From: Rhodopirellula sp. P2
GTDB taxonomy: Bacteria > Planctomycetota > Planctomycetia > Pirellulales > Pirellulaceae
DNA: 64,000 nucleotides
Assembly: GCF_028768465.1 (NCBI RefSeq)
Contig: NZ_CP118225.1
Coordinates: 620,001 to 684,000 of the forward strand
Reading direction: 5' to 3'
Shown here: positions 1-64,000 of the stretch, piece by piece
Position numbering within the stretch: position 1 is the first letter of the stretch
How the letters are laid out: the number at the start of each line of letters is the position of its first letter
Made by a program: the position numbers and the translations under genes
Notes under the pieces: generated by a model
Database searches by the model: none
What the model saw: the letters and a program-made list of their open reading frames with translations, nothing else
What the model was told of the DNA's origin: nothing

Positions 1-73
1 ACGACGCCGGGGGTCGAGCCGCCGAATTCGCGAATTGGATCCGTCGCTCGATTTCCTCCACCCCGGTTCGTTC

Positions 74-1813
74 TCACTGAGCCACGAAAACGTGCTTGGG
101 ATTCACCGTCAGGTACCATTCCATCCAGGCTCGCTCCGCTTTGCGAAGCTCAACCTCGGTCGGTTTGTCGGGCATTTCAAAGCCCTCAAATTTACGGCTG
201 ATGAATCGCAATCCATCTCTCGCATAACGACGCACCGAAAGATCGGGATCGCTGAGTGCATAGATGAGCGCCGGGACCACCCGCATGTCATCGCTCTTGC
301 CTAGCAAACGAGCTGCGACGCGGCGGGCTTGGTAGGACTGACTGCCTCGAACGAGCCGTTCCAGTCGATCCAGTTGCGCACGCAATTCTTTCGGATCCGT
401 CGCCAACTGCATGTCCTCAGGCAAGGACTTTCCCTCCAGTGCTTCGTTGCCATCATCTTCGAGTGCCGACAACAAATCCAACACCGACGCACCGACAGGC
501 TCCCCTTTGATCTGCGAGCCTTCCCGCCGAATCTTCGTTGAGTCTTTCGGTAGCCCTTGTCCACCGGCCAGCGTGCCGGAACTCGCTTTGACGATGGCCC
601 GCTTGGTGCTTCGGATCAAGAACAAGACCGAGAACGCGGTGCTCACAGAACTGGTTGTGTAGGAACCGCCGGGCCAACTCGGCCCTTTGCGAACTTCCTT
701 CAGGTACTCAACGCCGCTGTTGTACCAAGCTGGACTCGGATTGATCTCCGAATCAAATGCCATCTCTCGAAAGCTTTCGTATCGCTCCAGCGTGTACAAC
801 TGGTAGTAGGGCCAGATGCTTTTCTTCACGCCCGGGTCAGCGGAATTTTTGCCCAGGTAACCTTCGCAAGCTTGAATCGCCGCCACGACTGGTTCTTTCG
901 GCATCTTGGGCCGTTCCACCTTTTTCAGGCTTTGTCCTTCATTGAATTCTTTGACGGCTTTGGGCAAGCCAACCAACGCGGAAGCTTCCCCGCCCAAACT
1001 CTCACCCCACATCCGGAGAATGTCGGTCCCAATCAGCAGAGCGCTTCCTCCGGCCACAGCCATCGAGGGAGTGACACCACCTTGCTTGACCCGATTGTTC
1101 CCTCCCGGGTCAATTCCCTGGTAGGGCCAACCACCACCTGGGTCTTGGACGCGAAGCAGCCAACCAACCGTTCGGCCGACGCCTTTGTAATCGATCTGGA
1201 TTCCCGCTCGATCCAGGGTCCAAAGCGCCAGCATGGCATACTGCGTTTGGGAAACGTCTCCCGTTTTCTCGCCCACATAGCCGTAGGCGCCGTTGCGATA
1301 TTGCGCATTTCGAAAATACCGATCGATCTGCTTCAATTCCGACTTGTACTTCTCAGCGTCCACTTCCGCGAGCAAGAGAGCCGCCGCCGAAACGGCGTAA
1401 ACGGTCTTGCTGCTGTGTCCGCCTGGATCGGGTGCGCCAAGCTTTGAAACCAGGGTTCGGGCGGAAGAAATGCCTTGCTGGACCACGGGGTCCGTCGCAT
1501 CGTGATTGACCTTCATCGCCGCATACCCAGTCAACGCATGTTCGCCGAATCCACCCGTGAAAGCGGTCGTCAACGCATAAAACGTCTTCTGGCGGGCGTT
1601 CGCTCGCAGGGATTGGACACCACCATCGACCAGGGCCTGGATTTCAGGATCCTCAGGCGTGTACCCATGCGCCGAGCGACAGAATGAGCTCAAACCACCA
1701 AGCGACACCAACCATGCAGCACACAGCGTCGCGATGCGGAGGCAGGAATGCGATCGCACCGTTGCCCCCCGACGGGTCTCTCGTTTTCGCATTTGGTCTT
1801 CGGTGGGTACCAT
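74..1813 (-). CDS. Secreted squalene-cyclase/prenyltransferase-fold protein with C-terminal HEAT-like repeat
   Basis: About 579 residues, probably exported. The start is placed at the ATG at 1813 because AAGGA lies just upstream; a longer frame reaches 1879. A basic N-region and the hydrophobic stretch LRIATLCAAWLVSLGG followed by SAHG look like a Sec signal peptide. The middle holds alpha/alpha-barrel type repeats (TGGFGEHALTGYAAM, RNGAYGYVGEKTGDVSQTQYAML, DPGGGWPYQG) typical of the terpenoid cyclase/prenyltransferase superfamily without an obvious catalytic DxDD. The C-terminus has a HEAT-like unit (VVPALIYALSDPDLSVRRYARDGL). Planctomycetes carry many such secreted proteins of unknown role. 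It is divergent from the glycan operon starting at 1904. Fold assignment is fairly safe; function is not known. Confidence 0.8.
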   Translation of the reverse strand: MVPTEDQMRKRETRRGATVRSHSCLRIATLCAAWLVSLGGLSSFCRSAHGYTPEDPEIQALVDGGVQSLRANARQKTFYALTTAFTGGFGEHALTGYAAMKVNHDATDPVVQQGISSARTLVSKLGAPDPGGHSSKTVYAVSAAALLLAEVDAEKYKSELKQIDRYFRNAQYRNGAYGYVGEKTGDVSQTQYAMLALWTLDRAGIQIDYKGVGRTVGWLLRVQDPGGGWPYQGIDPGGNNRVKQGGVTPSMAVAGGSALLIGTDILRMWGESLGGEASALVGLPKAVKEFNEGQSLKKVERPKMPKEPVVAAIQACEGYLGKNSADPGVKKSIWPYYQLYTLERYESFREMAFDSEINPSPAWYNSGVEYLKEVRKGPSWPGGSYTTSSVSTAFSVLFLIRSTKRAIVKASSGTLAGGQGLPKDSTKIRREGSQIKGEPVGASVLDLLSALEDDGNEALEGKSLPEDMQLATDPKELRAQLDRLERLVRGSQSYQARRVAARLLGKSDDMRVVPALIYALSDPDLSVRRYARDGLRFISRKFEGFEMPDKPTEVELRKAERAWMEWYLTVNPKHVFVAQ

Positions 1814-1903
1814 GAGGTTCCTTCGGACAGAAAAGTCTCTTCGACAAGGCCAAAACGCGACTCGTTTTGACGGCCGCACTATCCTAGCACGACAGCGGAT
1901 CGA

Positions 1904-2809
1904 TTGAAAAGAAAAGTGCCCCCTCGACCAGGCAAGGAATCAAGCGGATTCGCACGCCTTCTACCAGGCAAAATCTGGCGTTTGCTGGGTCGATGCTTGG
2001 TTCCCAACACGCTTCATCACCACCTCCGGTGGCGGGCCGACCGCCTGGGCCAGAAACTCTCGCTCAGGGAGAAAATCCGATTGCGATTTCGGCTTTTGAC
2101 CGAGCCTCAGCCTTTGACCTGGATCACTTGGCATGAGCTGACACACCCGGTGGCGATTCGCATCGGAACTTCAGACGAATACGTCTTTGAGCAGATTTTC
2201 TTCGATCTGGAGTACAAAATCGACGTTCCCACGCCGAACACGCTCCTCGATGCGGGTGCCAACATCGGCTTGGCGTCCGTCTGGTTCGCGAACCAATTCC
2301 CGCAAGCAAACATCATTGCGATCGAACCCGACCCTTCCAATTTTCGCGTGTTAGAGCAAAACGCAGCGGCTTATCCGCAAATCCATTGTCTGCAGGTTGG
2401 TTTGTGGCATCGAAATGCAATGTTGGAACGAATCTCCGAGGATGCGCAGCCGTGGGCATACCGGTATCAAGAAACCGCCCCCGGCGCTGAGACAGATTCA
2501 TCCGCGATCGAATCGGTTGGACTGGACGAGGTCGTGAACCAGCATTTCAACGGGAAAATCGACCTCCTCAAAATGGACATCGAAGGCGCAGAAAAAGAAG
2601 TCTTGGCTGTCGGCGGGCAGTGGGCTGATCAAGTGCAGACCGCCATGATCGAATGCCATGATCGCTGGGTCCCGGGTTGCGAAAAGGCAATGGCCGAACG
2701 CTTCCCAGCCGACGAATTTGAGGCCCGACAAAATGGCGAGAACACCGTGTTCGTTCGCCGAGCCAAAATGCATCCCCCCGCAGACTCTGGGAACCAGACG
2801 TTCTCATGA
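1904..2809 (+). CDS. FkbM-family SAM-dependent methyltransferase
   Basis: 301 residues. The Rossmann SAM-binding motif TLLDAGANIGLASVWFA lies around residues 112-128, the acidic strand-2 end IAIEPDPSNF around 142, and IDLLKMDIEGAEKEVL around 218-233, the classic FkbM pattern. FkbM enzymes O-methylate sugars or polyketides; next to a flippase-like gene and a GT2 it probably decorates a surface glycan. The start used is TTG at 1904. No ATG occurs in the first half of the protein, so the exact N-terminus is uncertain. The stop overlaps the next ATG (ATGA), indicating translational coupling. Confidence 0.85.
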   Translation: MKRKVPPRPGKESSGFARLLPGKIWRLLGRCLVPNTLHHHLRWRADRLGQKLSLREKIRLRFRLLTEPQPLTWITWHELTHPVAIRIGTSDEYVFEQIFFDLEYKIDVPTPNTLLDAGANIGLASVWFANQFPQANIIAIEPDPSNFRVLEQNAAAYPQIHCLQVGLWHRNAMLERISEDAQPWAYRYQETAPGAETDSSAIESVGLDEVVNQHFNGKIDLLKMDIEGAEKEVLAVGGQWADQVQTAMIECHDRWVPGCEKAMAERFPADEFEARQNGENTVFVRRAKMHPPADSGNQTFS

Positions 2810-4182
2810 GTTCGAGTGAACCGCCGCCTCGACGATCCTGGCCTCGTCGCACATTGAATCGATTGGAAGTCGACCGCGCCACATTCTACGCCGTCGCAAC
2901 TCGTTACTGGCAGTTCCTCTCCGGTCCGATCACCCTTTGGCTGGTGGTCAAATACTTCTCGCCGGAGATGCAAGGGTTCTACGTGACGTTCTGGTCCGTG
3001 ATCGGACTGCAGATGTTCTTCGAACTGGCGTTCCCACAAACGATCGTCACCATGACGAGCCACCTTTGGAGCAAGCTCGACCTCGATGAAAATCGGCGTT
3101 TGATTGGCGACGAGGATTCGATCTCGCGATTGACGCATCTGATGCGAATCTCCACCGCCATGCAGGTTGGACTCGCCCTCTCCTTTGGATTGCTGGCAGG
3201 TCTGTTTGGCCTGTGGTTCTTTGCCGACGACGTGGCAGCGGACGCATTGGTTTGGCGAGCACCGTGGTTGACGTTGGTTGGCTTGTCTTCCTGCGCCTTC
3301 GCGCTGATCCCGTTTCTCGCGGTGTTGGAAGGATGCGACCAAGTCCGCGAGATTCACAAGCTCAACCTGGTACGAGGCATCGCGGGCAGCATCGCCGTTT
3401 GGATCGCCATTCCGCTGGGGGCAGCTCTTTGGATCCCGGCGTTGGCAACCGCCGTTCGTTTGATTTGTGAACTCGGCTGGTTGCTTGGCAGGTACCCGAG
3501 ATTTTTCGCGACGTTTGCCCGCCGCCCCACTGGCGCCTCCATCGCTTGGCGAAAAGAGATCTGGCCGTTTCAGTCCAAACTCATGTTGAAAGGCCTTTTC
3601 AACTATTTCAATGCCGATGTCATGCTGCCGGTGCTGTTCCGATACCAAGATTCAGTGGTGGCGGGTCAATTCGGTTTGACCTGGAACATTTTGCAGTCAC
3701 TGCGTGGTGCGTGCTCCTCATGGGTCCGAACTCGCACGCCTCGGTTTGGTGTTTTGATCGCCGAACGAGACTACCAAGAATTGGACCGAATCTACTTCCG
3801 AGTGGGCAAAGTTGCCGCCACTCTGATGGCGTTGCTTGGTGCTTGCTTTTTGAGCGGCGTGATCGGGCTGGATCTGCTCGACTTTCGGTATGCGCATCGA
3901 TTCTTGCCGGCCTTGCCGACCGCATTGTTGATCATCGGACTGTGGGCTGCATTGATCATCGAATTTCAATGGATTTACTTGCACGCCCACGGCAAATCAC
4001 CTTACCTTGCGATCAGCTTGGCTGGCTGCATCACCAGCGGTCTGGTGATTTGGTGGATGGGAATTCAATTCGGAGCCGTCGGCGTCAGTGCGGCCTTCCT
4101 ACTGATGCACGCGATCGTTTACCTGCCGCTTTCCACCCTGGGTTGGATCCATCTGCGCCGAGATTGGCATCGCAATGAATGA
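2806..4182 (+). CDS. Polysaccharide flippase-like multi-spanning membrane protein
   Basis: 458 residues with roughly 10-12 hydrophobic segments spread over the whole length (for example ALSFGLLAGLFGLWFFA, IAGSIAVWIAIPLGAALWIPA, ALLIIGLWAALIIEF), spaced as in the Wzx/MATE-like polysaccharide exporter superfamily. There is no soluble domain. Such proteins flip lipid-linked oligosaccharides across the inner membrane. It overlaps the preceding FkbM gene by 4 nt and the following GT2 gene by 8 nt, so the three are surely co-translated. Family assignment rests on topology and context, not on a diagnostic motif. Confidence 0.72.
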   Translation: MSSSEPPPRRSWPRRTLNRLEVDRATFYAVATRYWQFLSGPITLWLVVKYFSPEMQGFYVTFWSVIGLQMFFELAFPQTIVTMTSHLWSKLDLDENRRLIGDEDSISRLTHLMRISTAMQVGLALSFGLLAGLFGLWFFADDVAADALVWRAPWLTLVGLSSCAFALIPFLAVLEGCDQVREIHKLNLVRGIAGSIAVWIAIPLGAALWIPALATAVRLICELGWLLGRYPRFFATFARRPTGASIAWRKEIWPFQSKLMLKGLFNYFNADVMLPVLFRYQDSVVAGQFGLTWNILQSLRGACSSWVRTRTPRFGVLIAERDYQELDRIYFRVGKVAATLMALLGACFLSGVIGLDLLDFRYAHRFLPALPTALLIIGLWAALIIEFQWIYLHAHGKSPYLAISLAGCITSGLVIWWMGIQFGAVGVSAAFLLMHAIVYLPLSTLGWIHLRRDWHRNE

Positions 4183-5128
4183 ATCCAAATCACCTTCGCC
4201 ACCCAAAATTTCAGTTCTGTTACCGGTCTTCAATGCGAAGAAGACGGTGGGCGAAACGATTGACAGCATTTTGGGTCAGACCGAAACCAACTTTGAATTC
4301 CTCATCCTCGATGATGGATCGAACGACGGGTCTTACGACGTTGCACTTCAAGCCGCCCAGAACGACCGTCGGGTGCAACTGATCCGGCAGAGCAACGCAG
4401 GAATGGCGGTCTCACTGAACCGCTTGATCGACCAATCACGTGGACGATACTTGGCCCGAATGGACGCCGACGATATCGCCGAGCCAACTCGATTCGCCAA
4501 GCAGGTCGCTTACCTCGACGCTCATCCCGATTGCGTGTTGGTTGGTTCCGCCGTTCTGAACATCGACGGTGAAGGCGATCCCTATGGTGTGACCATCATG
4601 CCCACCGATCACGACGCGATTGAGGCAAGGTTGCTTTCGGGTGCCGGCGGCATCATGCATCCGTCCACCATGCTGCGTCGCGAGGCAGTCATCCAGACCG
4701 GCGGCTTCGCTTTGAATTACCCTGTCGCGGAAGACCAAGATCTCTGGCTACGCCTCGCTCGAATCGGCCGCCTTGCGAACCTGCCTGAACCGCTCACCCG
4801 GTACCGAGTTCACCCTCACAACATGTCGTTTGTTCGACAAACGGACGGAGCGGATGCACTGGATCGATTGCTCGCGAAAGCTCATGTCGATCGTGGGTTG
4901 CCGTACACCCCGTCCGCGAATCAACCAGCGGCCGAGACCGTGTGTTCGGCCTGGGATCGCGAACGCACTTGGGCCTGGACCGCGGTTCAAGAAGGCTACC
5001 TTTTCACCGCCCGCAAACACGCTCGACGCCTGACACGTCAACAGCCCCTGGACACACGAGCGTGGAAACTGCTGGCGGCCTCTCACTTCCCTCGATTGTT
5101 CGCATTGCTTCGATCCCAATCGAGCTAA
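4175..5128 (+). CDS. Family 2 glycosyltransferase
   Basis: 317 residues. The GT-A nucleotide-sugar fold begins at residue 12 (KISVLLPVFNAKKTVGETIDSI), with LILDDGSNDGS around 45 and the metal-binding DxD as ARMDADD around residue 97. EDQDLWLRLA around 188 carries the catalytic-base region (ED motif). The C-terminal 80 residues fall outside the core and are helical, without a membrane anchor. The enzyme likely transfers a sugar to a lipid-linked or surface glycan at the cytoplasmic face. The start ATG lies inside the end of the flippase gene (8 nt overlap). Confidence 0.92.
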   Translation: MNESKSPSPPKISVLLPVFNAKKTVGETIDSILGQTETNFEFLILDDGSNDGSYDVALQAAQNDRRVQLIRQSNAGMAVSLNRLIDQSRGRYLARMDADDIAEPTRFAKQVAYLDAHPDCVLVGSAVLNIDGEGDPYGVTIMPTDHDAIEARLLSGAGGIMHPSTMLRREAVIQTGGFALNYPVAEDQDLWLRLARIGRLANLPEPLTRYRVHPHNMSFVRQTDGADALDRLLAKAHVDRGLPYTPSANQPAAETVCSAWDRERTWAWTAVQEGYLFTARKHARRLTRQQPLDTRAWKLLAASHFPRLFALLRSQSS

Positions 5129-5138
5129 GCCCTTGCGA

Positions 5139-7022
5139 ATGTCCCCCCAACCAACACCTCCAGACAACGCTCGCTTGCTTTGGCAACAACTGCTGTGGGC
5201 GACCTTCATCGCGTGCGCGGTGCTGGCGACAACAAGTGGTCATCGATTTGTTGTTCTGAGCGAGACGGACGCCTCCATGTCAGGACTTTCCATCTCGGCA
5301 TGGCGAGTCTTCCAAGCTTTTGCTCCGGTCGCAGTTCTGCTGCATCTGGGTCGCTGGAAGTTGTCGTGGCATCGATGGATCATGGCGGCGATGACTTTGT
5401 GGTGGGGGTGGGTTTTGGCTGACCTGTTTGTCTTTCATTGGATTGGCATCCGTTTGATATCTGCTGATGCATGGACCCTGCTCTCCACACGAGTGCCAAG
5501 TCTGGTGCCCTATATCACCCTCGGAATGCTGCTTCGATTGACATTCGTGATCGCCGGATGGTTTGCGATCGGATGGACTTGCCAGTGGTCAATGCATTCC
5601 TTGGCTCGAACCTTCACGACCCCAAGTTGGCAACTGAGCATTCGGGGAGCAACCTACGCGTGGACGCTTGGGATTCTGCTGACGGCGATTCCAGGCTTGG
5701 CCACTTGGTCGTCCACTCAAAGCAGCATGACCAGCAGGCCCTCTCGCCATGCTTTGGGCGTCACCGGTTGGTTCGATGATCGTGGTGTCGATGCGCCGAC
5801 GAAAGAACAAAACGTCATCGCCGATCCTCTGTTCACCGCCGAGGATGTCACGCGACGCACACGCAACTTTCGCTTCAACGTGGTGCAGGAAACTCAATCG
5901 CTTTCCCCCGACGTCCTCCTCATCGTGGTCGAATCGCTCCGGCCCGAACTGGTTCATCCGTCGGTCATGCCCAACATTCATTCGCGAGCCACACAGGGAC
6001 TGTGGATGCACCGCCATCATTCCGGTGGCAACGCCAGTTCCCTGGGGCTGTTTTCCTTGCTCAATGGCCTGGATGCGATCTGGTTTTATCTCGCGGACGT
6101 TCGTTTCTCTCCCGCGATGAATCGCTTGTTTGAGCAAACCGGCTACGAACTGGGATTCTTCGGCGGAGCGGAAGACTGGAACGCCTTTCAAATGGATGCG
6201 TTCATCCATTCGGATGCCTACGACACCTTCAAGGTCGAACCGCGGGACGGTTTGGCCTCGGAACGACGTGCCATCGAGTCAGCTCAGATCTTTCTGTCTG
6301 ACAGCGAATTGCCAGAGGGCGAGCGACGTCCACCCCGTCTCGCGGTGCTGTATCTCTACACCACCCACGCACCATTCCTGGTTGCCCCCCAACACGTGCG
6401 AGACCTGCCTTCGGCGGACGCGGACTATCCCTTGCCGTTTGGGCCCCATTCGCGAACAGCCGTTTGGAATCGTTATCGAAATTCAGCGAGAACGCTGGAT
6501 GCAATGATTGCCCCTTTGCTGCAAGGTCCCAACCGACTCGTTGCGATCGTGGGCGACCATGGGGAGTCGTTTCTCGATGACGAAACCATCGGCCACGGAA
6601 CTCGTCTCTCAGCCGCACAAGTCCGAACTCCCGCCATCGTTTTCGGGCCAGACGTCGTCCAGCGAGAAATTCGCTTCAACACCAGTCATGCGGATCTGCT
6701 GCCCACCCTGATCTCCCTCGCCGGAATTCGTGTTAGCGCCCCCAACTCCTTTGACGGTGTTGATCTGTCAGCTGATTCTCCGAGATCTCGTGCAATCTGC
6801 ATTGCCGACTACTTGAGACCACAAGCATTGCTAATCGACTCCTCGATGGTTGATTCCGAGATTTTCGGGGTGCAATGCGAACTCACCCTGCGCCCCCCTG
6901 AGGTTCATGTTCTAGCGCCGAAAGACGCACAAGGAAATTCGCTCGCCTCACCTGCCGGCTTTCAATCCACTCGCGTCGTCCGTGAATATTTCCGTCAGGC
7001 ATTTGGCGGGTTCCGCCCATAG
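5139..7022 (+). CDS. Membrane-anchored sulfatase-superfamily enzyme (LTA-synthase/YejM-like)
   Basis: About 627 residues from ATG 5139; a TTG 6 nt upstream is also in frame. Four to five transmembrane segments fill residues 15-200, then an alkaline-phosphatase/sulfatase-type catalytic domain follows: DVLLIVVESLRPEL (metal site), HHSGGNASSLGLFSLLNG (nucleophile region, probably a Ser rather than a formylglycine Cys), and VAIVGDHGESF plus a downstream His (second metal half-site). This arrangement matches phosphoglycerol or phosphoethanolamine transferases of the LTA synthase/YejM group, which modify surface polymers or lipids on the periplasmic side. It ends the glycan operon, 10 nt after the GT2 gene. 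The substrate cannot be read from sequence. Confidence 0.8.
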   Translation: MSPQPTPPDNARLLWQQLLWATFIACAVLATTSGHRFVVLSETDASMSGLSISAWRVFQAFAPVAVLLHLGRWKLSWHRWIMAAMTLWWGWVLADLFVFHWIGIRLISADAWTLLSTRVPSLVPYITLGMLLRLTFVIAGWFAIGWTCQWSMHSLARTFTTPSWQLSIRGATYAWTLGILLTAIPGLATWSSTQSSMTSRPSRHALGVTGWFDDRGVDAPTKEQNVIADPLFTAEDVTRRTRNFRFNVVQETQSLSPDVLLIVVESLRPELVHPSVMPNIHSRATQGLWMHRHHSGGNASSLGLFSLLNGLDAIWFYLADVRFSPAMNRLFEQTGYELGFFGGAEDWNAFQMDAFIHSDAYDTFKVEPRDGLASERRAIESAQIFLSDSELPEGERRPPRLAVLYLYTTHAPFLVAPQHVRDLPSADADYPLPFGPHSRTAVWNRYRNSARTLDAMIAPLLQGPNRLVAIVGDHGESFLDDETIGHGTRLSAAQVRTPAIVFGPDVVQREIRFNTSHADLLPTLISLAGIRVSAPNSFDGVDLSADSPRSRAICIADYLRPQALLIDSSMVDSEIFGVQCELTLRPPEVHVLAPKDAQGNSLASPAGFQSTRVVREYFRQAFGGFRP

Positions 7023-7175
7023 ACGACCTGCCGTGTGAACTGAGAACGATCGGGCCGCTGCGTCACACACATCTCGAACTGGCATATCTTCCCCGCTTCA
7101 CCCAAGCCGCTTATCTTCTCCATTCGTCGTGTGGTGTCACACACAGCTTGCAGGCCCCCCAGAAAAGCAGTGACG

Positions 7176-10100
7176 ATGAGATTCCCCAGTCGCAAATCGC
7201 GGACAGATTCCCGTTCCACCATTGGAATGCGCCGAGGACGGCGTCGATTGTTGTTGGAATCGCTGGAAAATCGGCGGTTGTTGGCGGTGGCTTCTGATTT
7301 GGTCACGATCCAAGGGCAGGTCACGGACAGCTTCTTCGGGGGAAACTTTGAAGATGTCGCACTGGACCTGTTCCGCGATGATGGCGATGGGGTGTTCGAA
7401 CCAGACACGGACGACGTCGAAGTCAACATGGCCATGGCGGATCCCAGCGGGAACTACCAGTTCACCGGTGTCACGGCGGGTTCGTACTTCGTCTTCCAGC
7501 CCGCTCAAACCGTCAACGGTCGCGCGCTGCAGCAACAAATCTCGCCGTTGGTCACGGTGACCTCGACGCAAGCGGCGGGGCAAGCTTTCCAAACCATCGA
7601 CTCCTTCCAAACCACTCAAAGTGTCGAGGACACGGTCACCGATGGGACCCCGGTGACGTCCACGCAAGCGGCGGCCGAAGCCATCGGCGGCTCACGGGAT
7701 TTGCTGGTCGACAAAACCCAAGGCGGCACAGGCGACATTGGCACGGTTGCCATTGGCGTCAACCAAGCCGTCTCACCGAACTTGCTCAGCTTCGATGCCA
7801 ACGGGTTCGCCGATGGAAGCCGCTTGGTCATCTGGGACGGGGCCGGAGATGACGCCGCAACCGTCGACGACGATGGCCTGGGAGCGATCGATCTCACCAA
7901 TGGAGGCTCCGCGACGGGCCTGCGCTTTGTCATCGGTTCGGTGACCAGCGGAACGGCGCGGATCCGACTTTACAGCGACGACGGCATCGCGGGCAGCCGA
8001 ACCCTGGTCAGCCAAGCCACACTGACCATTCCTGCCCTGCCAACGCAGCCCACTTCGGTGGAATACATCCCGTTCAGCGACTTCCAAACCATCAGCGGAA
8101 GTGGCGCCGACCTGACCCAAATCGGTGCGATCGAACTCGAAGTCAGTGGCGGCCCCGACTACGACGCGATCGCGGACCTGCTCGGCACCGTGGGCCCCAC
8201 CATCCTCGTCCAGAACATCGACAACGCAGGCGACGCGGACTTGGAATTGACCAAGACACTGATCACCACCGAACCCACGTTGAACCAGAACGTCGTGTTC
8301 GATGTGGTGGTCACCAACAACGGCCCCGACCCGGCAACCGGCATCGTTGTCACGGACCGCATCCCCGCCGGAATCATCAACACCACCGGGACAACCTCCA
8401 CAGGGGCGTTTGCCCCTGACACGGGGCTCTGGACCATCCCCAGCCTTGCCGTGGGTGCGACGGCAACGCTGCGATTGACCGGGCAACTGGACAGCCTGGA
8501 TCCCCAAACCAACGTGGCGGAAATCACAGCGGCGGAACAGCGCGACGCGGACAGTCCCCGCGACAACAACGTGCTGGCCGACGACGATCAAGACGCGGCG
8601 ACCGTGGCTGCGACTCGCGTTGACTTGCAACTGTCCAAAACGGTTTCCGACAGCCAACCCAACGTCGGCGATGAGATCACATTCACACTCACCCTGCAAA
8701 ACACATCGCTCGACACCGCCACCGACGCGACGCTCAGCACCGCAACGGGAATCTTGGTCGAAGACCGATTGCCCGCAGGATTGACGCTGATCGGCAACAC
8801 TCCCGGCGCCGGCACTTCGTTCAACACATCCACGAATCGGTGGTCCATTTCATCGCTCGATGTCGGCGGACTGGCAACGCTGGAACTGGTCGCCCGGGTT
8901 GACCAAGCGGGTGACTTCACCAACGTCGCGGAAGTCCTGGCCGTGGCCCAAACGGACCGCGACAGCATTCCCAACAATGACTTGATCGACGAAGACGACC
9001 AAGCTGAAGTCACCATCCAAACACCGGTCGCTGACCTTTCGCTCACCAAGACGGTTTCCAACGAAACACCCACGGTCGGCGAGAACGTGACATTCACGAT
9101 CACGGTCGACAACGAGGGCCCCAACAACGCAACGGGCGTTCAAGTCCAAGATCGTCTGCCAACCGGTTTGACATACATCAGTGATGTCACTTCCTCGGGA
9201 ACGTACGATCCCGACACGGGGCTTTGGGACATCGGCGGTGTGACCGCCCCCAACCCGGGCAATCCGATCCCGGCCATGCCAACTTTGCAGATCATCGCTC
9301 GCGTCGACAGCTTGGGACTCAAGACCAACTCAGCAACCATCACGGCATCGGACCAGAGCGACCCTGACAGCACCCCCGGTGCTGGTCCTTCCAGCGAAGA
9401 CGACACCGACTCGGCGATTTTGACGCCCAACGCAATTGATTTGCAACTGACCAAGACGGTCACGCCGGCACGCCCAGAACCCGGTGACTCGATCACTTAC
9501 ACGATCACGTTGTCCAACGCCGATTCCAGCGCAGCGATTCCGATCACGACAGCGACCAACATCCAAGTCACCGACCTGCTTCCCACTGGACTGATTTTCC
9601 AGGAAGCGCAGGTCACGGCGGGAACCCACGTCGACGCCACGGGAACATGGACCGTCGATTCACTGGCGGCCGGAGCAAGTGAAACGCTGACGCTGACCGC
9701 GATTTTGGATCCCGGCCGCAGCGATCTGTTTGCTTCCATCACCAACACCGCTGAGATCACCCAGGCGGCCCAGTTCGATCCCGACAGCACGCCTGACAAC
9801 CAAGACGCAACCGAAGACGATCAAGCGTCCAGCGTCATCACCCCCGCGCTCGCCGATTTGTCGCTCACCAAAACCGTTGACAATACCAACGCGGACGTCG
9901 GCGAAAACGTGACCTTCACGATCACAGCTCGCCATGACAGCGGAGATCCCTCAGGGCAGTTCATCGTGCTGGACACTCTCCCCGCAGGGCTTCAATTCGT
10001 CGAATCCACCGCATCGATTGGCAACTACGACGAGAACACCGGCCGCTGGACCGTGCCTGAACTGGACGCGGATTCCGGCACCGCCGCCCCCTCGTTTGCA

Positions 10101-13040
10101 ACCCTCGAAATTGTCGCGACGACGCTTTCCCGGGGCACACTGACGAACACCGCGGAAATCATTCAGGCCACACTTCCGGATCCCGACAGCACCCCGGGCA
10201 ACGGCCTCATCGACGAAGACGACCAAGCCGAAGCGAGTCTGCAAGCCGAACAAATCGATCTGGAGCTGTTCAAAACCGTCGACAATCTCACGCCACGCTT
10301 GGGCGAAACGATCCAGTACGAAATCGTCATCCGCAACGAGGGCTTGGACACCGCCACCGGAGTCATCGTCGAAGAAAACTTGCCAGCCGGTCTGACCTTC
10401 ATCGATGCCACACCGACAACGGGCAGTTTCAATTCGTCGAGCGGTCGCTGGACAGTCGGCGAGTTGGCCCCATCCGGCTCCGCCACGTTGACCATCAATG
10501 CTCGCGTCAACAACAACGTGACGGCCGACTCACCGACGATCACCAACCGCACCGAAGTCATTGCGGCGGGACAGATCGATTCGGACAGCACGCCTGACAA
10601 CAACGCCCCCGGCGAAGACGACCAAGCCAGCGTGACCGCCCGCGTCGAGTTCATCGATTTGTCACTGGAAAAGACCGTCGACAATCCAGCCCCCAATGTC
10701 GGCGACCGCGTTGCCTTCACGATCACGTTGACCAACGATGGTGAGACCGCCACCACGCGAGACACAGCGACCAACATCGTTGTCCGCGACTTGCTTCCCG
10801 CGGGAATGACTTACGAATCCAATTCGCTCAGCGACGGCACCTACGATCCCAACACGGGCGAGTGGACCGTCGACACATTGGCCGATGACGCCACCGCGAC
10901 ACTGACCCTGTTCGCGATCGTGGATCAAGTTGGAACGCAAACCAACACCGCCGAGGTCGCTTCGGTTGACCAAGACGACATCGATTCCACGCCGGACAAC
11001 AACGTCGCAGCCGAAGACGACCAAGCCAGCGTGAGCGTCACCACACCGGTCATCGATCTCTCGCTCACACAGACTGCTTCTCCCGAACGTCCCGCGATCA
11101 ACGGCGAAGTCACGTTCACACTGACGCTTCGTAACGATGGGCCCGACGATGCGACAGGAATCGTCGTTCGCGATTCGCTTCCCGATGGATACACCTTCAC
11201 CTCCTCTTCGCCTGCCGGTGCCTTCAACGCAGGGACAGAACTTTGGACCGTCGGCGATTTGGCGTCCGGCGAAGAAACAACGCTGGAACTGACGGGAACG
11301 ATCGGCGACGTGGAAACACTCGAGAACCGGGCCGAGGTGATCGCTGCCGACCAAGCCGACCGGGACAGTGTTCCTGACAGTGGACTGGATGACGGCGAAG
11401 ACGACACCGCCTCTGCGATTGTGACACTTGCGAGCGCCGACCTTTCACTGACCAAGACCGTCGACAATGCCTCGCCCAACTTTGGCGATGAGGTCACCTT
11501 CACAATCACTGTTCGCAACAGCGGTCCCGACCCAGCGACCGGAATTCGGGTCCGAGACTTTTTGCCCGCCGGCATGGACCTCACCGACCAAACCACATCC
11601 GATGGCAGCTACTCGGCAATCACCGAGATTTGGATGATCGATGAACTCGCATCAGGCCAAACCGCGACGCTGACATTGACGGCAAGCGTCAACTCCGAAT
11701 CGTCACTGACCAACGTGGCTGAGATCATGGCCAGCGACCAACGCGACCCAGACAGCACGCCGGGCAATGGTGACGCCGATCCAGCCGAAGACGACCGAGC
11801 CTCGGTGGACATCCAAGCACAACTGATCGATCTGGCGCTCAGCAAAACGGTCGACGGCACCCGTTTCGACTTGGACGATTCGGTCGAATTTGAATTGACC
11901 GTTTCCAACACGGGCCCGACGACAGCCACCAATGTCGAAGTCGCTGACTCCTTGCCCGCCGGACTGATTTTCGTCTCTTCATCGACCGCCAACGGAGGCT
12001 ACAACTCTCAGTCGGGCACTTGGACGATCCCCAGCATCCCCAGCAACGAATCGGTCACGCTGACACTCAACGCATCGGTCAATCGAGACGCGATCACCGA
12101 CGACATCCTTCGCGATGGCATCACCAACTTTGCGGAAGTCATCTCGGCCGACCAACCTGATCGCAACAGCGTGTTCGGAAACGGAGACGTCAACGAAGAC
12201 GATGCCGACTCCGCGATCCTGATGATTGCGCGTGCCGATCTTTCGTTGACCAAGTCCGTCGACATCTCCGCCCCCAATCGCGGCGATACGATTCAGTACT
12301 TGGTCACCATCACAAACGCCAACAACGATCCCGCGACCAACGTCGTGATCCGTGACCTGTTGCCAGGTTCACTGAATTTCCAGGATGCGACGCCAACCCA
12401 AGGCAACTTCGACGCCCTGACGGGTCTTTGGACGTTGACGCAGCTCGAACCCAACCAATCCGCGACCTTGCAAATCAACGCCATCGTCGAGCAGTCCGGA
12501 TCCGTGACGAATGTGGCCGAAATCATCCAGTCGGATCAAATCGACCCCGACAGCACGCCGGGCAATGCCAATGGTGATGAAGACGATCTCGCGTCGGTCC
12601 AAGTCACTCCTCAAGTCGTCGACATCAGCGTCACCGCTGCGGTGGACAACTTGGAACCCGAAGTCGATGACATCATCACGATCACCTTGACCGCCGCCAA
12701 TGCGGACGGTGTTTCGGATGCCACCGGCGTCGTCATCGAATCGTTGTTGCCCGATGGATTGACGTTGGTACCACCGGCCTCACCGCAGCAAGGCACTTAC
12801 GATCCCGCAACGGGTCAGTGGAACATCGGCCCCTTGGCGTCCGGTGCAAGCGTGCAGTTGGTCCTGACCGCACGCGTCGACACTCGCGGATTGAAAACCT
12901 TGAACGCCGAAGTCACGCAAACCGACCAGTTCGACGTCGACAGTGTGCCGGGCAATGGCGATCCCGACGAGGACGATCAAGTCGCACTTGAGATCCGAGC
13001 CCCACGTGTCCTATCCAAGCGGCTGTTTTTGTCTCGCTGA
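7176..13040 (+). CDS. Giant extracellular DUF11-repeat protein with LEPR-XLL-like N-terminal signal
   Basis: 1954 residues from ATG 7176; an upstream GTG at 7131 is in frame but less likely. After a very basic N-terminus comes LLLESLENRRLLAV, resembling the planctomycete LEPR-XLL export/sorting motif. Next is an SdrD-B-like domain (QGQVTDSFFGG..., Td-G-Y-F...G-Y pattern, residues about 45-120), then a region containing a jelly-roll-like segment. From about residue 355 there are 12 DUF11 domains of roughly 120 residues, each opening with a DLxLTKTV-type strand, containing xxDxLPAGL, and ending in an acidic linker of the D-DSTPxN-EDDQA type. The C-terminus ends SKRLFLSR. DUF11 arrays are stalk-like adhesive or envelope proteins. 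Its last 30 nt overlap the convergent PSP1 gene. Confidence 0.88.
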   Translation: MRFPSRKSRTDSRSTIGMRRGRRRLLLESLENRRLLAVASDLVTIQGQVTDSFFGGNFEDVALDLFRDDGDGVFEPDTDDVEVNMAMADPSGNYQFTGVTAGSYFVFQPAQTVNGRALQQQISPLVTVTSTQAAGQAFQTIDSFQTTQSVEDTVTDGTPVTSTQAAAEAIGGSRDLLVDKTQGGTGDIGTVAIGVNQAVSPNLLSFDANGFADGSRLVIWDGAGDDAATVDDDGLGAIDLTNGGSATGLRFVIGSVTSGTARIRLYSDDGIAGSRTLVSQATLTIPALPTQPTSVEYIPFSDFQTISGSGADLTQIGAIELEVSGGPDYDAIADLLGTVGPTILVQNIDNAGDADLELTKTLITTEPTLNQNVVFDVVVTNNGPDPATGIVVTDRIPAGIINTTGTTSTGAFAPDTGLWTIPSLAVGATATLRLTGQLDSLDPQTNVAEITAAEQRDADSPRDNNVLADDDQDAATVAATRVDLQLSKTVSDSQPNVGDEITFTLTLQNTSLDTATDATLSTATGILVEDRLPAGLTLIGNTPGAGTSFNTSTNRWSISSLDVGGLATLELVARVDQAGDFTNVAEVLAVAQTDRDSIPNNDLIDEDDQAEVTIQTPVADLSLTKTVSNETPTVGENVTFTITVDNEGPNNATGVQVQDRLPTGLTYISDVTSSGTYDPDTGLWDIGGVTAPNPGNPIPAMPTLQIIARVDSLGLKTNSATITASDQSDPDSTPGAGPSSEDDTDSAILTPNAIDLQLTKTVTPARPEPGDSITYTITLSNADSSAAIPITTATNIQVTDLLPTGLIFQEAQVTAGTHVDATGTWTVDSLAAGASETLTLTAILDPGRSDLFASITNTAEITQAAQFDPDSTPDNQDATEDDQASSVITPALADLSLTKTVDNTNADVGENVTFTITARHDSGDPSGQFIVLDTLPAGLQFVESTASIGNYDENTGRWTVPELDADSGTAAPSFATLEIVATTLSRGTLTNTAEIIQATLPDPDSTPGNGLIDEDDQAEASLQAEQIDLELFKTVDNLTPRLGETIQYEIVIRNEGLDTATGVIVEENLPAGLTFIDATPTTGSFNSSSGRWTVGELAPSGSATLTINARVNNNVTADSPTITNRTEVIAAGQIDSDSTPDNNAPGEDDQASVTARVEFIDLSLEKTVDNPAPNVGDRVAFTITLTNDGETATTRDTATNIVVRDLLPAGMTYESNSLSDGTYDPNTGEWTVDTLADDATATLTLFAIVDQVGTQTNTAEVASVDQDDIDSTPDNNVAAEDDQASVSVTTPVIDLSLTQTASPERPAINGEVTFTLTLRNDGPDDATGIVVRDSLPDGYTFTSSSPAGAFNAGTELWTVGDLASGEETTLELTGTIGDVETLENRAEVIAADQADRDSVPDSGLDDGEDDTASAIVTLASADLSLTKTVDNASPNFGDEVTFTITVRNSGPDPATGIRVRDFLPAGMDLTDQTTSDGSYSAITEIWMIDELASGQTATLTLTASVNSESSLTNVAEIMASDQRDPDSTPGNGDADPAEDDRASVDIQAQLIDLALSKTVDGTRFDLDDSVEFELTVSNTGPTTATNVEVADSLPAGLIFVSSSTANGGYNSQSGTWTIPSIPSNESVTLTLNASVNRDAITDDILRDGITNFAEVISADQPDRNSVFGNGDVNEDDADSAILMIARADLSLTKSVDISAPNRGDTIQYLVTITNANNDPATNVVIRDLLPGSLNFQDATPTQGNFDALTGLWTLTQLEPNQSATLQINAIVEQSGSVTNVAEIIQSDQIDPDSTPGNANGDEDDLASVQVTPQVVDISVTAAVDNLEPEVDDIITITLTAANADGVSDATGVVIESLLPDGLTLVPPASPQQGTYDPATGQWNIGPLASGASVQLVLTARVDTRGLKTLNAEVTQTDQFDVDSVPGNGDPDEDDQVALEIRAPRVLSKRLFLSR

Positions 13041-13559
13041 AGCGATCCCACATCCGCTGCATGACGAGCACCCGCCGCCGCATCCACCAGCGTCGGCGGT
13101 GCCGCATCCCGGTCCGCAACCGGTTTGCATCAAATCACTCAGCTCGATGCTCTTGACTTCGGCTTCGTAGCGGCGAACGATCGCATCGGTCAGTTCGCGG
13201 CCAAGTGCATCCGGTTCCCCTAAAAAGTGCATCACCAGCGTCCCGCCGTCGAACAATTGATCGACGTCCAACAAAACCGCTGACGATTCGCTTTCCGCCA
13301 AAATCGCTTGGCATTCGCGAACCGCGCGAACCTTGTGCCGCTGCAAACGCTCGATCAGAAGATCATCGTTGTGTGTGGTCGGCCGGAGGATTTCCAGGGT
13401 GGTGGGTGTGCCGTCATCGTCGCAAACCGACAAAGCTTCGGCCAATTCCACCCCGCGAGGTGTTCGCACCAACACTCGCCGACCACGTTCGATCCGTCGC
13501 TGGGCACGAGCCAGGTAGATTTCTCCCGCGAAGCCGATTCGAACATGGTGCGTTATCAT
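13011..13559 (-). CDS. PSP1-domain protein with glycine/cysteine-rich C-terminus
   Basis: 182 residues from the ATG at 13559 (an upstream in-frame extension to 13613 lacks support). The N-terminal half (VRIGFAGEIYLARA, GRRVLVRTPRGVELAE) and the following helix-rich part (LFDGGTLVMHFLGEPDALGRELTDAIVRRYEAEVKSIEL) match the PSP1 domain of the Bacillus YaaT/RicT type. The last about 35 residues are unusual: CGPGCGTADAGGCGGGCSSC and onward, with seven Cys, suggesting metal or Fe-S binding. RicT itself is known to bind Fe-S with partners. The 3' end overlaps the giant DUF11 gene tail-to-tail; the 5' end faces the SbcD-like gene divergently. Confidence 0.78.
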   Translation of the reverse strand: MITHHVRIGFAGEIYLARAQRRIERGRRVLVRTPRGVELAEALSVCDDDGTPTTLEILRPTTHNDDLLIERLQRHKVRAVRECQAILAESESSAVLLDVDQLFDGGTLVMHFLGEPDALGRELTDAIVRRYEAEVKSIELSDLMQTGCGPGCGTADAGGCGGGCSSCSGCGIASARQKQPLG

Positions 13560-13636
13560 GTCAATCAGTCTAGCCGTCTGACACGACGTCGTCGTCCCCA
13601 ACTCGCTCTCCACTCACCCCGCCTGCAGGAAGCCTC

Positions 13637-14932
13637 TTGAGTCACCGCCGCATTCTTCACGCCGCCGACATTCATCTGGACAGCCCCCTGCAGAAGCTTG
13701 ACGCCTACGAAGACGCTCCCGTCGACGAAATTCGCGAGGCATCCCGGCGAGCACTTGAGAACATGACCCAGTTGGCGATCGACGAACAAGTCGACCTGGT
13801 CGTCATCGCGGGAGACCTCTACGACGGCGATTGGCCCGACCAAAACACCGGCCTGTTCTTCGTCAAACAAGCCAGCCGGTTGGTTCAAGAAGGCATCCAC
13901 GTTGCGGTCATTCGAGGCAACCACGACGCCGCCAACAAAATGACGTCGAACCTGCCGCTACCAAAGAACCCTGACGGCTCCGATATTCTGCTCAGCGAAA
14001 AGAAAGTCGACCAACGAGTTCTCGAAGACCTCGGCATCGTGATCCACGGCCGATCCTATGCCAAACGGGCCGAAACCGGCGACATGGCCGCCGAATACCC
14101 CGCGCCGATCGGCGGCATGTTCAACCTCGGCATCCTGCACACCGGACTGTCAGGCCTGGACGGTCACGATCCGTACGCCCCCTGTTCCCCGCAGCAACTC
14201 GCCGACAAGGGTTACGACTACTGGGCCCTCGGCCACATTCACTTGCGCGGCGAGCACCAAATCGAAGGCACCGCCCCGGTTGTCTTCAGCGGCAACATTC
14301 AAGGCCGACACATTCGCGAATCGGGACCGAAGGGTTGCCTCCTCGTCGACCTGGACGCTCGCAACCAAACCGAGCGTCGGTTCATGCCTCTGGACGTCGT
14401 CCGATTTGAAACCTTTGATGCCAATGCAAGTCAATGGTCGCACACCGATGAATTGATGGACGCCTACGAAGCCTGGATGAACGACCAACTGGAACAGGCC
14501 GAGAATCGGTTGCTGGTCACCCGAGTCATCTTGTCCGGCCAATCATCGCTGCATCAGCAATGGATGCGTGAACAATCCAATTTGGAAGCGTCACTGCGAG
14601 CCACTTCGGTCACCCATGGCCACGGACAAGTCTGGTTGGAACGGTTGAAGATCAAAACCTCGGCCGAGGTCGATCACTCGCCCGCGGAACAACACGATGC
14701 GAATCAGGAAGGCCCGCTGCACAGCATTCTCTCAGTCGTGGAAGAACTGAAATCCGGCGGAGGCGACTCGGATTGGATGGCCAACGAGATCACACCTCTC
14801 CTGAAAAAACTACCAACTGAATTCAGTGGCGACCAAGCCCCGATTCGCTTCGACAATCCTGAAGAACGTCACGAATGGATCGAAGCGGCAACCACGGAAT
14901 TGCTCGCCCGACTGCAAGGAGGCAAACGATGA
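13637..14932 (+). CDS. SbcD/YhaO-type metallophosphoesterase (DNA repair nuclease)
   Basis: 431 residues. Calcineurin-like phosphoesterase motifs are in order: ILHAADIHLDSPL (DxH, residue about 10), VVIAGDLYDG (GDxxD, about 56), IRGNHDA (GNHD, about 95), ILHTG (about 167) and ALGHIHLR (GHxH, about 201). It therefore is a dinuclear-metal nuclease of the SbcD/Mre11/YhaO family. The start is TTG at 13637, right before the first motif, so no longer start is needed. The stop overlaps the ATG of the SbcC-like partner (ATGA), as expected for a nuclease/ATPase complex acting on DNA ends. Confidence 0.9.
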   Translation: MSHRRILHAADIHLDSPLQKLDAYEDAPVDEIREASRRALENMTQLAIDEQVDLVVIAGDLYDGDWPDQNTGLFFVKQASRLVQEGIHVAVIRGNHDAANKMTSNLPLPKNPDGSDILLSEKKVDQRVLEDLGIVIHGRSYAKRAETGDMAAEYPAPIGGMFNLGILHTGLSGLDGHDPYAPCSPQQLADKGYDYWALGHIHLRGEHQIEGTAPVVFSGNIQGRHIRESGPKGCLLVDLDARNQTERRFMPLDVVRFETFDANASQWSHTDELMDAYEAWMNDQLEQAENRLLVTRVILSGQSSLHQQWMREQSNLEASLRATSVTHGHGQVWLERLKIKTSAEVDHSPAEQHDANQEGPLHSILSVVEELKSGGGDSDWMANEITPLLKKLPTEFSGDQAPIRFDNPEERHEWIEAATTELLARLQGGKR

Positions 14933-17900
14933 TCATTGAACGCTTGGACCTGATCGCCTTTGGGCACATCACCAACCGCAGCCTCGACCTTTCGGCAGGC
15001 CCGAACCGATTCCATTTGGTGGTCGGTCCCAACGAATCCGGTAAATCGACCAGCCTGCGTGCCATCTCGTCTTGGTTGTTTGGCATGGCCACCCGCGCCG
15101 ACGATGCCTTCCTGCATCCCGCCGCGAAACTTCGCGTCGGAGGGCGCCTGACAACGCTGTCCAGCGATGGATCCGCCCCCGAGTGGGTCCTTGAGTGCAT
15201 CCGGCGTCGCGGTCGCAAAAACACCTTGCGTGGTGCCGATGACCAAGCCGAAATCGCCGAGTCCGAATTGGCTCAAATGCTGGGCGGCATCGATGAAGCC
15301 ACCTTCCGTTCACGCTTTGGTTTGTCGCACGAAGAATTGCTGCTCGGCGGTGAACAAATTTTGCGAGGCGAAGGCGAACTCGGCGAAATCCTGTTCTCGG
15401 CGGGTGCCGGCATCGGACGTCTGCGAGAGATCTATGAACAACTCGACTCCGAAGCCAGCGAACGCTTCAAACGAACCGGCAAAACACCCACGATCAACAA
15501 CAGCCTGCAACAACTCGACGAAATGCGTCGTCGACTGCGTGATGCACAAGTCCCGCCCGCTGAATTCGCGGACTTGCAAAAACAATTGGCCGAAAAAGAA
15601 GCCCTGATTCAAAGCTGGCAAGAAGAGTCCCAATCGCTTGTCCAACAAATGGGCCGCTTGCAATCGACCGAACAAGCCCTGCCATTGATCCCACGCTGGA
15701 AAGCGGCGACGCAAGAACTGGCCAGCGTGCAAGACGCCCCCATGCTGTCCGATGATTTCTCTGACCGCCGACGTGAATGGGAACAAGAACAGAAGTCGAC
15801 CACCCGCCTGCTGCAAAACCTGCAACAAAACCATGCTGAGCTCACTCAGCAACGGAAGCAACTCGGACACGACGAATCCATCGGACTTTTCGAGAGCGAA
15901 ATCCTGGCCCTGTATCGAGACCTCCCCAGCCGTGAAAAAGCCGAGGGTGAAAAGGAAACTTTGCAGCAAGCGTTGGCAAACCTTGAACAAGAGATGCGAT
16001 CGCAACTCCATGACCTCGCCTTCGGGGAAGCTCCGCTCCCAGCAGAGCACGAAACAACCGATGACGATCAGGATCCGCTGACTCAACAAGTTGACTCACT
16101 GCAAATCAGTGAATCGAAACGATCCAAGATCCAACGCTTGGCTGGCGAATACGAAAAGCTGGTCCAACAATGTGACGATGCCTCGGACCAACTCGACAAA
16201 GCCAAGCGTGAACTCACGATGGCCGAAGACGTGTTGGCAGAATCCAACGTGCCAACGCAGTATCAACTGCTCGACCGCACGCTCGAAGAAATGGGCGCCC
16301 CAGAGCGTTGGATTGAATCCGCGAGGCGAGAACAAACGCAAGTCGACAAACTCGCTCGCGAATGCCAAACGATCCATCGCCGATTGAAGTTGGAAACATC
16401 CAGCGACGATGCCGCAATTCAGTCCGCCGTCGAACTGTCACTGCCGACGCCGTCCCAATTGACCGAACGAACGCAAGCTCTCGATCGGGCTGGCAAAGAA
16501 GTCATGCTGGGCCAGCAACGAGCCCAGGAACTGCAACATGCTCTCGCCAACGCGGAAGAAAAGCTCGCCTCTCTGAAAGCTGACGCGGGAGATTTACCCA
16601 CGCCCGATGACCTTCGCGACGCCCGCCAGCATCGCGACGAGATCCTCGCTGGCATGAAGCAAAACGCGAGCTCGTTTTCCCCCGATCAATGGTCAGCGAA
16701 CCTCGCCGCAGCCGAACTGGCGATCCATCGGGCTGATTCCATCTCGGATATCTTCCAGTCGCAACACGAATCGATCTACCGACGGCAAGCCGCCCAGAAC
16801 AACTTGGATCAACTGCGGCGTCAGTCAACCGAGCACGACCTCGCGATCGCTGATGCTCAAGCTTCCCTGACGCAGGCCCAAGAAAACTGGCAATCCATTT
16901 GGCAAGCAGCCGGCATCCCAGCCAGCGATCCCGATGCGATGCGAACCTGGATGTCCGATCATCAAAAACTAATCGAGCAATTCGCGGAACTGCAAACCGC
17001 AATCGGCGAACGGGACCAGTCCCACGCTCAACTGCGGCAAGCCATTGCAAGGCTGCAACAAGCCCTGGAAATCCCCGAGTCTGACACCTCGTCCGAGGAT
17101 TCACTGGAACCAACCTGCACCACGCTTTCGCGTCTGCATGACTTGGCGTTGACCCAACGCGCCGAGCAGGCTCAACAACTCAAACTTCGCGAACAACGCG
17201 AGCACAAACGCAACGAATGCCGGACTGAAATCCCCGGGTTGGAATCCAATCTGCAGCGCCGGCAGAGTGCCTTGGACACCTGGAACCAACAGTGGGATGA
17301 ACTCACCGCGTCTCTTCAACTGAGCTCCAAACCCGCCCCGCAAGACGCCTTGTCAATGATGGACTCGATCACGCAATTGATCGGTCAGAAGAAACAACGG
17401 GACGACATCTCGCTTCGCATTGCAGCGATCCGCCAAGAATCCGAGACCTTTGTTCGGCGTGCCATTCGATTGCGAGATTCGTTGGCGGCGGAGGACGTTG
17501 AGTCGACCTCCCAGACTGATCCCGCAGGCGATACAGTCGGTTTGTCCGAACTCGCCGAGACCATCAATTTGGCACATGAACGCCTGCAACGCGAACAACG
17601 CGCCCGCAGCGCTCGGGACGAAGTTCAACAACAACTCCGCCAACGCGAACAGGAACTCGCGGACGCAAACGAGCAACTGGAACGACTCACGATCACGCAG
17701 CAACAACTCTGCGACGAAGCCCATTGCACTGCTCCTGAAGAACTGGGCGAAGTGGAAGCACGCAGCCGTCGCCGCGTGATTGCGGAATCCAAGGTCGCTG
17801 ACCTGCAAGCCCAACTGGATCACTGGGCGAGCGGGCAGGATCGCGAATCGTTCGTCGAATCCCTGCGGGACCAGCAGCCCGCCATGATCGCGGAAGAACT

Positions 17901-18711
17901 CAAACAGCTGACCGAGAAGAAACGCGAGCTGGACGAAAGACTCTCGGTGTCGCAAAAAGAACTTTGGAGCCTGACTGAAAAGCTGAAGGCCATCGATGGA
18001 AGCGGTGAGGCGTCCAAGCTCTCCCAACAAATGCAGTTCTCACTTGGGAAACTGCAACGGGAATCGGAAGAGTACATCCGTCTGCGATTGGCCGCGTCGA
18101 TCTTGCAACGCGCCATGGAACACTACCGCAACCAAAACCAAGAACCGGTGCTGCGTGAGGCAGAATCCTTTTTCGCGACGCTCACCTGCGACGAGTATCA
18201 GGCCTTGCGAGTGGACTACGGCGACAGCGACAAACCATCGCTGTTCGGCGTTCGAGATGGGATCGACGTGCCGGCCAATCGGATGAGCACCGGGACCGCG
18301 GACGCTCTGTATTTGGCGCTGCGTTTGGCGTCATTGAAACATCAATTGGCCCACGCCAGTGCGATCCCGCTGATCATTGACGATTGCTTGATCCAGCTCG
18401 ACGATCGCCGAGCTGCGGCGGCACTCAAGGTCTTCTCGGAACTTTCCACCACCACCCAAGTCATCTTGTTCACCCACCACGATCACTTGGTCGACTTGGC
18501 ATCCGAGACGCTTCCGGATGACGGATTTCACGTGCATCGCTTGGGTGAAACCAGCCCGCATGCGTCCAGTCCACCCGTCAAACAATCCACGTCCGCCCCA
18601 AAACCGAAGAAGAAATCGACTCGCAAGAAGACGGACCCCAAACCAACCCCCAAGAAGTCGGACGAAAGCCTTTCGCCGCCTGACACGCTCTTCGACGTCT
18701 TCTCGAATTGA
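14929..18711 (+). CDS. SbcC/YhaN-type SMC-like ATPase
   Basis: 1260 residues from ATG 14929, which overlaps the upstream stop. The Walker A GPNESGKST is at residues 33-41. A long Gln/Glu/Arg-rich coiled coil spans about 170-1060. The ABC-signature-like MSTGTADALYLALRLASL lies near 1117 and the Walker B IPLIIDDCLIQLD near 1142, followed by an H-loop region (ILFTHHDHLV). It lacks a clear CxxC zinc hook, which fits the YhaN branch rather than classical SbcC. The C-terminal 50 residues are an added Lys/Pro/Ser-rich tail ending TLFDVFSN. Partner of the preceding nuclease. Confidence 0.88.
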   Translation: MIIERLDLIAFGHITNRSLDLSAGPNRFHLVVGPNESGKSTSLRAISSWLFGMATRADDAFLHPAAKLRVGGRLTTLSSDGSAPEWVLECIRRRGRKNTLRGADDQAEIAESELAQMLGGIDEATFRSRFGLSHEELLLGGEQILRGEGELGEILFSAGAGIGRLREIYEQLDSEASERFKRTGKTPTINNSLQQLDEMRRRLRDAQVPPAEFADLQKQLAEKEALIQSWQEESQSLVQQMGRLQSTEQALPLIPRWKAATQELASVQDAPMLSDDFSDRRREWEQEQKSTTRLLQNLQQNHAELTQQRKQLGHDESIGLFESEILALYRDLPSREKAEGEKETLQQALANLEQEMRSQLHDLAFGEAPLPAEHETTDDDQDPLTQQVDSLQISESKRSKIQRLAGEYEKLVQQCDDASDQLDKAKRELTMAEDVLAESNVPTQYQLLDRTLEEMGAPERWIESARREQTQVDKLARECQTIHRRLKLETSSDDAAIQSAVELSLPTPSQLTERTQALDRAGKEVMLGQQRAQELQHALANAEEKLASLKADAGDLPTPDDLRDARQHRDEILAGMKQNASSFSPDQWSANLAAAELAIHRADSISDIFQSQHESIYRRQAAQNNLDQLRRQSTEHDLAIADAQASLTQAQENWQSIWQAAGIPASDPDAMRTWMSDHQKLIEQFAELQTAIGERDQSHAQLRQAIARLQQALEIPESDTSSEDSLEPTCTTLSRLHDLALTQRAEQAQQLKLREQREHKRNECRTEIPGLESNLQRRQSALDTWNQQWDELTASLQLSSKPAPQDALSMMDSITQLIGQKKQRDDISLRIAAIRQESETFVRRAIRLRDSLAAEDVESTSQTDPAGDTVGLSELAETINLAHERLQREQRARSARDEVQQQLRQREQELADANEQLERLTITQQQLCDEAHCTAPEELGEVEARSRRRVIAESKVADLQAQLDHWASGQDRESFVESLRDQQPAMIAEELKQLTEKKRELDERLSVSQKELWSLTEKLKAIDGSGEASKLSQQMQFSLGKLQRESEEYIRLRLAASILQRAMEHYRNQNQEPVLREAESFFATLTCDEYQALRVDYGDSDKPSLFGVRDGIDVPANRMSTGTADALYLALRLASLKHQLAHASAIPLIIDDCLIQLDDRRAAAALKVFSELSTTTQVILFTHHDHLVDLASETLPDDGFHVHRLGETSPHASSPPVKQSTSAPKPKKKSTRKKTDPKPTPKKSDESLSPPDTLFDVFSN

Positions 18712-18716
18712 GTGAT

Positions 18717-18822
18717 CTCGGGGCTTCCACCCCGAGCTATCAACGTGGGCACCTCCGGAGCCGTTCATGCAAATTCGCCCCGGAAGGGGACGTCATCGCT
18801 AGCTCGAGGTGGAAGCCCCGAG
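18717..18822. repeat. Intergenic hairpin repeat, family 1 (inverted pair)
   Basis: Two near-perfect hairpins of about 20 nt, at 18717-18736 (CTCGGGG CTTCCA CCCCGAG) and 18803-18822 (CTCGAGG TGGAAG CCCCGAG), are reverse complements of each other. Their outer flanks GCTATCAACG...CTCCGGAG and GGGGACGTCATCGCTAGC also occur in variant form at 35.65-35.86 kb. They sit between the sbcC-like gene and the lipoprotein gene. This looks like a mobile or structured intergenic repeat rather than coding sequence. The remaining gap to 19007 shows nothing else. Confidence 0.75.
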
Positions 18823-19007
18823 AACGTTGCGAGACATCACAATGCCGCCCCGGACGGGTCCGCCGTCGATCATCGAAATCCCTGGCAACCAAGGGCTGAT
18901 CCTACGCCCAAAAAAACGGTTCCATGACGTTTGGCAAACCGTTAAGATCGAATGAAGACATGCTCATTATGCGTGCTCATGCGATCCTTTGTCTCCCGGT
19001 AATTGCG

Positions 19008-19229
19008 ATGTCTCAGCGTTTTATACACAAACTTCTGTTCAATTTTGCGGCCCTCGGGTGGCTGCTCGCCTTCACTTCCGCGGTCGGGTGCGAGCAGTCC
19101 AATGCTCCTGGTCCTGCCGCCAACGAAATTGAGCAGTACCTCCAAGACAATCCCGACCATGTCGCCGATCCAGACGACTCGATGGTCGATGAGTCCGCTG
19201 AATTCGAAGCGGGCCGAGTGTCGGAGTAG
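19008..19229 (+). CDS. Small predicted lipoprotein
   Basis: 73 residues from ATG 19008. A short basic N-region, the hydrophobic stretch [17 protein letters not shown] and then VGC give a plausible lipobox with lipidation at the Cys around residue 25. The mature part is short and acidic ([25 protein letters not shown]). The frame extends upstream to 18924, but that part does not look like a signal. No homologous family is recognised. It precedes a pseudopilin-like gene on the same strand by about 250 nt. Confidence 0.55.
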
Positions 19230-19474
19230 CCGAACTCCTACTGGCAGCAAGCTTCTCGTTTGCGTGCTTTCTTTTTGTCGTTGAAACACTTCGTCACTCA
19301 CATCTTTGGGTGATGAAGTTCAGTCGCGATCACGCCACCACTTTGATTGCGCAGCTTCAGTCCTGGCTGAAGTCTCACGCCATTTTTTTCCTTTCAAAGC
19401 GGGCCCATCTCATGCTCCCTTTCTCTTGCGTCCCCCAAGTAAAGCGACACGTTGCATCTGTGCAACCGCACCCG

Positions 19475-20692
19475 ATGAGGCTGGGGTTCACTTTGGTCGA
19501 ACTTCTCGTTGTGATCGCCATCATCGGCGTCCTTGTCGGGTTGTTGCTGCCGGCCGTGCAAGCGGCTCGTGAAGCTGCACGGCGGATGCAATGCAGCAAC
19601 AACGCCAAACAAATTGGCTTGGGAATTCACAACTACCACTCCGCCTACAATCAGCTTCCGATGAGCCGTGGAGGCACGTCACGCGTGTCTGGCACCACCA
19701 ATGACTCTGTCATCCCACGCACCTTGGGTGGGTCCTTGGGCGGTAACAATCGCTTCAATCGAAGTGCCCTGGTCCCGATCTTACCGTTCATCGAACAACA
19801 AGGTCTTTGGGAACAAATTGCCAACCAGTTCAAGGTCACCGAGCCAGCGGGCACGGACCTGTACTACAGCGCATTTGGCCCCAATCCCGAGATGTCACTC
19901 ACTCATCACGCCACTGCACGCTACGACCCGTGGATGACGAACGTCACGACCTATCGTTGCCCCAGCGATCCAGGAGAAGGACTGCCAGGGCAAGGTCGCA
20001 CGAACTTTGGCATGAGCCTGGGCGACGCACTCGGCCAGCAAAACACGGGCGGTGTGTACGAAACCGCGAAGCCCAACCCAACAGAATATCCTCGCGCGAA
20101 CAAGTCGAATCGCGGCATGTTCCGGTCCCGTGTGGCTCTGAAGTTTCGCGATGTGCTGGACGGTCTTTCCAACACCATCATGGTTGGCGAAATGAACACG
20201 GACTTGGGTGATCGCCACAAAACAACGCAAGTCGTGAACGATGCCAACTTCGGCGCAACGATCATCAACAATCCCAGTTTGTGCAACACGGTCGAAATCG
20301 ATCCAGAGAGACCGTCGTTTTGGGCATCGTCAGCCTCGTTGGCTGGTGGAGCCCAGATTCAACGTGGTTTGAAATGGGCATGTGGTTTCCCCGTCTTCAC
20401 AGCCATCACCACGATCGCGCCTCCCAACACCGCGGTTTGCAGCACCGGCAACAGCACTTGGCAACCAGGGCTTTACCCACCCAGTAGTCGCCACCAAGGT
20501 GGTGTCCATATTCTGCTGGGCGACGGGGCGGTCAAGTTTGTCACCGACTCGATCGAAGCGGGCAATCAGTCCGCTGGAAACATTTGGTGGAACGGCAACG
20601 GCAACCGAGCCCCAGGAATGCCGAGCCCTTACGGGCTGTGGGGTGCACTCGGCACGCGTGCCACCAAAGAACAGGTCTCCGCCGACTTCTGA
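19475..20692 (+). CDS. DUF1559 protein with type IV pilin-like N-terminal cleavage/methylation motif
   Basis: 405 residues from ATG 19475. [20 protein letters not shown] is a textbook class III/pseudopilin signal (cleavage after Gly, Glu at +5), followed by the planctomycete-typical [20 protein letters not shown]. The DUF1559 body continues with [22 protein letters not shown], and near the end a His-X-Gly-Gly-rich motif ([17 protein letters not shown]). Dozens of paralogues per genome are typical of planctomycetes; they are thought to be exported by a type II/IV-pilus-like system and their function is unknown. A longer frame starts at 19310, but the short leader is the normal one for this family. 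Confidence 0.9.
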
Positions 20693-20728
20693 TCGATTGC
20701 ATCCAGAACGGCAAGGAAAACTTTCCCA

Positions 20729-20753
20729 GTGGACGCCATGATGGCGTCCGCTG
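20729..20753. terminator. Hairpin between convergent genes (possible bidirectional terminator)
   Basis: AGTGGACGCC-ATGAT-GGCGTCCGCT folds into a 10-bp stem with a 5-nt loop, located between the convergent DUF1559 and AraC genes. There is no strong T-tract, so termination is inferred from position. Confidence 0.45.
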
Positions 20754-20764
20754 AGAATGCAACG

Positions 20765-21673
20765 TCAAGACGGTTCCGTTTGCTGTCGATAGGCGGCGGG
20801 GGATTGGCCGACCATGGACGTGAATCTTCGATAGAACGTCGAGAGGTCAGCGAAACCAGATTCGAAGGCGACCGATGCGATCGGCAGATCGGTTTCCTGC
20901 AATAATCTTTTGGCGTGCTCAATGCCGAGTTCGCGGACACGCCGCAGCCAGGTGGTGCCAGTCAACTCACGAAAGAGCTGGGTGAAGGTGCGACGAGACA
21001 AATTGAGCTGATTCGCGGCGGCATCAATTGTGGTGGCTTCCAAAAATGATGTCTGCAACTCATCGATGTATTGCTGGACGATTTCGACGTCGGTTGCCTG
21101 CTCGGCACCGGTTGGGTCCAGCATCGCCGTGATGTTGCCGGCTTTTCGAGAGCAATCAAAGTCCGTGACGCCACGAAGCAATCGCCAAGCGTCGATCATC
21201 ATGTCGATGCCGCACGACGGCGACGCCAAGTTTTGCGTGTAAACCATTCGTCGCAATTTCGATGCGACAAAATGCGTTTGCCGGTTGCCGCCGGACAACT
21301 TGCCCGAAGCAATTCTTGCCGCGGTGACGGGCTCCGCCTTCAGCACATTCTCGCAGATGCACCCCGCATACAAACTGGACGGGGTGCCTTCGCCGTCACA
21401 GATTCGATTCCGCAGATGGGGCGCGATGACGAACACGTCGCCAGCAGAGAATTCGATCGGACGGTCAGCCAGGTGAAACGTTCCCGCACCACTCAGGAAG
21501 TAAACCAGTTTGACAAACGGGTGCTCACGCCACTGCATCGAAAAATCAGGTGCATGATGACTCTCAAGAACCAACACCCCCCATGGCGGCAACTGTTCCG
21601 GCATCGCCGTGCGGACCTGACGGGCACGGGTGGGCGACGTTGAAGTTGGCGGAACAGATTCCCCGGACATCAT
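20765..21673 (-). CDS. AraC-family transcriptional regulator
   Basis: 302 residues. The N-terminal 130 residues form a cupin-like ligand-binding half (WREHPFVKLVYFLSGAGTFHLADRPIEFSAGDVFVIAPH). The C-terminal 90 residues hold the double helix-turn-helix: IDAAANQLNLSRRTFTQLFRELTGTTWLRRVRELGIEHAKRLL and then LPIASVAFESGFADLSTFYRRF with PAAYRQ, the AraC signature. ATGATG at 21673-21668 offers two adjacent starts. It lies 18 nt downstream of coaD on the same strand, which may be read-through rather than functional coupling. The effector is unknown. Confidence 0.92.
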   Translation of the reverse strand: MMSGESVPPTSTSPTRARQVRTAMPEQLPPWGVLVLESHHAPDFSMQWREHPFVKLVYFLSGAGTFHLADRPIEFSAGDVFVIAPHLRNRICDGEGTPSSLYAGCICENVLKAEPVTAARIASGKLSGGNRQTHFVASKLRRMVYTQNLASPSCGIDMMIDAWRLLRGVTDFDCSRKAGNITAMLDPTGAEQATDVEIVQQYIDELQTSFLEATTIDAAANQLNLSRRTFTQLFRELTGTTWLRRVRELGIEHAKRLLQETDLPIASVAFESGFADLSTFYRRFTSMVGQSPAAYRQQTEPS

Positions 21674-21691
21674 CCAGATTCCCGGCGAGTA

Positions 21692-22231
21692 TCAGAACGC
21701 TTGCGCGGAAAGCTTGGCACGCAAGGACGCGATGACCGGACGCGGCACAAACTTGGCCAAGTGACCATCGTCCTCACTCAGCATCGCAATCTGTTTCAGC
21801 AGCGAAGAACTGACGTGAGCAAATCGCTCGTCGGCCATCAAGAACACGGTTTCAATCTCCGCGTCGAGCTGACGGTTGGCCATCATCATGGTGAACTCGC
21901 CGGCGATATCGGTCAGGGGACGAATCCCCCGCACCATCACACTGGCGCCCAGCGAACGCACAAAATCGACCGCCAAACCATCAAAGGTTTGAACACGCAC
22001 GTTCGGCAAATGATTCGAAATGGCTTGCACCAATTCGATGCGTTCTTCCGGATTGAACAACGCCTTTTTGTCTGCGTTGATGCCGATCCCGACCACCAAC
22101 GTGTCGAATAACCTGGAGGCGCGTTCGATGATGTGCAAGTGACCGAGCGTGACAGGGTCGAACGACCCGGTGTACACGGCGATGGAATGCGACAGTTCGC
22201 CAGCGTCGGCGTTGGAGGAGTTCAGAGACAA
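21692..22231 (-). CDS. coaD: Phosphopantetheine adenylyltransferase
   Basis: 179 residues, slightly longer than the usual about 160. It catalyses ATP + 4'-phosphopantetheine to dephospho-CoA in CoA synthesis. AVYTGSFDPVTLGHLHIIERA carries the nucleotidyltransferase TxGH motif; ADKKALFNPEERIELVQ, VMVRGIRPLTDIAGEF, TVFLMADERFAHVSSSLLKQIA match CoaD throughout, including the ISS/VSSS motif. An N-terminal extension of about 16 residues (SLNSSNADAGELSHS) precedes the core. It starts 6 nt after the class V aminotransferase gene and probably belongs to the same transcript. Confidence 0.95.
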   Translation of the reverse strand: MSLNSSNADAGELSHSIAVYTGSFDPVTLGHLHIIERASRLFDTLVVGIGINADKKALFNPEERIELVQAISNHLPNVRVQTFDGLAVDFVRSLGASVMVRGIRPLTDIAGEFTMMMANRQLDAEIETVFLMADERFAHVSSSLLKQIAMLSEDDGHLAKFVPRPVIASLRAKLSAQAF

Positions 22232-22237
22232 GGCAGA

Positions 22238-23479
22238 TCAGCTCCGCGCTGGATTGGAAGAAGAAACAGCGGGGGACGAAGTGACCAAGTCGGCCAATCG
22301 TTGTAAATCCGCGTCGTCATTATAGACATGAACGCTGGCCCGAATGCCGCCGCCGCGACAACTGATCACCACTCCCGATTCAAGTGCCCGCGTGCGGAAA
22401 TCATCCGGTGATTCCCCGGGCACTTCAAACGTCGTGATCGCACTGGCGTGAGGCGTCTCATCCCAAGGCCCAAACAGCAATTTCGCACCCGCGTGCGTCA
22501 GCAAACGGCGGAGACGCTGAGCGCGTTCCAACACGCGATTTCCGATCGCGTCGGCCCCGAATCGCTGCGCCACCGCCGTGAACATCTCCAAACTGGCCGC
22601 GAACGCGATCATTCCGGATTGGTTCAGCGAACCACCCTCAAAACGGGATGCGTCTTCCCGCAATTCAAACTTGGACCCCGAAAACAGATGCGCGTTCTCA
22701 ACGCTCTTCCAGCCCACGGTGGGACAACGCAGCGAATTCAGATGACGTTTGCGGATCACAGCGACCCCGGCCCCTTCAGGACCGAGCAGCCACTTGTGTC
22801 CGTCAGCGGCGACGAAGTCGACAGCGCAAGTTCGCATGTCGAGCGGGTACATCCCCAGACCTTGGATGGCATCAAGAAACACCAGCACGCCGCGTGAGTG
22901 AGCTTGATCCACCAAGTGCTCCAGATCCACGCGAAAACCGCTGGCGTAGCCGACCCAACTGACTGAGATCAAACGTGTGCGTTCGTCGACTTGAGCCATC
23001 AAGTCCGCGACTTCGACGCGTCCATCACGACGCGGAACGATTCGAATCTCAACGCCGCGAGCTTGCTGATTGAGCCACGGATACAGGTTGCTGGGGAATT
23101 CCCCCTCCGGAACAACCATGTTGTCACCGGCTTTCCAATCCAGACCTTCGGCGACCAGATTGATTCCCGTGGTGGTGTTGGGAACCAACGTGACCTCTTC
23201 CGACTCGCAGTGAATCAGATCCGCCGTCAGGTCACGCAGTCGATTGACGGCATCGGACCAATCCATCCAGTGCACGTCGCCATGTGATGCCGCGACCTCG
23301 GCGAATGAACGCAGAGCCTCGGCGGCCGGTTGGCTGATCGGAGCCACGGCTGCGTGGTCGAAGTAAGCCCAGTGGTTGGTCACAGGCATACGATCCCGCC
23401 ACCACAGCCATGGGTCGTCGCCCATGTCCGATCCGATCGGCACATTTGCGTCTCGCGACGAAGGCTTGGAAACCATCAC
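22238..23479 (-). CDS. Class V aminotransferase (cysteine desulfurase-like)
   Basis: 413 residues, fold type I PLP enzyme. FDHAAVAPISQPAAEAL near the N-terminus, VTLVPNTTTGINLVAEGL, SVSWVGYASGFRVDLEHL, FLDAIQGLGM and VAADGHKWLLGPEGAGV (the PLP-binding Lys in HKW, around residue 230) are class V signatures. There is no conserved cysteine-containing loop of a housekeeping NifS/IscS, so the substrate is open. The first codon overlaps the methyltransferase stop (4 nt), so the two genes are coupled. Confidence 0.85.
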   Translation of the reverse strand: MMVSKPSSRDANVPIGSDMGDDPWLWWRDRMPVTNHWAYFDHAAVAPISQPAAEALRSFAEVAASHGDVHWMDWSDAVNRLRDLTADLIHCESEEVTLVPNTTTGINLVAEGLDWKAGDNMVVPEGEFPSNLYPWLNQQARGVEIRIVPRRDGRVEVADLMAQVDERTRLISVSWVGYASGFRVDLEHLVDQAHSRGVLVFLDAIQGLGMYPLDMRTCAVDFVAADGHKWLLGPEGAGVAVIRKRHLNSLRCPTVGWKSVENAHLFSGSKFELREDASRFEGGSLNQSGMIAFAASLEMFTAVAQRFGADAIGNRVLERAQRLRRLLTHAGAKLLFGPWDETPHASAITTFEVPGESPDDFRTRALESGVVISCRGGGIRASVHVYNDDADLQRLADLVTSSPAVSSSNPARS

Positions 23480-24540
23480 GGTTTGATCCCGGTCATCAAC
23501 CCCAGTCCGACACGACTGGCAGCGATGAAGGTGAACTGGATCGATTCCAAGCCAGCGACCTTCATCCGTTCCTGAGCCTCTTTCAATTCGGGCACCGCAC
23601 CGCCTTCGGTCTCGATTCCGATCCGCAGGGCTTCGATCGACTCCGCCAAACTCGGGCGATTCGGGCCTTCAAATGAATCAATCACAATCACCCGCCCACC
23701 CGACTTCACCGCCGACGTCGCGCGTTGCAACATCAAACGAATCTGATCGGGCGAGTAGTTGTTCAGTCGTTGAGCGATCAACACATGGTCGAACTGCCCC
23801 TCGGGAAGCTCGGTGGTCAAAGCGTCGCCTTGAATCGATTCAAAGCGATCCCCCAACTCGATCGAGTTGGCCGTTGCGATCGCCGCTTCCAAAGCACCGG
23901 GATGGTCCACCAAAGTGACTCGCAACTGTGGGTCACGGTGAGCCGCCGCACAGCTCCATACCGCCGACCCGCATCCCAGATCGAGCAACGTCTGTGGTGC
24001 TGAGTCGCCTGAACTCAATACCGTTCCTTCACCTTCGTCCTCGGCTCCTGGAGTCGGTCCAAAGTCCAAGATTTCTGCCGCCTGCATCGCCGCGGGTGTG
24101 TGCACCCACTGAGTCGCGGCAATCGAATCAAAGCGACTCTGAGGGACAGCGGTCTCAGCGGACGATTGAGGCTCGGATTTCAATCCGGCCGGGGCCGCCT
24201 GCCAAATCGCGTCGCCCAGGTCCGCGTCGTATTGGCACAGCAAACGAGCGACCGACGAAATCGCATAATCCTCGGCGTACTTCTCGATGATCCCCACCGA
24301 TGTCAGCGGTCGCAACAACAGCAACAACCGTGACTCCGGCACACCGGTGCGTTCGGCCAACACTTCGAGCGTTTTCTGACCTTCCAGCAAGGCGTCGAAC
24401 AATCCGAGTTCACGGCCGGTTCGCAACACATGCGACGTGGCGTTGATGGTCATCAATTCCTGGTAGTGATCCAGGGTACGGTCTTGGGCAGACATGCGAT
24501 CAGAGAAAGAAGAGTCAAACGGAAAGGTGGGATTGGCCAC
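23476..24540 (-). CDS. SAM-dependent O-methyltransferase with winged-helix dimerisation domain
   Basis: 354 residues. The N-terminal 110 residues are a winged-helix/dimerisation region (NATSHVLRTGRELGLFDALLEGQKTLEVLAERTG, RLLLLLRPLTSVGIIE) as in hydroxyneurosteroid/acetylserotonin-type methyltransferases. SAM binding is at LLDLGCGSAVWSCAAAH around 205 and LVDHPGALEAA. FDHVLIAQRLNNYSPDQI and GGRVIVIDSFEG complete the class I fold. A later ATG at 24495 is an alternative start. It lies 33 nt downstream of trpB and overlaps the following aminotransferase gene. Acceptor unknown. Confidence 0.82.
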   Translation of the reverse strand: MANPTFPFDSSFSDRMSAQDRTLDHYQELMTINATSHVLRTGRELGLFDALLEGQKTLEVLAERTGVPESRLLLLLRPLTSVGIIEKYAEDYAISSVARLLCQYDADLGDAIWQAAPAGLKSEPQSSAETAVPQSRFDSIAATQWVHTPAAMQAAEILDFGPTPGAEDEGEGTVLSSGDSAPQTLLDLGCGSAVWSCAAAHRDPQLRVTLVDHPGALEAAIATANSIELGDRFESIQGDALTTELPEGQFDHVLIAQRLNNYSPDQIRLMLQRATSAVKSGGRVIVIDSFEGPNRPSLAESIEALRIGIETEGGAVPELKEAQERMKVAGLESIQFTFIAASRVGLGLMTGIKP

Positions 24541-24573
24541 ATGCGGTGCGGCACATGAAGCGGCAAACGGGGT

Positions 24574-25797
24574 TCACCACTCTTCGCCGCGTAGACGAGC
24601 GATTTCCATGGAGTCCTTGTCACCTCGTCCGGACAAGCAGATCACCAAGTGTTCTTGGTCTGACATTTTGGCCGCGACCTCAATCGCTTTGGCCACCGCA
24701 TGAGACGTTTCCAGGGCTGCCAAGATGCCTTCGCTGGATGCCAAGCGTTCAAACGCGGCCAGCGCTTCCTCGTCACGGCAACCGATGTAGTCGACTCGCT
24801 TCGTGTCCTTCCAATAACTGTGTTCAGGACCGACGCCGGGATAGTCCAATCCGGCGCTCATCGAATGCACGTCACACGTTTGACCATCATCGTCTTGCAT
24901 CACGTAACTGTAACTGCCGTGCAAAACGCCGGGGCAACCATAGGACAGTGGCGACGCGTGCTCACCGGGTGTGGCCGATCGCCCACCGGCTTCCACGCCG
25001 ACCATTCGCACCCCTTCGTCTTCGACAAACGGATAGAACATGCCCGCCGCGTTGCTGCCACCCCCGACGCAGGCGACCACGCAATCCGGCAACCGACCAA
25101 ACGTGTCCCGGCACTGCTCACGGGTTTCGCGGCCGATCACCGATTGAAAATCGCGAACCATCATCGGGAATGGGTGCGGGCCGATCACGCTGCCGATGAT
25201 GTAGTGAGTGTCCTCGACCGAAGCCATCCAGTCTCGCATCGCTTCGTTGACCGCGTCCCGCAGCGTTCGCGAACCGGACTCGACGGGCGAGATTTTGGCG
25301 CCGAGCAACTTCATGCTGAACACGTTGGGTTTCTGCCGGCGAATGTCTTCGGCACCCATGTACACGGTGCAGGGCAGTCCGAAGTGGGCGCAAGCGGTCG
25401 CCGACGCCACACCATGCTGACCAGCACCGGTTTCGGCGATCACTCGAGTCTTGCCCATCCGCAGCGTCAGCAAGGCTTGCCCGATCGTGTTGTTGATTTT
25501 GTGAGCACCGGTGTGATTGAGATCTTCGCGTTTCAACCAAATCTGGGCTCCACCAACTGCCGAGGACAACCGTTTGGCGTGGTACAGCGGGCTGGGACGA
25601 CCGACAAAGCTCTTCAGCAAACCGTCCAATTCACGCTGAAACTCGGGATCCCGCTTGGCCTTTTCATACTCTTCGGAAAGCTCATCAAGTGCCCGCGTGA
25701 GTGTCTCGGGAACGAAACGGCCACCAAAATCGCCGAATCGCCCGCGAGAATCGGGGACTTGGGCGGAGGCATGTTGCTGCGACGGGACGGTACTCAT
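24574..25797 (-). CDS. trpB: Tryptophan synthase beta chain
   Basis: 407 residues, normal length. It catalyses indole + L-serine to L-tryptophan with [32 protein letters not shown] (PLP Lys), [20 protein letters not shown] (with catalytic Glu), [14 protein letters not shown] (phosphate-binding loop) and [10 protein letters not shown] are all intact. This is the canonical TrpB1 type. No trpA or other trp gene is adjacent; a methyltransferase and aminotransferase follow instead. Divergent from flgK. Confidence 0.97.
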
Positions 25798-26317
25798 GAG
25801 GTAGTTTCAGCGGGAAAAACGAAAAGGGTTCGAAGACTTCCGTAACCGAATTGTCACTGGAGAACAAAACTTGGTCAACGTGAAGCCGGACATGTCCGGC
25901 ACGATGTTTTGCACGTCCGATGCCAAGATTTGCTTCCCCACGTTCTCGGACGTCGCCTTCCGGGTCGCAGCCCAGACGAGAAAGAGCCCTGGCACCCCAA
26001 ATTTCCAGCAACAACGCCGCCCCCGCTGAGAGATCCTGCCGTTTCACTTCACCCTCCCTTGGGGAGGGGCGGACCGCTTCGGGCCGGGGAGGGTGATGAC
26101 AAACGCCTGGCAATACAAGATTCAAAAACGGCACGACCTCCTGAGAATGGTGGATTCTCAACCAGCGGGGCGGGTCGCCAGGCAACATGCCAGTAAAAGC
26201 CAATGAGTTTGCGTCCTGCTGGACCGATTGGGTCAAGTTTGACGGTCTCGTGAGCCGATTCAACGAAGACACGTGTGCGCGCACGAACGCTCGGTTTCAC
26301 ACTTTCGCGAGACGATC
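25798..26317. other. Divergent intergenic region between trpB and flgK
   Basis: About 520 nt without a convincing gene. It must contain the promoters of trpB and flgK, but no clear -35/-10 or sigma-28 box was identified. The only structure noted is the inverted repeat at 26050-26095. Short frames crossing it have no recognisable protein features. Confidence 0.5.
26050..26095. repeat. Intergenic inverted repeat, family 2
   Basis: CACCCTCCC at 26050-26058 pairs with GGGAGGGTG at 26087-26095. The interior contains GGGGAGGGGCGGACCG and GGGCCGGGGAGG. The GGGGAGGG-CGG...CCGGGGAGG layout recurs at 36.02-36.07 kb with a different interior, suggesting one dispersed family. Confidence 0.55.
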
Positions 26318-28006
26318 ATGGGGCTGTTCGGCACCATCCAACAATCCAAGGGGGCGCTTGACGCGGCCCAGATTGGACTGCAGGTCGTTGGCAACAACAT
26401 CGCCAACGCCAACACCGAAGGCTACATCCGCCAACGTCTGGAACAGACGCCCGCGGTGGCGTATCGCCAAGGCAATTTGATTCAGGGCCACGGTGTTCGC
26501 GCCACCGGTGTCGTGCAGGTCATTGACCAGCAATTGGCCGAGCGGATGTTCAACGCGAAAACCGCGGCGGCGGGGGCGGATTCACTCAGCTCTGCCTACG
26601 GTCAACTGGAGTCCCTGATCACGGACCTCGATGGCGGTGGACTGAATGAACAATTCAGTCTCTTCAACAATGCGATGCACGACCTGTCGACGCAGCCCAA
26701 CGATGCGGCCACCCGAGAATTTGTGATCATCCAAGGCCAAACCCTGGCCAGCAACGTCCAACAACTCCGTACCAACGCCGGTGAACTGCAAGACGGCTGG
26801 AATGCAGAACTCGATGACGCCGCATCGCAAATCAATCGCCTGACCGAACGAATCGCTCAGTTGAACGTCGAAATCGCAACCATCGAGGGTGGCGGCACAC
26901 TCGGCAGCGATGCGACCGGACTGCGTGACCAGCGCTACCGCGACCTCGAGGAATTGGCCAGCTACGTCAACATCAACTTCCAAGAGCAAGCGTCCGGAAA
27001 CGTCAGCGTCTTTGTGGGCGGGGACTACTTGATTGCAGACGGCAATCGCCGCGAAGTTTATTCCGCCTACAGCGAAGAGCGGGGCGGGCAGGAAGTTCGA
27101 ATCCTCGACACCGACGCACCTTTGAAAGCCACCGGCGGCAAGCTCGGCGCGGCGATGGAAGCTCGCAGCGGCGTCTTCGGCGAATACGTTGAGAGCCTGG
27201 ATCAAATGGCCTCGGCTCTCATCCAGGGCGTGAACAAGGTTCACTCACAAGGCCAAGGCCGGACCGGGTTCACCTCGCTGGTTTCCAGCAACACCAGCCA
27301 ACCCGGTGTGCCCCTGGGCGAAGCGGAATTGCCCTTCGAACCGAGCAACGGCAGCTTTGATTTCAACATCGTGGACTCCGACGGGGAACTGGTCAGCACC
27401 ACACGGATCGACGTTCGCAATTTGGGGACCGTCAACGACTCGACCATTTCATCCATTGTCTCCGACATCAACGCCGTCGAAGGTGTGACGGCATCGCTTT
27501 CGGGCGATGGTCGCATTCGAATCGACAGCGACTCGGCCACGGCCCAGTTCACCTTCGGTCAAGACACCAGTGGTTTTGTTGCGGCGGCCGGGATGAACAC
27601 CTTCTTCACGGGATCGTCCGCGGTGGACATCGAGGTCAACTCGGTGCTGGCCGACAACATCGATTTGCTGGCGATTTCCAACGGCGGTATCAATGCTGAT
27701 ACCAACACGCTGTACAACATGCTCGACCTCGTGGATCAACCGCTGGATGAACTGGGCAACCGCTCGATCCGCGGAATTCACGAACAAACCATCTCGGCAC
27801 TGGGACGCGAAATCAGCGTGCAGAAAAGTGCGACCGAAGGACTCAACGATTTGTATTCAACGCTGAAAAGCCAACACCTGGCGATCACCGGTGTGAACAT
27901 CGACGAAGAGTCGATTAAGATGATTTCCTACCAACGCGCCTTCCAAGCTTCGTCGCGCGTGATTTCAACCGCAGCGGAAATGCTGGACATCTTGTTGGCA
28001 ATTTGA
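26318..28006 (+). CDS. flgK: Flagellar hook-associated protein 1
   Basis: 562 residues from ATG 26318; the frame extends upstream to 26273 without support. The N-terminus (MGLFGTIQQSKGALDAAQIGLQVVGNNIANANTEGY) is the flagellar rod/hook motif; ANTEGYIRQR and RLEQTPAV follow as in FlgK. The C-terminus VNIDEESIKMISYQRAFQASSRVISTAAEMLDILLAI is the matching helix that forms the axial coiled coil. FlgK makes the first hook-filament junction ring and is exported by the flagellar type III apparatus. No other flagellar gene lies in the window, so the locus is an orphan. The next gene begins 2 nt after its stop. Confidence 0.95.
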   Translation: MGLFGTIQQSKGALDAAQIGLQVVGNNIANANTEGYIRQRLEQTPAVAYRQGNLIQGHGVRATGVVQVIDQQLAERMFNAKTAAAGADSLSSAYGQLESLITDLDGGGLNEQFSLFNNAMHDLSTQPNDAATREFVIIQGQTLASNVQQLRTNAGELQDGWNAELDDAASQINRLTERIAQLNVEIATIEGGGTLGSDATGLRDQRYRDLEELASYVNINFQEQASGNVSVFVGGDYLIADGNRREVYSAYSEERGGQEVRILDTDAPLKATGGKLGAAMEARSGVFGEYVESLDQMASALIQGVNKVHSQGQGRTGFTSLVSSNTSQPGVPLGEAELPFEPSNGSFDFNIVDSDGELVSTTRIDVRNLGTVNDSTISSIVSDINAVEGVTASLSGDGRIRIDSDSATAQFTFGQDTSGFVAAAGMNTFFTGSSAVDIEVNSVLADNIDLLAISNGGINADTNTLYNMLDLVDQPLDELGNRSIRGIHEQTISALGREISVQKSATEGLNDLYSTLKSQHLAITGVNIDEESIKMISYQRAFQASSRVISTAAEMLDILLAI

Positions 28007-28007
28007 T

Positions 28008-28937
28008 TTGAGTGGTTACCTGCAAGAACTGACGCTGCGATTGTCCGTCGGTGCAAGTCGGCTGAGCCCCGAATTCCGATCTCGCCACGCAGACTGGCTG
28101 AGATTGCGACAACGCGACGACGGTGGATTTGCGGGCCGCGAAGGCGAAAGCGACCCCTACTACTCCTCGTTTGCGTTGCGAACGCTTTGGCTCCTCGGTG
28201 AACTCGACCCCCAAACCGCCGAAGCAGCGGGTATCTTCCTACGCCGACGGATGAGACAACGGGATTCCATCGTGGACCTGATGTCCCTGATCTTTGGTGC
28301 GGCGATTCTCGAAATGGCCTCCGGCGTCGTGGTGATCTCTGACGAAGACCACCAGTGGCGAGAAAACGTTGCGGCGTTGCTGGCCAACCTCCGCACCGAC
28401 GACGGCGGATTCGCGAAAACGCCAGAGGGCCGCGCAGGCAGCACCTACCAAACGTTTCTCTCTGTGCTGTGCTACGAACTGATGGAAGTCCCCGTCCCCG
28501 ACATCGATGGTCTCCTGCGATTCCTGGCGAGCCAACAGCAACAAGATGGCGGCTACCGAGAGATTCGTGTTGCCAAACGAGCAGGCGTGAACCCGACCGC
28601 GGCTGCGATTGGATCGCTGAAGACACTCGGGCGACTGGACCCTGCTCAGCAGGCCGACACGATTGAGTTTCTGCTGGAGATGCAGAGTGACGAAGGTGGC
28701 TTGACCGCCAACACGCGAATTCCCTTCGCCGACTTGCTCAGCTCTTGCACGGGTCTGATCACGCTGGTTGATCTTGGAGCCGGATCCAGAATCGACGCGC
28801 CGCGATTGCAGCGATACGCAGATTCCATGCAGCGAGAGGGCGGTTTCGTCGGGTTTGAACTCGACCAAACCCCGGACGTCGAATACACGTTCTATGGTGT
28901 CGCCACACTGTCGTTGCTGCAGACGCTGGATCTGTAG
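28008..28937 (+). CDS. Prenyltransferase/squalene-oxidase repeat protein
   Basis: 309 residues from TTG 28008, one base after the flgK stop, so probably co-translated. Five internal repeats with a GGF/GGY/GGL core (RDDGGFAGREGESDPYYSSFALRTL, DDGGFAKTPEGRAGSTYQTFL, QQDGGYREI, SDEGGLTANTRIPFADLLSS, REGGFVGFELDQTPDVEYTFYGV) mark the alpha/alpha-toroid of protein prenyltransferase beta subunits and squalene cyclases. No signal peptide is visible, so it should be cytoplasmic. The Asp/Cys/His zinc site of true prenyltransferases is not evident. Function unknown. Confidence 0.8.
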   Translation: MSGYLQELTLRLSVGASRLSPEFRSRHADWLRLRQRDDGGFAGREGESDPYYSSFALRTLWLLGELDPQTAEAAGIFLRRRMRQRDSIVDLMSLIFGAAILEMASGVVVISDEDHQWRENVAALLANLRTDDGGFAKTPEGRAGSTYQTFLSVLCYELMEVPVPDIDGLLRFLASQQQQDGGYREIRVAKRAGVNPTAAAIGSLKTLGRLDPAQQADTIEFLLEMQSDEGGLTANTRIPFADLLSSCTGLITLVDLGAGSRIDAPRLQRYADSMQREGGFVGFELDQTPDVEYTFYGVATLSLLQTLDL

Positions 28938-28943
28938 ACGAGT

Positions 28944-28968
28944 CCGAATTCTTGGCGAATCCGGCTAC
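28944..28968 (-). repeat. Intergenic hairpin repeat, family 3 (GTAGC-stem-GYCAA-stem)
   Basis: Read on the minus strand: GTAGC, then CCGGATTC-GCCAA-GAATTCGG closing an 8-bp stem with one G-T pair. Head and loop match the two copies at 41.49-41.56 kb, though the stem sequence differs. Located between the prenyltransferase-fold gene and the tsf terminator. Confidence 0.6.
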
Positions 28969-28981
28969 GTTTGGCTCAAAA

Positions 28982-29020
28982 AAAACGCCTTGCTCATGAA
29001 AGCCATGAGCAAGGCGTTTT
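28982..29020 (-). terminator. Rho-independent terminator of rpsB-tsf (bidirectional)
   Basis: A perfect 17-bp stem (28982-28998 with 29004-29020) closes a 5-nt loop AAAGC. On the minus strand it ends in a run of T (complement of the A-run at 28979-28985), placed 27 nt beyond the tsf stop. The T-run at 29017-29020 also allows termination of the plus-strand flgK transcript. Confidence 0.9.
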
Positions 29021-29046
29021 GAATTTCAGATTCGCGGGTCAACCAA

Positions 29047-30027
29047 TCAGTTGACGGAGACTCGCTTGAAGACCACCACTTCGGCTTCCGGGTGGAATTC
29101 TTTGATCGCAGCTTCGACGGTCTTGCTGTCGTCCAGTGCGTAGAACTGGCTCAACAAGCAACGCTCTTGGTCGAGCAAGGTGTTGTCGGCGATGAAACGC
29201 TCGAGCTTACCGGGAACAATTTTGTCCCAGATCTTCTCGGGCTTGCCTTCGGCCTTCAGTTCTTCCTTGATCGCGTCTTCGGTCGCAGCCAAGACTTCAG
29301 GAGTCAGTTGGCGACGGCTTGCAAACTGAGGAACGTTCTTCATCGGCTTGCCGAGGTTTTCGCGTTCGTTCAGTTCATTCTCAGCGTTGATCTGAGCCTG
29401 AAGTGCTTCGGTTTCCTTGGCAACGAATTCTTCATCGAATTCGTTGGGGTGAAGGATCGAAGGTTTCATGGCAGCGATGTGCATCGAGACGCCGCGGAAG
29501 AACAGGGGCGCGTCTTCTTTGCCACCGTCTTTGTACGACACCAGGACACCGATCTTGGCACCCGCATGGATGTACGACGCCAGGTTCTCACCTTCGACGA
29601 CTTCCAAATTGGAGACTTCGATCTTCTCGCCGACCTTGCCGGTTTCGTTGACCAAACGCTCTTTGACCGTCGTGCCGTCGATTTCGAGTGCGTTGACTTC
29701 GTCAATCGTGGTGCAATTGGCGTCGAAAGCCATCTTGGCGATGGTGTTGGTCAGCTCGATGAACGCTTCGTTTTTGGCAACGAAGTCGGTTTCGCAACTG
29801 AGGGCCAACAACAAGCCTTTTTTGCCTTCAACCACAGCAGCCACAACGCCTTCGGAAGCTTCGCGATCCGCACGCTTGGCCGCGACCTTCTGGCCTTTTT
29901 TGCGGAGGTAGTCCATCGCGCCATCCAAGTCGCCACCGGATTCTTCCAATGCCTTCTTGCAATCCATCATCCCGGCGCCGGTGGACTTGCGAAGTTCGCT
30001 CACCGCCTTGGCGGAAATCGTCGTCAT
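29047..30027 (-). CDS. tsf: Elongation factor Ts
   Basis: 326 residues, within the range of longer bacterial EF-Ts. It exchanges GDP for GTP on EF-Tu. The N-terminal UBA-like module (AVSELRKSTGAGMMDCKKALEESGGDLDGAMDYLRKKG) and the key TDFVAKNEAF loop that contacts EF-Tu are present. The C-terminal end (ALDDSKTVEAAIKEFHPEAEVVVFKRVSVN) is intact. A good Shine-Dalgarno (TTAGGAAACAG) precedes the ATG. It follows rpsB by 50 nt, the classic rpsB-tsf operon, and is closed by a strong terminator. Confidence 0.97.
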   Translation of the reverse strand: MTTISAKAVSELRKSTGAGMMDCKKALEESGGDLDGAMDYLRKKGQKVAAKRADREASEGVVAAVVEGKKGLLLALSCETDFVAKNEAFIELTNTIAKMAFDANCTTIDEVNALEIDGTTVKERLVNETGKVGEKIEVSNLEVVEGENLASYIHAGAKIGVLVSYKDGGKEDAPLFFRGVSMHIAAMKPSILHPNEFDEEFVAKETEALQAQINAENELNERENLGKPMKNVPQFASRRQLTPEVLAATEDAIKEELKAEGKPEKIWDKIVPGKLERFIADNTLLDQERCLLSQFYALDDSKTVEAAIKEFHPEAEVVVFKRVSVN

Positions 30028-30077
30028 GTTTCTGTTTCCTAATCGTTGATTGAATTCAGTGAATGTGGTGGTCGAAA

Positions 30078-30848
30078 TCAGCCTTCGCTGGGAGCGGCGG
30101 CGACTTCTTCGGCAGGCGCGGCGGCTTCAGGAGCAGCCTGGGCGTTGGGTGCCGCTTCGGTTTGGGTTTGTCCCTTGCCAGCAATCACAGCGTCCGCCAG
30201 TTCTCGCATGATCATTTCAACGCTGCGAATCCCGTCATCGTTGCCTGGAATCGGCAAATCGATTTGGCTTGGGTCGCTGTCGGTATCGATCAGAGCCACG
30301 GTCGTGATGCCCAATCGTTTGGCTTCCCGAACCGCGTTGCGTTCCTTGCCTGGGTCGACGATGAACATGACTTCCGGCAACCGGTTCATCGATCGCAAAC
30401 CGTTCAAGTTGCGATACATCTTGCGATATTCGCGGTTCAACGACGACTGCATCTTCTTGCTGTATTCGTTGATGCCGTCACCCTTCCGCAGGGCTTCCAG
30501 TTCTTCCAAACGGCCCAGTCGGCTGCGAATGGTGCGGAAGTTGGTCAGGGTGCCACCGAGCCAACGCTCGCTGACAAAAGGCATCCCACAACGCAGCGAC
30601 TGCTCTTCAACGGCTTCCCCAGCTTGACGCTTGGTACCGACGAACAGAATCAAGCTGCCGCCAGCGGCGACTTGCGAAAGATACTTCTTCGCTCGCAGCA
30701 AACCACGCAGGGTTTCGCGAATGTCGAGGATGTGGATTTGGTTTTTCTTACCGAAGATGTAAGGAGCCATCTTCGGATTCCAGAGACTGGTGCGGTGACC
30801 AAAGTGGACACCAGCTTCAATCATCTCTTTGACAATTTCGTTTGCCAT
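30078..30848 (-). CDS. rpsB: 30S ribosomal protein S2
   Basis: 256 residues. [82 protein letters not shown] and [26 protein letters not shown] are diagnostic S2 blocks. It binds the 30S head near the decoding site and is needed to recruit S1. The last about 35 residues are an Ala/Glu/Pro-rich acidic tail ([19 protein letters not shown]) beyond the usual core. First gene of the rpsB-tsf operon. Confidence 0.97.
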
Positions 30849-31358
30849 CAGAATCTTTGCCGCGCATTATTCGCGGCATCTCCAGGATTTGGTTCAGTGC
30901 GGGTTCGGAGAACTGGCTTTCCATCAAACAGGAAAACAGCAGCCCCAGAGCGGTGAAAACGACGCAAAACCGCGTGAATTCGGTGCCCTTCGCCCCAAAA
31001 TGCAATGAACTGGGTAAAGGATACGCCCTGCCAAAACACAGGCGGGGCGGGAAAGGAAGGCAAAAAGTACGTCTCAGAGCGAAAATTTGCAACCCCGACG
31101 GCCTTCTTCCAATCGCGTCTTCCCAAGGAATTCACGGGTTTCCGCGATCTCCACGGAGGCGGATTGAGGCCGGGGCACGCTCATCAGAGGTTCAGCCTCC
31201 CGACAGGTCCCATTGAGACGATCGAGAACGCGCCCCTGTGGCGACGACTTCCGAAACGCTCAACTCACCACTCATCGGCCAGAACCCAACCAAAATCGAC
31301 CCCGAGTTCAGGATTTTCCCCTGTTACGGAACGTTTGGCGAGAACACCCCAGTCGCCA
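30849..31358. other. Upstream region of rpsB
   Basis: About 510 nt with no convincing gene. A weak minus-strand promoter candidate is TTGCAA (31087-31092) with a 17-nt spacer and TACTTT (31064-31069), which would give an rpsB leader of roughly 200 nt. The match to consensus is poor, so this is only a suggestion. No S2 autoregulatory structure could be assigned by eye. Confidence 0.3.
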
Positions 31359-31901
31359 TCACTCCAACCACGGTTTGCGGGAGCCACCCAACAGACTGAT
31401 CGCGATCAGCGGCGTCACCACCAGGCCACATAGCCCTGCGTAGATCGACTTCATCGCGACCAGAGTGGGAAGCGCCATCGAGTCGCCATCCAACGCGAAC
31501 AACGCCAAGACCGCAGGGATCGTCAACAACGGAAAGACCGCCAGGGAAAACAACAAGCAGCCATTCAACGACCCTGCTCGCAATGTCCGCCCCACCCAAC
31601 GGACCAGTCGCGAGAAAGCCCCGGTGGCCACTGCCAGCGCGGGAAGCGGCTTCACCATTCCAGAGTGAAGATGCCGGAGCAACACTCGAGAACTGATCAT
31701 GGCAGTGATCAACGGCAACAGAAATCCTGTGCCGATGATTTCCATCAACACGCTCTGCGAAGCTCCCCAAACGGGGATCGAGGTTTGGCCAGAAAACAGC
31801 AGCCATCCCAAGAGGGCGTTGACCCCCACATTGATCACCAACGGAATCAGGGCATAGCCGACCAGCACATACCGAACGGTCGCTGCGGGCCACGAACTCA
31901 T
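31359..31901 (-). CDS. Hypothetical four-helix membrane protein
   Basis: 180 residues with about four hydrophobic segments: YVLVGYALIPLVINVGVNALLGWLLF, EIIGTGFLLPLITAMISSRVLL, CLLFSLAVFPLLTIPAVLALFAL and YAGLCGLVVTPLIAISLLGG. Loops are short; a basic loop (RLVRWVGRTLRAGS) suggests a cytoplasmic side. No family is recognised. The start overlaps the stop of the upstream Rieske oxygenase gene by 4 nt, so it may be a partner or simply a coupled gene. Confidence 0.65.
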   Translation of the reverse strand: MSSWPAATVRYVLVGYALIPLVINVGVNALLGWLLFSGQTSIPVWGASQSVLMEIIGTGFLLPLITAMISSRVLLRHLHSGMVKPLPALAVATGAFSRLVRWVGRTLRAGSLNGCLLFSLAVFPLLTIPAVLALFALDGDSMALPTLVAMKSIYAGLCGLVVTPLIAISLLGGSRKPWLE

Positions 31902-33043
31902 TGCTGACTCTCGCGGCTGAAATCCTCGGCATCGAGATTGAATTCTGCCTGCAAGCCGCAGTTCTCGGCGACGTGATTCTGCAGGGCATGCACCAACTCC
32001 TCACGCGTGCTGACGCACCCCTTGAACGGACTGTGCTGCATCCCTGTTTGGATTCCAGGGTAAAGCGCCGCGTCTTCGGCCAAAATTTTCTTGACGGCGG
32101 ACGTCTTCAGACGGCCCCAGCATCGCGTCAGCAACTTCGACCAACTGGTTTCATGCTGCCGACGCAGCACGAAAACCGACACCGTCGCTCGACAACTTGT
32201 GGGCGATGTCGGCATCAACACCATCGCCTGAAGCATTGCGTCCGTTCGCATCAAGAACAAATGTGGAAACAGATGGCACAACCGGTACTGCGGCGAACAC
32301 CCCGACTGGAGTTGCGCTGTCAGCCAGCGTGAGACTCGCATGGCTCGCGGCGAGGCTTTGATGCTGGCTCGCATGACCGTGCCTCCAGCGTGAATCTCGT
32401 GCTTGATTTCCTCTTCCGGTTCAAACCGAAAACTGTCGGTGTGCACCGACTCCAAGTGATAGGACTCCACTGTATTTTCAGCCACGACTTTCCAGTTGGC
32501 GGGGAAGTCGTAGTGCCAAGTCTCGGCGTGCCACCACCGGTTCGCTGGAAACTCATCGATCACGCTTCCAAACGGCTCGAACTGCTCCGGCAACGGAGTG
32601 CTGCCGGGTTCCAGCGAGACAAAAATCAGAGGCCCATGCACGGCGAGCGAGAACTTCTTCAGGCATTCTGGACCGCCACTCATCGGCCGAAAGTTCTTGG
32701 CATCTGGAATTCGACCGCTGGAACCATCGACGTTGAATTCCCAGCCGTGGTACTGGCACTTGAGTGTCGGACTGCTGCCGCTGCACTGGTTCGACAACAA
32801 GCTGTGTCGATGCGTGCAGACATTGAGAAAGCAGTGGTACGCCCCCTGCTGGTTACGCACCAAGATGGGAGTGCCCAACAATTCTCGCGTGAAGAAGTCG
32901 CCCTCATTGGGGACCTCGGCCAGCGTCCCAACCAGATGCCACTGAGGTCGAAACAACGCCTCCAATTCAACTTGATATTGCGACTGGCTGCTGTAGTGCT
33001 TTGGCAACAGAAGATGCGGCAAGCGGGTCTTGTTGACAAACAT
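31898..33043 (-). CDS. Rieske [2Fe-2S] oxygenase, alpha-subunit type
   Basis: 381 residues. The Rieske cluster motif is CTHRH (residue about 77) and CQYHGWEFN (about 96), that is CxH...CxxH. The catalytic domain has VVAENTVESYHLESVHTDSF (around 190-205), containing the two His of the mononuclear Fe(II) site. This is the architecture of ring-hydroxylating and choline/betaine-type monooxygenases. No reductase or ferredoxin gene is adjacent. It is coupled to a small membrane-protein gene. Substrate unknown; the family call is firm. Confidence 0.88.
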   Translation of the reverse strand: MFVNKTRLPHLLLPKHYSSQSQYQVELEALFRPQWHLVGTLAEVPNEGDFFTRELLGTPILVRNQQGAYHCFLNVCTHRHSLLSNQCSGSSPTLKCQYHGWEFNVDGSSGRIPDAKNFRPMSGGPECLKKFSLAVHGPLIFVSLEPGSTPLPEQFEPFGSVIDEFPANRWWHAETWHYDFPANWKVVAENTVESYHLESVHTDSFRFEPEEEIKHEIHAGGTVMRASIKASPRAMRVSRWLTAQLQSGCSPQYRLCHLFPHLFLMRTDAMLQAMVLMPTSPTSCRATVSVFVLRRQHETSWSKLLTRCWGRLKTSAVKKILAEDAALYPGIQTGMQHSPFKGCVSTREELVHALQNHVAENCGLQAEFNLDAEDFSRESQQ

Positions 33044-33140
33044 GAGCGACGCAAATCGAAGGCTGTGCTGGCGAAATTGATATCAAACATAGACCGCGGG
33101 GCGCACCGACGTGCAAACAACCTTCGTCGGGCCAAGAAAA

Positions 33141-33169
33141 AACCCTTCGCTGAAGAACAGCGAAGGGTT
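33141..33169 (-). terminator. Rho-independent terminator of groES-groEL
   Basis: AACCCTTCGCTG-AAGAA-CAGCGAAGGGTT forms a perfect 12-bp stem with a 5-nt loop. On the minus strand it is followed by a T-run (complement of the A-run at 33135-33142), about 50 nt after the groEL stop. Confidence 0.9.
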
Positions 33170-33217
33170 GGATGCTTGGAACACAGAGGGCTGAACCGAA
33201 CGTTCGGCCCGACTGGA

Positions 33218-34843
<1,626 letters not shown>

Positions 34844-34908
34844 CTATTAAATTTAAAGGTGTGCAGAGATGGGTTTCAGAACGACGCGATGGAAACCATC
34901 GCCGAGGA

Positions 34909-35226
34909 TCACTCGATCACGGCCAGAACGTCGTCTTCTCGCATGAGCAGGTATTCGGCGTCGTCGACTTCGACGGTTTCGCCAGCGTAGCTGCTGAACA
35001 ACACGCGATCGCCAGCGACGAGTTGGAAGTCAGCTCGGCTGCCGTCGTCCAGCAATTTGCCGGTGCCCAAGGCCACAACGGTCCCTCGAGCAGGCTTTTC
35101 CATTGCCGAATCGGGCAACACGATGCCGCCAGCGGTCGTGGTTTCGCTTTCCTCACGCTGAACAACGATGCGTTCGCCGAGGGGTTGCAAACGAATTTTG
35201 GTTGCACTCTTGGTGGCTGCTGCCAT
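34909..35226 (-). CDS. groES: 10 kDa co-chaperonin GroES
   Basis: 105 residues from the ATG at 35226; the frame runs on upstream to 35445 but that part is not GroES-like. IRLQPLGERIVVQREESETTTAGGIVLPDSA holds the mobile loop; GTVVALGTGKLLDDGS, LVAGDRVLFSSYAGETVEVDD and YLLMREDDVLAVIE complete the fold. It has an N-terminal extension of about eight residues (AAATKSAT). It caps GroEL and is followed by groEL on the same strand. No CIRCE element (TTAGCACTC-N9-GAGTGCTAA) is seen upstream. Confidence 0.97.
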   Translation of the reverse strand: MAAATKSATKIRLQPLGERIVVQREESETTTAGGIVLPDSAMEKPARGTVVALGTGKLLDDGSRADFQLVAGDRVLFSSYAGETVEVDDAEYLLMREDDVLAVIE

Positions 35227-35560
35227 GTCCGTGACACCTTTCGTGGTCTTGAGTCGAGATGTGGGGGAAATGTGTGGTGGGGCTAACCTGTTTCGGCTGA
35301 CTGATCGGAACGCTCTCACGAGCGATCTGACATCGCGGCCAACCAAAATGGCAGCTTTGTTCGTTGAAGCCGCCCAATAAGCAATCGCTGTGCCGCAGCC
35401 AGAAAGACTGGCCGCAAGCCCCTGCAAGACAATGACTTGCGCCAAATCAGAGGATCGTGACCGGAACTCAGCGGCTCATCCGTGACAGCCCGCCAGCGTG
35501 GCACACGCGGCAAAACTGCCACCAACACGCCCTCTCCACCCCGCCCGCGAGCCGCGGATG

Positions 35561-35630
35561 GCCGGAATGCGAGCGTCCAGCGAGATTTCCGGGGAACGGC
35601 AGGACGGTCGTTTCCCACGCTCGGCCCCTC
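35561..35630 (+). repeat. Family 2 dispersed repeat, copy A
   Basis: Starts GCCGGAATGCGAGCGTCCAG, has CGAGATTTCCGGGGA next and ends with TTTCCCACGCTCGGCC. It matches copy B at 36031 over about 70 nt with few changes. The CCGGAAT and ATTTCCGG ends can pair. Confidence 0.8.
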
Positions 35631-35652
35631 ACCGGCGCCCCCCCCCCAAACC

Positions 35653-35855
35653 AGTCGCGGAGCGACGAAAGCCGATAGCCTTGGGTTTCAACCCAAGGTC
35701 ACCCACGCCTCAACGCACCTCCCAAGTCGCGGAGCGACGACAGCTGGGGACACGCTCCGAACACCTGTCGCCACTCCGCGGCTTTCCTGTTCCGGGGACG
35801 TCACTCCCACCTCGGGTTGAAACCCGAGGCTATCAACGATCACCGCTCCGCGGTT
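35653..35855. repeat. Intergenic hairpin repeat, family 1 (inverted composite)
   Basis: The left unit is 35653-35698: GTCGCGGAGCGACG head, GATAGC, then hairpin CCTTGGG-TTTCAA-CCCAAGG. The right unit, 35810-35855, is its reverse complement in layout: CCTCGGG-TTGAAA-CCCGAGG, GCTATC, then CGCTCCGCGG. An extra head copy lies at 35725-35740. The stem differs by a compensatory T-A to C-G change, which supports a conserved RNA or DNA hairpin. Related to the element at 18.7 kb. Confidence 0.8.
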
Positions 35856-36030
35856 GAGCTTGCAAAAGTAACACACCCAACCAGACCCACTCAAAAACCA
35901 CCGCGTGAAATCCCCGAGGCCCGTGTAGCGACTGAACTTTCGGCGGGACCGCCAAACCAGTGAGGTTGTGCCGTTTCAAAATGGCGCGATTGCAACGTTG
36001 AATCCACCCTCCTGAACGCAGCTGGGGAGG

Positions 36031-36100
36031 GCCGGAATGCGAGCGTCCAGCGAGAATTCCGGGGAGGACAGTGCGTGCCGTTTCCCGTGCTCGGCCTCCT
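36031..36100 (+). repeat. Family 2 dispersed repeat, copy B
   Basis: GCCGGAATGCGAGCGTCCAG followed by CGAGAATTCCGGGGAGGAC and TTTCCCGTGCTCGGCC, a near copy of 35561-35630. It is preceded by CTGGGGAGG, a feature shared with the repeat at 26050. Confidence 0.8.
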
Positions 36101-36276
36101 CCAAAGCTTCATTTCGGAAGAGGCTCTTATTGCCGAAGCCCGACAAAACGCGGCCCCAGGAAACTGCACGGCCTCGGCGAGGCGAGAAGAGTTTGCAAGG
36201 TGCCGAGATGCACGGCGGGGACCGCCGTGCTGCAGGTTGCCAATGGTGCGGCAGAAAGATCTGCCAGCAACCGGAA

Positions 36277-37149
36277 CTACTTCGACATTGCCTTGACGAC
36301 GGCTTCGCCCATTTCAGCGGGCGAAGGAGCGACGACGATGCCAGCGTCTTCCAACGCAGCAACTTTTTCTTCTGCCGTGCCTTTGCCGCCGCTGATGATC
36401 GCACCAGCGTGTCCCATGCGTTTCCCGGGAGGTGCCGTGCGACCCGCGATGAAGGCGGCGACCGGTTTGGTCACGTGCTCTTTGACGAACGCGGCGGCTT
36501 CTTCTTCGGCGCTGCCACCGATTTCACCGATCATCAAGATCGCTTCGGTTTGATCGTCTTCCTGGTACATCTTGAACAGGTCGATGTAGTTGGTGCCGAC
36601 GATCGGGTCGCCACCCAAGCCAACGCAGGTGCTTTGGCCAAGTTTCAGCGAACTGGTTTGCCAAACGGCTTCGTAAGTCAGCGTACCGCTGCGGCTCATC
36701 ACGCCGACTTTGCCAGGGTTGTGGATGTAACCGGGCATGATGCCGATTTTGCATTCACCTGGGGTGATCAAACCGGGGCAGTTGGGGCCGATCAGCGTCG
36801 AACCGCTGGCTTTGACCTTTTCGTAGACTCGCACCATGTCGATGACAGGCACGCCTTCAGTGATGGCGGCGATGACACGAATGCCAGCGTCAACGGCTTC
36901 CAGGATGGCGTCCGCGGTGAACGGTGGCGGGACGAAAATCATCGTCGCGTCAGCACCGGTCTTTTGAACCGCTTCTTCCACCGTATCGAAAACAGGAATG
37001 CCTTCGACGTCTTGGCCACCTTTGCCGGGCGTGACACCGCCGACCATTTGGGTGCCGTAATCGCGGCACCCGAGAGAGTGAAACTTCCCGGCGTTGCCTG
37101 TGATCCCCTGGCAAATGACCTTGGTGTTTTTGTCGACCAGAATACTCAT
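36277..37149 (-). CDS. sucD: Succinyl-CoA synthetase alpha subunit (ADP-forming)
   Basis: 290 residues. The CoA-binding Rossmann domain begins [44 protein letters not shown] and [12 protein letters not shown] follow. [20 protein letters not shown] and [15 protein letters not shown] are typical. The active-site His that becomes phosphorylated is in [21 protein letters not shown] near residue 248. With SucC it makes succinate and ATP (or GTP) from succinyl-CoA in the TCA cycle. It follows sucC by 147 nt, with small hairpins between. Confidence 0.97.
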
Positions 37150-37296
37150 GTTGATAGCTTTTCGCGTTTGGCTGATGGCGTCGAACCAACAGCCGAGGGT
37201 GATGTTTTGGAAGGAAGAGATCAGGCGATGCCTGAATCTTGTTTACAAATCAAGCGACCGACAGGAAGCCGGTCGCGAGTCGCTCGACGCGAGGCG

Positions 37297-38481
37297 TCAC
37301 GCAGTTGCTGCGACGATCTTTTTCGCCGCGTCGGTCAAATCCATCGCGTTGATGATGTCGACATCGCTTTCTGCCAGCATTTTGCGGCCTTCCTCGACTT
37401 CGGTTCCTTCCAATCGCACCACCAAAGGCACGTTGAACCCAACTTCTTTGCTGGCCGTGATCAACGCGTCCGCGATCGTCGTGCAACGAGCGATCCCGCC
37501 GAAGATGTTGACCAACACACCCTTGCAGTTGGGATCCGACAACAGGATCCGGAACGCTTCGGTGACCTGAGCCGCGTTGGCTCCACCGCCGACGTCCAAG
37601 AAGTTGGCGGGTTCGCCACCGTGGTACTTGATGATGTCCATCGTTGACATTGCGAGCCCCGCTCCATTGACCAAGCAGGCGATGTTGCCATCGAGCTTGA
37701 CGTAGCTGAGCCCAGCCTTTTTGGCTCGCATTTCGGACTCTTCCTCTTCGCTGAGGTCCCGCAGTTCCTCCAAGTCTTTGTGACGGAACATCGCGTTCTC
37801 GTCGAAGATGATCTTGGCATCCAGAGCCACCATTTCGCCTGCCCCGGTGATCACCAAGGGGTTGATCTCAGCCATTTCGCAGTCGAAATCGACAAAGAAA
37901 CGGCACATCGCGGTCATGAATTTGTAAGCACTCTTGGCCGCAGCACCTTCGATGCCGAGCTTTTTGCAAAGCTTGCGAACCTGGAAACCGTCCAGCCCGA
38001 TCGCGGGATCGAAGTGTTCTTTGAAAATCAGTTCGGGTGTTTTTTCCGCGACGGTTTCGATCTCCACACCACCTTCGGTGCTGACCATCAAAACGGGCTT
38101 GCTGCTGCCGCGGTCGACCACGATGCCCAAGTAAAGTTCGCGAGCGATATCGCACCCGGCTTCGACGAAGACCTTGGAAACCGTTTGCCCTTCGGGCCCG
38201 GTTTGGATCGTCACCAATTTCTTGCCCAACAATCCCTCGGCTGCCGCTTTCGCTTCCGCTGCCGATTTGACCAGGACAACGCCCTTTTGGTCCGGGACGC
38301 CTGCCACGTTGCCTTTGCCACGCCCGCCCGCGTGAATCTGAGCTTTGACGACCGCGATTTTGCCACCCAATTTGTCGTATGCGGCAGCCGCTTCGTCAGG
38401 CGTTGTCACCATGTGCCCTTCCAAAACCGGCACGCCGGCGGTTCGGAAAAGCTGTTTGCCTTGATACTCGTGAATTTTCAT
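37297..38481 (-). CDS. sucC: Succinyl-CoA synthetase beta subunit
   Basis: 394 residues from the ATG at 38481 ([20 protein letters not shown]); the frame continues to 38757 but that is not SucC. The ATP-grasp domain shows [14 protein letters not shown] and [35 protein letters not shown], and the CoA-ligase end shows [30 protein letters not shown] and [12 protein letters not shown]. The subunit binds the nucleotide and succinate. It is transcribed first, ahead of sucD, and lies divergent from the UxaA-family gene 100 nt away. Confidence 0.97.
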
Positions 38482-38583
38482 CGGGGGTTCAGCCCAGTTG
38501 GCAAGCGAAAGGAATGCGAAGGTTACGTCTCCTCGCCATGATGGCGAGCGAGTCCGGGGTCTGTCAGACTGCCGGAAGTGAAA

Positions 38584-40308
38584 ATGGTAGCAGCTCGGAA
38601 AATTCCAACCACCACCGCTCGATTGATGACTGGCACCGACCAACAACCCGCCTCCACACCGAATCCCAACGCCAAGCCGGAGGGCTCCGGGGCAGCCGGC
38701 CCTACCGGAAATGGCGACTTGGAAAATGGAACCGACAACGGCCTCGTGCGATTGCACGACGGCGACAACGTTTGGATGGCCGCACGAGCACTGGTGGCAG
38801 GCGAATCAATCGGCAGCCTTCGCATCGCCGGATCGGCCGTTCCGGCGGGACACAAAGTCGCCGCCCAAGCGATTCCCGCGGGCGAATTGGTGATCAAGTT
38901 TGGCCAACCGATCGGCAAAGCTTCCTGCGACATCGGCGTCGGCGAACACGTGCATTCACACAATCTGGTCGACGCTCACCAAGTCGACTCGGATTGGCGG
39001 TCGCTGGTCGGAACCGCTTTGCCAAAATCCGTTTCTGCGAAAAAGCCAGCCGTTCCAGCCGAGAAATCCTTTGAGGGGTTCGTGCGACCGGACGGCCAAG
39101 TCGGCACGCGAAATTACGTTCAGATTCTGGCTCGCGTGAACTGCAGTGCGACGGTTTGCCACCATGTCGCGGCTCGTTTTCCTCCCGAACGCTTGGCGGA
39201 ATTCCCCAACGTGGATGGAATCGCGATCGGGACGCACACCACCGGCTGCGCCCTTCGCTACGCCGGCCAAAAACAACAAATGCTCGGCCGAGTCCTCAAG
39301 GGCTACGCCGGTCACGCGAATGTTGGATCCTGCCTGACGATCGGACTGGGCTGCGAACAAACGACGCCCGAGTACCTGAACGAACATCACCAGCTCGTCG
39401 CGATCTCCGACCCTCGTTCGCTGCCGGTCACCTCGCCCGAATCGGAATCGGTCTCGACAACGATGCTGACCATGCAAGCCGAAGGAGGCACGCGAGCGAC
39501 GATCGATCGCGCGGAAAAGCACCTGGAAACGATGCTCGAGATCGCCAACCAAAGCTCACGGTCAACGGTTCCGGCTCACCACCTTCGATTGGCCCTGGAA
39601 TGCGGCGGCAGCGATGGCCATTCAGGATGGACCGCAAATCCTTTGGTCGGTGCGATCGCTGATCGCATGATCGCTCACGGTGGCGCCGCCGTGCTCAGCG
39701 AAACCACCGAACTGATCGGTGCCGAGCATCTGCTGGTCGCGCGATCGCGTGACGAATCGGTGGCCCAGCGTTTGATGGAAAAAGTCGATTGGTGGAAACA
39801 ACACGTCGCAATGTACGGCGGCCAGATCGACAACAACCCATCGATCGGCAACAAAGCCGGTGGGTTGACCACGATCACCGAAAAGTCACTCGGTGCAGTC
39901 AGCAAGTCCGGCACTGGAATCCTCGACGGTGTCCTGGACTACGCGGACACGGTTCCCAAACAAGGCTTGTACGTGATGGACTCGCCGGGCTTTGATCCGT
40001 CCAGCGTCACGGGCAAGGTCGCTGGCGGTTGCAACTTGGTGTTGTTTACCACCGGCCGCGGAAGTTGCTTCGGCGGCAAACCGGTTCCCGTGATCAAGAT
40101 CGCCAGCCACTCCACTTTGTTCCACGCCATGCGAGACGACATGGACTGGAACGCGGGCCAGTTGCTCGAGGGTGTCGCGATGGACGAACTGGCGGATCAA
40201 CTGTTCGAGGAACTGCTGCAATTTGCCAGCGGAATGCAAACCGCCAGCGAACGCCTCGGGTTGGGCGATCACGAATTTGTGCCGTGGACGGTCGGGCCTG
40301 TGCTGTGA
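38584..40308 (+). CDS. UxaA-family altronate/galactarate-type dehydratase
   Basis: 574 residues from ATG 38584, which has GGAAG 5 nt upstream; ATG 38626 is an alternative. The N-terminal SAF-like domain ([42 protein letters not shown]) is fused to the large catalytic domain ([84 protein letters not shown]). This is the whole altronate dehydratase layout, which dehydrates a sugar acid to a 2-keto-3-deoxy product with Fe(II). Marine planctomycetes use polysaccharide-derived sugar acids. Exact substrate not determinable. Confidence 0.85.
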
Positions 40309-40340
40309 ATTGTGAGTGGCTCTGATTTGCGATTGGCACC

Positions 40341-41450
40341 ATGAACATTGACCTGATCATCACCGAGATGAACTTTGGCGGGGCCGAACGAGCGCTCACA
40401 CAACTCGCCATCGGCCTTCGCGATCGAGGCGATGACGTGCGGCTGTTCAGCTTCGGCAAACTGCCCACAGCGGACTCACTGCCCGAGGGCAACGACCGCT
40501 TGGTGCAACGGCTTCACGACGAAGGCATCGAGGTCACCAGCGGCGGAGTTCAAACGACGCGAGGTTTTCTGCCGGCGACGATTCAGTTGCGACGTTGGTT
40601 GGCACGTCGACCTGGTTCACTGATCCAAACGTTTCTCTGGCACGCCAACGTGCTCGGCACGCTCAATGCCTCATCGCAACGACCGCGAGTCGCCGGCATC
40701 CGTGTCGCCGAACCCAACTCTTTGCGACTGGCGGTCGAACGGCAGACGCTTCGCAAAGTGGATCACGTGGTCTGCGTCAGCCGAGCGGTCGAGACCTTCG
40801 CCCAGCAGCAACTGAACCTCTCACCGGATCGCACATCGGTGATCCCAAACGCGGTCGACGTCGATGCATTTGCATCCGCCGATCCAATCGACTGGACCGA
40901 CCTGGGTTGGCCCGCCGACAGCCCCGTGGTTCTGTTCGTCGGCCGACTGCACACGCAAAAAGGCTTGGAGCATCTGCAGCGCACCGTCGAGCGGTTCGCT
41001 CCCGAAGACAGCCATCGCAAATTGGTGCTGATCGGCAACGGTCCGCTACAAAACGAACTGGCGACTTGGGCCAAACAAGTCTCCGGTGACCGCGTTCGCG
41101 TGCTGACATGGCAGAGCAACATCGCAAGCTGGATCGCCGCCAGCCGTGTGGTGGTTTTGCCGAGCCGTTATGAAGGCATGCCCAACGTGATCTTGGAAGC
41201 CATGGCAGCAGGCAAACCCGTCGTCAGCAGCCGCGTCGAAGGCAGCCAAGAATTGATCGGTCACGATCCCAATCAAGGTTTCGAGCTGAACGATGACACG
41301 GCGCTCGTCCATTCGCTGAAACGATTCTTAGCCGACGAAGATCTGGCAGCGAAAACCGGACAAGCCAACCAGTCTCGTGTCCGTTCCCAGTTCACCGTCG
41401 ACGCAATGGTCGACGCCTACCGCGAACTCTACGCCAAAATTGTGGCATAG
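40341..41450 (+). CDS. Family 4 glycosyltransferase
   Basis: 369 residues, GT-B fold. The N-terminal acceptor domain begins MNIDLIITEMNFGGAERALTQLAIGL, typical of GT4 enzymes. VVCVSRAVETFAQQQL, VIPNAVDVDAF and VLFVGRLHTQKGLEHL mark the linker and donor domain. PSRYEGMPNVILEAMAAGKPVVSSRVEG carries the E-x7-E motif for the nucleotide sugar around residues 275-290. It probably adds a sugar to a lipid-linked or exported glycan. It stands alone, 32 nt after the UxaA-family gene. Confidence 0.92.
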   Translation: MNIDLIITEMNFGGAERALTQLAIGLRDRGDDVRLFSFGKLPTADSLPEGNDRLVQRLHDEGIEVTSGGVQTTRGFLPATIQLRRWLARRPGSLIQTFLWHANVLGTLNASSQRPRVAGIRVAEPNSLRLAVERQTLRKVDHVVCVSRAVETFAQQQLNLSPDRTSVIPNAVDVDAFASADPIDWTDLGWPADSPVVLFVGRLHTQKGLEHLQRTVERFAPEDSHRKLVLIGNGPLQNELATWAKQVSGDRVRVLTWQSNIASWIAASRVVVLPSRYEGMPNVILEAMAAGKPVVSSRVEGSQELIGHDPNQGFELNDDTALVHSLKRFLADEDLAAKTGQANQSRVRSQFTVDAMVDAYRELYAKIVA

Positions 41451-41489
41451 GCGATGCATTCCACAGCCACTTGGTTTTCAGATGCAAAT

Positions 41490-41557
41490 GGTAGCGAAAG
41501 TCGTCAAGACTTTCGGCGCGTCAGTGTGAATCGAAACTCTTGACGAGTTTCGCTACC
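41490..41557. repeat. Intergenic hairpin repeat, family 3 (inverted pair)
   Basis: The left copy at 41490-41514 is GGTAGC, GAAAGTC-GTCAA-GACTTTC. The right copy at 41533-41557 is the reverse complement with one compensated pair (GAAACTC-GTCAA-GAGTTTC). Each is a hairpin on its own, and the two together form a long cruciform-capable repeat between the convergent GT4 and sulfatase genes, where it may also terminate transcription. Confidence 0.8.
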
Positions 41558-41606
41558 GGAAACTTGAGCTACGGTGGAAAATGGAAGCCTATGCCACTTT
41601 GGGTAC

Positions 41607-43085
41607 TCAGAACTGCTGACGGTTGACCATGCGTTCTTTCAAACGTCGTTGCAACTGTTGAACCAGCTCAGGGTTTTCGTCGGCGATGTTTTTGGTCTCG
41701 CCGGGGTCCGTTTCATGATTGTACAGCTCATGAAAGCCCTTCAGATGCGAGATCAAACGATGCGTGGACGTGCGAATGGTTGTGGCCTTCGCATACGAAA
41801 CCGCTTCACCTTCGGATGATGCTGGGTCTTTCAACACAGGCACCAACGACTCGCCATCGACCTTTGGCGGTGACGGCAAATTTGTCAGCTCGCACAACGT
41901 TGGAAACACATCGATCGTTTCCACAATCGCATCCGTTTGGCTGGCGCTTTTCATCGACGGATCATGAATGATCAGCGGCGAGTGCAGCGATTCCTCGAAC
42001 AAAGCGTGCTTGCCCCAAATCGCATGTTCGCCCAAGTGCCAACCGTGGTCTCCCCAAACAACGACGACGGTGGACTCTCGCAAACCGAGCTCATCGAGCT
42101 GTTTCAACACTTCACCCACGTTCGCATCGGCGTAAGAAACGCAAGCGGCGTAGTGCCGCCGGACGGCCTCTGCAAACTCGGCGTCCTGGTTCGGATCTTT
42201 GCCCCAGCGGTTGTATCGCATGAACTCACCGGATCGATGCCAAGTCGTTTGACCTGATGGCTTGTTGGGATGCTCGATCATCGGCAACACGGTCTGCCGG
42301 TAAGGTTCCATGTGCTCAGCGGGAGCCCCAAATGGCAGGTGCGGACGAATGAACCCGACCGCCAAAAAGAACGGCTTGTTGGCGGCGTCCTTGGCCAGCG
42401 TGGTGAGCTCATCCAGCGACGTTTCCAGAATCAAATCATCGGGGTACTTCGCCTCGCCGCCTGCGGCTTGAAACACATCCATTTGGCTGGCGTCTTTGCG
42501 AATCTCGCCGTCGGCCAATCCGTGCATGGATCCGCGAGGATGTTGCCACGGCCCGGTCGGCATGAGGTGCCGGTCCCAAGCACCTGGCATTTCAATCTCG
42601 GCTTCTTCGTTCCAGTCCGCTCCGCCGCGACCGCCGGGATGATGCGAGACCTTGCCGACAGAAACGCTGGTGTACCCATGCTCGCGAAACCAACCTGGCA
42701 TCGACGGGGTGACGGAACTCGGATCCTTCGCGATCTGCTTGGCTCGCGAAAACAACGCGTGATTTCCCGAGGGGCCATAGCAACCCGTCAGCATCGCAAA
42801 TCGAGAGGCACCACAGGTCGGAGCCTGCACGAAATGTCGATTGAATTGGATGCCTTTGGCGGCCAGCGAATCAATATTGGGCGAGGAAATGTAATCCGCG
42901 CCATAGCAGCCCAACTCAGGCCGCAAGTCATCGACGCAGATCAACAAAACGTTTTTGGGCGTCTCAGCGAAACCACTGACAGCGAAAGCCAACCAACAGA
43001 CAGTCGCGGTCACGCTTCGCAGTGTCCAAGCCGAGTGAATACCGGCTCGTTCAAAACAGCGTGACAAAATGGGAAAGGATCGCAT
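41607..43085 (-). CDS. Secreted sulfatase (iduronate-2-sulfatase-like)
   Basis: About 492 residues from the ATG at 43085, preceded by AAGGA; the frame extends to 43151. A signal peptide is visible ([15 protein letters not shown]). [20 protein letters not shown] is the first metal half-site. The formylglycine motif is CGASR at about residue 91, fitting Cx(P/A)xR but with Ala in place of the common Pro. [31 protein letters not shown] and [27 protein letters not shown] give the second half-site. It should hydrolyse sulfate esters of sulfated polysaccharides in the periplasm or outside. One of many expected sulfatases in a marine planctomycete. Confidence 0.92.
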
Positions 43086-43239
43086 CGCGAGAATCCTTCG
43101 TGGGTGAGAGGCAGGGAAGGGGCACCCACCATACTTCATCGCCACCGCCAATGGTCGATCCCGCGTTTATCAAATCTGATGCCCCAAGGCCTTCTTCGAC
43201 CTCGCCAAGGAAGACACCCTGCGTTTCGGGCCGGCATTT

Positions 43240-43752
43240 CTACAAACTCCGATGAATCGCGACCAGCAATTCGGCGGTGGCTTCGGTTTGTCGGTCCAAG
43301 CGAGCGAAGCTGCGAAGCACGACTCGTCGCGGTTCCAGCTCGCACCCGCGTTGCAGCACAGCAATGAAAACGATGCCGTCCACCTCGGGCGGCGCGTCGG
43401 GCCCGAAGTGGCCCGTGATCGCAGCGGCAAGGGTTGCATCAGGGGTGCGTTGAAGGACCGAGGTCGCCATCGCGTTGGTGATCGCCTGGCTCTCGGCAGT
43501 GTGCTGTTTCAGGTCGGCTTCCGAGATTCCCAGCCACGCTTGTTTGGTGGTTTCCCGGTACGTCACGGCGCTACCGCAGAACACGTTGGACGCACCCGGA
43601 ACGCCTCCCATCGCGGCGGCAGCAGCGCCACAGGTGCAGCTTTCGGCCAGGACCAAACGATGCTGCGACTGATTCAGTTGAGAGACCAGTTTCGCCGCGA
43701 TCGAGGACGGGGAGCTTGCTTCGTCGCTTGGGTCGCTCTCAGACATGATCAT
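43240..43752 (-). CDS. CinA C-terminal-domain (nicotinamide-nucleotide amidase-type) protein
   Basis: 170 residues from the ATG at 43752, whose ATGA overlaps the cmk stop; a second ATG is at 43746. LVLAESCTCGAAAAAMGGVPGASNVFCGSAVTYRETTKQAWLGI and AAITGHFGPDAPPEVDGIVFIAV match the CinA/PncC amidase domain, which hydrolyses NMN to NaMN. The usual ESCTGG is ESCTCG here and the GxAGP motif reads ITGHFGP, so activity is uncertain. Only the C-terminal domain is present; there is no MoCF-like N-terminal part. Confidence 0.78.
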   Translation of the reverse strand: MIMSESDPSDEASSPSSIAAKLVSQLNQSQHRLVLAESCTCGAAAAAMGGVPGASNVFCGSAVTYRETTKQAWLGISEADLKQHTAESQAITNAMATSVLQRTPDATLAAAITGHFGPDAPPEVDGIVFIAVLQRGCELEPRRVVLRSFARLDRQTEATAELLVAIHRSL

Positions 43753-44438
43753 GCGATTGGATCGTCCGATGTGGAATTGGTCGCCGAGGCATCCAAGCAT
43801 TTGCGAACCAACCGCAGGACTTCTTGGCGGACTTCGTCGGGAGTCATCCCATCGGTTTGGAGAACAATCGCGTCGGCGGCGGCTCGCAACCTTCCGACGG
43901 GCCGCATTCGATCCTCGAGATCGCGTTGATTCTGCGCGGCCAAGATTTCCTCCACCGACATCACCTGGCCGTTTTGAGCGAGCTGTTGCTGCCGGCGGCG
44001 GGCGCGTTCTTCCGGGGATGCAGTCAGGAAGATCTTGCAATGGGCATCGGGGAAGACTTCGGTGCCTTGGTCACGACCTTCGGTCACGATGTCACGCCCG
44101 GTGGCGATGCGACGCTGCTGCGCTGTGATCCGCTCGCGAATCCTTGGCGGGTCAGCCAAGTGTCGAATGTGACGAGTGACCTGCGGCGCACGGATCTCTT
44201 CGGAGATGTCTTGGTCGTCGAGATAGATGCAGTCGTCCTGCCAAACCAAGCAGGCGGCATCGGCGAAATCGACCAACGCATCCACGTCATCCCACGCAAT
44301 CTGACGCTGCATGGCGCCCCAAGTCACGGCGCGATACATCGCCCCGGTATCGAGGAATTCGAACCCAAGTTCGTTGGCGACGCGTCGTGCGATGCTGCTC
44401 TTGCCTGCTCCGGCTGGACCGTCGATGGTGATGATCAT
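43749..44438 (-). CDS. cmk: Cytidylate kinase
   Basis: 229 residues. MIITIDGPAGAGKSSIARRVANELGFEFLDTGAMYRAVTWGA has the P-loop and the CMP kinase dTGamYRa signature. ITAQQRRIATGRDIVTEGRDQGTEVFPDAHCKIFLTASPEERARRR carries the substrate-binding GRD and LID Arg residues. It phosphorylates CMP/dCMP with ATP. The start overlaps the transglutaminase stop and its stop overlaps the cinA-like start, so it is embedded in a coupled operon. Confidence 0.96.
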   Translation of the reverse strand: MIITIDGPAGAGKSSIARRVANELGFEFLDTGAMYRAVTWGAMQRQIAWDDVDALVDFADAACLVWQDDCIYLDDQDISEEIRAPQVTRHIRHLADPPRIRERITAQQRRIATGRDIVTEGRDQGTEVFPDAHCKIFLTASPEERARRRQQQLAQNGQVMSVEEILAAQNQRDLEDRMRPVGRLRAAADAIVLQTDGMTPDEVRQEVLRLVRKCLDASATNSTSDDPIA

Positions 44439-47098
44439 GGGGTGGAACGCTTTGCAATTTGACGAAGGATGTTCAGGGCGTCTTCCAGGTCGGGGCGTGA
44501 CAACAGCGACGAGTCCGATTGAGGTGCGGGGGCAGCGGATCGAGGATTCGCGGCGGAGACCTTGGGACCAACACGGGAGACTTGGCCGGAGACTTCTGGA
44601 TCTCCCCCCGCCATGTGCCCATACCGTAATGCGTAGAACGCGTCGGTCAATCGACGCATGGGAGCATGAAGCTGGGACGACTGCTGACCCGAGTCAGAAG
44701 GAGATTCCGATTGGGAACTGCGGGTGGGCTCCAGACCCGGCGACGCGTCAGTGGCTTCCAATTGCCGGGTCAGTTCTTCCGGGGTTTGGCCCGGGCGTCT
44801 TTCGATGCCGAGATTCGAAAGCAGGTCGAGTGCTTCAGCGTAGAAAGGGATCGTGGGGCGTGGGGCCTTGATTTGCCGATGCTTGCCAAGTTGGCTCTGC
44901 AACCATCGTGGGAAGCGGATTTTCAGTCCGACCATGGCCAGGATGGTGAGCACGATCGCGGCGACGGCACCTTGCCAAGAAAACAGTTTGCCACCGCCAA
45001 TGCCTTCGACATCGCCCGAGTTGATTCGCATGGCGAATTCCTTTGTGCGATCGATCCATGATCGATAGGACGCAGTCATCGGCGCCAAACCTGGCGTCGA
45101 CATCAGGGCCGCCTCTTGTCGCTTGGAATCCATTTCGATGACATAGTCGTCCCACAGGTCCCGCGCCAAATCGAGCATCTGGTTGCTGCTCGCTTCGGCC
45201 GCCGCCACGCCTCCGCCGCCTGGGGTGGGGTCCAGACGCAGCCAGTAAAAATCCGACTCCGGTTGCCCGTACACCGATGTCCCCACGGGAATGTCGGCGC
45301 GAGCGATCAAGGCCTCCGCCCAAACATGAGCGTGGTTTTGGCGAACGATGAAGTACTGCCCCAGTTCGCTGAATTCATCGGTGTGGTAACCAACGACCAG
45401 GCGAGCCGGGATGTCTTGGCTGCGCAGCATCATCACCAACGCCGACGCAAAGAACTGGCAGTGGCCACGTCGGTCAGTCGACAAGAATTGTTCGATCGGA
45501 TCGACGCCGACCATCGCGGATAGGTTGGGTTGCAGCGAATAGCGGAAGTCATTGTTCAGCGACAAATGCTTTTGAAACGCATCCGCGATTCCCGCGGCCG
45601 TGCGTTTGTTCGGCGGCATGTTTTCAACGATCTTGTTCGCCAGCGATTCTGCGGTGGGGATCAGAACCTGCGGGTACTCAAGCAACTGGTCCAAGTAATT
45701 CAGATCATTCGCGGTCAGATCGGCGGGGGACTGGGAATTCTCCAGGGACCGATCGAGCACCGGGGTCTTGTACGCCAGCCAGCGGCTTTGAACGCCACTT
45801 CGAAACGCGTGGGTTCCGAAGTGATATTTCACCGGCGGGTACCAAGGCAGGCCCAAAGCACCGGCGGCGACCGAGCCTCCGGACGCGTTGCGACGCGAGA
45901 TCGTCCACTTGCCACTGAGTTCCATCAGGTCGTCACTGCCGGGTGACCAGTGATAGGGAGCGATGGCAAACAGCGATTCGGTGGACATCGATTCGCAAGC
46001 GATACGAACGTTGACGCGATCATAAAAATTGGAGTCGCTGATTCGCTGCGGAACGAATTCCGGGGGCAGTGGTGGAGGCGGCGACTTGGAGACCGACGTT
46101 GCTCGCCAGCTCGACGATTCATCGGTCAGGTACTGTTCCAGCACGGCCCCACGTAAATACAGGTCGCCGGCAACGGGATACGGCTTTTTGGTTTCGCGAT
46201 CGATCAGGTCAACGCGCAAGGCTCGTTGAGCACTTTGTTGCATTTCGCTGATTTTGCTCAGTTGCAACGTCTCGCTGAATCCGACCATGGCAACACCTTG
46301 CGAGCTTCCTCGGTTGGCGTCCACGCGACGCGGAAGACCAAAGAAGAACATCGCGGCAAACAGCAGCACGGCTGGAAACAAAATCACGGCCACCATCCAG
46401 GGCAGACTCACACCCGCACGCGAAAAGGAATCCACCGCGGCGGAGTTGTTCCAGGTGAGATTGGCAGCCTCGGTTTCCGCGTCTGCCTCCAACGTTCGAG
46501 CCAGCGAATTCGAGCGTTGATCCGGTGATTGAGCTTGCTCGACCAGGTTGTCAGCGGCAAGCAAGGCGATCGCCATGCCGCTGCAGATCGCCAAAGGAAC
46601 GAAGAAAATCGCGTACGCAAACGCGTCATTGAAGACCGCTGCCACGACGCAGTTCAGCAATGCGAAAACCATCAATTGCTCAAACAGTCGCGAGGTCTTC
46701 TCCTGGAGCATCAAAATGGACTGCGCGATGATCAGCAGTTCCGCGACTGTTTCCATCTTGTTGCCAACTTGAATCCCTTGCATGAAGCCCGAGACACAAT
46801 AGATCGCGGCGATTGCCATGGCGGCGTAGGCGACCACGGCGGGCAACGCGAACAGCTTCATCCAGTCAACGAACAGGAACCCAATCACGCTGAAGAACAC
46901 CACGATGATCGGCAATGATTCAGTTTGCCCGCTGCTGCCGATGACCAGCCCACTGAGCATCGTGACCAAGGCGAAGGCCAATTTGGTTCGCAGCCGAAGA
47001 GGTGAATCAAGCGTGGTCTCGGTGATCGCCTGCAGTTCACGCAGATTGAGCGCGTCGGTGCGGCTCATGTCATCGTCGGTGATCGAAGCGTCACTCAT
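44435..47098 (-). CDS. Transmembrane transglutaminase-like protein (TgpA/DUF3488-type)
   Basis: About 887 residues from the ATG at 47098, which overlaps the DUF58 gene by 8 nt. The N-terminal 210 residues contain six or so membrane segments (FALVTMLSGLVIG, LPIIVVFFSVIGFLFV, LLNCVVAAVFNDAFAYAIFFVPLAI), followed by one more near 240. The periplasmic part has the transglutaminase core: catalytic Cys in DRRGHCQFFASALVMMLRS, His in NHAHVWAEAL and Asp in YWLRLDPTPGGG. Another helix (AIVLTILAMVGL) and a DUF4129-like cytoplasmic tail end it. This is the standard partner of MoxR and DUF58 proteins. Role in envelope processing is inferred. Confidence 0.88.
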   Translation of the reverse strand: MSDASITDDDMSRTDALNLRELQAITETTLDSPLRLRTKLAFALVTMLSGLVIGSSGQTESLPIIVVFFSVIGFLFVDWMKLFALPAVVAYAAMAIAAIYCVSGFMQGIQVGNKMETVAELLIIAQSILMLQEKTSRLFEQLMVFALLNCVVAAVFNDAFAYAIFFVPLAICSGMAIALLAADNLVEQAQSPDQRSNSLARTLEADAETEAANLTWNNSAAVDSFSRAGVSLPWMVAVILFPAVLLFAAMFFFGLPRRVDANRGSSQGVAMVGFSETLQLSKISEMQQSAQRALRVDLIDRETKKPYPVAGDLYLRGAVLEQYLTDESSSWRATSVSKSPPPPLPPEFVPQRISDSNFYDRVNVRIACESMSTESLFAIAPYHWSPGSDDLMELSGKWTISRRNASGGSVAAGALGLPWYPPVKYHFGTHAFRSGVQSRWLAYKTPVLDRSLENSQSPADLTANDLNYLDQLLEYPQVLIPTAESLANKIVENMPPNKRTAAGIADAFQKHLSLNNDFRYSLQPNLSAMVGVDPIEQFLSTDRRGHCQFFASALVMMLRSQDIPARLVVGYHTDEFSELGQYFIVRQNHAHVWAEALIARADIPVGTSVYGQPESDFYWLRLDPTPGGGGVAAAEASSNQMLDLARDLWDDYVIEMDSKRQEAALMSTPGLAPMTASYRSWIDRTKEFAMRINSGDVEGIGGGKLFSWQGAVAAIVLTILAMVGLKIRFPRWLQSQLGKHRQIKAPRPTIPFYAEALDLLSNLGIERRPGQTPEELTRQLEATDASPGLEPTRSSQSESPSDSGQQSSQLHAPMRRLTDAFYALRYGHMAGGDPEVSGQVSRVGPKVSAANPRSAAPAPQSDSSLLSRPDLEDALNILRQIAKRSTP

Positions 47099-48359
47099 GA
47101 AGAGCCTCGGCAGATGATTGGGGAGACGATGCTTCGGCGATCCAAGTCGCAGCGTCACGGCTGGACAGATTGACCCAGTTCAGCCGTCCACGTTGCTGCC
47201 ATTGCCGCAGGAGGGAGGACTGACTGTCATTGGCTGCAAGAACTTCCGACAACGGTCTTGGGCTGAGCACGACCAGGTCGGGCAAATGCTTGACCGCCTT
47301 GGCCACTTGCCCCAGCGACTCGTCTAAATCAGGCCTGTCGGTGGTCTGCACTCGAGCAAGGATTTGCAGCATCCGCCGGAGAGCTTCGCGAGAAAAACCG
47401 CCACCGCAGGTTTCATTGTGTTGGCCGGCAACACTCAGCATGATTTGACTGCCGGAGCCACCGAACAGCTGAACCACCAGCGAAGCGGCCAAGCTGATTG
47501 CGGTCTCAACATTTTGATGCGGGGCATCGGCTTCAGCAGCCGAGGCGGGGCAATAAGCATCCACCAAAAAGCAGAGATCCAAGCGTCGTTGCTGCTCAAA
47601 TTGACGGACCACAAGATCCCCGATTCTCGCGGTGGTTCGCCAGTGAATGTGCCTGCGACTGTCCCCCCGACGATACTCGCGAAGCCCAAAGAAAACTTCA
47701 TCGGCATGCCCCTGCCGGTGAGCCGAGGAGGAGACGTTGCCCAGCTTGGTGGGCAAAAGTTGCCGCCAGGATCGAGTCAGGGGCAGCAGTCGCGGATAGA
47801 CATCGACGAACTCTTCTTGGTCGGTCGACTCACGCCAAGCGGTTGACAAAGCAAACGGCGCGGTCGTTGAAACCCGCCAGCGCCCCAACTGATAGCGACC
47901 GCGATGCCCGAAAGTGACATCCAGATAAGCGCTGGTTGCTTGCGAGGGCAGCAGCAGGCCGACCCCGGTGTGAAGTGAGTGAGCGTTGATCGCTGGTGGC
48001 AAAGAGTTGCTGTTTGAGTCCGTCGGGTTCGTGTCGGCACCGGTCCGCACGATTTGATCACTGAGACAGATCAACCACAGCGGCATCAATCGATGGCGGT
48101 TGCTGACTTGATATCGAATCCGTGCGGGTTTGCCAGCGAACACTTCCCGCGGGACTCGTCGATCGACTCGAACCGATTCGATCGTCGACCGACTGACTCG
48201 CCATTGAGCGAGCAACACCGCCAACGTCATTGCCGCGACAACGATCAGCAAGTTCAATCCATTGAGCGACCCACCCAGAAGCCCAAACATGCCGATCAGC
48301 ATGAATTGCCAACCGAGCCGCGTCAGGCGATTGCGGGTGTTGCGTCGCTGCAGAACCAT
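47091..48359 (-). CDS. DUF58 domain protein
   Basis: 422 residues. Two membrane segments near the N-terminus (MLIGMFGLLGGSLNGLNLLIVVAAMTLAVLL), then a beta-rich segment, and the DUF58 core: FFGLREYRRGDSRRHIHWRTTARIGDLVVRQFEQQRRLDLCFLVDAY, which is the defining block, followed by a VWA-like region. Encoded between moxR and the transglutaminase gene, 6 nt after moxR, as in most bacteria. It is thought to work with the MoxR ATPase; the molecular role is unclear. Confidence 0.9.
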   Translation of the reverse strand: MVLQRRNTRNRLTRLGWQFMLIGMFGLLGGSLNGLNLLIVVAAMTLAVLLAQWRVSRSTIESVRVDRRVPREVFAGKPARIRYQVSNRHRLMPLWLICLSDQIVRTGADTNPTDSNSNSLPPAINAHSLHTGVGLLLPSQATSAYLDVTFGHRGRYQLGRWRVSTTAPFALSTAWRESTDQEEFVDVYPRLLPLTRSWRQLLPTKLGNVSSSAHRQGHADEVFFGLREYRRGDSRRHIHWRTTARIGDLVVRQFEQQRRLDLCFLVDAYCPASAAEADAPHQNVETAISLAASLVVQLFGGSGSQIMLSVAGQHNETCGGGFSREALRRMLQILARVQTTDRPDLDESLGQVAKAVKHLPDLVVLSPRPLSEVLAANDSQSSLLRQWQQRGRLNWVNLSSRDAATWIAEASSPQSSAEALHE

Positions 48360-48365
48360 CGTGTT

Positions 48366-49310
48366 TTAAACCGGCACAGGGATGGGTTCGATCAAATCCG
48401 CCAATTGTTGCTCGACCACCGATCGGTTGCCGCCTTGGAAGATGCCTTCGGCCAACACGCGGTGAGCGAGAGACGGAACAGCCATTTGTTTGATGTCATC
48501 CGGCGTCACATAGTCGCGGCCGCGTCGGATCGCCATGGCTTGGCAACCGCGGTGGAAACTGATCAACCCCCGGGTGCTGACACCCACTTGGAATGCGTCA
48601 TGATGACGTGTTGCTTCGACGATATCCAGCAAATAGTCCACCAACGATTCGTCCATGCGGACTTTTCCAACATGGGTTTGAGCTTCGCTGACTTCCGCGG
48701 CGCCGACGATGGATTGAAGTTCATCAACAGGTTCACCTGATTGGTGAGTCGTCAGAATGTCACGCTCAACATTGCGAGAGGGGTAACCAATCGAGGTCCG
48801 CAGCAGGAAACGGTCCAGCTGACTTTCCGGCAACGCGTAAGTGCCTTCGTATTCAAACGGGTTTTGGGTCGCGACCACCATGAACGGCTTCGGCAATTCG
48901 TGAGTCACGCCATCGACGGTGACCTGTCCCTCGCTCATCGCTTCCAGCAAAGCCGATTGGGTGCGTGGTGGGGCGCGGTTGATTTCGTCGGCCAAAACGA
49001 TGTTGGCGAAAATGGGGCCCGGTGCAAATTCAAATTGGCTGGTGTCGGTGCGGTAGATCATGCTGCCCGTGATGTCGCTGGGCAGCAAGTCCGGTGTGAA
49101 CTGAAGCCGGGTGAACTTGGCATCCAGGCTGCGTGCGAGCGCTTTGGCAGTCAACGTCTTCCCGACACCTGGAACGTCCTCCAGCAAAACGTGTTCACCG
49201 GCCAACAACGCGACGACTAACAAATCGACGAGTTCGTCTTTCCCTAAGACGACCTTTGCCAAGTGATCGCAGAGGTTCTGGCATAAGTCAGACGCGGCCC
49301 GAAATGACAT
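48366..49310 (-). CDS. MoxR-family AAA+ ATPase
   Basis: 314 residues. Walker A EDVPGVGKTLTAKALA around residue 43, Walker B NIVLADEINRAPPRTQSALLEAM around 108, sensor 1 VVATQNPFEYEGTYALPESQLDRFLLR around 142 and the C-terminal lid (VSTRGLISFHRGCQAMAIRRGRDYVTPDDIKQMAVPSLAHR) are all present. MoxR ATPases act as chaperones for metal insertion or complex assembly with VWA proteins. First gene of the operon moxR-DUF58-transglutaminase-cmk-cinA-like. Confidence 0.95.
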   Translation of the reverse strand: MSFRAASDLCQNLCDHLAKVVLGKDELVDLLVVALLAGEHVLLEDVPGVGKTLTAKALARSLDAKFTRLQFTPDLLPSDITGSMIYRTDTSQFEFAPGPIFANIVLADEINRAPPRTQSALLEAMSEGQVTVDGVTHELPKPFMVVATQNPFEYEGTYALPESQLDRFLLRTSIGYPSRNVERDILTTHQSGEPVDELQSIVGAAEVSEAQTHVGKVRMDESLVDYLLDIVEATRHHDAFQVGVSTRGLISFHRGCQAMAIRRGRDYVTPDDIKQMAVPSLAHRVLAEGIFQGGNRSVVEQQLADLIEPIPVPV

Positions 49311-49505
49311 TTGGTCGACCGTGATTGGTGAGCGAAGAAAGAAGCAGCGAAGCAGCCGTTTGAGGAGAACTGCTATGCTAGTGGCTCCGCGATCGCTTTT
49401 CTATCGGCCTGATCTTCTGGGGTGGTGTGTCCCCGTGTCGAAATTCACGGGGCTGAAGTTCGCGGCTGGGGATCCCGTGCGAACCAATTCAATGGAGACC
49501 ATCCG

Positions 49506-50723
49506 ATGAACGACGGTCGATCGATTCCTGATCATCAACCAGGCGACGACGAGAGCGTGGTGCCACTGGCCTCGGACGCGCATGCACCTGGTGATGGCAA
49601 CACTCAAAAGGAAGACACCACTCGCGAATTGGTGCAGTTGTGTTTGCTTCCTGGGTTGGGGCCGAGGACGTTGACGTCCTTGTTGGATGTGTTTGGCTCG
49701 GCTCGTTCCATTCTGAATGCGGACAAGAGTTCGCTGGCGTCGGTTCATGGGGTGGGCCCCAAGATGGCTCACGTGATCGACACGGCGGATGATCACGTGG
49801 ATATCGAGGACGTGTTCGCTTGGTGCGCGGCCAAGGATGTCAACATTCTGCGTCGGGGGCAGGCTTCTTACCCGGCTGCTCTGGAAGAACTTGACGACGC
49901 TCCGCCGCTGATCTTCTGCCGAGGCTCGATTTTGCCGCGGGACACGGTCTCGGTTGCGATCGTCGGGACGCGGCACGCAACGGCTTACGGGTTGCAGCAA
50001 ACGCGTCGCATCGCGATGGATCTGGCACGGGCTGGGGTGACGATCGTCAGCGGGTTGGCGCGGGGCATCGACACGGCGGCTCACCGGGCAGCACTCGAGG
50101 CGGAGGGCCGAACGATTGCGGTGCTCGGCGGTGGTCTGGGAAAAATTTATCCAGCCGAAAATGCGCCGCTGGCGGACGAAATTTCTCAGCACGGGTCGGT
50201 GATCAGCGAGTACGCCCCCATGGCCCAGCCGCGCGGTGGAATGTTCCCGCAACGCAATCGAATCATCGCGGCATTGGGACAAGCGACGTTGGTCATCGAG
50301 GCCCCCATGCGAAGCGGGTCGCTGATCACCGCTCGCTTGGCATCGGAGCTGGGCCGGTCGGTCGGATCCCTGCCCGGGCAGGTCAACAGCCGGGCCTCGC
50401 AGGGGTGCCATCACCTGATTCGAGACGGTGCAACGCTGGTCCAGCACGCTGACGACGTGCTGGAGTTGCTCGGACCACTGAGCGGAAATGTCTCCCGAGC
50501 CACCGCGACCGATGGGGGGGAAGCAGTGCGAGATGGGCGTGAGATGACGCTCAACGAGGTCGAACGACAGGTCCTGTTCGCCGTGGGCACTTCGGGCACG
50601 GCGATCGACGAGGTGACGATCCGCAGCGGGCTCCCCGCGTCTCGGGTCAATGCGATCGTGAGCATTCTGGAGATGAAACGGTTTGTTCGCCGCTTGAGTG
50701 GTCAGTATGTGTCGCGGATCTGA
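49506..50723 (+). CDS. dprA: DNA processing protein DprA
   Basis: 405 residues from ATG 49506; the frame extends to 49422 with no support. HhH-like N-terminus (LCLLPGLGPRTLTSLLDVFGSARSIL, VHGVGPKMAHVI), then the Rossmann-like DprA core: VAIVGTRHATAYGLQQTRRIAMDLA, TIVSGLARGIDTAAHRAALEAEGRTIAVLGGGLGKIYPAEN, FPQRNRIIAALGQATLVIEAPMRSGSLITARLASELGR and NSRASQGCHHLIRDGA. The C-terminal winged helix (LNEVERQVLFAVGTSGTAIDEV) is complete. It loads RecA on incoming single-stranded DNA in transformation. Ordinary family member. Confidence 0.95.
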   Translation: MNDGRSIPDHQPGDDESVVPLASDAHAPGDGNTQKEDTTRELVQLCLLPGLGPRTLTSLLDVFGSARSILNADKSSLASVHGVGPKMAHVIDTADDHVDIEDVFAWCAAKDVNILRRGQASYPAALEELDDAPPLIFCRGSILPRDTVSVAIVGTRHATAYGLQQTRRIAMDLARAGVTIVSGLARGIDTAAHRAALEAEGRTIAVLGGGLGKIYPAENAPLADEISQHGSVISEYAPMAQPRGGMFPQRNRIIAALGQATLVIEAPMRSGSLITARLASELGRSVGSLPGQVNSRASQGCHHLIRDGATLVQHADDVLELLGPLSGNVSRATATDGGEAVRDGREMTLNEVERQVLFAVGTSGTAIDEVTIRSGLPASRVNAIVSILEMKRFVRRLSGQYVSRI

Positions 50724-51010
50724 GAAGGTTGACAGTTCGGTCCTACGGCGCTATCCTCCCGCCTTGGTTCCAAGCCTCCGTTCGTGGCTGTTCACCGAAG
50801 GTCCTCGCGACGCTGACTTGGTGGTGGTGTTTCGACCCGCCTCAATGTGGCTTCATCTGCGATGGTGAATGACGCTTACGATTCAATCTCAACCGTTTCT
50901 TTCGATTCGATCGCCGCATTGTCTTGACCGATGGCTCATCACTCGTAAGAGAGATTTGCCACGCGCGCATTCGAATCGCCCCACGATGCTAGCAAAGCGA
51001 CCGACATCCG

Positions 51011-54000
51011 ATGACTGTTGATCTGGACGCAATCGCCCAACGCGGGCGATGCGAGGTCTCGAGTTTACGCCTGGCCCTGCCACTGATTGAGCAAGGTTAC
51101 ACGCCTCCTTTCCTTTCGCGGTACCGCCGTGACGAGCTCGGCGACATCGACGAGGCCAGTCTTTGGAACCTCGCGCATGCCGTGCGAACCCAGAAAGTGC
51201 TGGACGAGTACCGAGCGGATCTGCAAGCCGCTTGGCAGCAGACCCCGTTGGTCGATCCTGCGATTGGCCGAGCCGTTGGCAATGCTCAGTCGAAAAGACT
51301 GCTCGATCGCCTGAGTCGCCGCGTCAAACTAGAATCCAGTGAATCAGCGGGTCTTGTGCAGCGTTTGGCGGTTCGTGCTCTGAACCCGCAAAAAGGCGAC
51401 GGCGAAGACCTGAAGAGCCTGGCGGAAGCCTTGGCCGCCGAGCCCATCGCAACAGCAACCGCGGCGGAAGACGAAGCCCCCGCGACGGACAGCACCCCAG
51501 CGGATGTTGACGGTGCGTTGGCAAAACTGGACGCGACCATCGCCAAGCGATTGATCGGCGACCCACGAATCATGGGCGCCGCGGTGCGTTGGCTTTCACG
51601 CAACGCGAAAATTCGCGTGATGGAAGTTCACGATCCTCACATTCAATCCGAAGCCGATTCATCGGATTCGCAGCCCAAAGATCAGAATTCCGAGGCCGCT
51701 GCAGAAGCACAGCCAGCCGCCGCTGCGGCGGAACCGGCTGTGGAAGCCCCGGCTGAGACCGCTGAAGCTGCTCCTGAGGCCGAAACGCCAGCCCCCGAAG
51801 CAACTGCCCCCGAGGCCGCGGCCTCCGAGGACGCAGCACCCGACGCGAGCAGCACAGTCGAAGCCAGCGCAGCCGAAGCCAGCAGCGAACAAGCTCCGCC
51901 GGCGGAAACCGCAGAGGCACCTGCTAGCGAGCAACCCGCTGCGGATTCGGACTCCACCGAAACCGAAGCGACCGCCACCACAGAACCTGTTGCTGCGGAA
52001 GCATCCACTGCGGATGCCACGGCTGCTGAACAGACGGAACCCGCTGGTTCTGAAGCGTCCGCTGATTCGGAAACGCCCGCCGGAACGGACAAACCCGCTG
52101 AGTCGGTGACCAAGACGGCTCCTGCAGCCAAGGCAGCGCCCGCGAAAGCGAAGCCCAAGAAGTCCAAGAAAATCTCCCCGCGTCAGCGTCGCCGCCGTTG
52201 GTTGGTCAGCACGCTGAAGCCGTTGGCTGGCAAGAGCATGCCTGCCAACAAGCTGAGCTCTTTCCAATTGGTCATGCTGGGCCGAGCCCTGCGAAGCCAA
52301 GTCGCTCAGTGTGCGTTTGATTACGACGCCGCAAAATTGGTCGCGGAACTGCAAAAGACCGCCGCCGGCTTCAACCGCCCCTTGGCGGATCGCTTGTCCG
52401 GGTTGGTGCTCGAAAACGAAGCGATCATTCGCGACGCCGCGGAAGCCGCGTGGTGGGATGAATTGCAAGAGCAGGCTTCTTCACGATTGGTCGCCATCGC
52501 CGCTGACAACTTGCACTCGCAAATCAATCGCGGCGGCGTCGAAGCCAAAGTGGTGATGTCGATCGATGCCGTTGGGCCTCGTACCGCTGCCACTTCGATC
52601 GTTTCTTCGGACGGTCGACTGCTGCACAGCGAAGACATCCCATGTCAGCTGTCTGCCGCCATGCGGACGCTGGCCGTGACCAAGATGGGCGAACTGATCC
52701 ATGCTCATCACGTCGATTTGATCGTGATCAGCAACGGTCCCGCCCGCCGGGCTTGCATGATCGCAGTTGGCGAACTGATCAAGCAATCCGCTGACAAATC
52801 AGTGCGTTGGACGCTCGCTGATCGCAGCGGTGCAGACGCCTATGCAGGTGGTCCTGCCGGCGATCAAGAGATGAAATCGACGCCACGTCGTTTCCGTGCG
52901 GCGGCGTGGATCGCGTTCTCGGCCATGCAACCAGCTCAGGCACTTGTCAAAGTGGACCCGCTGAAATTGCGACTCGGTTCGTTCCAACGCGAATTGTCGG
53001 ACGACGCCGTCTTGTCGGCACTGGAAGACGTGATGGTCAGCGGCGCAGCCCGCGGTGGCGTCGATGTCAACTCGACCGCAACGACTTGGATGCAGCGTCT
53101 GCCAGGCATCACGTCGGAAATCTCCCAAGCCATTGACGAACGTCGTCGTGAGAAGCTGATCGCTTCCCGCGAAGAGTTGGCGACCGCGATTGAGTGGCCT
53201 TCCGTTGTCAACTCTCGCCAGGCAATGCCATTCCTGCGAGTCTTTGCCAGTGAAGAAACACTCGATGGCACATTGATTCATCCCGACGACTATCCGCTCG
53301 CGAAAAAACTCGCGACGGCCCTGAACATCGAACTGCCTCCGGATCGGCCGCCAGCCTACGAACTGCCCGATTACAGCGAACCCGTTGTGGTCACCAGCAC
53401 CGAGGCCCCGGTGGAAACGGCCAGCGAAGCAGCTGCCAGCGAAGAAGCAGCTGCCAGCGAAGAAGCAGCTGCCAGCGAAGAAGCAGTTGCCAGTGAAGAA
53501 GTCGCTGCCAACGAAGAATCGGCCACTCCCGAAAACGCAGAGCCAGACGCTGCGGCCAGTGAAACCACCGCGGAGCTGTCAGCGGAATCCGCGACGGAAT
53601 CCTCCGACGCACCCGCTGCCCAGACGCCCGCATCGGACGACACCGCCAGCGAACAGCCTGCCGCCGAATCCAGTGCCGAGGAATCTGAAACACCTGCTTC
53701 AGAAGAATCCCCCGCATCGGAAGCTGCCGCTGATTCAGAAGCTGCTCCGAGCGATGGTGAGCCCACCGAGGGTGCCACCGAAGCCAAGGCGGAAGCAGAG
53801 GCTCCCGCCGCGCCGGAACCCGTGCGTCGCCCAATGCCCGAACGGGCCGCCGTCGACAAACTGATCAAAGAATGGCAAATCGGAAAGCGTCGTTCGCATC
53901 AACTGGTTCGCTGGTTGTGCGATCCGTTTGGAGAAGGTGCCTCCGAAGGTGAGTCACCCGCCGTGATGACGGCCATGCCATCGCTCGCTGAGCTCAAACC

Positions 54001-54874
54001 AGGTGACCAAGTCATCGGCGTGGTCGTTGGCGTGATGCCATTTGGTGTGTTCATTGAATTGTCACCCGACTGCAGCGGACTGATCCATGTGAGCCGGATC
54101 TCCGACAATTTCGTTGAGGATTTGCACGAAGCTGTTCAGGTTGGTGACGTCATCACCGCCTGGGTAACCGGAACCGATGCGAAGCGTCGCCGGGTTGCTT
54201 TGAGTGCGATCTCGCCTGAACGCGAAGCGGCTTTGGAAGCCCGTCGCCAGAACGATCGCGGTGGACGCGGTCGCGGCCCCGGCGGACGTGGTCAAGGCGG
54301 CCAAGGTGGTCGCGGACAACGCGGTGCCCAAGGCGCTCAGTCGGGTACCCAAGCGAGCGGACAGGGTGGCGGACAAGGTCAGCGATCTGAGTCGGCACCA
54401 CGCGGTCGAGGCACGCCGTCCGGCGGTTCAGGCCAAGGTGGTCAACGCGGCGGGCAAGCTCGTGGTGGCCAAGGCCAAGGCCGCGGTGCTCAGGGCGGAC
54501 GCGGCGGCAAGCCAGGCGGTCGTCCCGGTGGACGCGATGCAGGCAGAGGCGGACGCGGTCGCGGACCGAAGAAACCAGAAGTCTACGAAGTCATCGGCAA
54601 AGACCCTGAAAAGCCACAGATCAGCGATGCAATGGCCAAAGGCGATGAGCCCATGCGATCCTTCGGCGATCTGATGCAAATGTTCAGCAAGGAGAAAGGC
54701 CAAACGACTCCTCCAGCGGACAAGAAACCAGCTGCCAAGCCGCCTGCTGCGGAGCAACCAGTCGCCGAGAAGCCAGCGGAAGTGAAACCAGCCGAAACAC
54801 CTCCGACGGACCCACCGGCCGCACCCAAAGCAGAGGCACCCGCCTCACCATCCGCTCCTGAGGGAGACGAATGA
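51011..54874 (+). CDS. Tex-like S1 RNA-binding protein with low-complexity inserts and RG-rich tail
   Basis: 1287 residues against about 720-780 for ordinary Tex. The Tex N-terminal helical domain is at 1-150 (LIEQGYTPPFLSRYRRDELGDIDEASLWNL). An Ala/Glu/Pro/Ser insert (about 219-385) ends in a basic patch KPKKSKKISPRQRRRR. The Tex core resumes with a YqgF-like domain (VVMSIDAVGPRTAATSIVSSDG, LIVISNGPARRA; conserved Gly/Thr residues altered), then HhH (GVDVNSTATTWMQRLPGI) and HPDDYPLA. A second acidic insert (about 793-940) contains 6-residue repeats. An S1 domain follows at about 993-1066 (GDQVIGVVVGVMPFGVFIELSPDCSGLIHVSRI), then a Gly/Arg/Gln-rich stretch at about 1077-1190 and a Pro/Ala/Lys tail. 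Nucleic-acid binding is near certain; the role of the disordered parts is unknown. Confidence 0.85.
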   Translation: MTVDLDAIAQRGRCEVSSLRLALPLIEQGYTPPFLSRYRRDELGDIDEASLWNLAHAVRTQKVLDEYRADLQAAWQQTPLVDPAIGRAVGNAQSKRLLDRLSRRVKLESSESAGLVQRLAVRALNPQKGDGEDLKSLAEALAAEPIATATAAEDEAPATDSTPADVDGALAKLDATIAKRLIGDPRIMGAAVRWLSRNAKIRVMEVHDPHIQSEADSSDSQPKDQNSEAAAEAQPAAAAAEPAVEAPAETAEAAPEAETPAPEATAPEAAASEDAAPDASSTVEASAAEASSEQAPPAETAEAPASEQPAADSDSTETEATATTEPVAAEASTADATAAEQTEPAGSEASADSETPAGTDKPAESVTKTAPAAKAAPAKAKPKKSKKISPRQRRRRWLVSTLKPLAGKSMPANKLSSFQLVMLGRALRSQVAQCAFDYDAAKLVAELQKTAAGFNRPLADRLSGLVLENEAIIRDAAEAAWWDELQEQASSRLVAIAADNLHSQINRGGVEAKVVMSIDAVGPRTAATSIVSSDGRLLHSEDIPCQLSAAMRTLAVTKMGELIHAHHVDLIVISNGPARRACMIAVGELIKQSADKSVRWTLADRSGADAYAGGPAGDQEMKSTPRRFRAAAWIAFSAMQPAQALVKVDPLKLRLGSFQRELSDDAVLSALEDVMVSGAARGGVDVNSTATTWMQRLPGITSEISQAIDERRREKLIASREELATAIEWPSVVNSRQAMPFLRVFASEETLDGTLIHPDDYPLAKKLATALNIELPPDRPPAYELPDYSEPVVVTSTEAPVETASEAAASEEAAASEEAAASEEAVASEEVAANEESATPENAEPDAAASETTAELSAESATESSDAPAAQTPASDDTASEQPAAESSAEESETPASEESPASEAAADSEAAPSDGEPTEGATEAKAEAEAPAAPEPVRRPMPERAAVDKLIKEWQIGKRRSHQLVRWLCDPFGEGASEGESPAVMTAMPSLAELKPGDQVIGVVVGVMPFGVFIELSPDCSGLIHVSRISDNFVEDLHEAVQVGDVITAWVTGTDAKRRRVALSAISPEREAALEARRQNDRGGRGRGPGGRGQGGQGGRGQRGAQGAQSGTQASGQGGGQGQRSESAPRGRGTPSGGSGQGGQRGGQARGGQGQGRGAQGGRGGKPGGRPGGRDAGRGGRGRGPKKPEVYEVIGKDPEKPQISDAMAKGDEPMRSFGDLMQMFSKEKGQTTPPADKKPAAKPPAAEQPVAEKPAEVKPAETPPTDPPAAPKAEAPASPSAPEGDE
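53429..53518 (+). repeat. 18-bp tandem repeat inside the Tex-like gene
   Basis: Five copies of an 18-nt unit (GCAGCTGCCAGCGAAGAA); the first three are identical and the last two diverged. It encodes AASEEA-type hexapeptides. It keeps frame, so copy-number change would only lengthen or shorten the acidic insert. Confidence 0.9.
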
Positions 54875-55368
54875 GCGACGATTTTCAGTCTCGATTGGAA
54901 TCGGCCATCGCTCGCGGACGCCGCCGTGCGGAGCATGAAGCTTCGCAGGAACGGAAAAAGGAGATGTCAGAGGAGGACTTGAAGCGGCTTCACACGTCGT
55001 ATCGTTTGTCTCTGTCAGAACAAATTGAAGCGGCTGTGCGCCGCGTCGCAGATCACTTTCCCGGGTTTCGCTACGAATCGGTCTTTGGCGAAGAGGGGTG
55101 GGGAGCGGCGTGTTACCGCGACGATTTACGACTCGATGCCGGACGTCGTACGAACCTGTACAGCCGCTTGGAATTGGTCATTCGGCCCTACAGCGATTTA
55201 CGAGTGCTGGACTTGAAAGGCAAAGGCACGGTGATGAACCGTGAACTTTTCAATCGCACGCACTACGCCAAAATCGTGGACGTGGAATCAGAAGAATTCA
55301 GCCAATTGATCGACGCGTGGGCGATCGAGTACGCCGAAATGTATTCCGCGAAAAGCTCAACGTCTTGA
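54871..55368 (+). CDS. Hypothetical protein following the Tex-like gene
   Basis: 165 residues. The start ATG overlaps the previous stop (ATGA), so it is co-translated with the Tex-like protein. The N-terminal third is charged and helical (RLESAIARGRRRAEHEASQERKKEMSEEDLKRLHTSY); the rest is mixed alpha/beta with YESVFGEEGWGAACYRDD, RLELVIRPYSDLRVLDLKGKGTVMNRELFNRTHY. No signal peptide or membrane segment. No family is recognised. Coupling suggests a shared role in RNA metabolism, but that is inference only. Confidence 0.75.
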   Translation: MSDDFQSRLESAIARGRRRAEHEASQERKKEMSEEDLKRLHTSYRLSLSEQIEAAVRRVADHFPGFRYESVFGEEGWGAACYRDDLRLDAGRRTNLYSRLELVIRPYSDLRVLDLKGKGTVMNRELFNRTHYAKIVDVESEEFSQLIDAWAIEYAEMYSAKSSTS

Positions 55369-55399
55369 GCGTCACCCGCCATCACCGCTGCTGAATGTC

Positions 55400-56908
55400 T
55401 CAGCGGTTCGTGGGTGCCACCTGCATGCGAGCGTGCGTCGGCAGGTGATTCTTGCCAATCCGTCCATCGGCTTTGACCCAGCCCAGCGGACGACCGAGAT
55501 GCTGCACGATCTGCCAGCCACGGCGGTCCGTCGGAACCGTGCCTCCCGCCAAGTAGGTCGCCGCTTGGGCGTCATCCAATTCGATGCGTCCCGCCCCCTG
55601 CGTGAACTCGTCATCGATGTGCCTCAGGGCACAAGCGTGAGACGGCTTCCAGGTCTGACCGGTTCGGTAGGCCACTTCCGGGCCAATCGTCCAGGCTTGC
55701 TTGACCCACTCGGGTGCACCTTTGCAAAACGCCTCTGCGATCCAGTCGCGCTGTCGCAACAGCACTGAATCTTCACCGTCGCTGGGTTCCGAGGAAGTCC
55801 CCAAAACCGTTTGAAGCAATTCATCGCAGGCGAGATCGAGAGGTTGCTCGGACTGCAGAACGCCTCGGCGAAGCAGCCAGGGATCTTCGACGAACTCGGC
55901 TGAGTCTTCGGAAGGATCAGCGTCCCCCGGTTTCTTCAAGCGTGCTGCGAATGCGCCGGCGCAACCATCGCGATGTGGCCACACTCGATAGCCGCATTCG
56001 GTGAGCGAGCTTTGGTAGGCGCTCAAGGCTTCGACCGGTGACGGTTGCATCCCCAATTCACGGGTCATCCAGTCCACTTGGTCCTCATTCTCGGCCACCG
56101 CAAAGGTGCACGTGCTGTAGACAATCGTGCCTCCGGGACGCAGAAGCTGATGCGCCGCTGCCAGGATTCGTTGTTGGCGGGCCGCGTTGGTGGCGACCAT
56201 CGACTCGTTCACGGCCCCCTTGGATTGCCGGCCACGTGACAGCAAGGCTTGGCCACTGCAGGGTGCATCGATCAAAATGGTGTCGAAGACGCCCGGTAGT
56301 TTTTCCGCGAGGCCATCCGGGTCTTCGCAGCTGATGGCGTAACGATCCGATCCGGTTCGTGACAGGTTGTACGCAAGCGGCGCGATCCGGGAACGAATCG
56401 GTTCGTTGGCAAGCAGGAAACCATCGACTCCGATTGCTTCCAACAATCCGGTTGCTTTCCCTCCGGGGGCCGCACAGAGATCGCAAACCAACTGCCCGGC
56501 AAGTGAGTCCGTGTGAGCTTCCGCGGCCGCGAGTGCAAGCAGTGACCCCGCGTCTTGCAGATAAAATTCCCCCGCGGCAAAGTCGATTGAACGCGAGGCG
56601 TGAAAACCATCCGGAATCGCGACGGCGAGCGGATACCAAGGCACATCGGTTCGCGAACCAGGGCCGTTGCTGTTTGGTTGCAAGCGAAATGCCGGGGCGC
56701 GGTCTCGACGGACTCGCATCACATTCGCATGACGCTGGCTCATTGCCGCTGCCAAACACTCCAGTTCAGCGGCTGGCAATTCAATCGGGGCGATCGCTGA
56801 GGAGACTTGTTCCGCCGTCAGCGCCACGGGCTTGCGATTGGCGGAAGGTTTGGAGGATGCCTGCGATTTGCGGCTGGCTTTCTTCGGGCCTTTTCGAGAT
56901 CGACTCAC
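55400..56908 (-). CDS. RsmF/NOL1/NOP2/Sun-type RNA cytosine-C5 methyltransferase
   Basis: 502 residues from GTG 56908, which overlaps the upstream stop (GTGA); no ATG lies nearby. A Lys/Ser-rich N-terminus ([19 protein letters not shown]) precedes the catalytic domain: GEFYLQDAGSLLALAAA, SAM motif CDLCAAPGGKATGLLEAIG, motif IV DAPCSGQALLSRG and motif VI VYSTCTFAVAENEDQV with both conserved Cys. The C-terminal part (HIDDEFTQGAGRIELDDAQAATYLAGGTV) matches the RsmF PUA-like region. It methylates rRNA or tRNA cytosine. Last gene of the lpxD operon. Confidence 0.88.
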   Translation of the reverse strand: MSRSRKGPKKASRKSQASSKPSANRKPVALTAEQVSSAIAPIELPAAELECLAAAMSQRHANVMRVRRDRAPAFRLQPNSNGPGSRTDVPWYPLAVAIPDGFHASRSIDFAAGEFYLQDAGSLLALAAAEAHTDSLAGQLVCDLCAAPGGKATGLLEAIGVDGFLLANEPIRSRIAPLAYNLSRTGSDRYAISCEDPDGLAEKLPGVFDTILIDAPCSGQALLSRGRQSKGAVNESMVATNAARQQRILAAAHQLLRPGGTIVYSTCTFAVAENEDQVDWMTRELGMQPSPVEALSAYQSSLTECGYRVWPHRDGCAGAFAARLKKPGDADPSEDSAEFVEDPWLLRRGVLQSEQPLDLACDELLQTVLGTSSEPSDGEDSVLLRQRDWIAEAFCKGAPEWVKQAWTIGPEVAYRTGQTWKPSHACALRHIDDEFTQGAGRIELDDAQAATYLAGGTVPTDRRGWQIVQHLGRPLGWVKADGRIGKNHLPTHARMQVAPTNR

Positions 56909-57222
56909 GTTCTTGTGATCTTGTTCCAGACGGACATCACAAACGACAGCGTGATTGCGATCATGAGTGGCGAGGTGAAGGTGAACATGATGAACATGAC
57001 TTGCGAGAGGCTGCCGGATTCGTCCTCGGGAGGCTGTGCACCAACCCAAATCGCGATGTCCGTTTGAACACTGGGAACTCGCGAAGCATAAAACAAACCC
57101 GCCAGGAAGAACGCACTGATTAGAACCAGCAGCAACGACACCGCGATGCTGACCTGTGGGCGAGGCGAATGGGAGGAAGCCGTTCTTGGTTCGGGTTGGG
57201 AGACGGAATCAGCTTCAGCCAT
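56905..57222 (-). CDS. Small two-helix membrane protein
   Basis: 105 residues from the ATG at 57222 (8-nt overlap with spoVG). A cytoplasmic Ser/Pro-rich stretch is followed by [22 protein letters not shown], a short loop ([23 protein letters not shown]) and [21 protein letters not shown]. No family is recognised. It is tightly coupled to spoVG and to the methyltransferase gene, which suggests conservation of the cluster, but its function cannot be inferred. Confidence 0.65.
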
Positions 57223-57922
57223 CGAAAATGCCAGACCCAAAATCATCGAACGGTTCCGAACTCGCTTGCGAGGAGCGATCCGGTTGGGCCCCTCCAGCAT
57301 CACGGTTGGGCGAGTTTGTCACAGTCGAACCGCGAGACCCACCGCCGCGACGATGCAGGTGAGGTTGTGGGATGCGTTGCTCGTCGCCTTGTTCGCCCCG
57401 AACGATCAAGGTGTCCGCATCATCCTCGATCGTGGGTCTGGTGACCGGATCGGTGCTGGAGGCTGGTTTGGATTCGTCCGTGGAGGAACTTGTGTAGTCC
57501 GCTTCGTCATAATCGCCAGCATCAAAATCGTCTTCGTAACGACTCCGGTATCCAGGCTGTTGTGATCGATCCAGTTCCGCTTCGAATTCTTCGATCACTG
57601 CCTGCTGAATCATTTCGCGGCATTCGCTGTTGATCGGGTGTGCGACATCCGCATACAGCTTTTGAGGCGAATTGGCGTTGTGGCCGCTCAGTTTGGCGCC
57701 GCAGTGATTGCAATAGGCTGCGCGCAGGTGATTCTTGGAACTGCATCTCCCACAGTGCCCCGTCAGTTTGCGACTGGGCATCGCAACGAAGGGACCGCTC
57801 GTTCCGTCGATGATTTTCAGATCACGAACGACAAACGATTGGTCAATGGTGATCGAGCAAAACGCCCGCAGACGGTCCTCCGAACCTTCCATCAGCTTGA
57901 TGCGAATCTCGGTAATTTCCAC
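57215..57922 (-). CDS. spoVG: SpoVG-family protein with inserted zinc ribbon
   Basis: 235 residues, against about 85-100 for typical SpoVG. The N-terminus ([53 protein letters not shown]) is unmistakable SpoVG. Where the SpoVG fold normally continues with a DxAHP element, an insert with CGRC and CNHC (a CxxC-x12-CxxC zinc ribbon, residues about 57-75) appears; [26 protein letters not shown] then completes the fold. The C-terminal 110 residues are acidic, Ser/Asp-rich and probably disordered. SpoVG binds nucleic acid in other bacteria. It follows ispE by 9 nt; ispE and spoVG also lie near each other in Bacillus. Confidence 0.92.
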
Positions 57923-57931
57923 GACGTCCCC

Positions 57932-58939
57932 TTATGCGATGTGGATCTCCGACGGCACCACACAACTCATAACCGGTCGGATCAATGCGCCACCTGGAAA
58001 AGTCGAACGCAGTGTTTCCGCAGCGAGTGCTGCTTGTTGCGACGAGTCTGCCAAAGCGAAGCAAGCCGAACCGCTGCCCGTCATGTGGCAATGTGTCAGT
58101 CCAGCCTTCGACAGACATTCTAGGGCGGGATCGATGCGCGATGAAAGCCCGCGTGCGGGCGCTTCCAAGGTGTTATGCAATGAAAACGTGGTTTCGGCAG
58201 GCATTCCTTGCAATGCGAGCACCAAATCATCGCTGGAATGGGGTGAATCGGGGACGCTGCAGCGAGAATAAACCTCTGCGGTCGAAACACTTGCCGCTGG
58301 GTAGATGACGACTGCGTGCAGTGGATTGGCTAATCGGAAGAACTCCAATTTCTCACCACGACCCGTTGCACGAGCGCATTGGATGCCTTCGTTTGCCCTT
58401 GGATCCCCACCGAAACTGGGTCCCCCAAAGAAAAAGGGAACGTCACTGCCGATTTCGGCGGCCAGGGGCAAAAGCAGTTCGCGTTTGGAAGTGGCTGGCA
58501 TTTTCGAATGGGTTTCGCTGGCCGCTTCCCATCCCAATTGCAACGCCGAAGCGGCATCGCTGCTGGCACCTCCCATTCCCGCGCCACTGGGAATGTTCTT
58601 GTTCAGCTGGACTTCCCAGCCCCCGTCCAGGCAGAGAGCCTCGCTCAGGCGATTGAGCGCACGGACGACCAGGTTTTTGTCATCGGTCGGAATGAACAAA
58701 AGCTCGTCCTCTTCCTTGACCTGCAACTCGTTGGCGACGGCGGCTCGATCAGGAATCCAATCGACCGACAGTCGGACGCCAGGTTGCGATGTGCGGCGGA
58801 GGCGAAGTTCGTCTCGCCAATCAATCGCGATCATCACGGTATCCAGTTCATGGAAACCGTCGTCGCGACGCGCCAACAGTTCCAAGAAGAGGTTGAGTTT
58901 GGCGGGCGGCGACGTGTGATACCAGCGAGATTCAGTCAC
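57932..58939 (-). CDS. ispE: 4-diphosphocytidyl-2-C-methyl-D-erythritol kinase
   Basis: 335 residues from GTG 58939, 4 nt after lpxI; the frame runs much further upstream, but that part lies over lpxI in another frame and is not IspE. PPAKLNLFLELLARRDDGFHELDTVMIAIDW is the N-terminal substrate block; IPSGAGMGGASSDAASAL is the GHMP kinase ATP loop; GSDVPFFFGGPSF and THCHMTGSGSACFAL complete it. It phosphorylates CDP-methylerythritol in the non-mevalonate isoprenoid pathway. Somewhat longer than the usual 290 residues because of an insert in the middle. Confidence 0.93.
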   Translation of the reverse strand: MTESRWYHTSPPAKLNLFLELLARRDDGFHELDTVMIAIDWRDELRLRRTSQPGVRLSVDWIPDRAAVANELQVKEEDELLFIPTDDKNLVVRALNRLSEALCLDGGWEVQLNKNIPSGAGMGGASSDAASALQLGWEAASETHSKMPATSKRELLLPLAAEIGSDVPFFFGGPSFGGDPRANEGIQCARATGRGEKLEFFRLANPLHAVVIYPAASVSTAEVYSRCSVPDSPHSSDDLVLALQGMPAETTFSLHNTLEAPARGLSSRIDPALECLSKAGLTHCHMTGSGSACFALADSSQQAALAAETLRSTFPGGALIRPVMSCVVPSEIHIA

Positions 58940-58943
58940 GTGT

Positions 58944-59936
58944 TCAGGCTGCTTTTCGAGAAGATGGCAGTTGGGTTTCCATCGGATCAGCAGAGGCCAT
59001 TGCGACCAAAGCGATCCCCAGGCGGTCCGCCAGTGCGATGGTTTCCTCGCTGTCGAGCAAGATTGTTTTGTCGGCCTCGATCGCGATCGCCGCCCCGCCT
59101 GCTTCGTGGACGCGCTGGATGGTTTGAGGACCGACCGTTGGCACGTCGAACCGCATGTCTTGTTCTGGCTTGCTGACTTTGACCAATGTCCAACCACCAC
59201 GACGGCACAATTCGCCGGTACGTGCGATGCAGGCGTCCGTGCCTTCGATCGCTTCCACGGCGATGATGGTGCCGTCCTTGATCGTGATGGCTTGGCCGAT
59301 ATCCAGTCCGCCCATGGTCTTGGCAATTTGCCAGCCTGCGGCAATGTCGGACTGAATTGCCGGCGAGGGTTTTCGGCGTGTCAGCTGCCCCGTTTTCGCG
59401 AGCAGTTCAGGAGCCAAGTCCGTGGCGGAGCAAATTTTCATGGTGTGATTCTCATAAGTGTCGATGACCGCGCCGAGCAGTCGGTCATCGCGTGCGTCTC
59501 GGCGTGCACCAAACAAACAAGGCCAAAAGGTTTTGATGCACGTCCAGTCCGGTGTGTGGCGAATCCAAACCGAACCACTGTAAAGCAGGTCCGATTTGAA
59601 CAGTTTGCCTGCCATCGTCACGTGGCGGACGTCGTTGCGTTTGAAGTACCGAAGATGACCACCAAAACGCCCGACACCTGACCACAAGACACTGTCACAG
59701 AGGTCGTTGAGTTCTTCGCCGGCGTGTCCCGTGATGGCAACGCAGTGAACCGGATGCCCAAGGGCTTTCAGTTTTTCCGCCACGCAAATCGGAAAACGTC
59801 CCCAGCCCGCGATCAAACCAACGGGTGCACCCTGGGGCACATCTCGATCGACGGGGGCACGAAGGTCCGTGCCGCCGGCATCGTGAACAGCGGTTGGGTC
59901 GGGGGAGACATTTCTCATAGCGGGCGCAAGGCTCAT
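58944..59936 (-). CDS. lpxI: UDP-2,3-diacylglucosamine pyrophosphatase LpxI
   Basis: 330 residues. VGLIAGWGRFPICVAEKLKALGHPVHCVAITGHAGEEL is the characteristic LpxI (DUF1009) N-terminus; GVGRFGGHLRYFKRNDVRHVTMAGKLFK and DIGQAITIKDGTIIAVEAIEGTDACIARTGELC, VKVSKPEQDMRFDVPTVGPQTI match the rest, including the conserved EAIEGTD. It converts UDP-2,3-diacylglucosamine to lipid X in lipid A biosynthesis at the inner membrane. Located between lpxD (33 nt away) and ispE. Confidence 0.94.
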   Translation of the reverse strand: MSLAPAMRNVSPDPTAVHDAGGTDLRAPVDRDVPQGAPVGLIAGWGRFPICVAEKLKALGHPVHCVAITGHAGEELNDLCDSVLWSGVGRFGGHLRYFKRNDVRHVTMAGKLFKSDLLYSGSVWIRHTPDWTCIKTFWPCLFGARRDARDDRLLGAVIDTYENHTMKICSATDLAPELLAKTGQLTRRKPSPAIQSDIAAGWQIAKTMGGLDIGQAITIKDGTIIAVEAIEGTDACIARTGELCRRGGWTLVKVSKPEQDMRFDVPTVGPQTIQRVHEAGGAAIAIEADKTILLDSEETIALADRLGIALVAMASADPMETQLPSSRKAA

Positions 59937-59969
59937 GACAGTCGCAAGGTTGCGGGAACCGAAATTCGC

Positions 59970-61112
59970 TCAGGCAGCTTTTCGATGGCCAGCGTCTGCT
60001 GGCTGATTTTCGGCAGCGGCGGACAACCGGTTGAGTTGTTGCGTCAATCGTTTGAGATCGCGACGCATCTCAGGCAGTTTGCGCTGGACGGCCATGATCT
60101 GCATCTGATCGCGTTGGGGGGTGGCGGGTGAACCCAAGTAAACTTGGTTGGGTGCCAGGTCATCCATCACACCGGCTTGAGCACCCACGATCACGCCATC
60201 CGCCAACGCGATGTGGTCTTTCAATCCGACTTGTCCGGCCAGGACAACGTAGTCGCCGGTCGTGCAGCTCCCTGCGATCCCGACTTGGCTGCACAATAGG
60301 TTGTGACGACCGATTTGGCAGTTGTGAGCGATCATGACTTGATTGTCGATCTTCGTGCCTTCACCAATTCGTGTGGCGCCATAAGTGCCACGATCGATCG
60401 TCGAACTGGCTCCCACTTCCACATCATTTTCGATCACGACATACCCAAGCTGCGCGGTGGGCACGTGGCGTCCATCGACCATTTTGTATCCAAAGCCATG
60501 TGCCCCCACGACGGTGCCGGCGTGCAAGGTGACGCGTTCGCCGAGTTGGCTGTACGCGTAGAGCGTCACGTTGGGGTGCAGTGTGCAATGGGCACCGACC
60601 TGGCATCCCGCCGCGATGGTGACTCCCGGTGCAATGTAGCAACCGGGACCAATTTCAACGTCCGCACCGATGACAGCCGAAGGATGCACGTCGCTGCTCG
60701 GGTCAATCTTGGCAGTCGGGTCGATCCCGCTGACTGGCATCGAGTTGCCCAGGGCAGGACGAAAGTGGCTGACCACTTGAGTGAAGGCTGCGTGAGGATC
60801 ACCCACCAAAATTTGCAGCCGAATGGGAGACGCGGCGACGTATTCCGGAGCAATGACCGCGAACGCGTTGCTTTTCGACAATTGGTCCACGTGATTGGCG
60901 TGATCAATCAGCGTGATTTCTTGAGGCCCCGCTTCGACCGGAGGAGCGGCACCCGTGCAAATCATCGCAGAGGTTTCGTCGCTGGGAGATTTCCCCTGCG
61001 CGGCGTCCTGCGACGAATCGGAGTTGTTTGGGGTGCAATCGCTGAAATCGAGCAATTGACCGCCAACCAAGTCGGCGATTTCTTGCAGAGACAGTCCATT
61101 GGAAGACGCCAT
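59970..61112 (-). CDS. lpxD: UDP-3-O-acylglucosamine N-acyltransferase
   Basis: 380 residues, a little longer than usual. The N-terminal uridine-binding domain begins [17 protein letters not shown] and then contains a hydrophilic insert ([20 protein letters not shown]). From about residue 125 the left-handed beta helix of hexapeptide repeats starts ([35 protein letters not shown]). [12 protein letters not shown] and the catalytic His in [10 protein letters not shown] are present. It N-acylates UDP-3-O-acyl-glucosamine in lipid A synthesis. An AAGGA precedes the ATG. First gene of the six-gene operon. Confidence 0.95.
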
Positions 61113-61256
61113 TTGAAAAATCCTTTTTCGGTGACGTGTGTCGAGGTGCGGGTCCGGATCGGTGGGTCGCTTCCTTGTAGCGGCAACCTACAAATTGACG
61201 CAACGTGAATCGTCGGTCTTGCGACGGTTCGTCAGAAAGGACTAGTACAGGGCTGC

Positions 61257-62246
61257 ATGACGCGCGGTGGTGTTCAACCTGCGCGTTTTCCGAATGGCTC
61301 CAGCACCCAGTCGCTAACGATGCCCAGCCCTGCTCTTCGCAACGATTTCTCTCCCTCGCCCGCCTCCCCGGTTTCGGTTGGCACGCGGTCGCATGCTCAT
61401 GAAGCGTCGACAGCGAATCCGAATGGTCTGCGGGTTTTCAACCCGGACGAGAGCCACTCTGCGGACACGGCTGCTCAGCCCGTTCGCCAAAGTCGGTGGA
61501 CGATTTGGGGGTGTTTGACCGCCTCGCTGATCGTCGGCACGCTGTTCGCCTCCCTGACAGGATGCCAATGGGCCGCAGGAAGTCAGAACACTCAGGGAGC
61601 GGCTCTGTACAACCAAGGCCAATACACGGCGGCGATGGAGCAATTCCAAAAGGCGATCGCGTCGGACCCGACGGATGCGGATGGCTACTACAACTTGGCG
61701 GCCACCTCGCACCGACTCGGGAATCAGCGACAAGATCCCAATTTGATCCGTCAAAGTGAGGCTCTTTACAACCAATGCTTGGATCACGATCCCAATCACA
61801 TCGACTGTCATCGCGGACTGGCCGTTTTGCTGGTCGACTCAGGACGTCCTGACCGAGCTTTCACGCTGCTGAAAAACTGGGCCGCTCAAAACCCTGCTTT
61901 GGCCGAACCACGCATCGAATTGGCTCGCCTTTACGAAGAGCACGGCGAACCTCAGACAGCACTGAAGTACTTGGAAGATGCGGTGCAACAAGACGCCAAC
62001 AACGCTCGAGCGTGGCTGGCACTGGCACGTTTGCGAGAAGCCAGCAACGACCCGGTTCAGGCATTGCAGAACTACCAGCGTGCTCTGGCTCTGGGAGGAG
62101 GCGTTTTAGGCCCCAATGGAGCGATGGTCAGCGAACGTGTGGCTGCACTGAGTCGTCAAATCAACTCGACTCGCGACGCCGCGTCCTTCAATGCGGGCGG
62201 CACCCAAATGGCCGCTCCCGCCGGATTTGGCTCGTCTCGCTATTGA
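61257..62246 (+). CDS. TPR-repeat protein with N-terminal membrane anchor
   Basis: 329 residues from ATG 61257 (61320 equally possible). An N-terminal Ser/Pro-rich cytoplasmic stretch of 60-80 residues precedes the helix WTIWGCLTASLIVGTLFASLTGC; the LTGC end resembles a lipobox, so lipidation or a membrane anchor is possible. Then come at least four TPR units: GAALYNQGQYTAAMEQFQKAIASDP, DGYYNLAATSHRLG, EPRIELARLYEEHGEPQTALKYLEDAV and ARAWLALARLREASNDPVQALQNYQRALALGG. TPRs mediate protein interactions; the partner is unknown. Confidence 0.8.
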   Translation: MTRGGVQPARFPNGSSTQSLTMPSPALRNDFSPSPASPVSVGTRSHAHEASTANPNGLRVFNPDESHSADTAAQPVRQSRWTIWGCLTASLIVGTLFASLTGCQWAAGSQNTQGAALYNQGQYTAAMEQFQKAIASDPTDADGYYNLAATSHRLGNQRQDPNLIRQSEALYNQCLDHDPNHIDCHRGLAVLLVDSGRPDRAFTLLKNWAAQNPALAEPRIELARLYEEHGEPQTALKYLEDAVQQDANNARAWLALARLREASNDPVQALQNYQRALALGGGVLGPNGAMVSERVAALSRQINSTRDAASFNAGGTQMAAPAGFGSSRY

Positions 62247-62346
62247 ATGTCGCTGCGTCAGGACCAGTGGGATAGGCTAGCGAACGATTTTGAGGACAAT
62301 GTAGGGTCGGATTTCCCTTCACTCCTCGATTGCCTGCCCGATTCTC

Positions 62347-63966
<1,620 letters not shown>

Positions 63967-64000
63967 TTCGGTGGGGCGTCTGGATCGACGGATCCAGCGA

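Follow-up and report, generated by a model that had tools for sequence, protein, structure and literature searches.

A Tex-fold protein of Rhodopirellula sp. P2 with two acidic inserts, a divergent YqgF domain and an RG-rich tail

Introduction

The best match of the protein described here, in both sequence and fold, is the Tex protein PA5201 of Pseudomonas aeruginosa (3bzc, 3bzk and 2oce), which has the same order of Tex_N, helical linker, YqgF, HhH and S1. A binding preference of Tex for ssRNA, dsDNA, dsRNA and ssDNA, in that order, is reported in PMC13340108. According to PMC3985635, the third carboxylate is absent from the YqgF pocket of ordinary Tex to begin with, and the nuclease activity of Tex was uncorroborated as of that paper. 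Eukaryotic Spt6 is described in PMC3933485 as a Tex-like core with lineage-specific N- and C-terminal regions.

The window analysed here is a stretch of 64,000 nucleotides (positions 620,001 to 684,000 of contig NZ_CP118225.1) from Rhodopirellula sp. P2, a marine bacterium. The open reading frame tex2 (51011..54874 of the window, + strand, ATG start, 1287 amino acids by translation) encodes a Tex-fold protein in which the YqgF domain is divergent, two acidic low-complexity inserts are present and the tail is RG-rich. Compared with PA5201, this long Tex adds the two inserts, the RG tail and a C-terminal peptide, and the pocket Glu is changed to Arg. It resembles Spt6 in carrying lineage-specific additions on a Tex-like core, with Spt6 ranking beneath Tex in fold; no SH2 match, which would point to the tSH2 of Spt6, was present among the six Pfam families found in the tex2 product. 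The disorder of the long Tex lies between the core domains and at the C-terminus, and since its placement differs from that in Spt6, the likeness is one of analogy and not of common ancestry of the added parts. No earlier description of the long Tex was found among the papers listed by searches of an open-licence library, and the long Tex of other Pirellulaceae and Pirellulales carries no separate family name in the libraries searched.

Results

Domain architecture

The features of the locus are as follows (window coordinates, strand, residues of the tex2 product, basis).

51011..51640, + strand: Tex_N helical region, residues 1-210 (Pfam, phmmer, AF2 helices)
51641..52129, + strand: acidic disordered insert 1, Ala/Glu/Ser/Pro, residues about 211-373 (composition, AF2 pLDDT)
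52130..52198, + strand: Lys/Arg patch closing insert 1, KAAPAKAKPKKSKKISPRQRRRR, residues 374-396 (read from the translation)
52175..53374, + strand: conserved Tex core of helical linker, YqgF and HhH, residues 389-788 (dN/dS, Foldseek)
52547..52915, + strand: YqgF-like RNase H-fold domain, residues 513-635 (Pfam)
53054..53335, + strand: HhH region, residues 682-775 (sub-cut-off Pfam and phmmer)
53375..53824, + strand: acidic disordered insert 2, residues 789-938 (composition; Pirellulaceae only)
53426-53518: 18-nt tandem array inside insert 2, 5.2 copies
53993..54205, + strand: S1 RNA-binding domain, residues 995-1065 (Pfam S1, 50.1 bits)
54236..54565, + strand: Gly/Arg/Gln-rich basic tail, residues 1076-1185 (composition)
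54614..54703, + strand: conserved C-terminal peptide, PQISDAMAKGDEPMRSFGDLMQMFSKEKGQ, residues 1202-1231 (candidate docking motif)
54704..54871, + strand: Pro/Ala/Lys low-complexity end, residues 1232-1287 (composition)
54871..55368, + strand: linked downstream gene, 165 aa, no assigned family (adjacency in long-Tex loci)

A sequence-only reading of this DNA had proposed a divergent but recognisable Tex architecture, and this was borne out by the Pfam domains and by the best PDB sequence match, Tex 3bzc, which was aligned by phmmer in three stretches (E 4.2e-48). The N-terminal region aligned to 3bzc (ranges 16-110 and 10-104), and the HhH stretch aligned unbroken up to residue 769 of the ORF and 585 of 3bzc. 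Tex_N (residues 7-68) scored 30.4 bits in the Pfam protein search, just below the cut-off of 32, and 35.9 bits, above that cut-off, in the genome search. Tex_YqgF reached 37.6 bits against a cut-off of 27; HHH_3 and HHH_9 both stayed below their Pfam cut-offs. Thus Tex_N, the YqgF-like RNase H-fold and HhH followed by S1 were all present. The pair of beta-1 Asp and beta-5 Glu was not retained, the Asp being kept and the Glu lost, which bears on the sub-type, since catalysis is not an established property of Tex. Nucleic-acid binding and transcription regulation are predicted for the long Tex.

Structure prediction, run on alignments of five sequences, gave a poor AF2 model of residues 1-1072 (mean pLDDT 43; 73-82 over residues 1-70, 22-31 over S1), from which only the Foldseek ranking was used. 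The ranking agreed with the fold proposal: Tex (2oce, 3bzk, 3bzc) came first and Spt6 next, with low TM-scores of 0.08-0.19. The order of YqgF strands and helices fitted in the model at low confidence.

Acidic inserts and basic tail

Low-hydrophobicity stretches were found at residues 135-171, 210-394 (insert 1; 185 aa, net charge -24), 799-941 (insert 2; 143 aa, net charge -36), 1064-1199 (136 aa; G 35, R 15, Q 12 %; net +16) and 1224-1287 (P 25, A 22, K 12 %). Their share of the tex2 product, 0.44, was the highest among 40 mechanically chosen ORFs of the window, followed by a SpoVG-domain protein with 0.43, and 29 of the 40 had none. Both inserts suggested earlier therefore exist, on this measure with 185 and about 143 residues against the proposed lengths of about 165 and 150, and the Gly/Arg/Gln stretch of over 100 residues with its Pro/Ala/Lys tail was recovered. 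Disorder was called from composition. The pLDDT of insert 1 was below 50 over residues 212-385; this is uninformative on disorder, because S1 is low as well in the poor model.

In amino acid identity to the nearest relative (G130), insert 1 reached 0.52 vs 0.98 for the core, and among four relatives the inserts (identity 0.33-0.62) conserved composition and place, not sequence. Passive spacers would behave likewise. Many positions of the Lys/Arg patch were unchanged across five relatives.

Insert 2 was acidic in all 45 members of the clade that contains the window Tex (window clade), and both inserts were present in 32/45 by the chosen threshold, so that absence of the inserts from all relatives, which had been named as grounds for refutation, was not the case. 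As independent genomes carry the long Tex, an assembly artefact is excluded. Neither insert occurred in canonical Tex (0/30; 28 from Pirellulaceae, 2 from other Pirellulales).

C-terminal peptide and downstream gene

The C-terminal peptide has the consensus PITDAMxxGKEPLRSFGDLxQF, and the tex2 peptide was the sole strong match in its own genome. It was found in 31/31 proteins of the window clade, in 31/33 long Tex from other Pirellulaceae (in the two misses the frame is cut by a contig end), in 18/18 other Pirellulales Tex and in 7/13 Tex of Planctomycetaceae. It was seen in none of 32 canonical Tex, two of them partial frames, and in none of 45 Tex of other classes.

The downstream gene starts within the end of tex2, its start codon and the tex2 stop forming an overlap of 4 nt. 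This gene adjoined the long Tex on the same strand at 27/31 window-clade loci and 18/33 other long-Tex loci (45/64), and dprA was found upstream in just 3/64, the window locus itself being counted among the 64 in both cases. The 165-aa protein had no Pfam match, and NCBIfam and Pfam searches of 34 members gave scattered weak matches only, in 1-2 of the 34. Its profile matched a single PDB entry, a putative nucleotidyltransferase (E 0.019). The AF2 model (five sequences, mean pLDDT 63.5) was closest by Foldseek to a region of Mediator Med17 (E 7.8e-4) and then to CapZ, hits too weak to use. No match to the gene was found in genus g24, where G023, G082, G125, G137 and G147 have the window-type Tex, and in Planctomycetaceae the gene sits apart from Tex; the partner is therefore not essential to the pairing. 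The peptide and this linked gene were both missed by the sequence-only reading. A promoter scan gave one sigma-70-like site, at 50729, which carries no weight because 0.6 sites were expected by chance.

YqgF pocket and selection

In all 45 window-clade Tex the pocket Glu was replaced by Arg (R605, 52823-52825), and the beta-1 Asp (D519) was kept. Two further pocket changes, Trp for Ser (W633) and Glu for Asp (E661), were likewise invariant (45/45 each). Residue 604, beside the replaced Glu, was acidic throughout (Asp in 42, Glu in 3), which leaves the loss of metal binding unproven. The pocket Glu was mostly intact in other long Tex, namely in 30/33 of Pirellulaceae and in 19/19 rows of other Pirellulales; L180 and L240 in the latter set are the same gene, both of which entered the residue counts (19 rows), L180 being left out of the peptide and gain-of-parts counts (18 rows). 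Judged from these alignments, the pocket novelty of the window clade is the Arg that has taken the position of the conserved Glu. The YqgF nuclease motifs are thus altered as had been proposed, and the alteration is less telling than was claimed, given the absent third carboxylate and the uncorroborated nuclease activity of ordinary Tex (PMC3985635). The earlier proposal as a whole held for the fold, the inserts, the RG tail, the pocket change and a second tex, and not for the weight given to the nuclease motifs.

For the nearest pair (G130), dN/dS was 0.014 in the core, 0.019 in S1, 0.023 in the peptide region and 0.275 in insert 2, and 0.031 for the canonical Tex of the same pair. Core values against three other relatives were 0.015-0.081, and those of the peptide region (residues 1186-1226) rose to 0.17 (L003) and 0.27 (L069). 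On these ratios the core is under strong purifying selection. At larger distance the core had 0.059 vs 0.061 for canonical Tex in one genome pair. A constraint on core and peptide stricter than on canonical Tex at every distance was dropped, being true for the nearest pair only.

Lineage and gain of parts

A second, ordinary tex was located by its YqgF match at G000:C1:4417797-4418171; its product has 711 aa counted from the first start codon, and the tex2 core is 25% identical to it. The long Tex was placed in the native Pirellulales lineage by FastTree (185 rows, omitting partial loci L001 and L002, canonical frames below 600 aa L014 and L028, and 16 of the 30 short-flank loci L037-L066). 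In an IQ-TREE C20 'quick' tree of a hand-picked subset of 71 rows, the window clade (13/13 sampled) was nested among the long Tex of Pirellulaceae, and the canonical copies were placed outside that group. Window clade and canonical copies as a single clade, a grouping picked with the first tree already known, were rejected by the AU test (p 0.0056), and with them the long Tex as a derived copy of the canonical Tex of the genome. As judged from the trees, the long Tex descends from the native Pirellulales Tex, and the ordinary copy is a member of a different Tex clade.

Window-type Tex was found in 53/149 genomes of the family, including all six sampled of the genus, with no internal stop in any of the 53 matches. 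A second, canonical-type match was present in 39 of these genomes (one, G139, a cut fragment) and missing in 14; these counts were read by eye from tables, and incomplete genomes can hide a copy. Because members of one clade share ancestry, its counts do not represent independent cases; several B frames are truncated at contig ends.

The other long Tex of Pirellulaceae and Pirellulales share the lineage, the peptide in all uncut frames and mostly a basic tail, and those of Pirellulaceae share the neighbour gene to the extent given above. They differ in the mostly intact pocket Glu and in shorter branches, and Pirellulales beyond the family are without insert 2. Acidic insert 2 occurred in 23/33 other Pirellulaceae long Tex, and both inserts in 18/33; in other Pirellulales, acidic insert 1 occurred in 12/18 and insert 2 in 0/18. 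In Planctomycetaceae, 8/13 Tex had no inserts and a basic tail of 50 aa or more. The features seem to have been gained one after another: the peptide in Planctomycetia, insert 1 in most Pirellulales, insert 2 in Pirellulaceae and the pocket change in this clade. The basic tail was dropped as a class mark, being present in 21/45 Tex of other classes. In the other classes of Planctomycetota, 9/45 Tex had an insert 1 at least 50 residues longer than canonical, and five combined a long insert 1 with a net charge of -5 or less. In a test of convergence, five of these forms and the window clade as one clade were not rejected (AU p 0.17); the missing peptide in the other classes speaks for a separate origin of their long Tex.

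Discussion

The charged flexible segments, the tail peptide, the companion gene and the replaced pocket residue together suggest that the protein is probably a nucleic-acid-binding adaptor. We proposed that a native-lineage Tex of Planctomycetia was rebuilt into a flexible, non-nuclease adaptor of this kind, a reading to which about an even chance is given. S1, HhH and the RG tail would hold RNA or DNA, and the part of YqgF would be only structural or one of protein binding. The acidic linkers flanking the YqgF-HhH core could let the nucleic-acid-binding ends part and could screen or tune binding, and the disordered segments may dock partners. The C-terminal peptide would dock RNA polymerase, the ribosome or an RNA-decay enzyme, and the 165-aa protein would often act in the same complex. 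The role is most likely the usual one of Tex, transcription- or RNA-associated regulation, exerted via multivalent tethering.

It is possible, at clearly less than an even chance, that the long Tex keeps an ordinary Tex function and is passively decorated, the inserts being neutral, slippage-born expansions in solvent-exposed linkers with no specific role. The 18-nt array in insert 2 and the fast change of insert sequence and length fit this reading, as do the 14 genomes without another Tex in the scan, where the long Tex may serve as the sole Tex. Passive decoration nevertheless leaves unexplained that insert 2 stays acidic and in place (45/45), that the peptide is retained (31/31), and that the pocket carries changes invariant within the clade under strong constraint. 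An unlikely alternative is a scaffold that, by analogy with RNase E in Proteobacteria, would assemble RNA-decay enzymes or form condensates. The open frames that contain the RNase E/G and RNase Y matches of the genome measure 534 and 529 aa, and the former could hardly accommodate a long scaffold tail, so such a post may be vacant, and the acidic and RG segments, S1 and the conserved peptide resemble the anatomy of a scaffold. However, the likeness to the C-terminal scaffold of RNase E (disordered charged segments in an RNA-binding neighbourhood) and to RNA-granule or condensate proteins is compositional only, the tex2 product has no RNase_E_G match in Pfam, unlike RNase E, and no RNA-decay gene was seen among the neighbours looked at.

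An active nuclease with a shifted pocket, in which the acidic residue beside the replaced Glu takes over and YqgF still cuts, would be consistent with the conservation of D519 and of the acidic residue 604 in 45/45; neighbours along a strand usually point in opposite directions, which argues against such a replacement. Together with the uncorroborated activity and the lacking third carboxylate of Tex (PMC3985635), this makes it very improbable. The long branch (1.53 in the 71-row IQ-TREE tree) and the weak family scores might suggest a decaying duplicate, a pseudogene or an assembly artefact; this was refuted by the low core dN/dS in all four comparisons, by the spread over 53 genomes with stop-free matches and by the conserved insert 2, and its probability is regarded as negligible.

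The adaptor reading can be extended, rather speculatively, within Pirellulaceae. After a second, ordinary Tex had become available, the native Tex may have been neofunctionalised into an Spt6-like multivalent adaptor, with the ancestral nuclease-fold pocket remade as a surface for binding (invariant Arg, Trp and Glu) and acidic linkers added inside the core; it and the 165-aa protein of Planctomycetia might form a module of two genes, and it might be anchored to a conserved machine by its C-terminal consensus peptide.

Many bacteria have Tex, and Spt6 has the same core, yet the molecular role of Tex is poorly settled. A Tex with a conserved putative docking peptide, acidic disorder, an RG tail and living intermediates would provide a natural series for the contribution of each part, and this series bears on whether Tex requires its RNase H-like pocket. 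The C-terminal peptide would be a ready bait for the partner of Tex in Planctomycetes.

Identity and domain layout of tex2

The window's long Tex, tex2 (ORF 51011-54874, + strand), encoded 1287 residues from an ATG start. The sequence-only reading had described its Tex architecture as recognisable but divergent; this was borne out by Pfam matches to S1 and to Tex_YqgF, the latter above its cut-off, and by the top match among solved structures, Pseudomonas aeruginosa Tex (E 4e-48). The alignment to that protein ran in three stretches (10-104, 480-769 and 979-1104), both acidic inserts lying outside them. The two acidic low-complexity inserts and the RG-rich C-terminal stretch with its Pro/Ala/Lys tail, claimed earlier, were likewise recovered when disordered segments were called by a simple hydrophobicity window.

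Features of tex2 (residues) and of the gene directly downstream (window positions)
7-68, Tex_N, Pfam 30.4 bits, slightly under the cut-off of 32
210-394, insert 1, net charge -24, hydrophobicity window
513-635, Tex_YqgF, Pfam 37.6 bits, above the cut-off
799-941, insert 2, net charge -36, hydrophobicity window
995-1065, S1, Pfam 50.1 bits
1064-1199, RG-rich tail, Gly 35, Arg 15 and Gln 12 percent, net charge +16, hydrophobicity window
1224-1287, Pro/Ala/Lys end, hydrophobicity window
HhH, Pfam matches below the cut-off
54871-55368, + strand, partner gene, start codon overlapping the tex2 stop (ATGA)

Insert 1 was closed by a strongly basic patch (residues 374-396). Insert 2 contained an 18-nt tandem array of 5.2 copies, which suggests that it grew by repeat expansion. 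The share of low-hydrophobicity residues was the highest in tex2 among 40 window ORFs (0.44; runner-up 0.43; zero in 29). The SpoVG-domain protein at 57215-57922 (- strand, 235 aa) had 102 such residues, the Pfam model covering 82 positions. Elsewhere in the window, 7131-13040 (+) encoded a 1969-aa protein with 12 DUF11 stretches and the Planctomycete extracellular motif (Pfam Planc_extracel), and 14875-18711 (+) a protein of 1278 aa that resembled SMC proteins and carried an AAA_27 domain.

The structure predicted from a five-sequence input was of low overall quality, with a mean pLDDT of 43; the inserts scored mostly 22-30, and the S1 region was likewise low. Despite the poor model, its Foldseek ranking clearly favoured the predicted Tex fold: three Tex entries came first, followed by a series of Spt6 entries, at TM-scores of only 0.08-0.19. 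Spt6, which ranked below Tex, has a Tex-like core whose flanks are described in an extract of PMC3933485 as found in eukaryotes only; according to an extract of PMC13289920, Spt6 profiles failed to pick up prokaryotic Tex.

Distribution and descent of the Tex copies

A second, ordinary tex, for which a genome search had been proposed, was found in the window's genome (7.29 Mb) as a Tex_N and Tex_YqgF match at ~4.418 Mb on the minus strand, 711 aa counted from the first start codon. Tex_YqgF matched in 131 of the 149 sampled Pirellulaceae genomes, and a search with the window's core found the window type in 53. By eye, the search tables of these 53 gave a canonical (ordinary) match as well in 39, one being a fragment, none in 14, and no other long Tex type. 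Among the genomes searched, the nearest relative by core identity was G130 (97%). Tex was present in 97/117 sampled genomes of the order Pirellulales; outside the family, most genomes with Tex had only one match, generally in a reading frame of at least 840 aa, which suggests that one long Tex is the usual state in Pirellulales.

For the tree, 185 Tex proteins were aligned and ordered columns used. In FastTree, the 45 window-clade rows clustered with long Tex from Pirellulaceae and the remaining Pirellulales; the canonical copies of Pirellulaceae clustered with Tex from other Planctomycetota classes. A 71-row IQ-TREE ("quick", site-mixture model) agreed, with support of 100 for the window clade and 99 (SH-aLRT) for the enclosing Pirellulaceae long group. 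A single group of window clade and canonical copies, picked for the AU test after the first tree was seen, was rejected (p 0.0056). The branch to the window clade was long (1.53), and attraction is therefore a concern; grouping the clade with five divergent long Tex from other classes was not rejected (p 0.17). Two independent characters help the placement with the Pirellulales long Tex: one is the C-terminal peptide, the other the adjacent gene.

The long, very divergent Tex of other Planctomycetota classes (L206-L224) often had Gly/Arg tails, and some had acidic inserts and altered pocket residues; they likely arose independently of the window clade. Two genomes with such a Tex, G175 and G200, had an ordinary-length copy alongside. 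Among the longest Tex seen here were those of two other Pirellulales (L233 of G478, 1661 aa; L234 of G532, 1485 aa), in which the insert-1 anchors lay as much as 737 residues apart.

Distribution and probable gain of the inserts and tail

Lengths were measured between fixed alignment anchors, and acidic or basic calls made by threshold. Canonical Tex (n=30) had medians of 47 and 75 residues at the insert sites and a tail of 7. Planctomycetaceae Tex were without inserts, and their tail, with a median of 82 residues and net +14, was mostly basic (8/13 by threshold). The basic tail was not limited to this class, as 21/45 Tex of other classes had one too. In other Pirellulales Tex, insert 1 had a median of 211 between anchors and was acidic in 12/18; insert 2 was absent by anchor measurement (0/18). 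In other Pirellulaceae long Tex, insert 2 reached a median of 180 (23/33 by threshold), with both inserts in 18/33. The suspicion that the inserts might be missing from all relatives, as in an artefact, did not hold: acidic insert 2 occurred in 45/45 window-clade Tex and both inserts in 32/45, insert 1 falling below threshold in some partly because the basic patch offsets its charge. The median tail was also longest there (226). This distribution of parts points to a probable order of gain, with insert 1 (Pirellulales) before insert 2 (Pirellulaceae).

The YqgF pocket

In Tex, an acidic residue has been relocated from strand 4 to strand 5 and the third carboxylate is missing, and nuclease activity was uncorroborated as of PMC3985635, according to an extract of that paper; positions 335 and 421 of the P. 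aeruginosa 3bzc chain are presumably the carboxylates meant in the extract. The strand-1 Asp (D519, position 335 by alignment) was shared by 45/45 window-clade rows, whereas Glu 421 was Arg in all 45. This Glu was kept in 30/30 canonical, 13/13 Planctomycetaceae, 19/19 other Pirellulales, 30/33 other Pirellulaceae long and 37/45 other-class rows. Ser to Trp at residue 633 and Asp to Glu at residue 661 were also found in 45/45, which upheld the earlier claim of altered YqgF-like motifs. In the comparison with the nearest relative, core dN/dS was 0.014, as opposed to 0.031 for the canonical copies of that genome pair; with G141 the values were 0.059 (core) and 0.061 (canonical). Since the new residues are invariant and the constraint strong, the changes suggest that the site has found a new use rather than decayed. 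The residue preceding the Arg was acidic in every row (Asp in 42, Glu in 3), and a pocket shifted onto this neighbour is therefore conceivable.

C-terminal peptide and partner gene

A peptide with the consensus PITDAMxxGKEPLRSFGDLxQF and invariant G, P, F and L lay after the RG tail and ahead of the Pro/Ala/Lys end. It occurred in 31/31 window-clade Tex, 31/33 other Pirellulaceae long Tex (the two misses being frames cut by contig ends), 18/18 other Pirellulales and 7/13 Planctomycetaceae Tex, and was absent from canonical (0/32) and other-class Tex (0/45). The window's own genome held no other good match (next best E 1.84). In the region that includes it (residues 1186-1226), dN/dS was low against both of the closest relatives (0.023 and 0.027) and higher against two more distant ones (0.17 and 0.27). 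A brief conserved segment inside a disordered tail often marks a docking site, which makes the peptide a candidate for one.

In 27/31 window-clade loci, a relative of the 165-aa partner followed Tex on the same strand at a distance of no more than 239 nt, and in 18 of the 27 it overlapped Tex by 1 or 4 nt (start codons were assigned mechanically, hence a few longer overlaps). One also followed in 18/33 other long-Tex loci, four of the 33 having too little contig to judge. Gene order around Tex was otherwise generally unconserved, since dprA stood upstream in just 3 of the same 64 loci, the window counted. The partner was single-copy in 126/149 family genomes (in G041 a 25-residue partial match) and present in 23/294 phylum genomes, 21 from the same class and two weak. 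It matched no Pfam family, and across 34 members Pfam and NCBIfam gave weak entries only, in one or two; R45, W77, R83, S98-R99, E101, W150 and E156 were invariant in the 34 aligned. In five genomes of genus g3 (G002, G069, G102, G121 and G135; completeness 89-99), Tex_YqgF and the partner were both apparently absent.

In 10/14 Planctomycetaceae loci the partner adjoined one particular gene, which we take to be KDPG-aldolase-like. Tex, where present in those genomes, sat elsewhere, and three had the partner without any Tex_YqgF match; no partner copy was found in genus g24, which kept the window-type Tex. These observations count against a tight functional bond with Tex.

Proposed role

Among the papers listed by searches of an open-licence library, none dealt with the tex2 protein or with Tex in Planctomycetes. 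A degradosome-scaffold role would be slightly favoured by the shortness of the genome's RNase E/G (534-aa frame) and RNase Y (529). Tex binds ssRNA > dsDNA > dsRNA > ssDNA (Johnson 2008, as given in an extract of PMC13340108). With lineage, parts, constraint and linkage of tex2 demonstrated at the sequence level, we proposed that its protein may be a nucleic-acid-gripping adaptor. S1, HhH and the RG tail would hold nucleic acid, carried on long acidic tethers that could bind the basic tail in competition with nucleic acid and thereby adjust binding, while the YqgF domain would be used as a binding fold and the C-terminal peptide would dock a partner.
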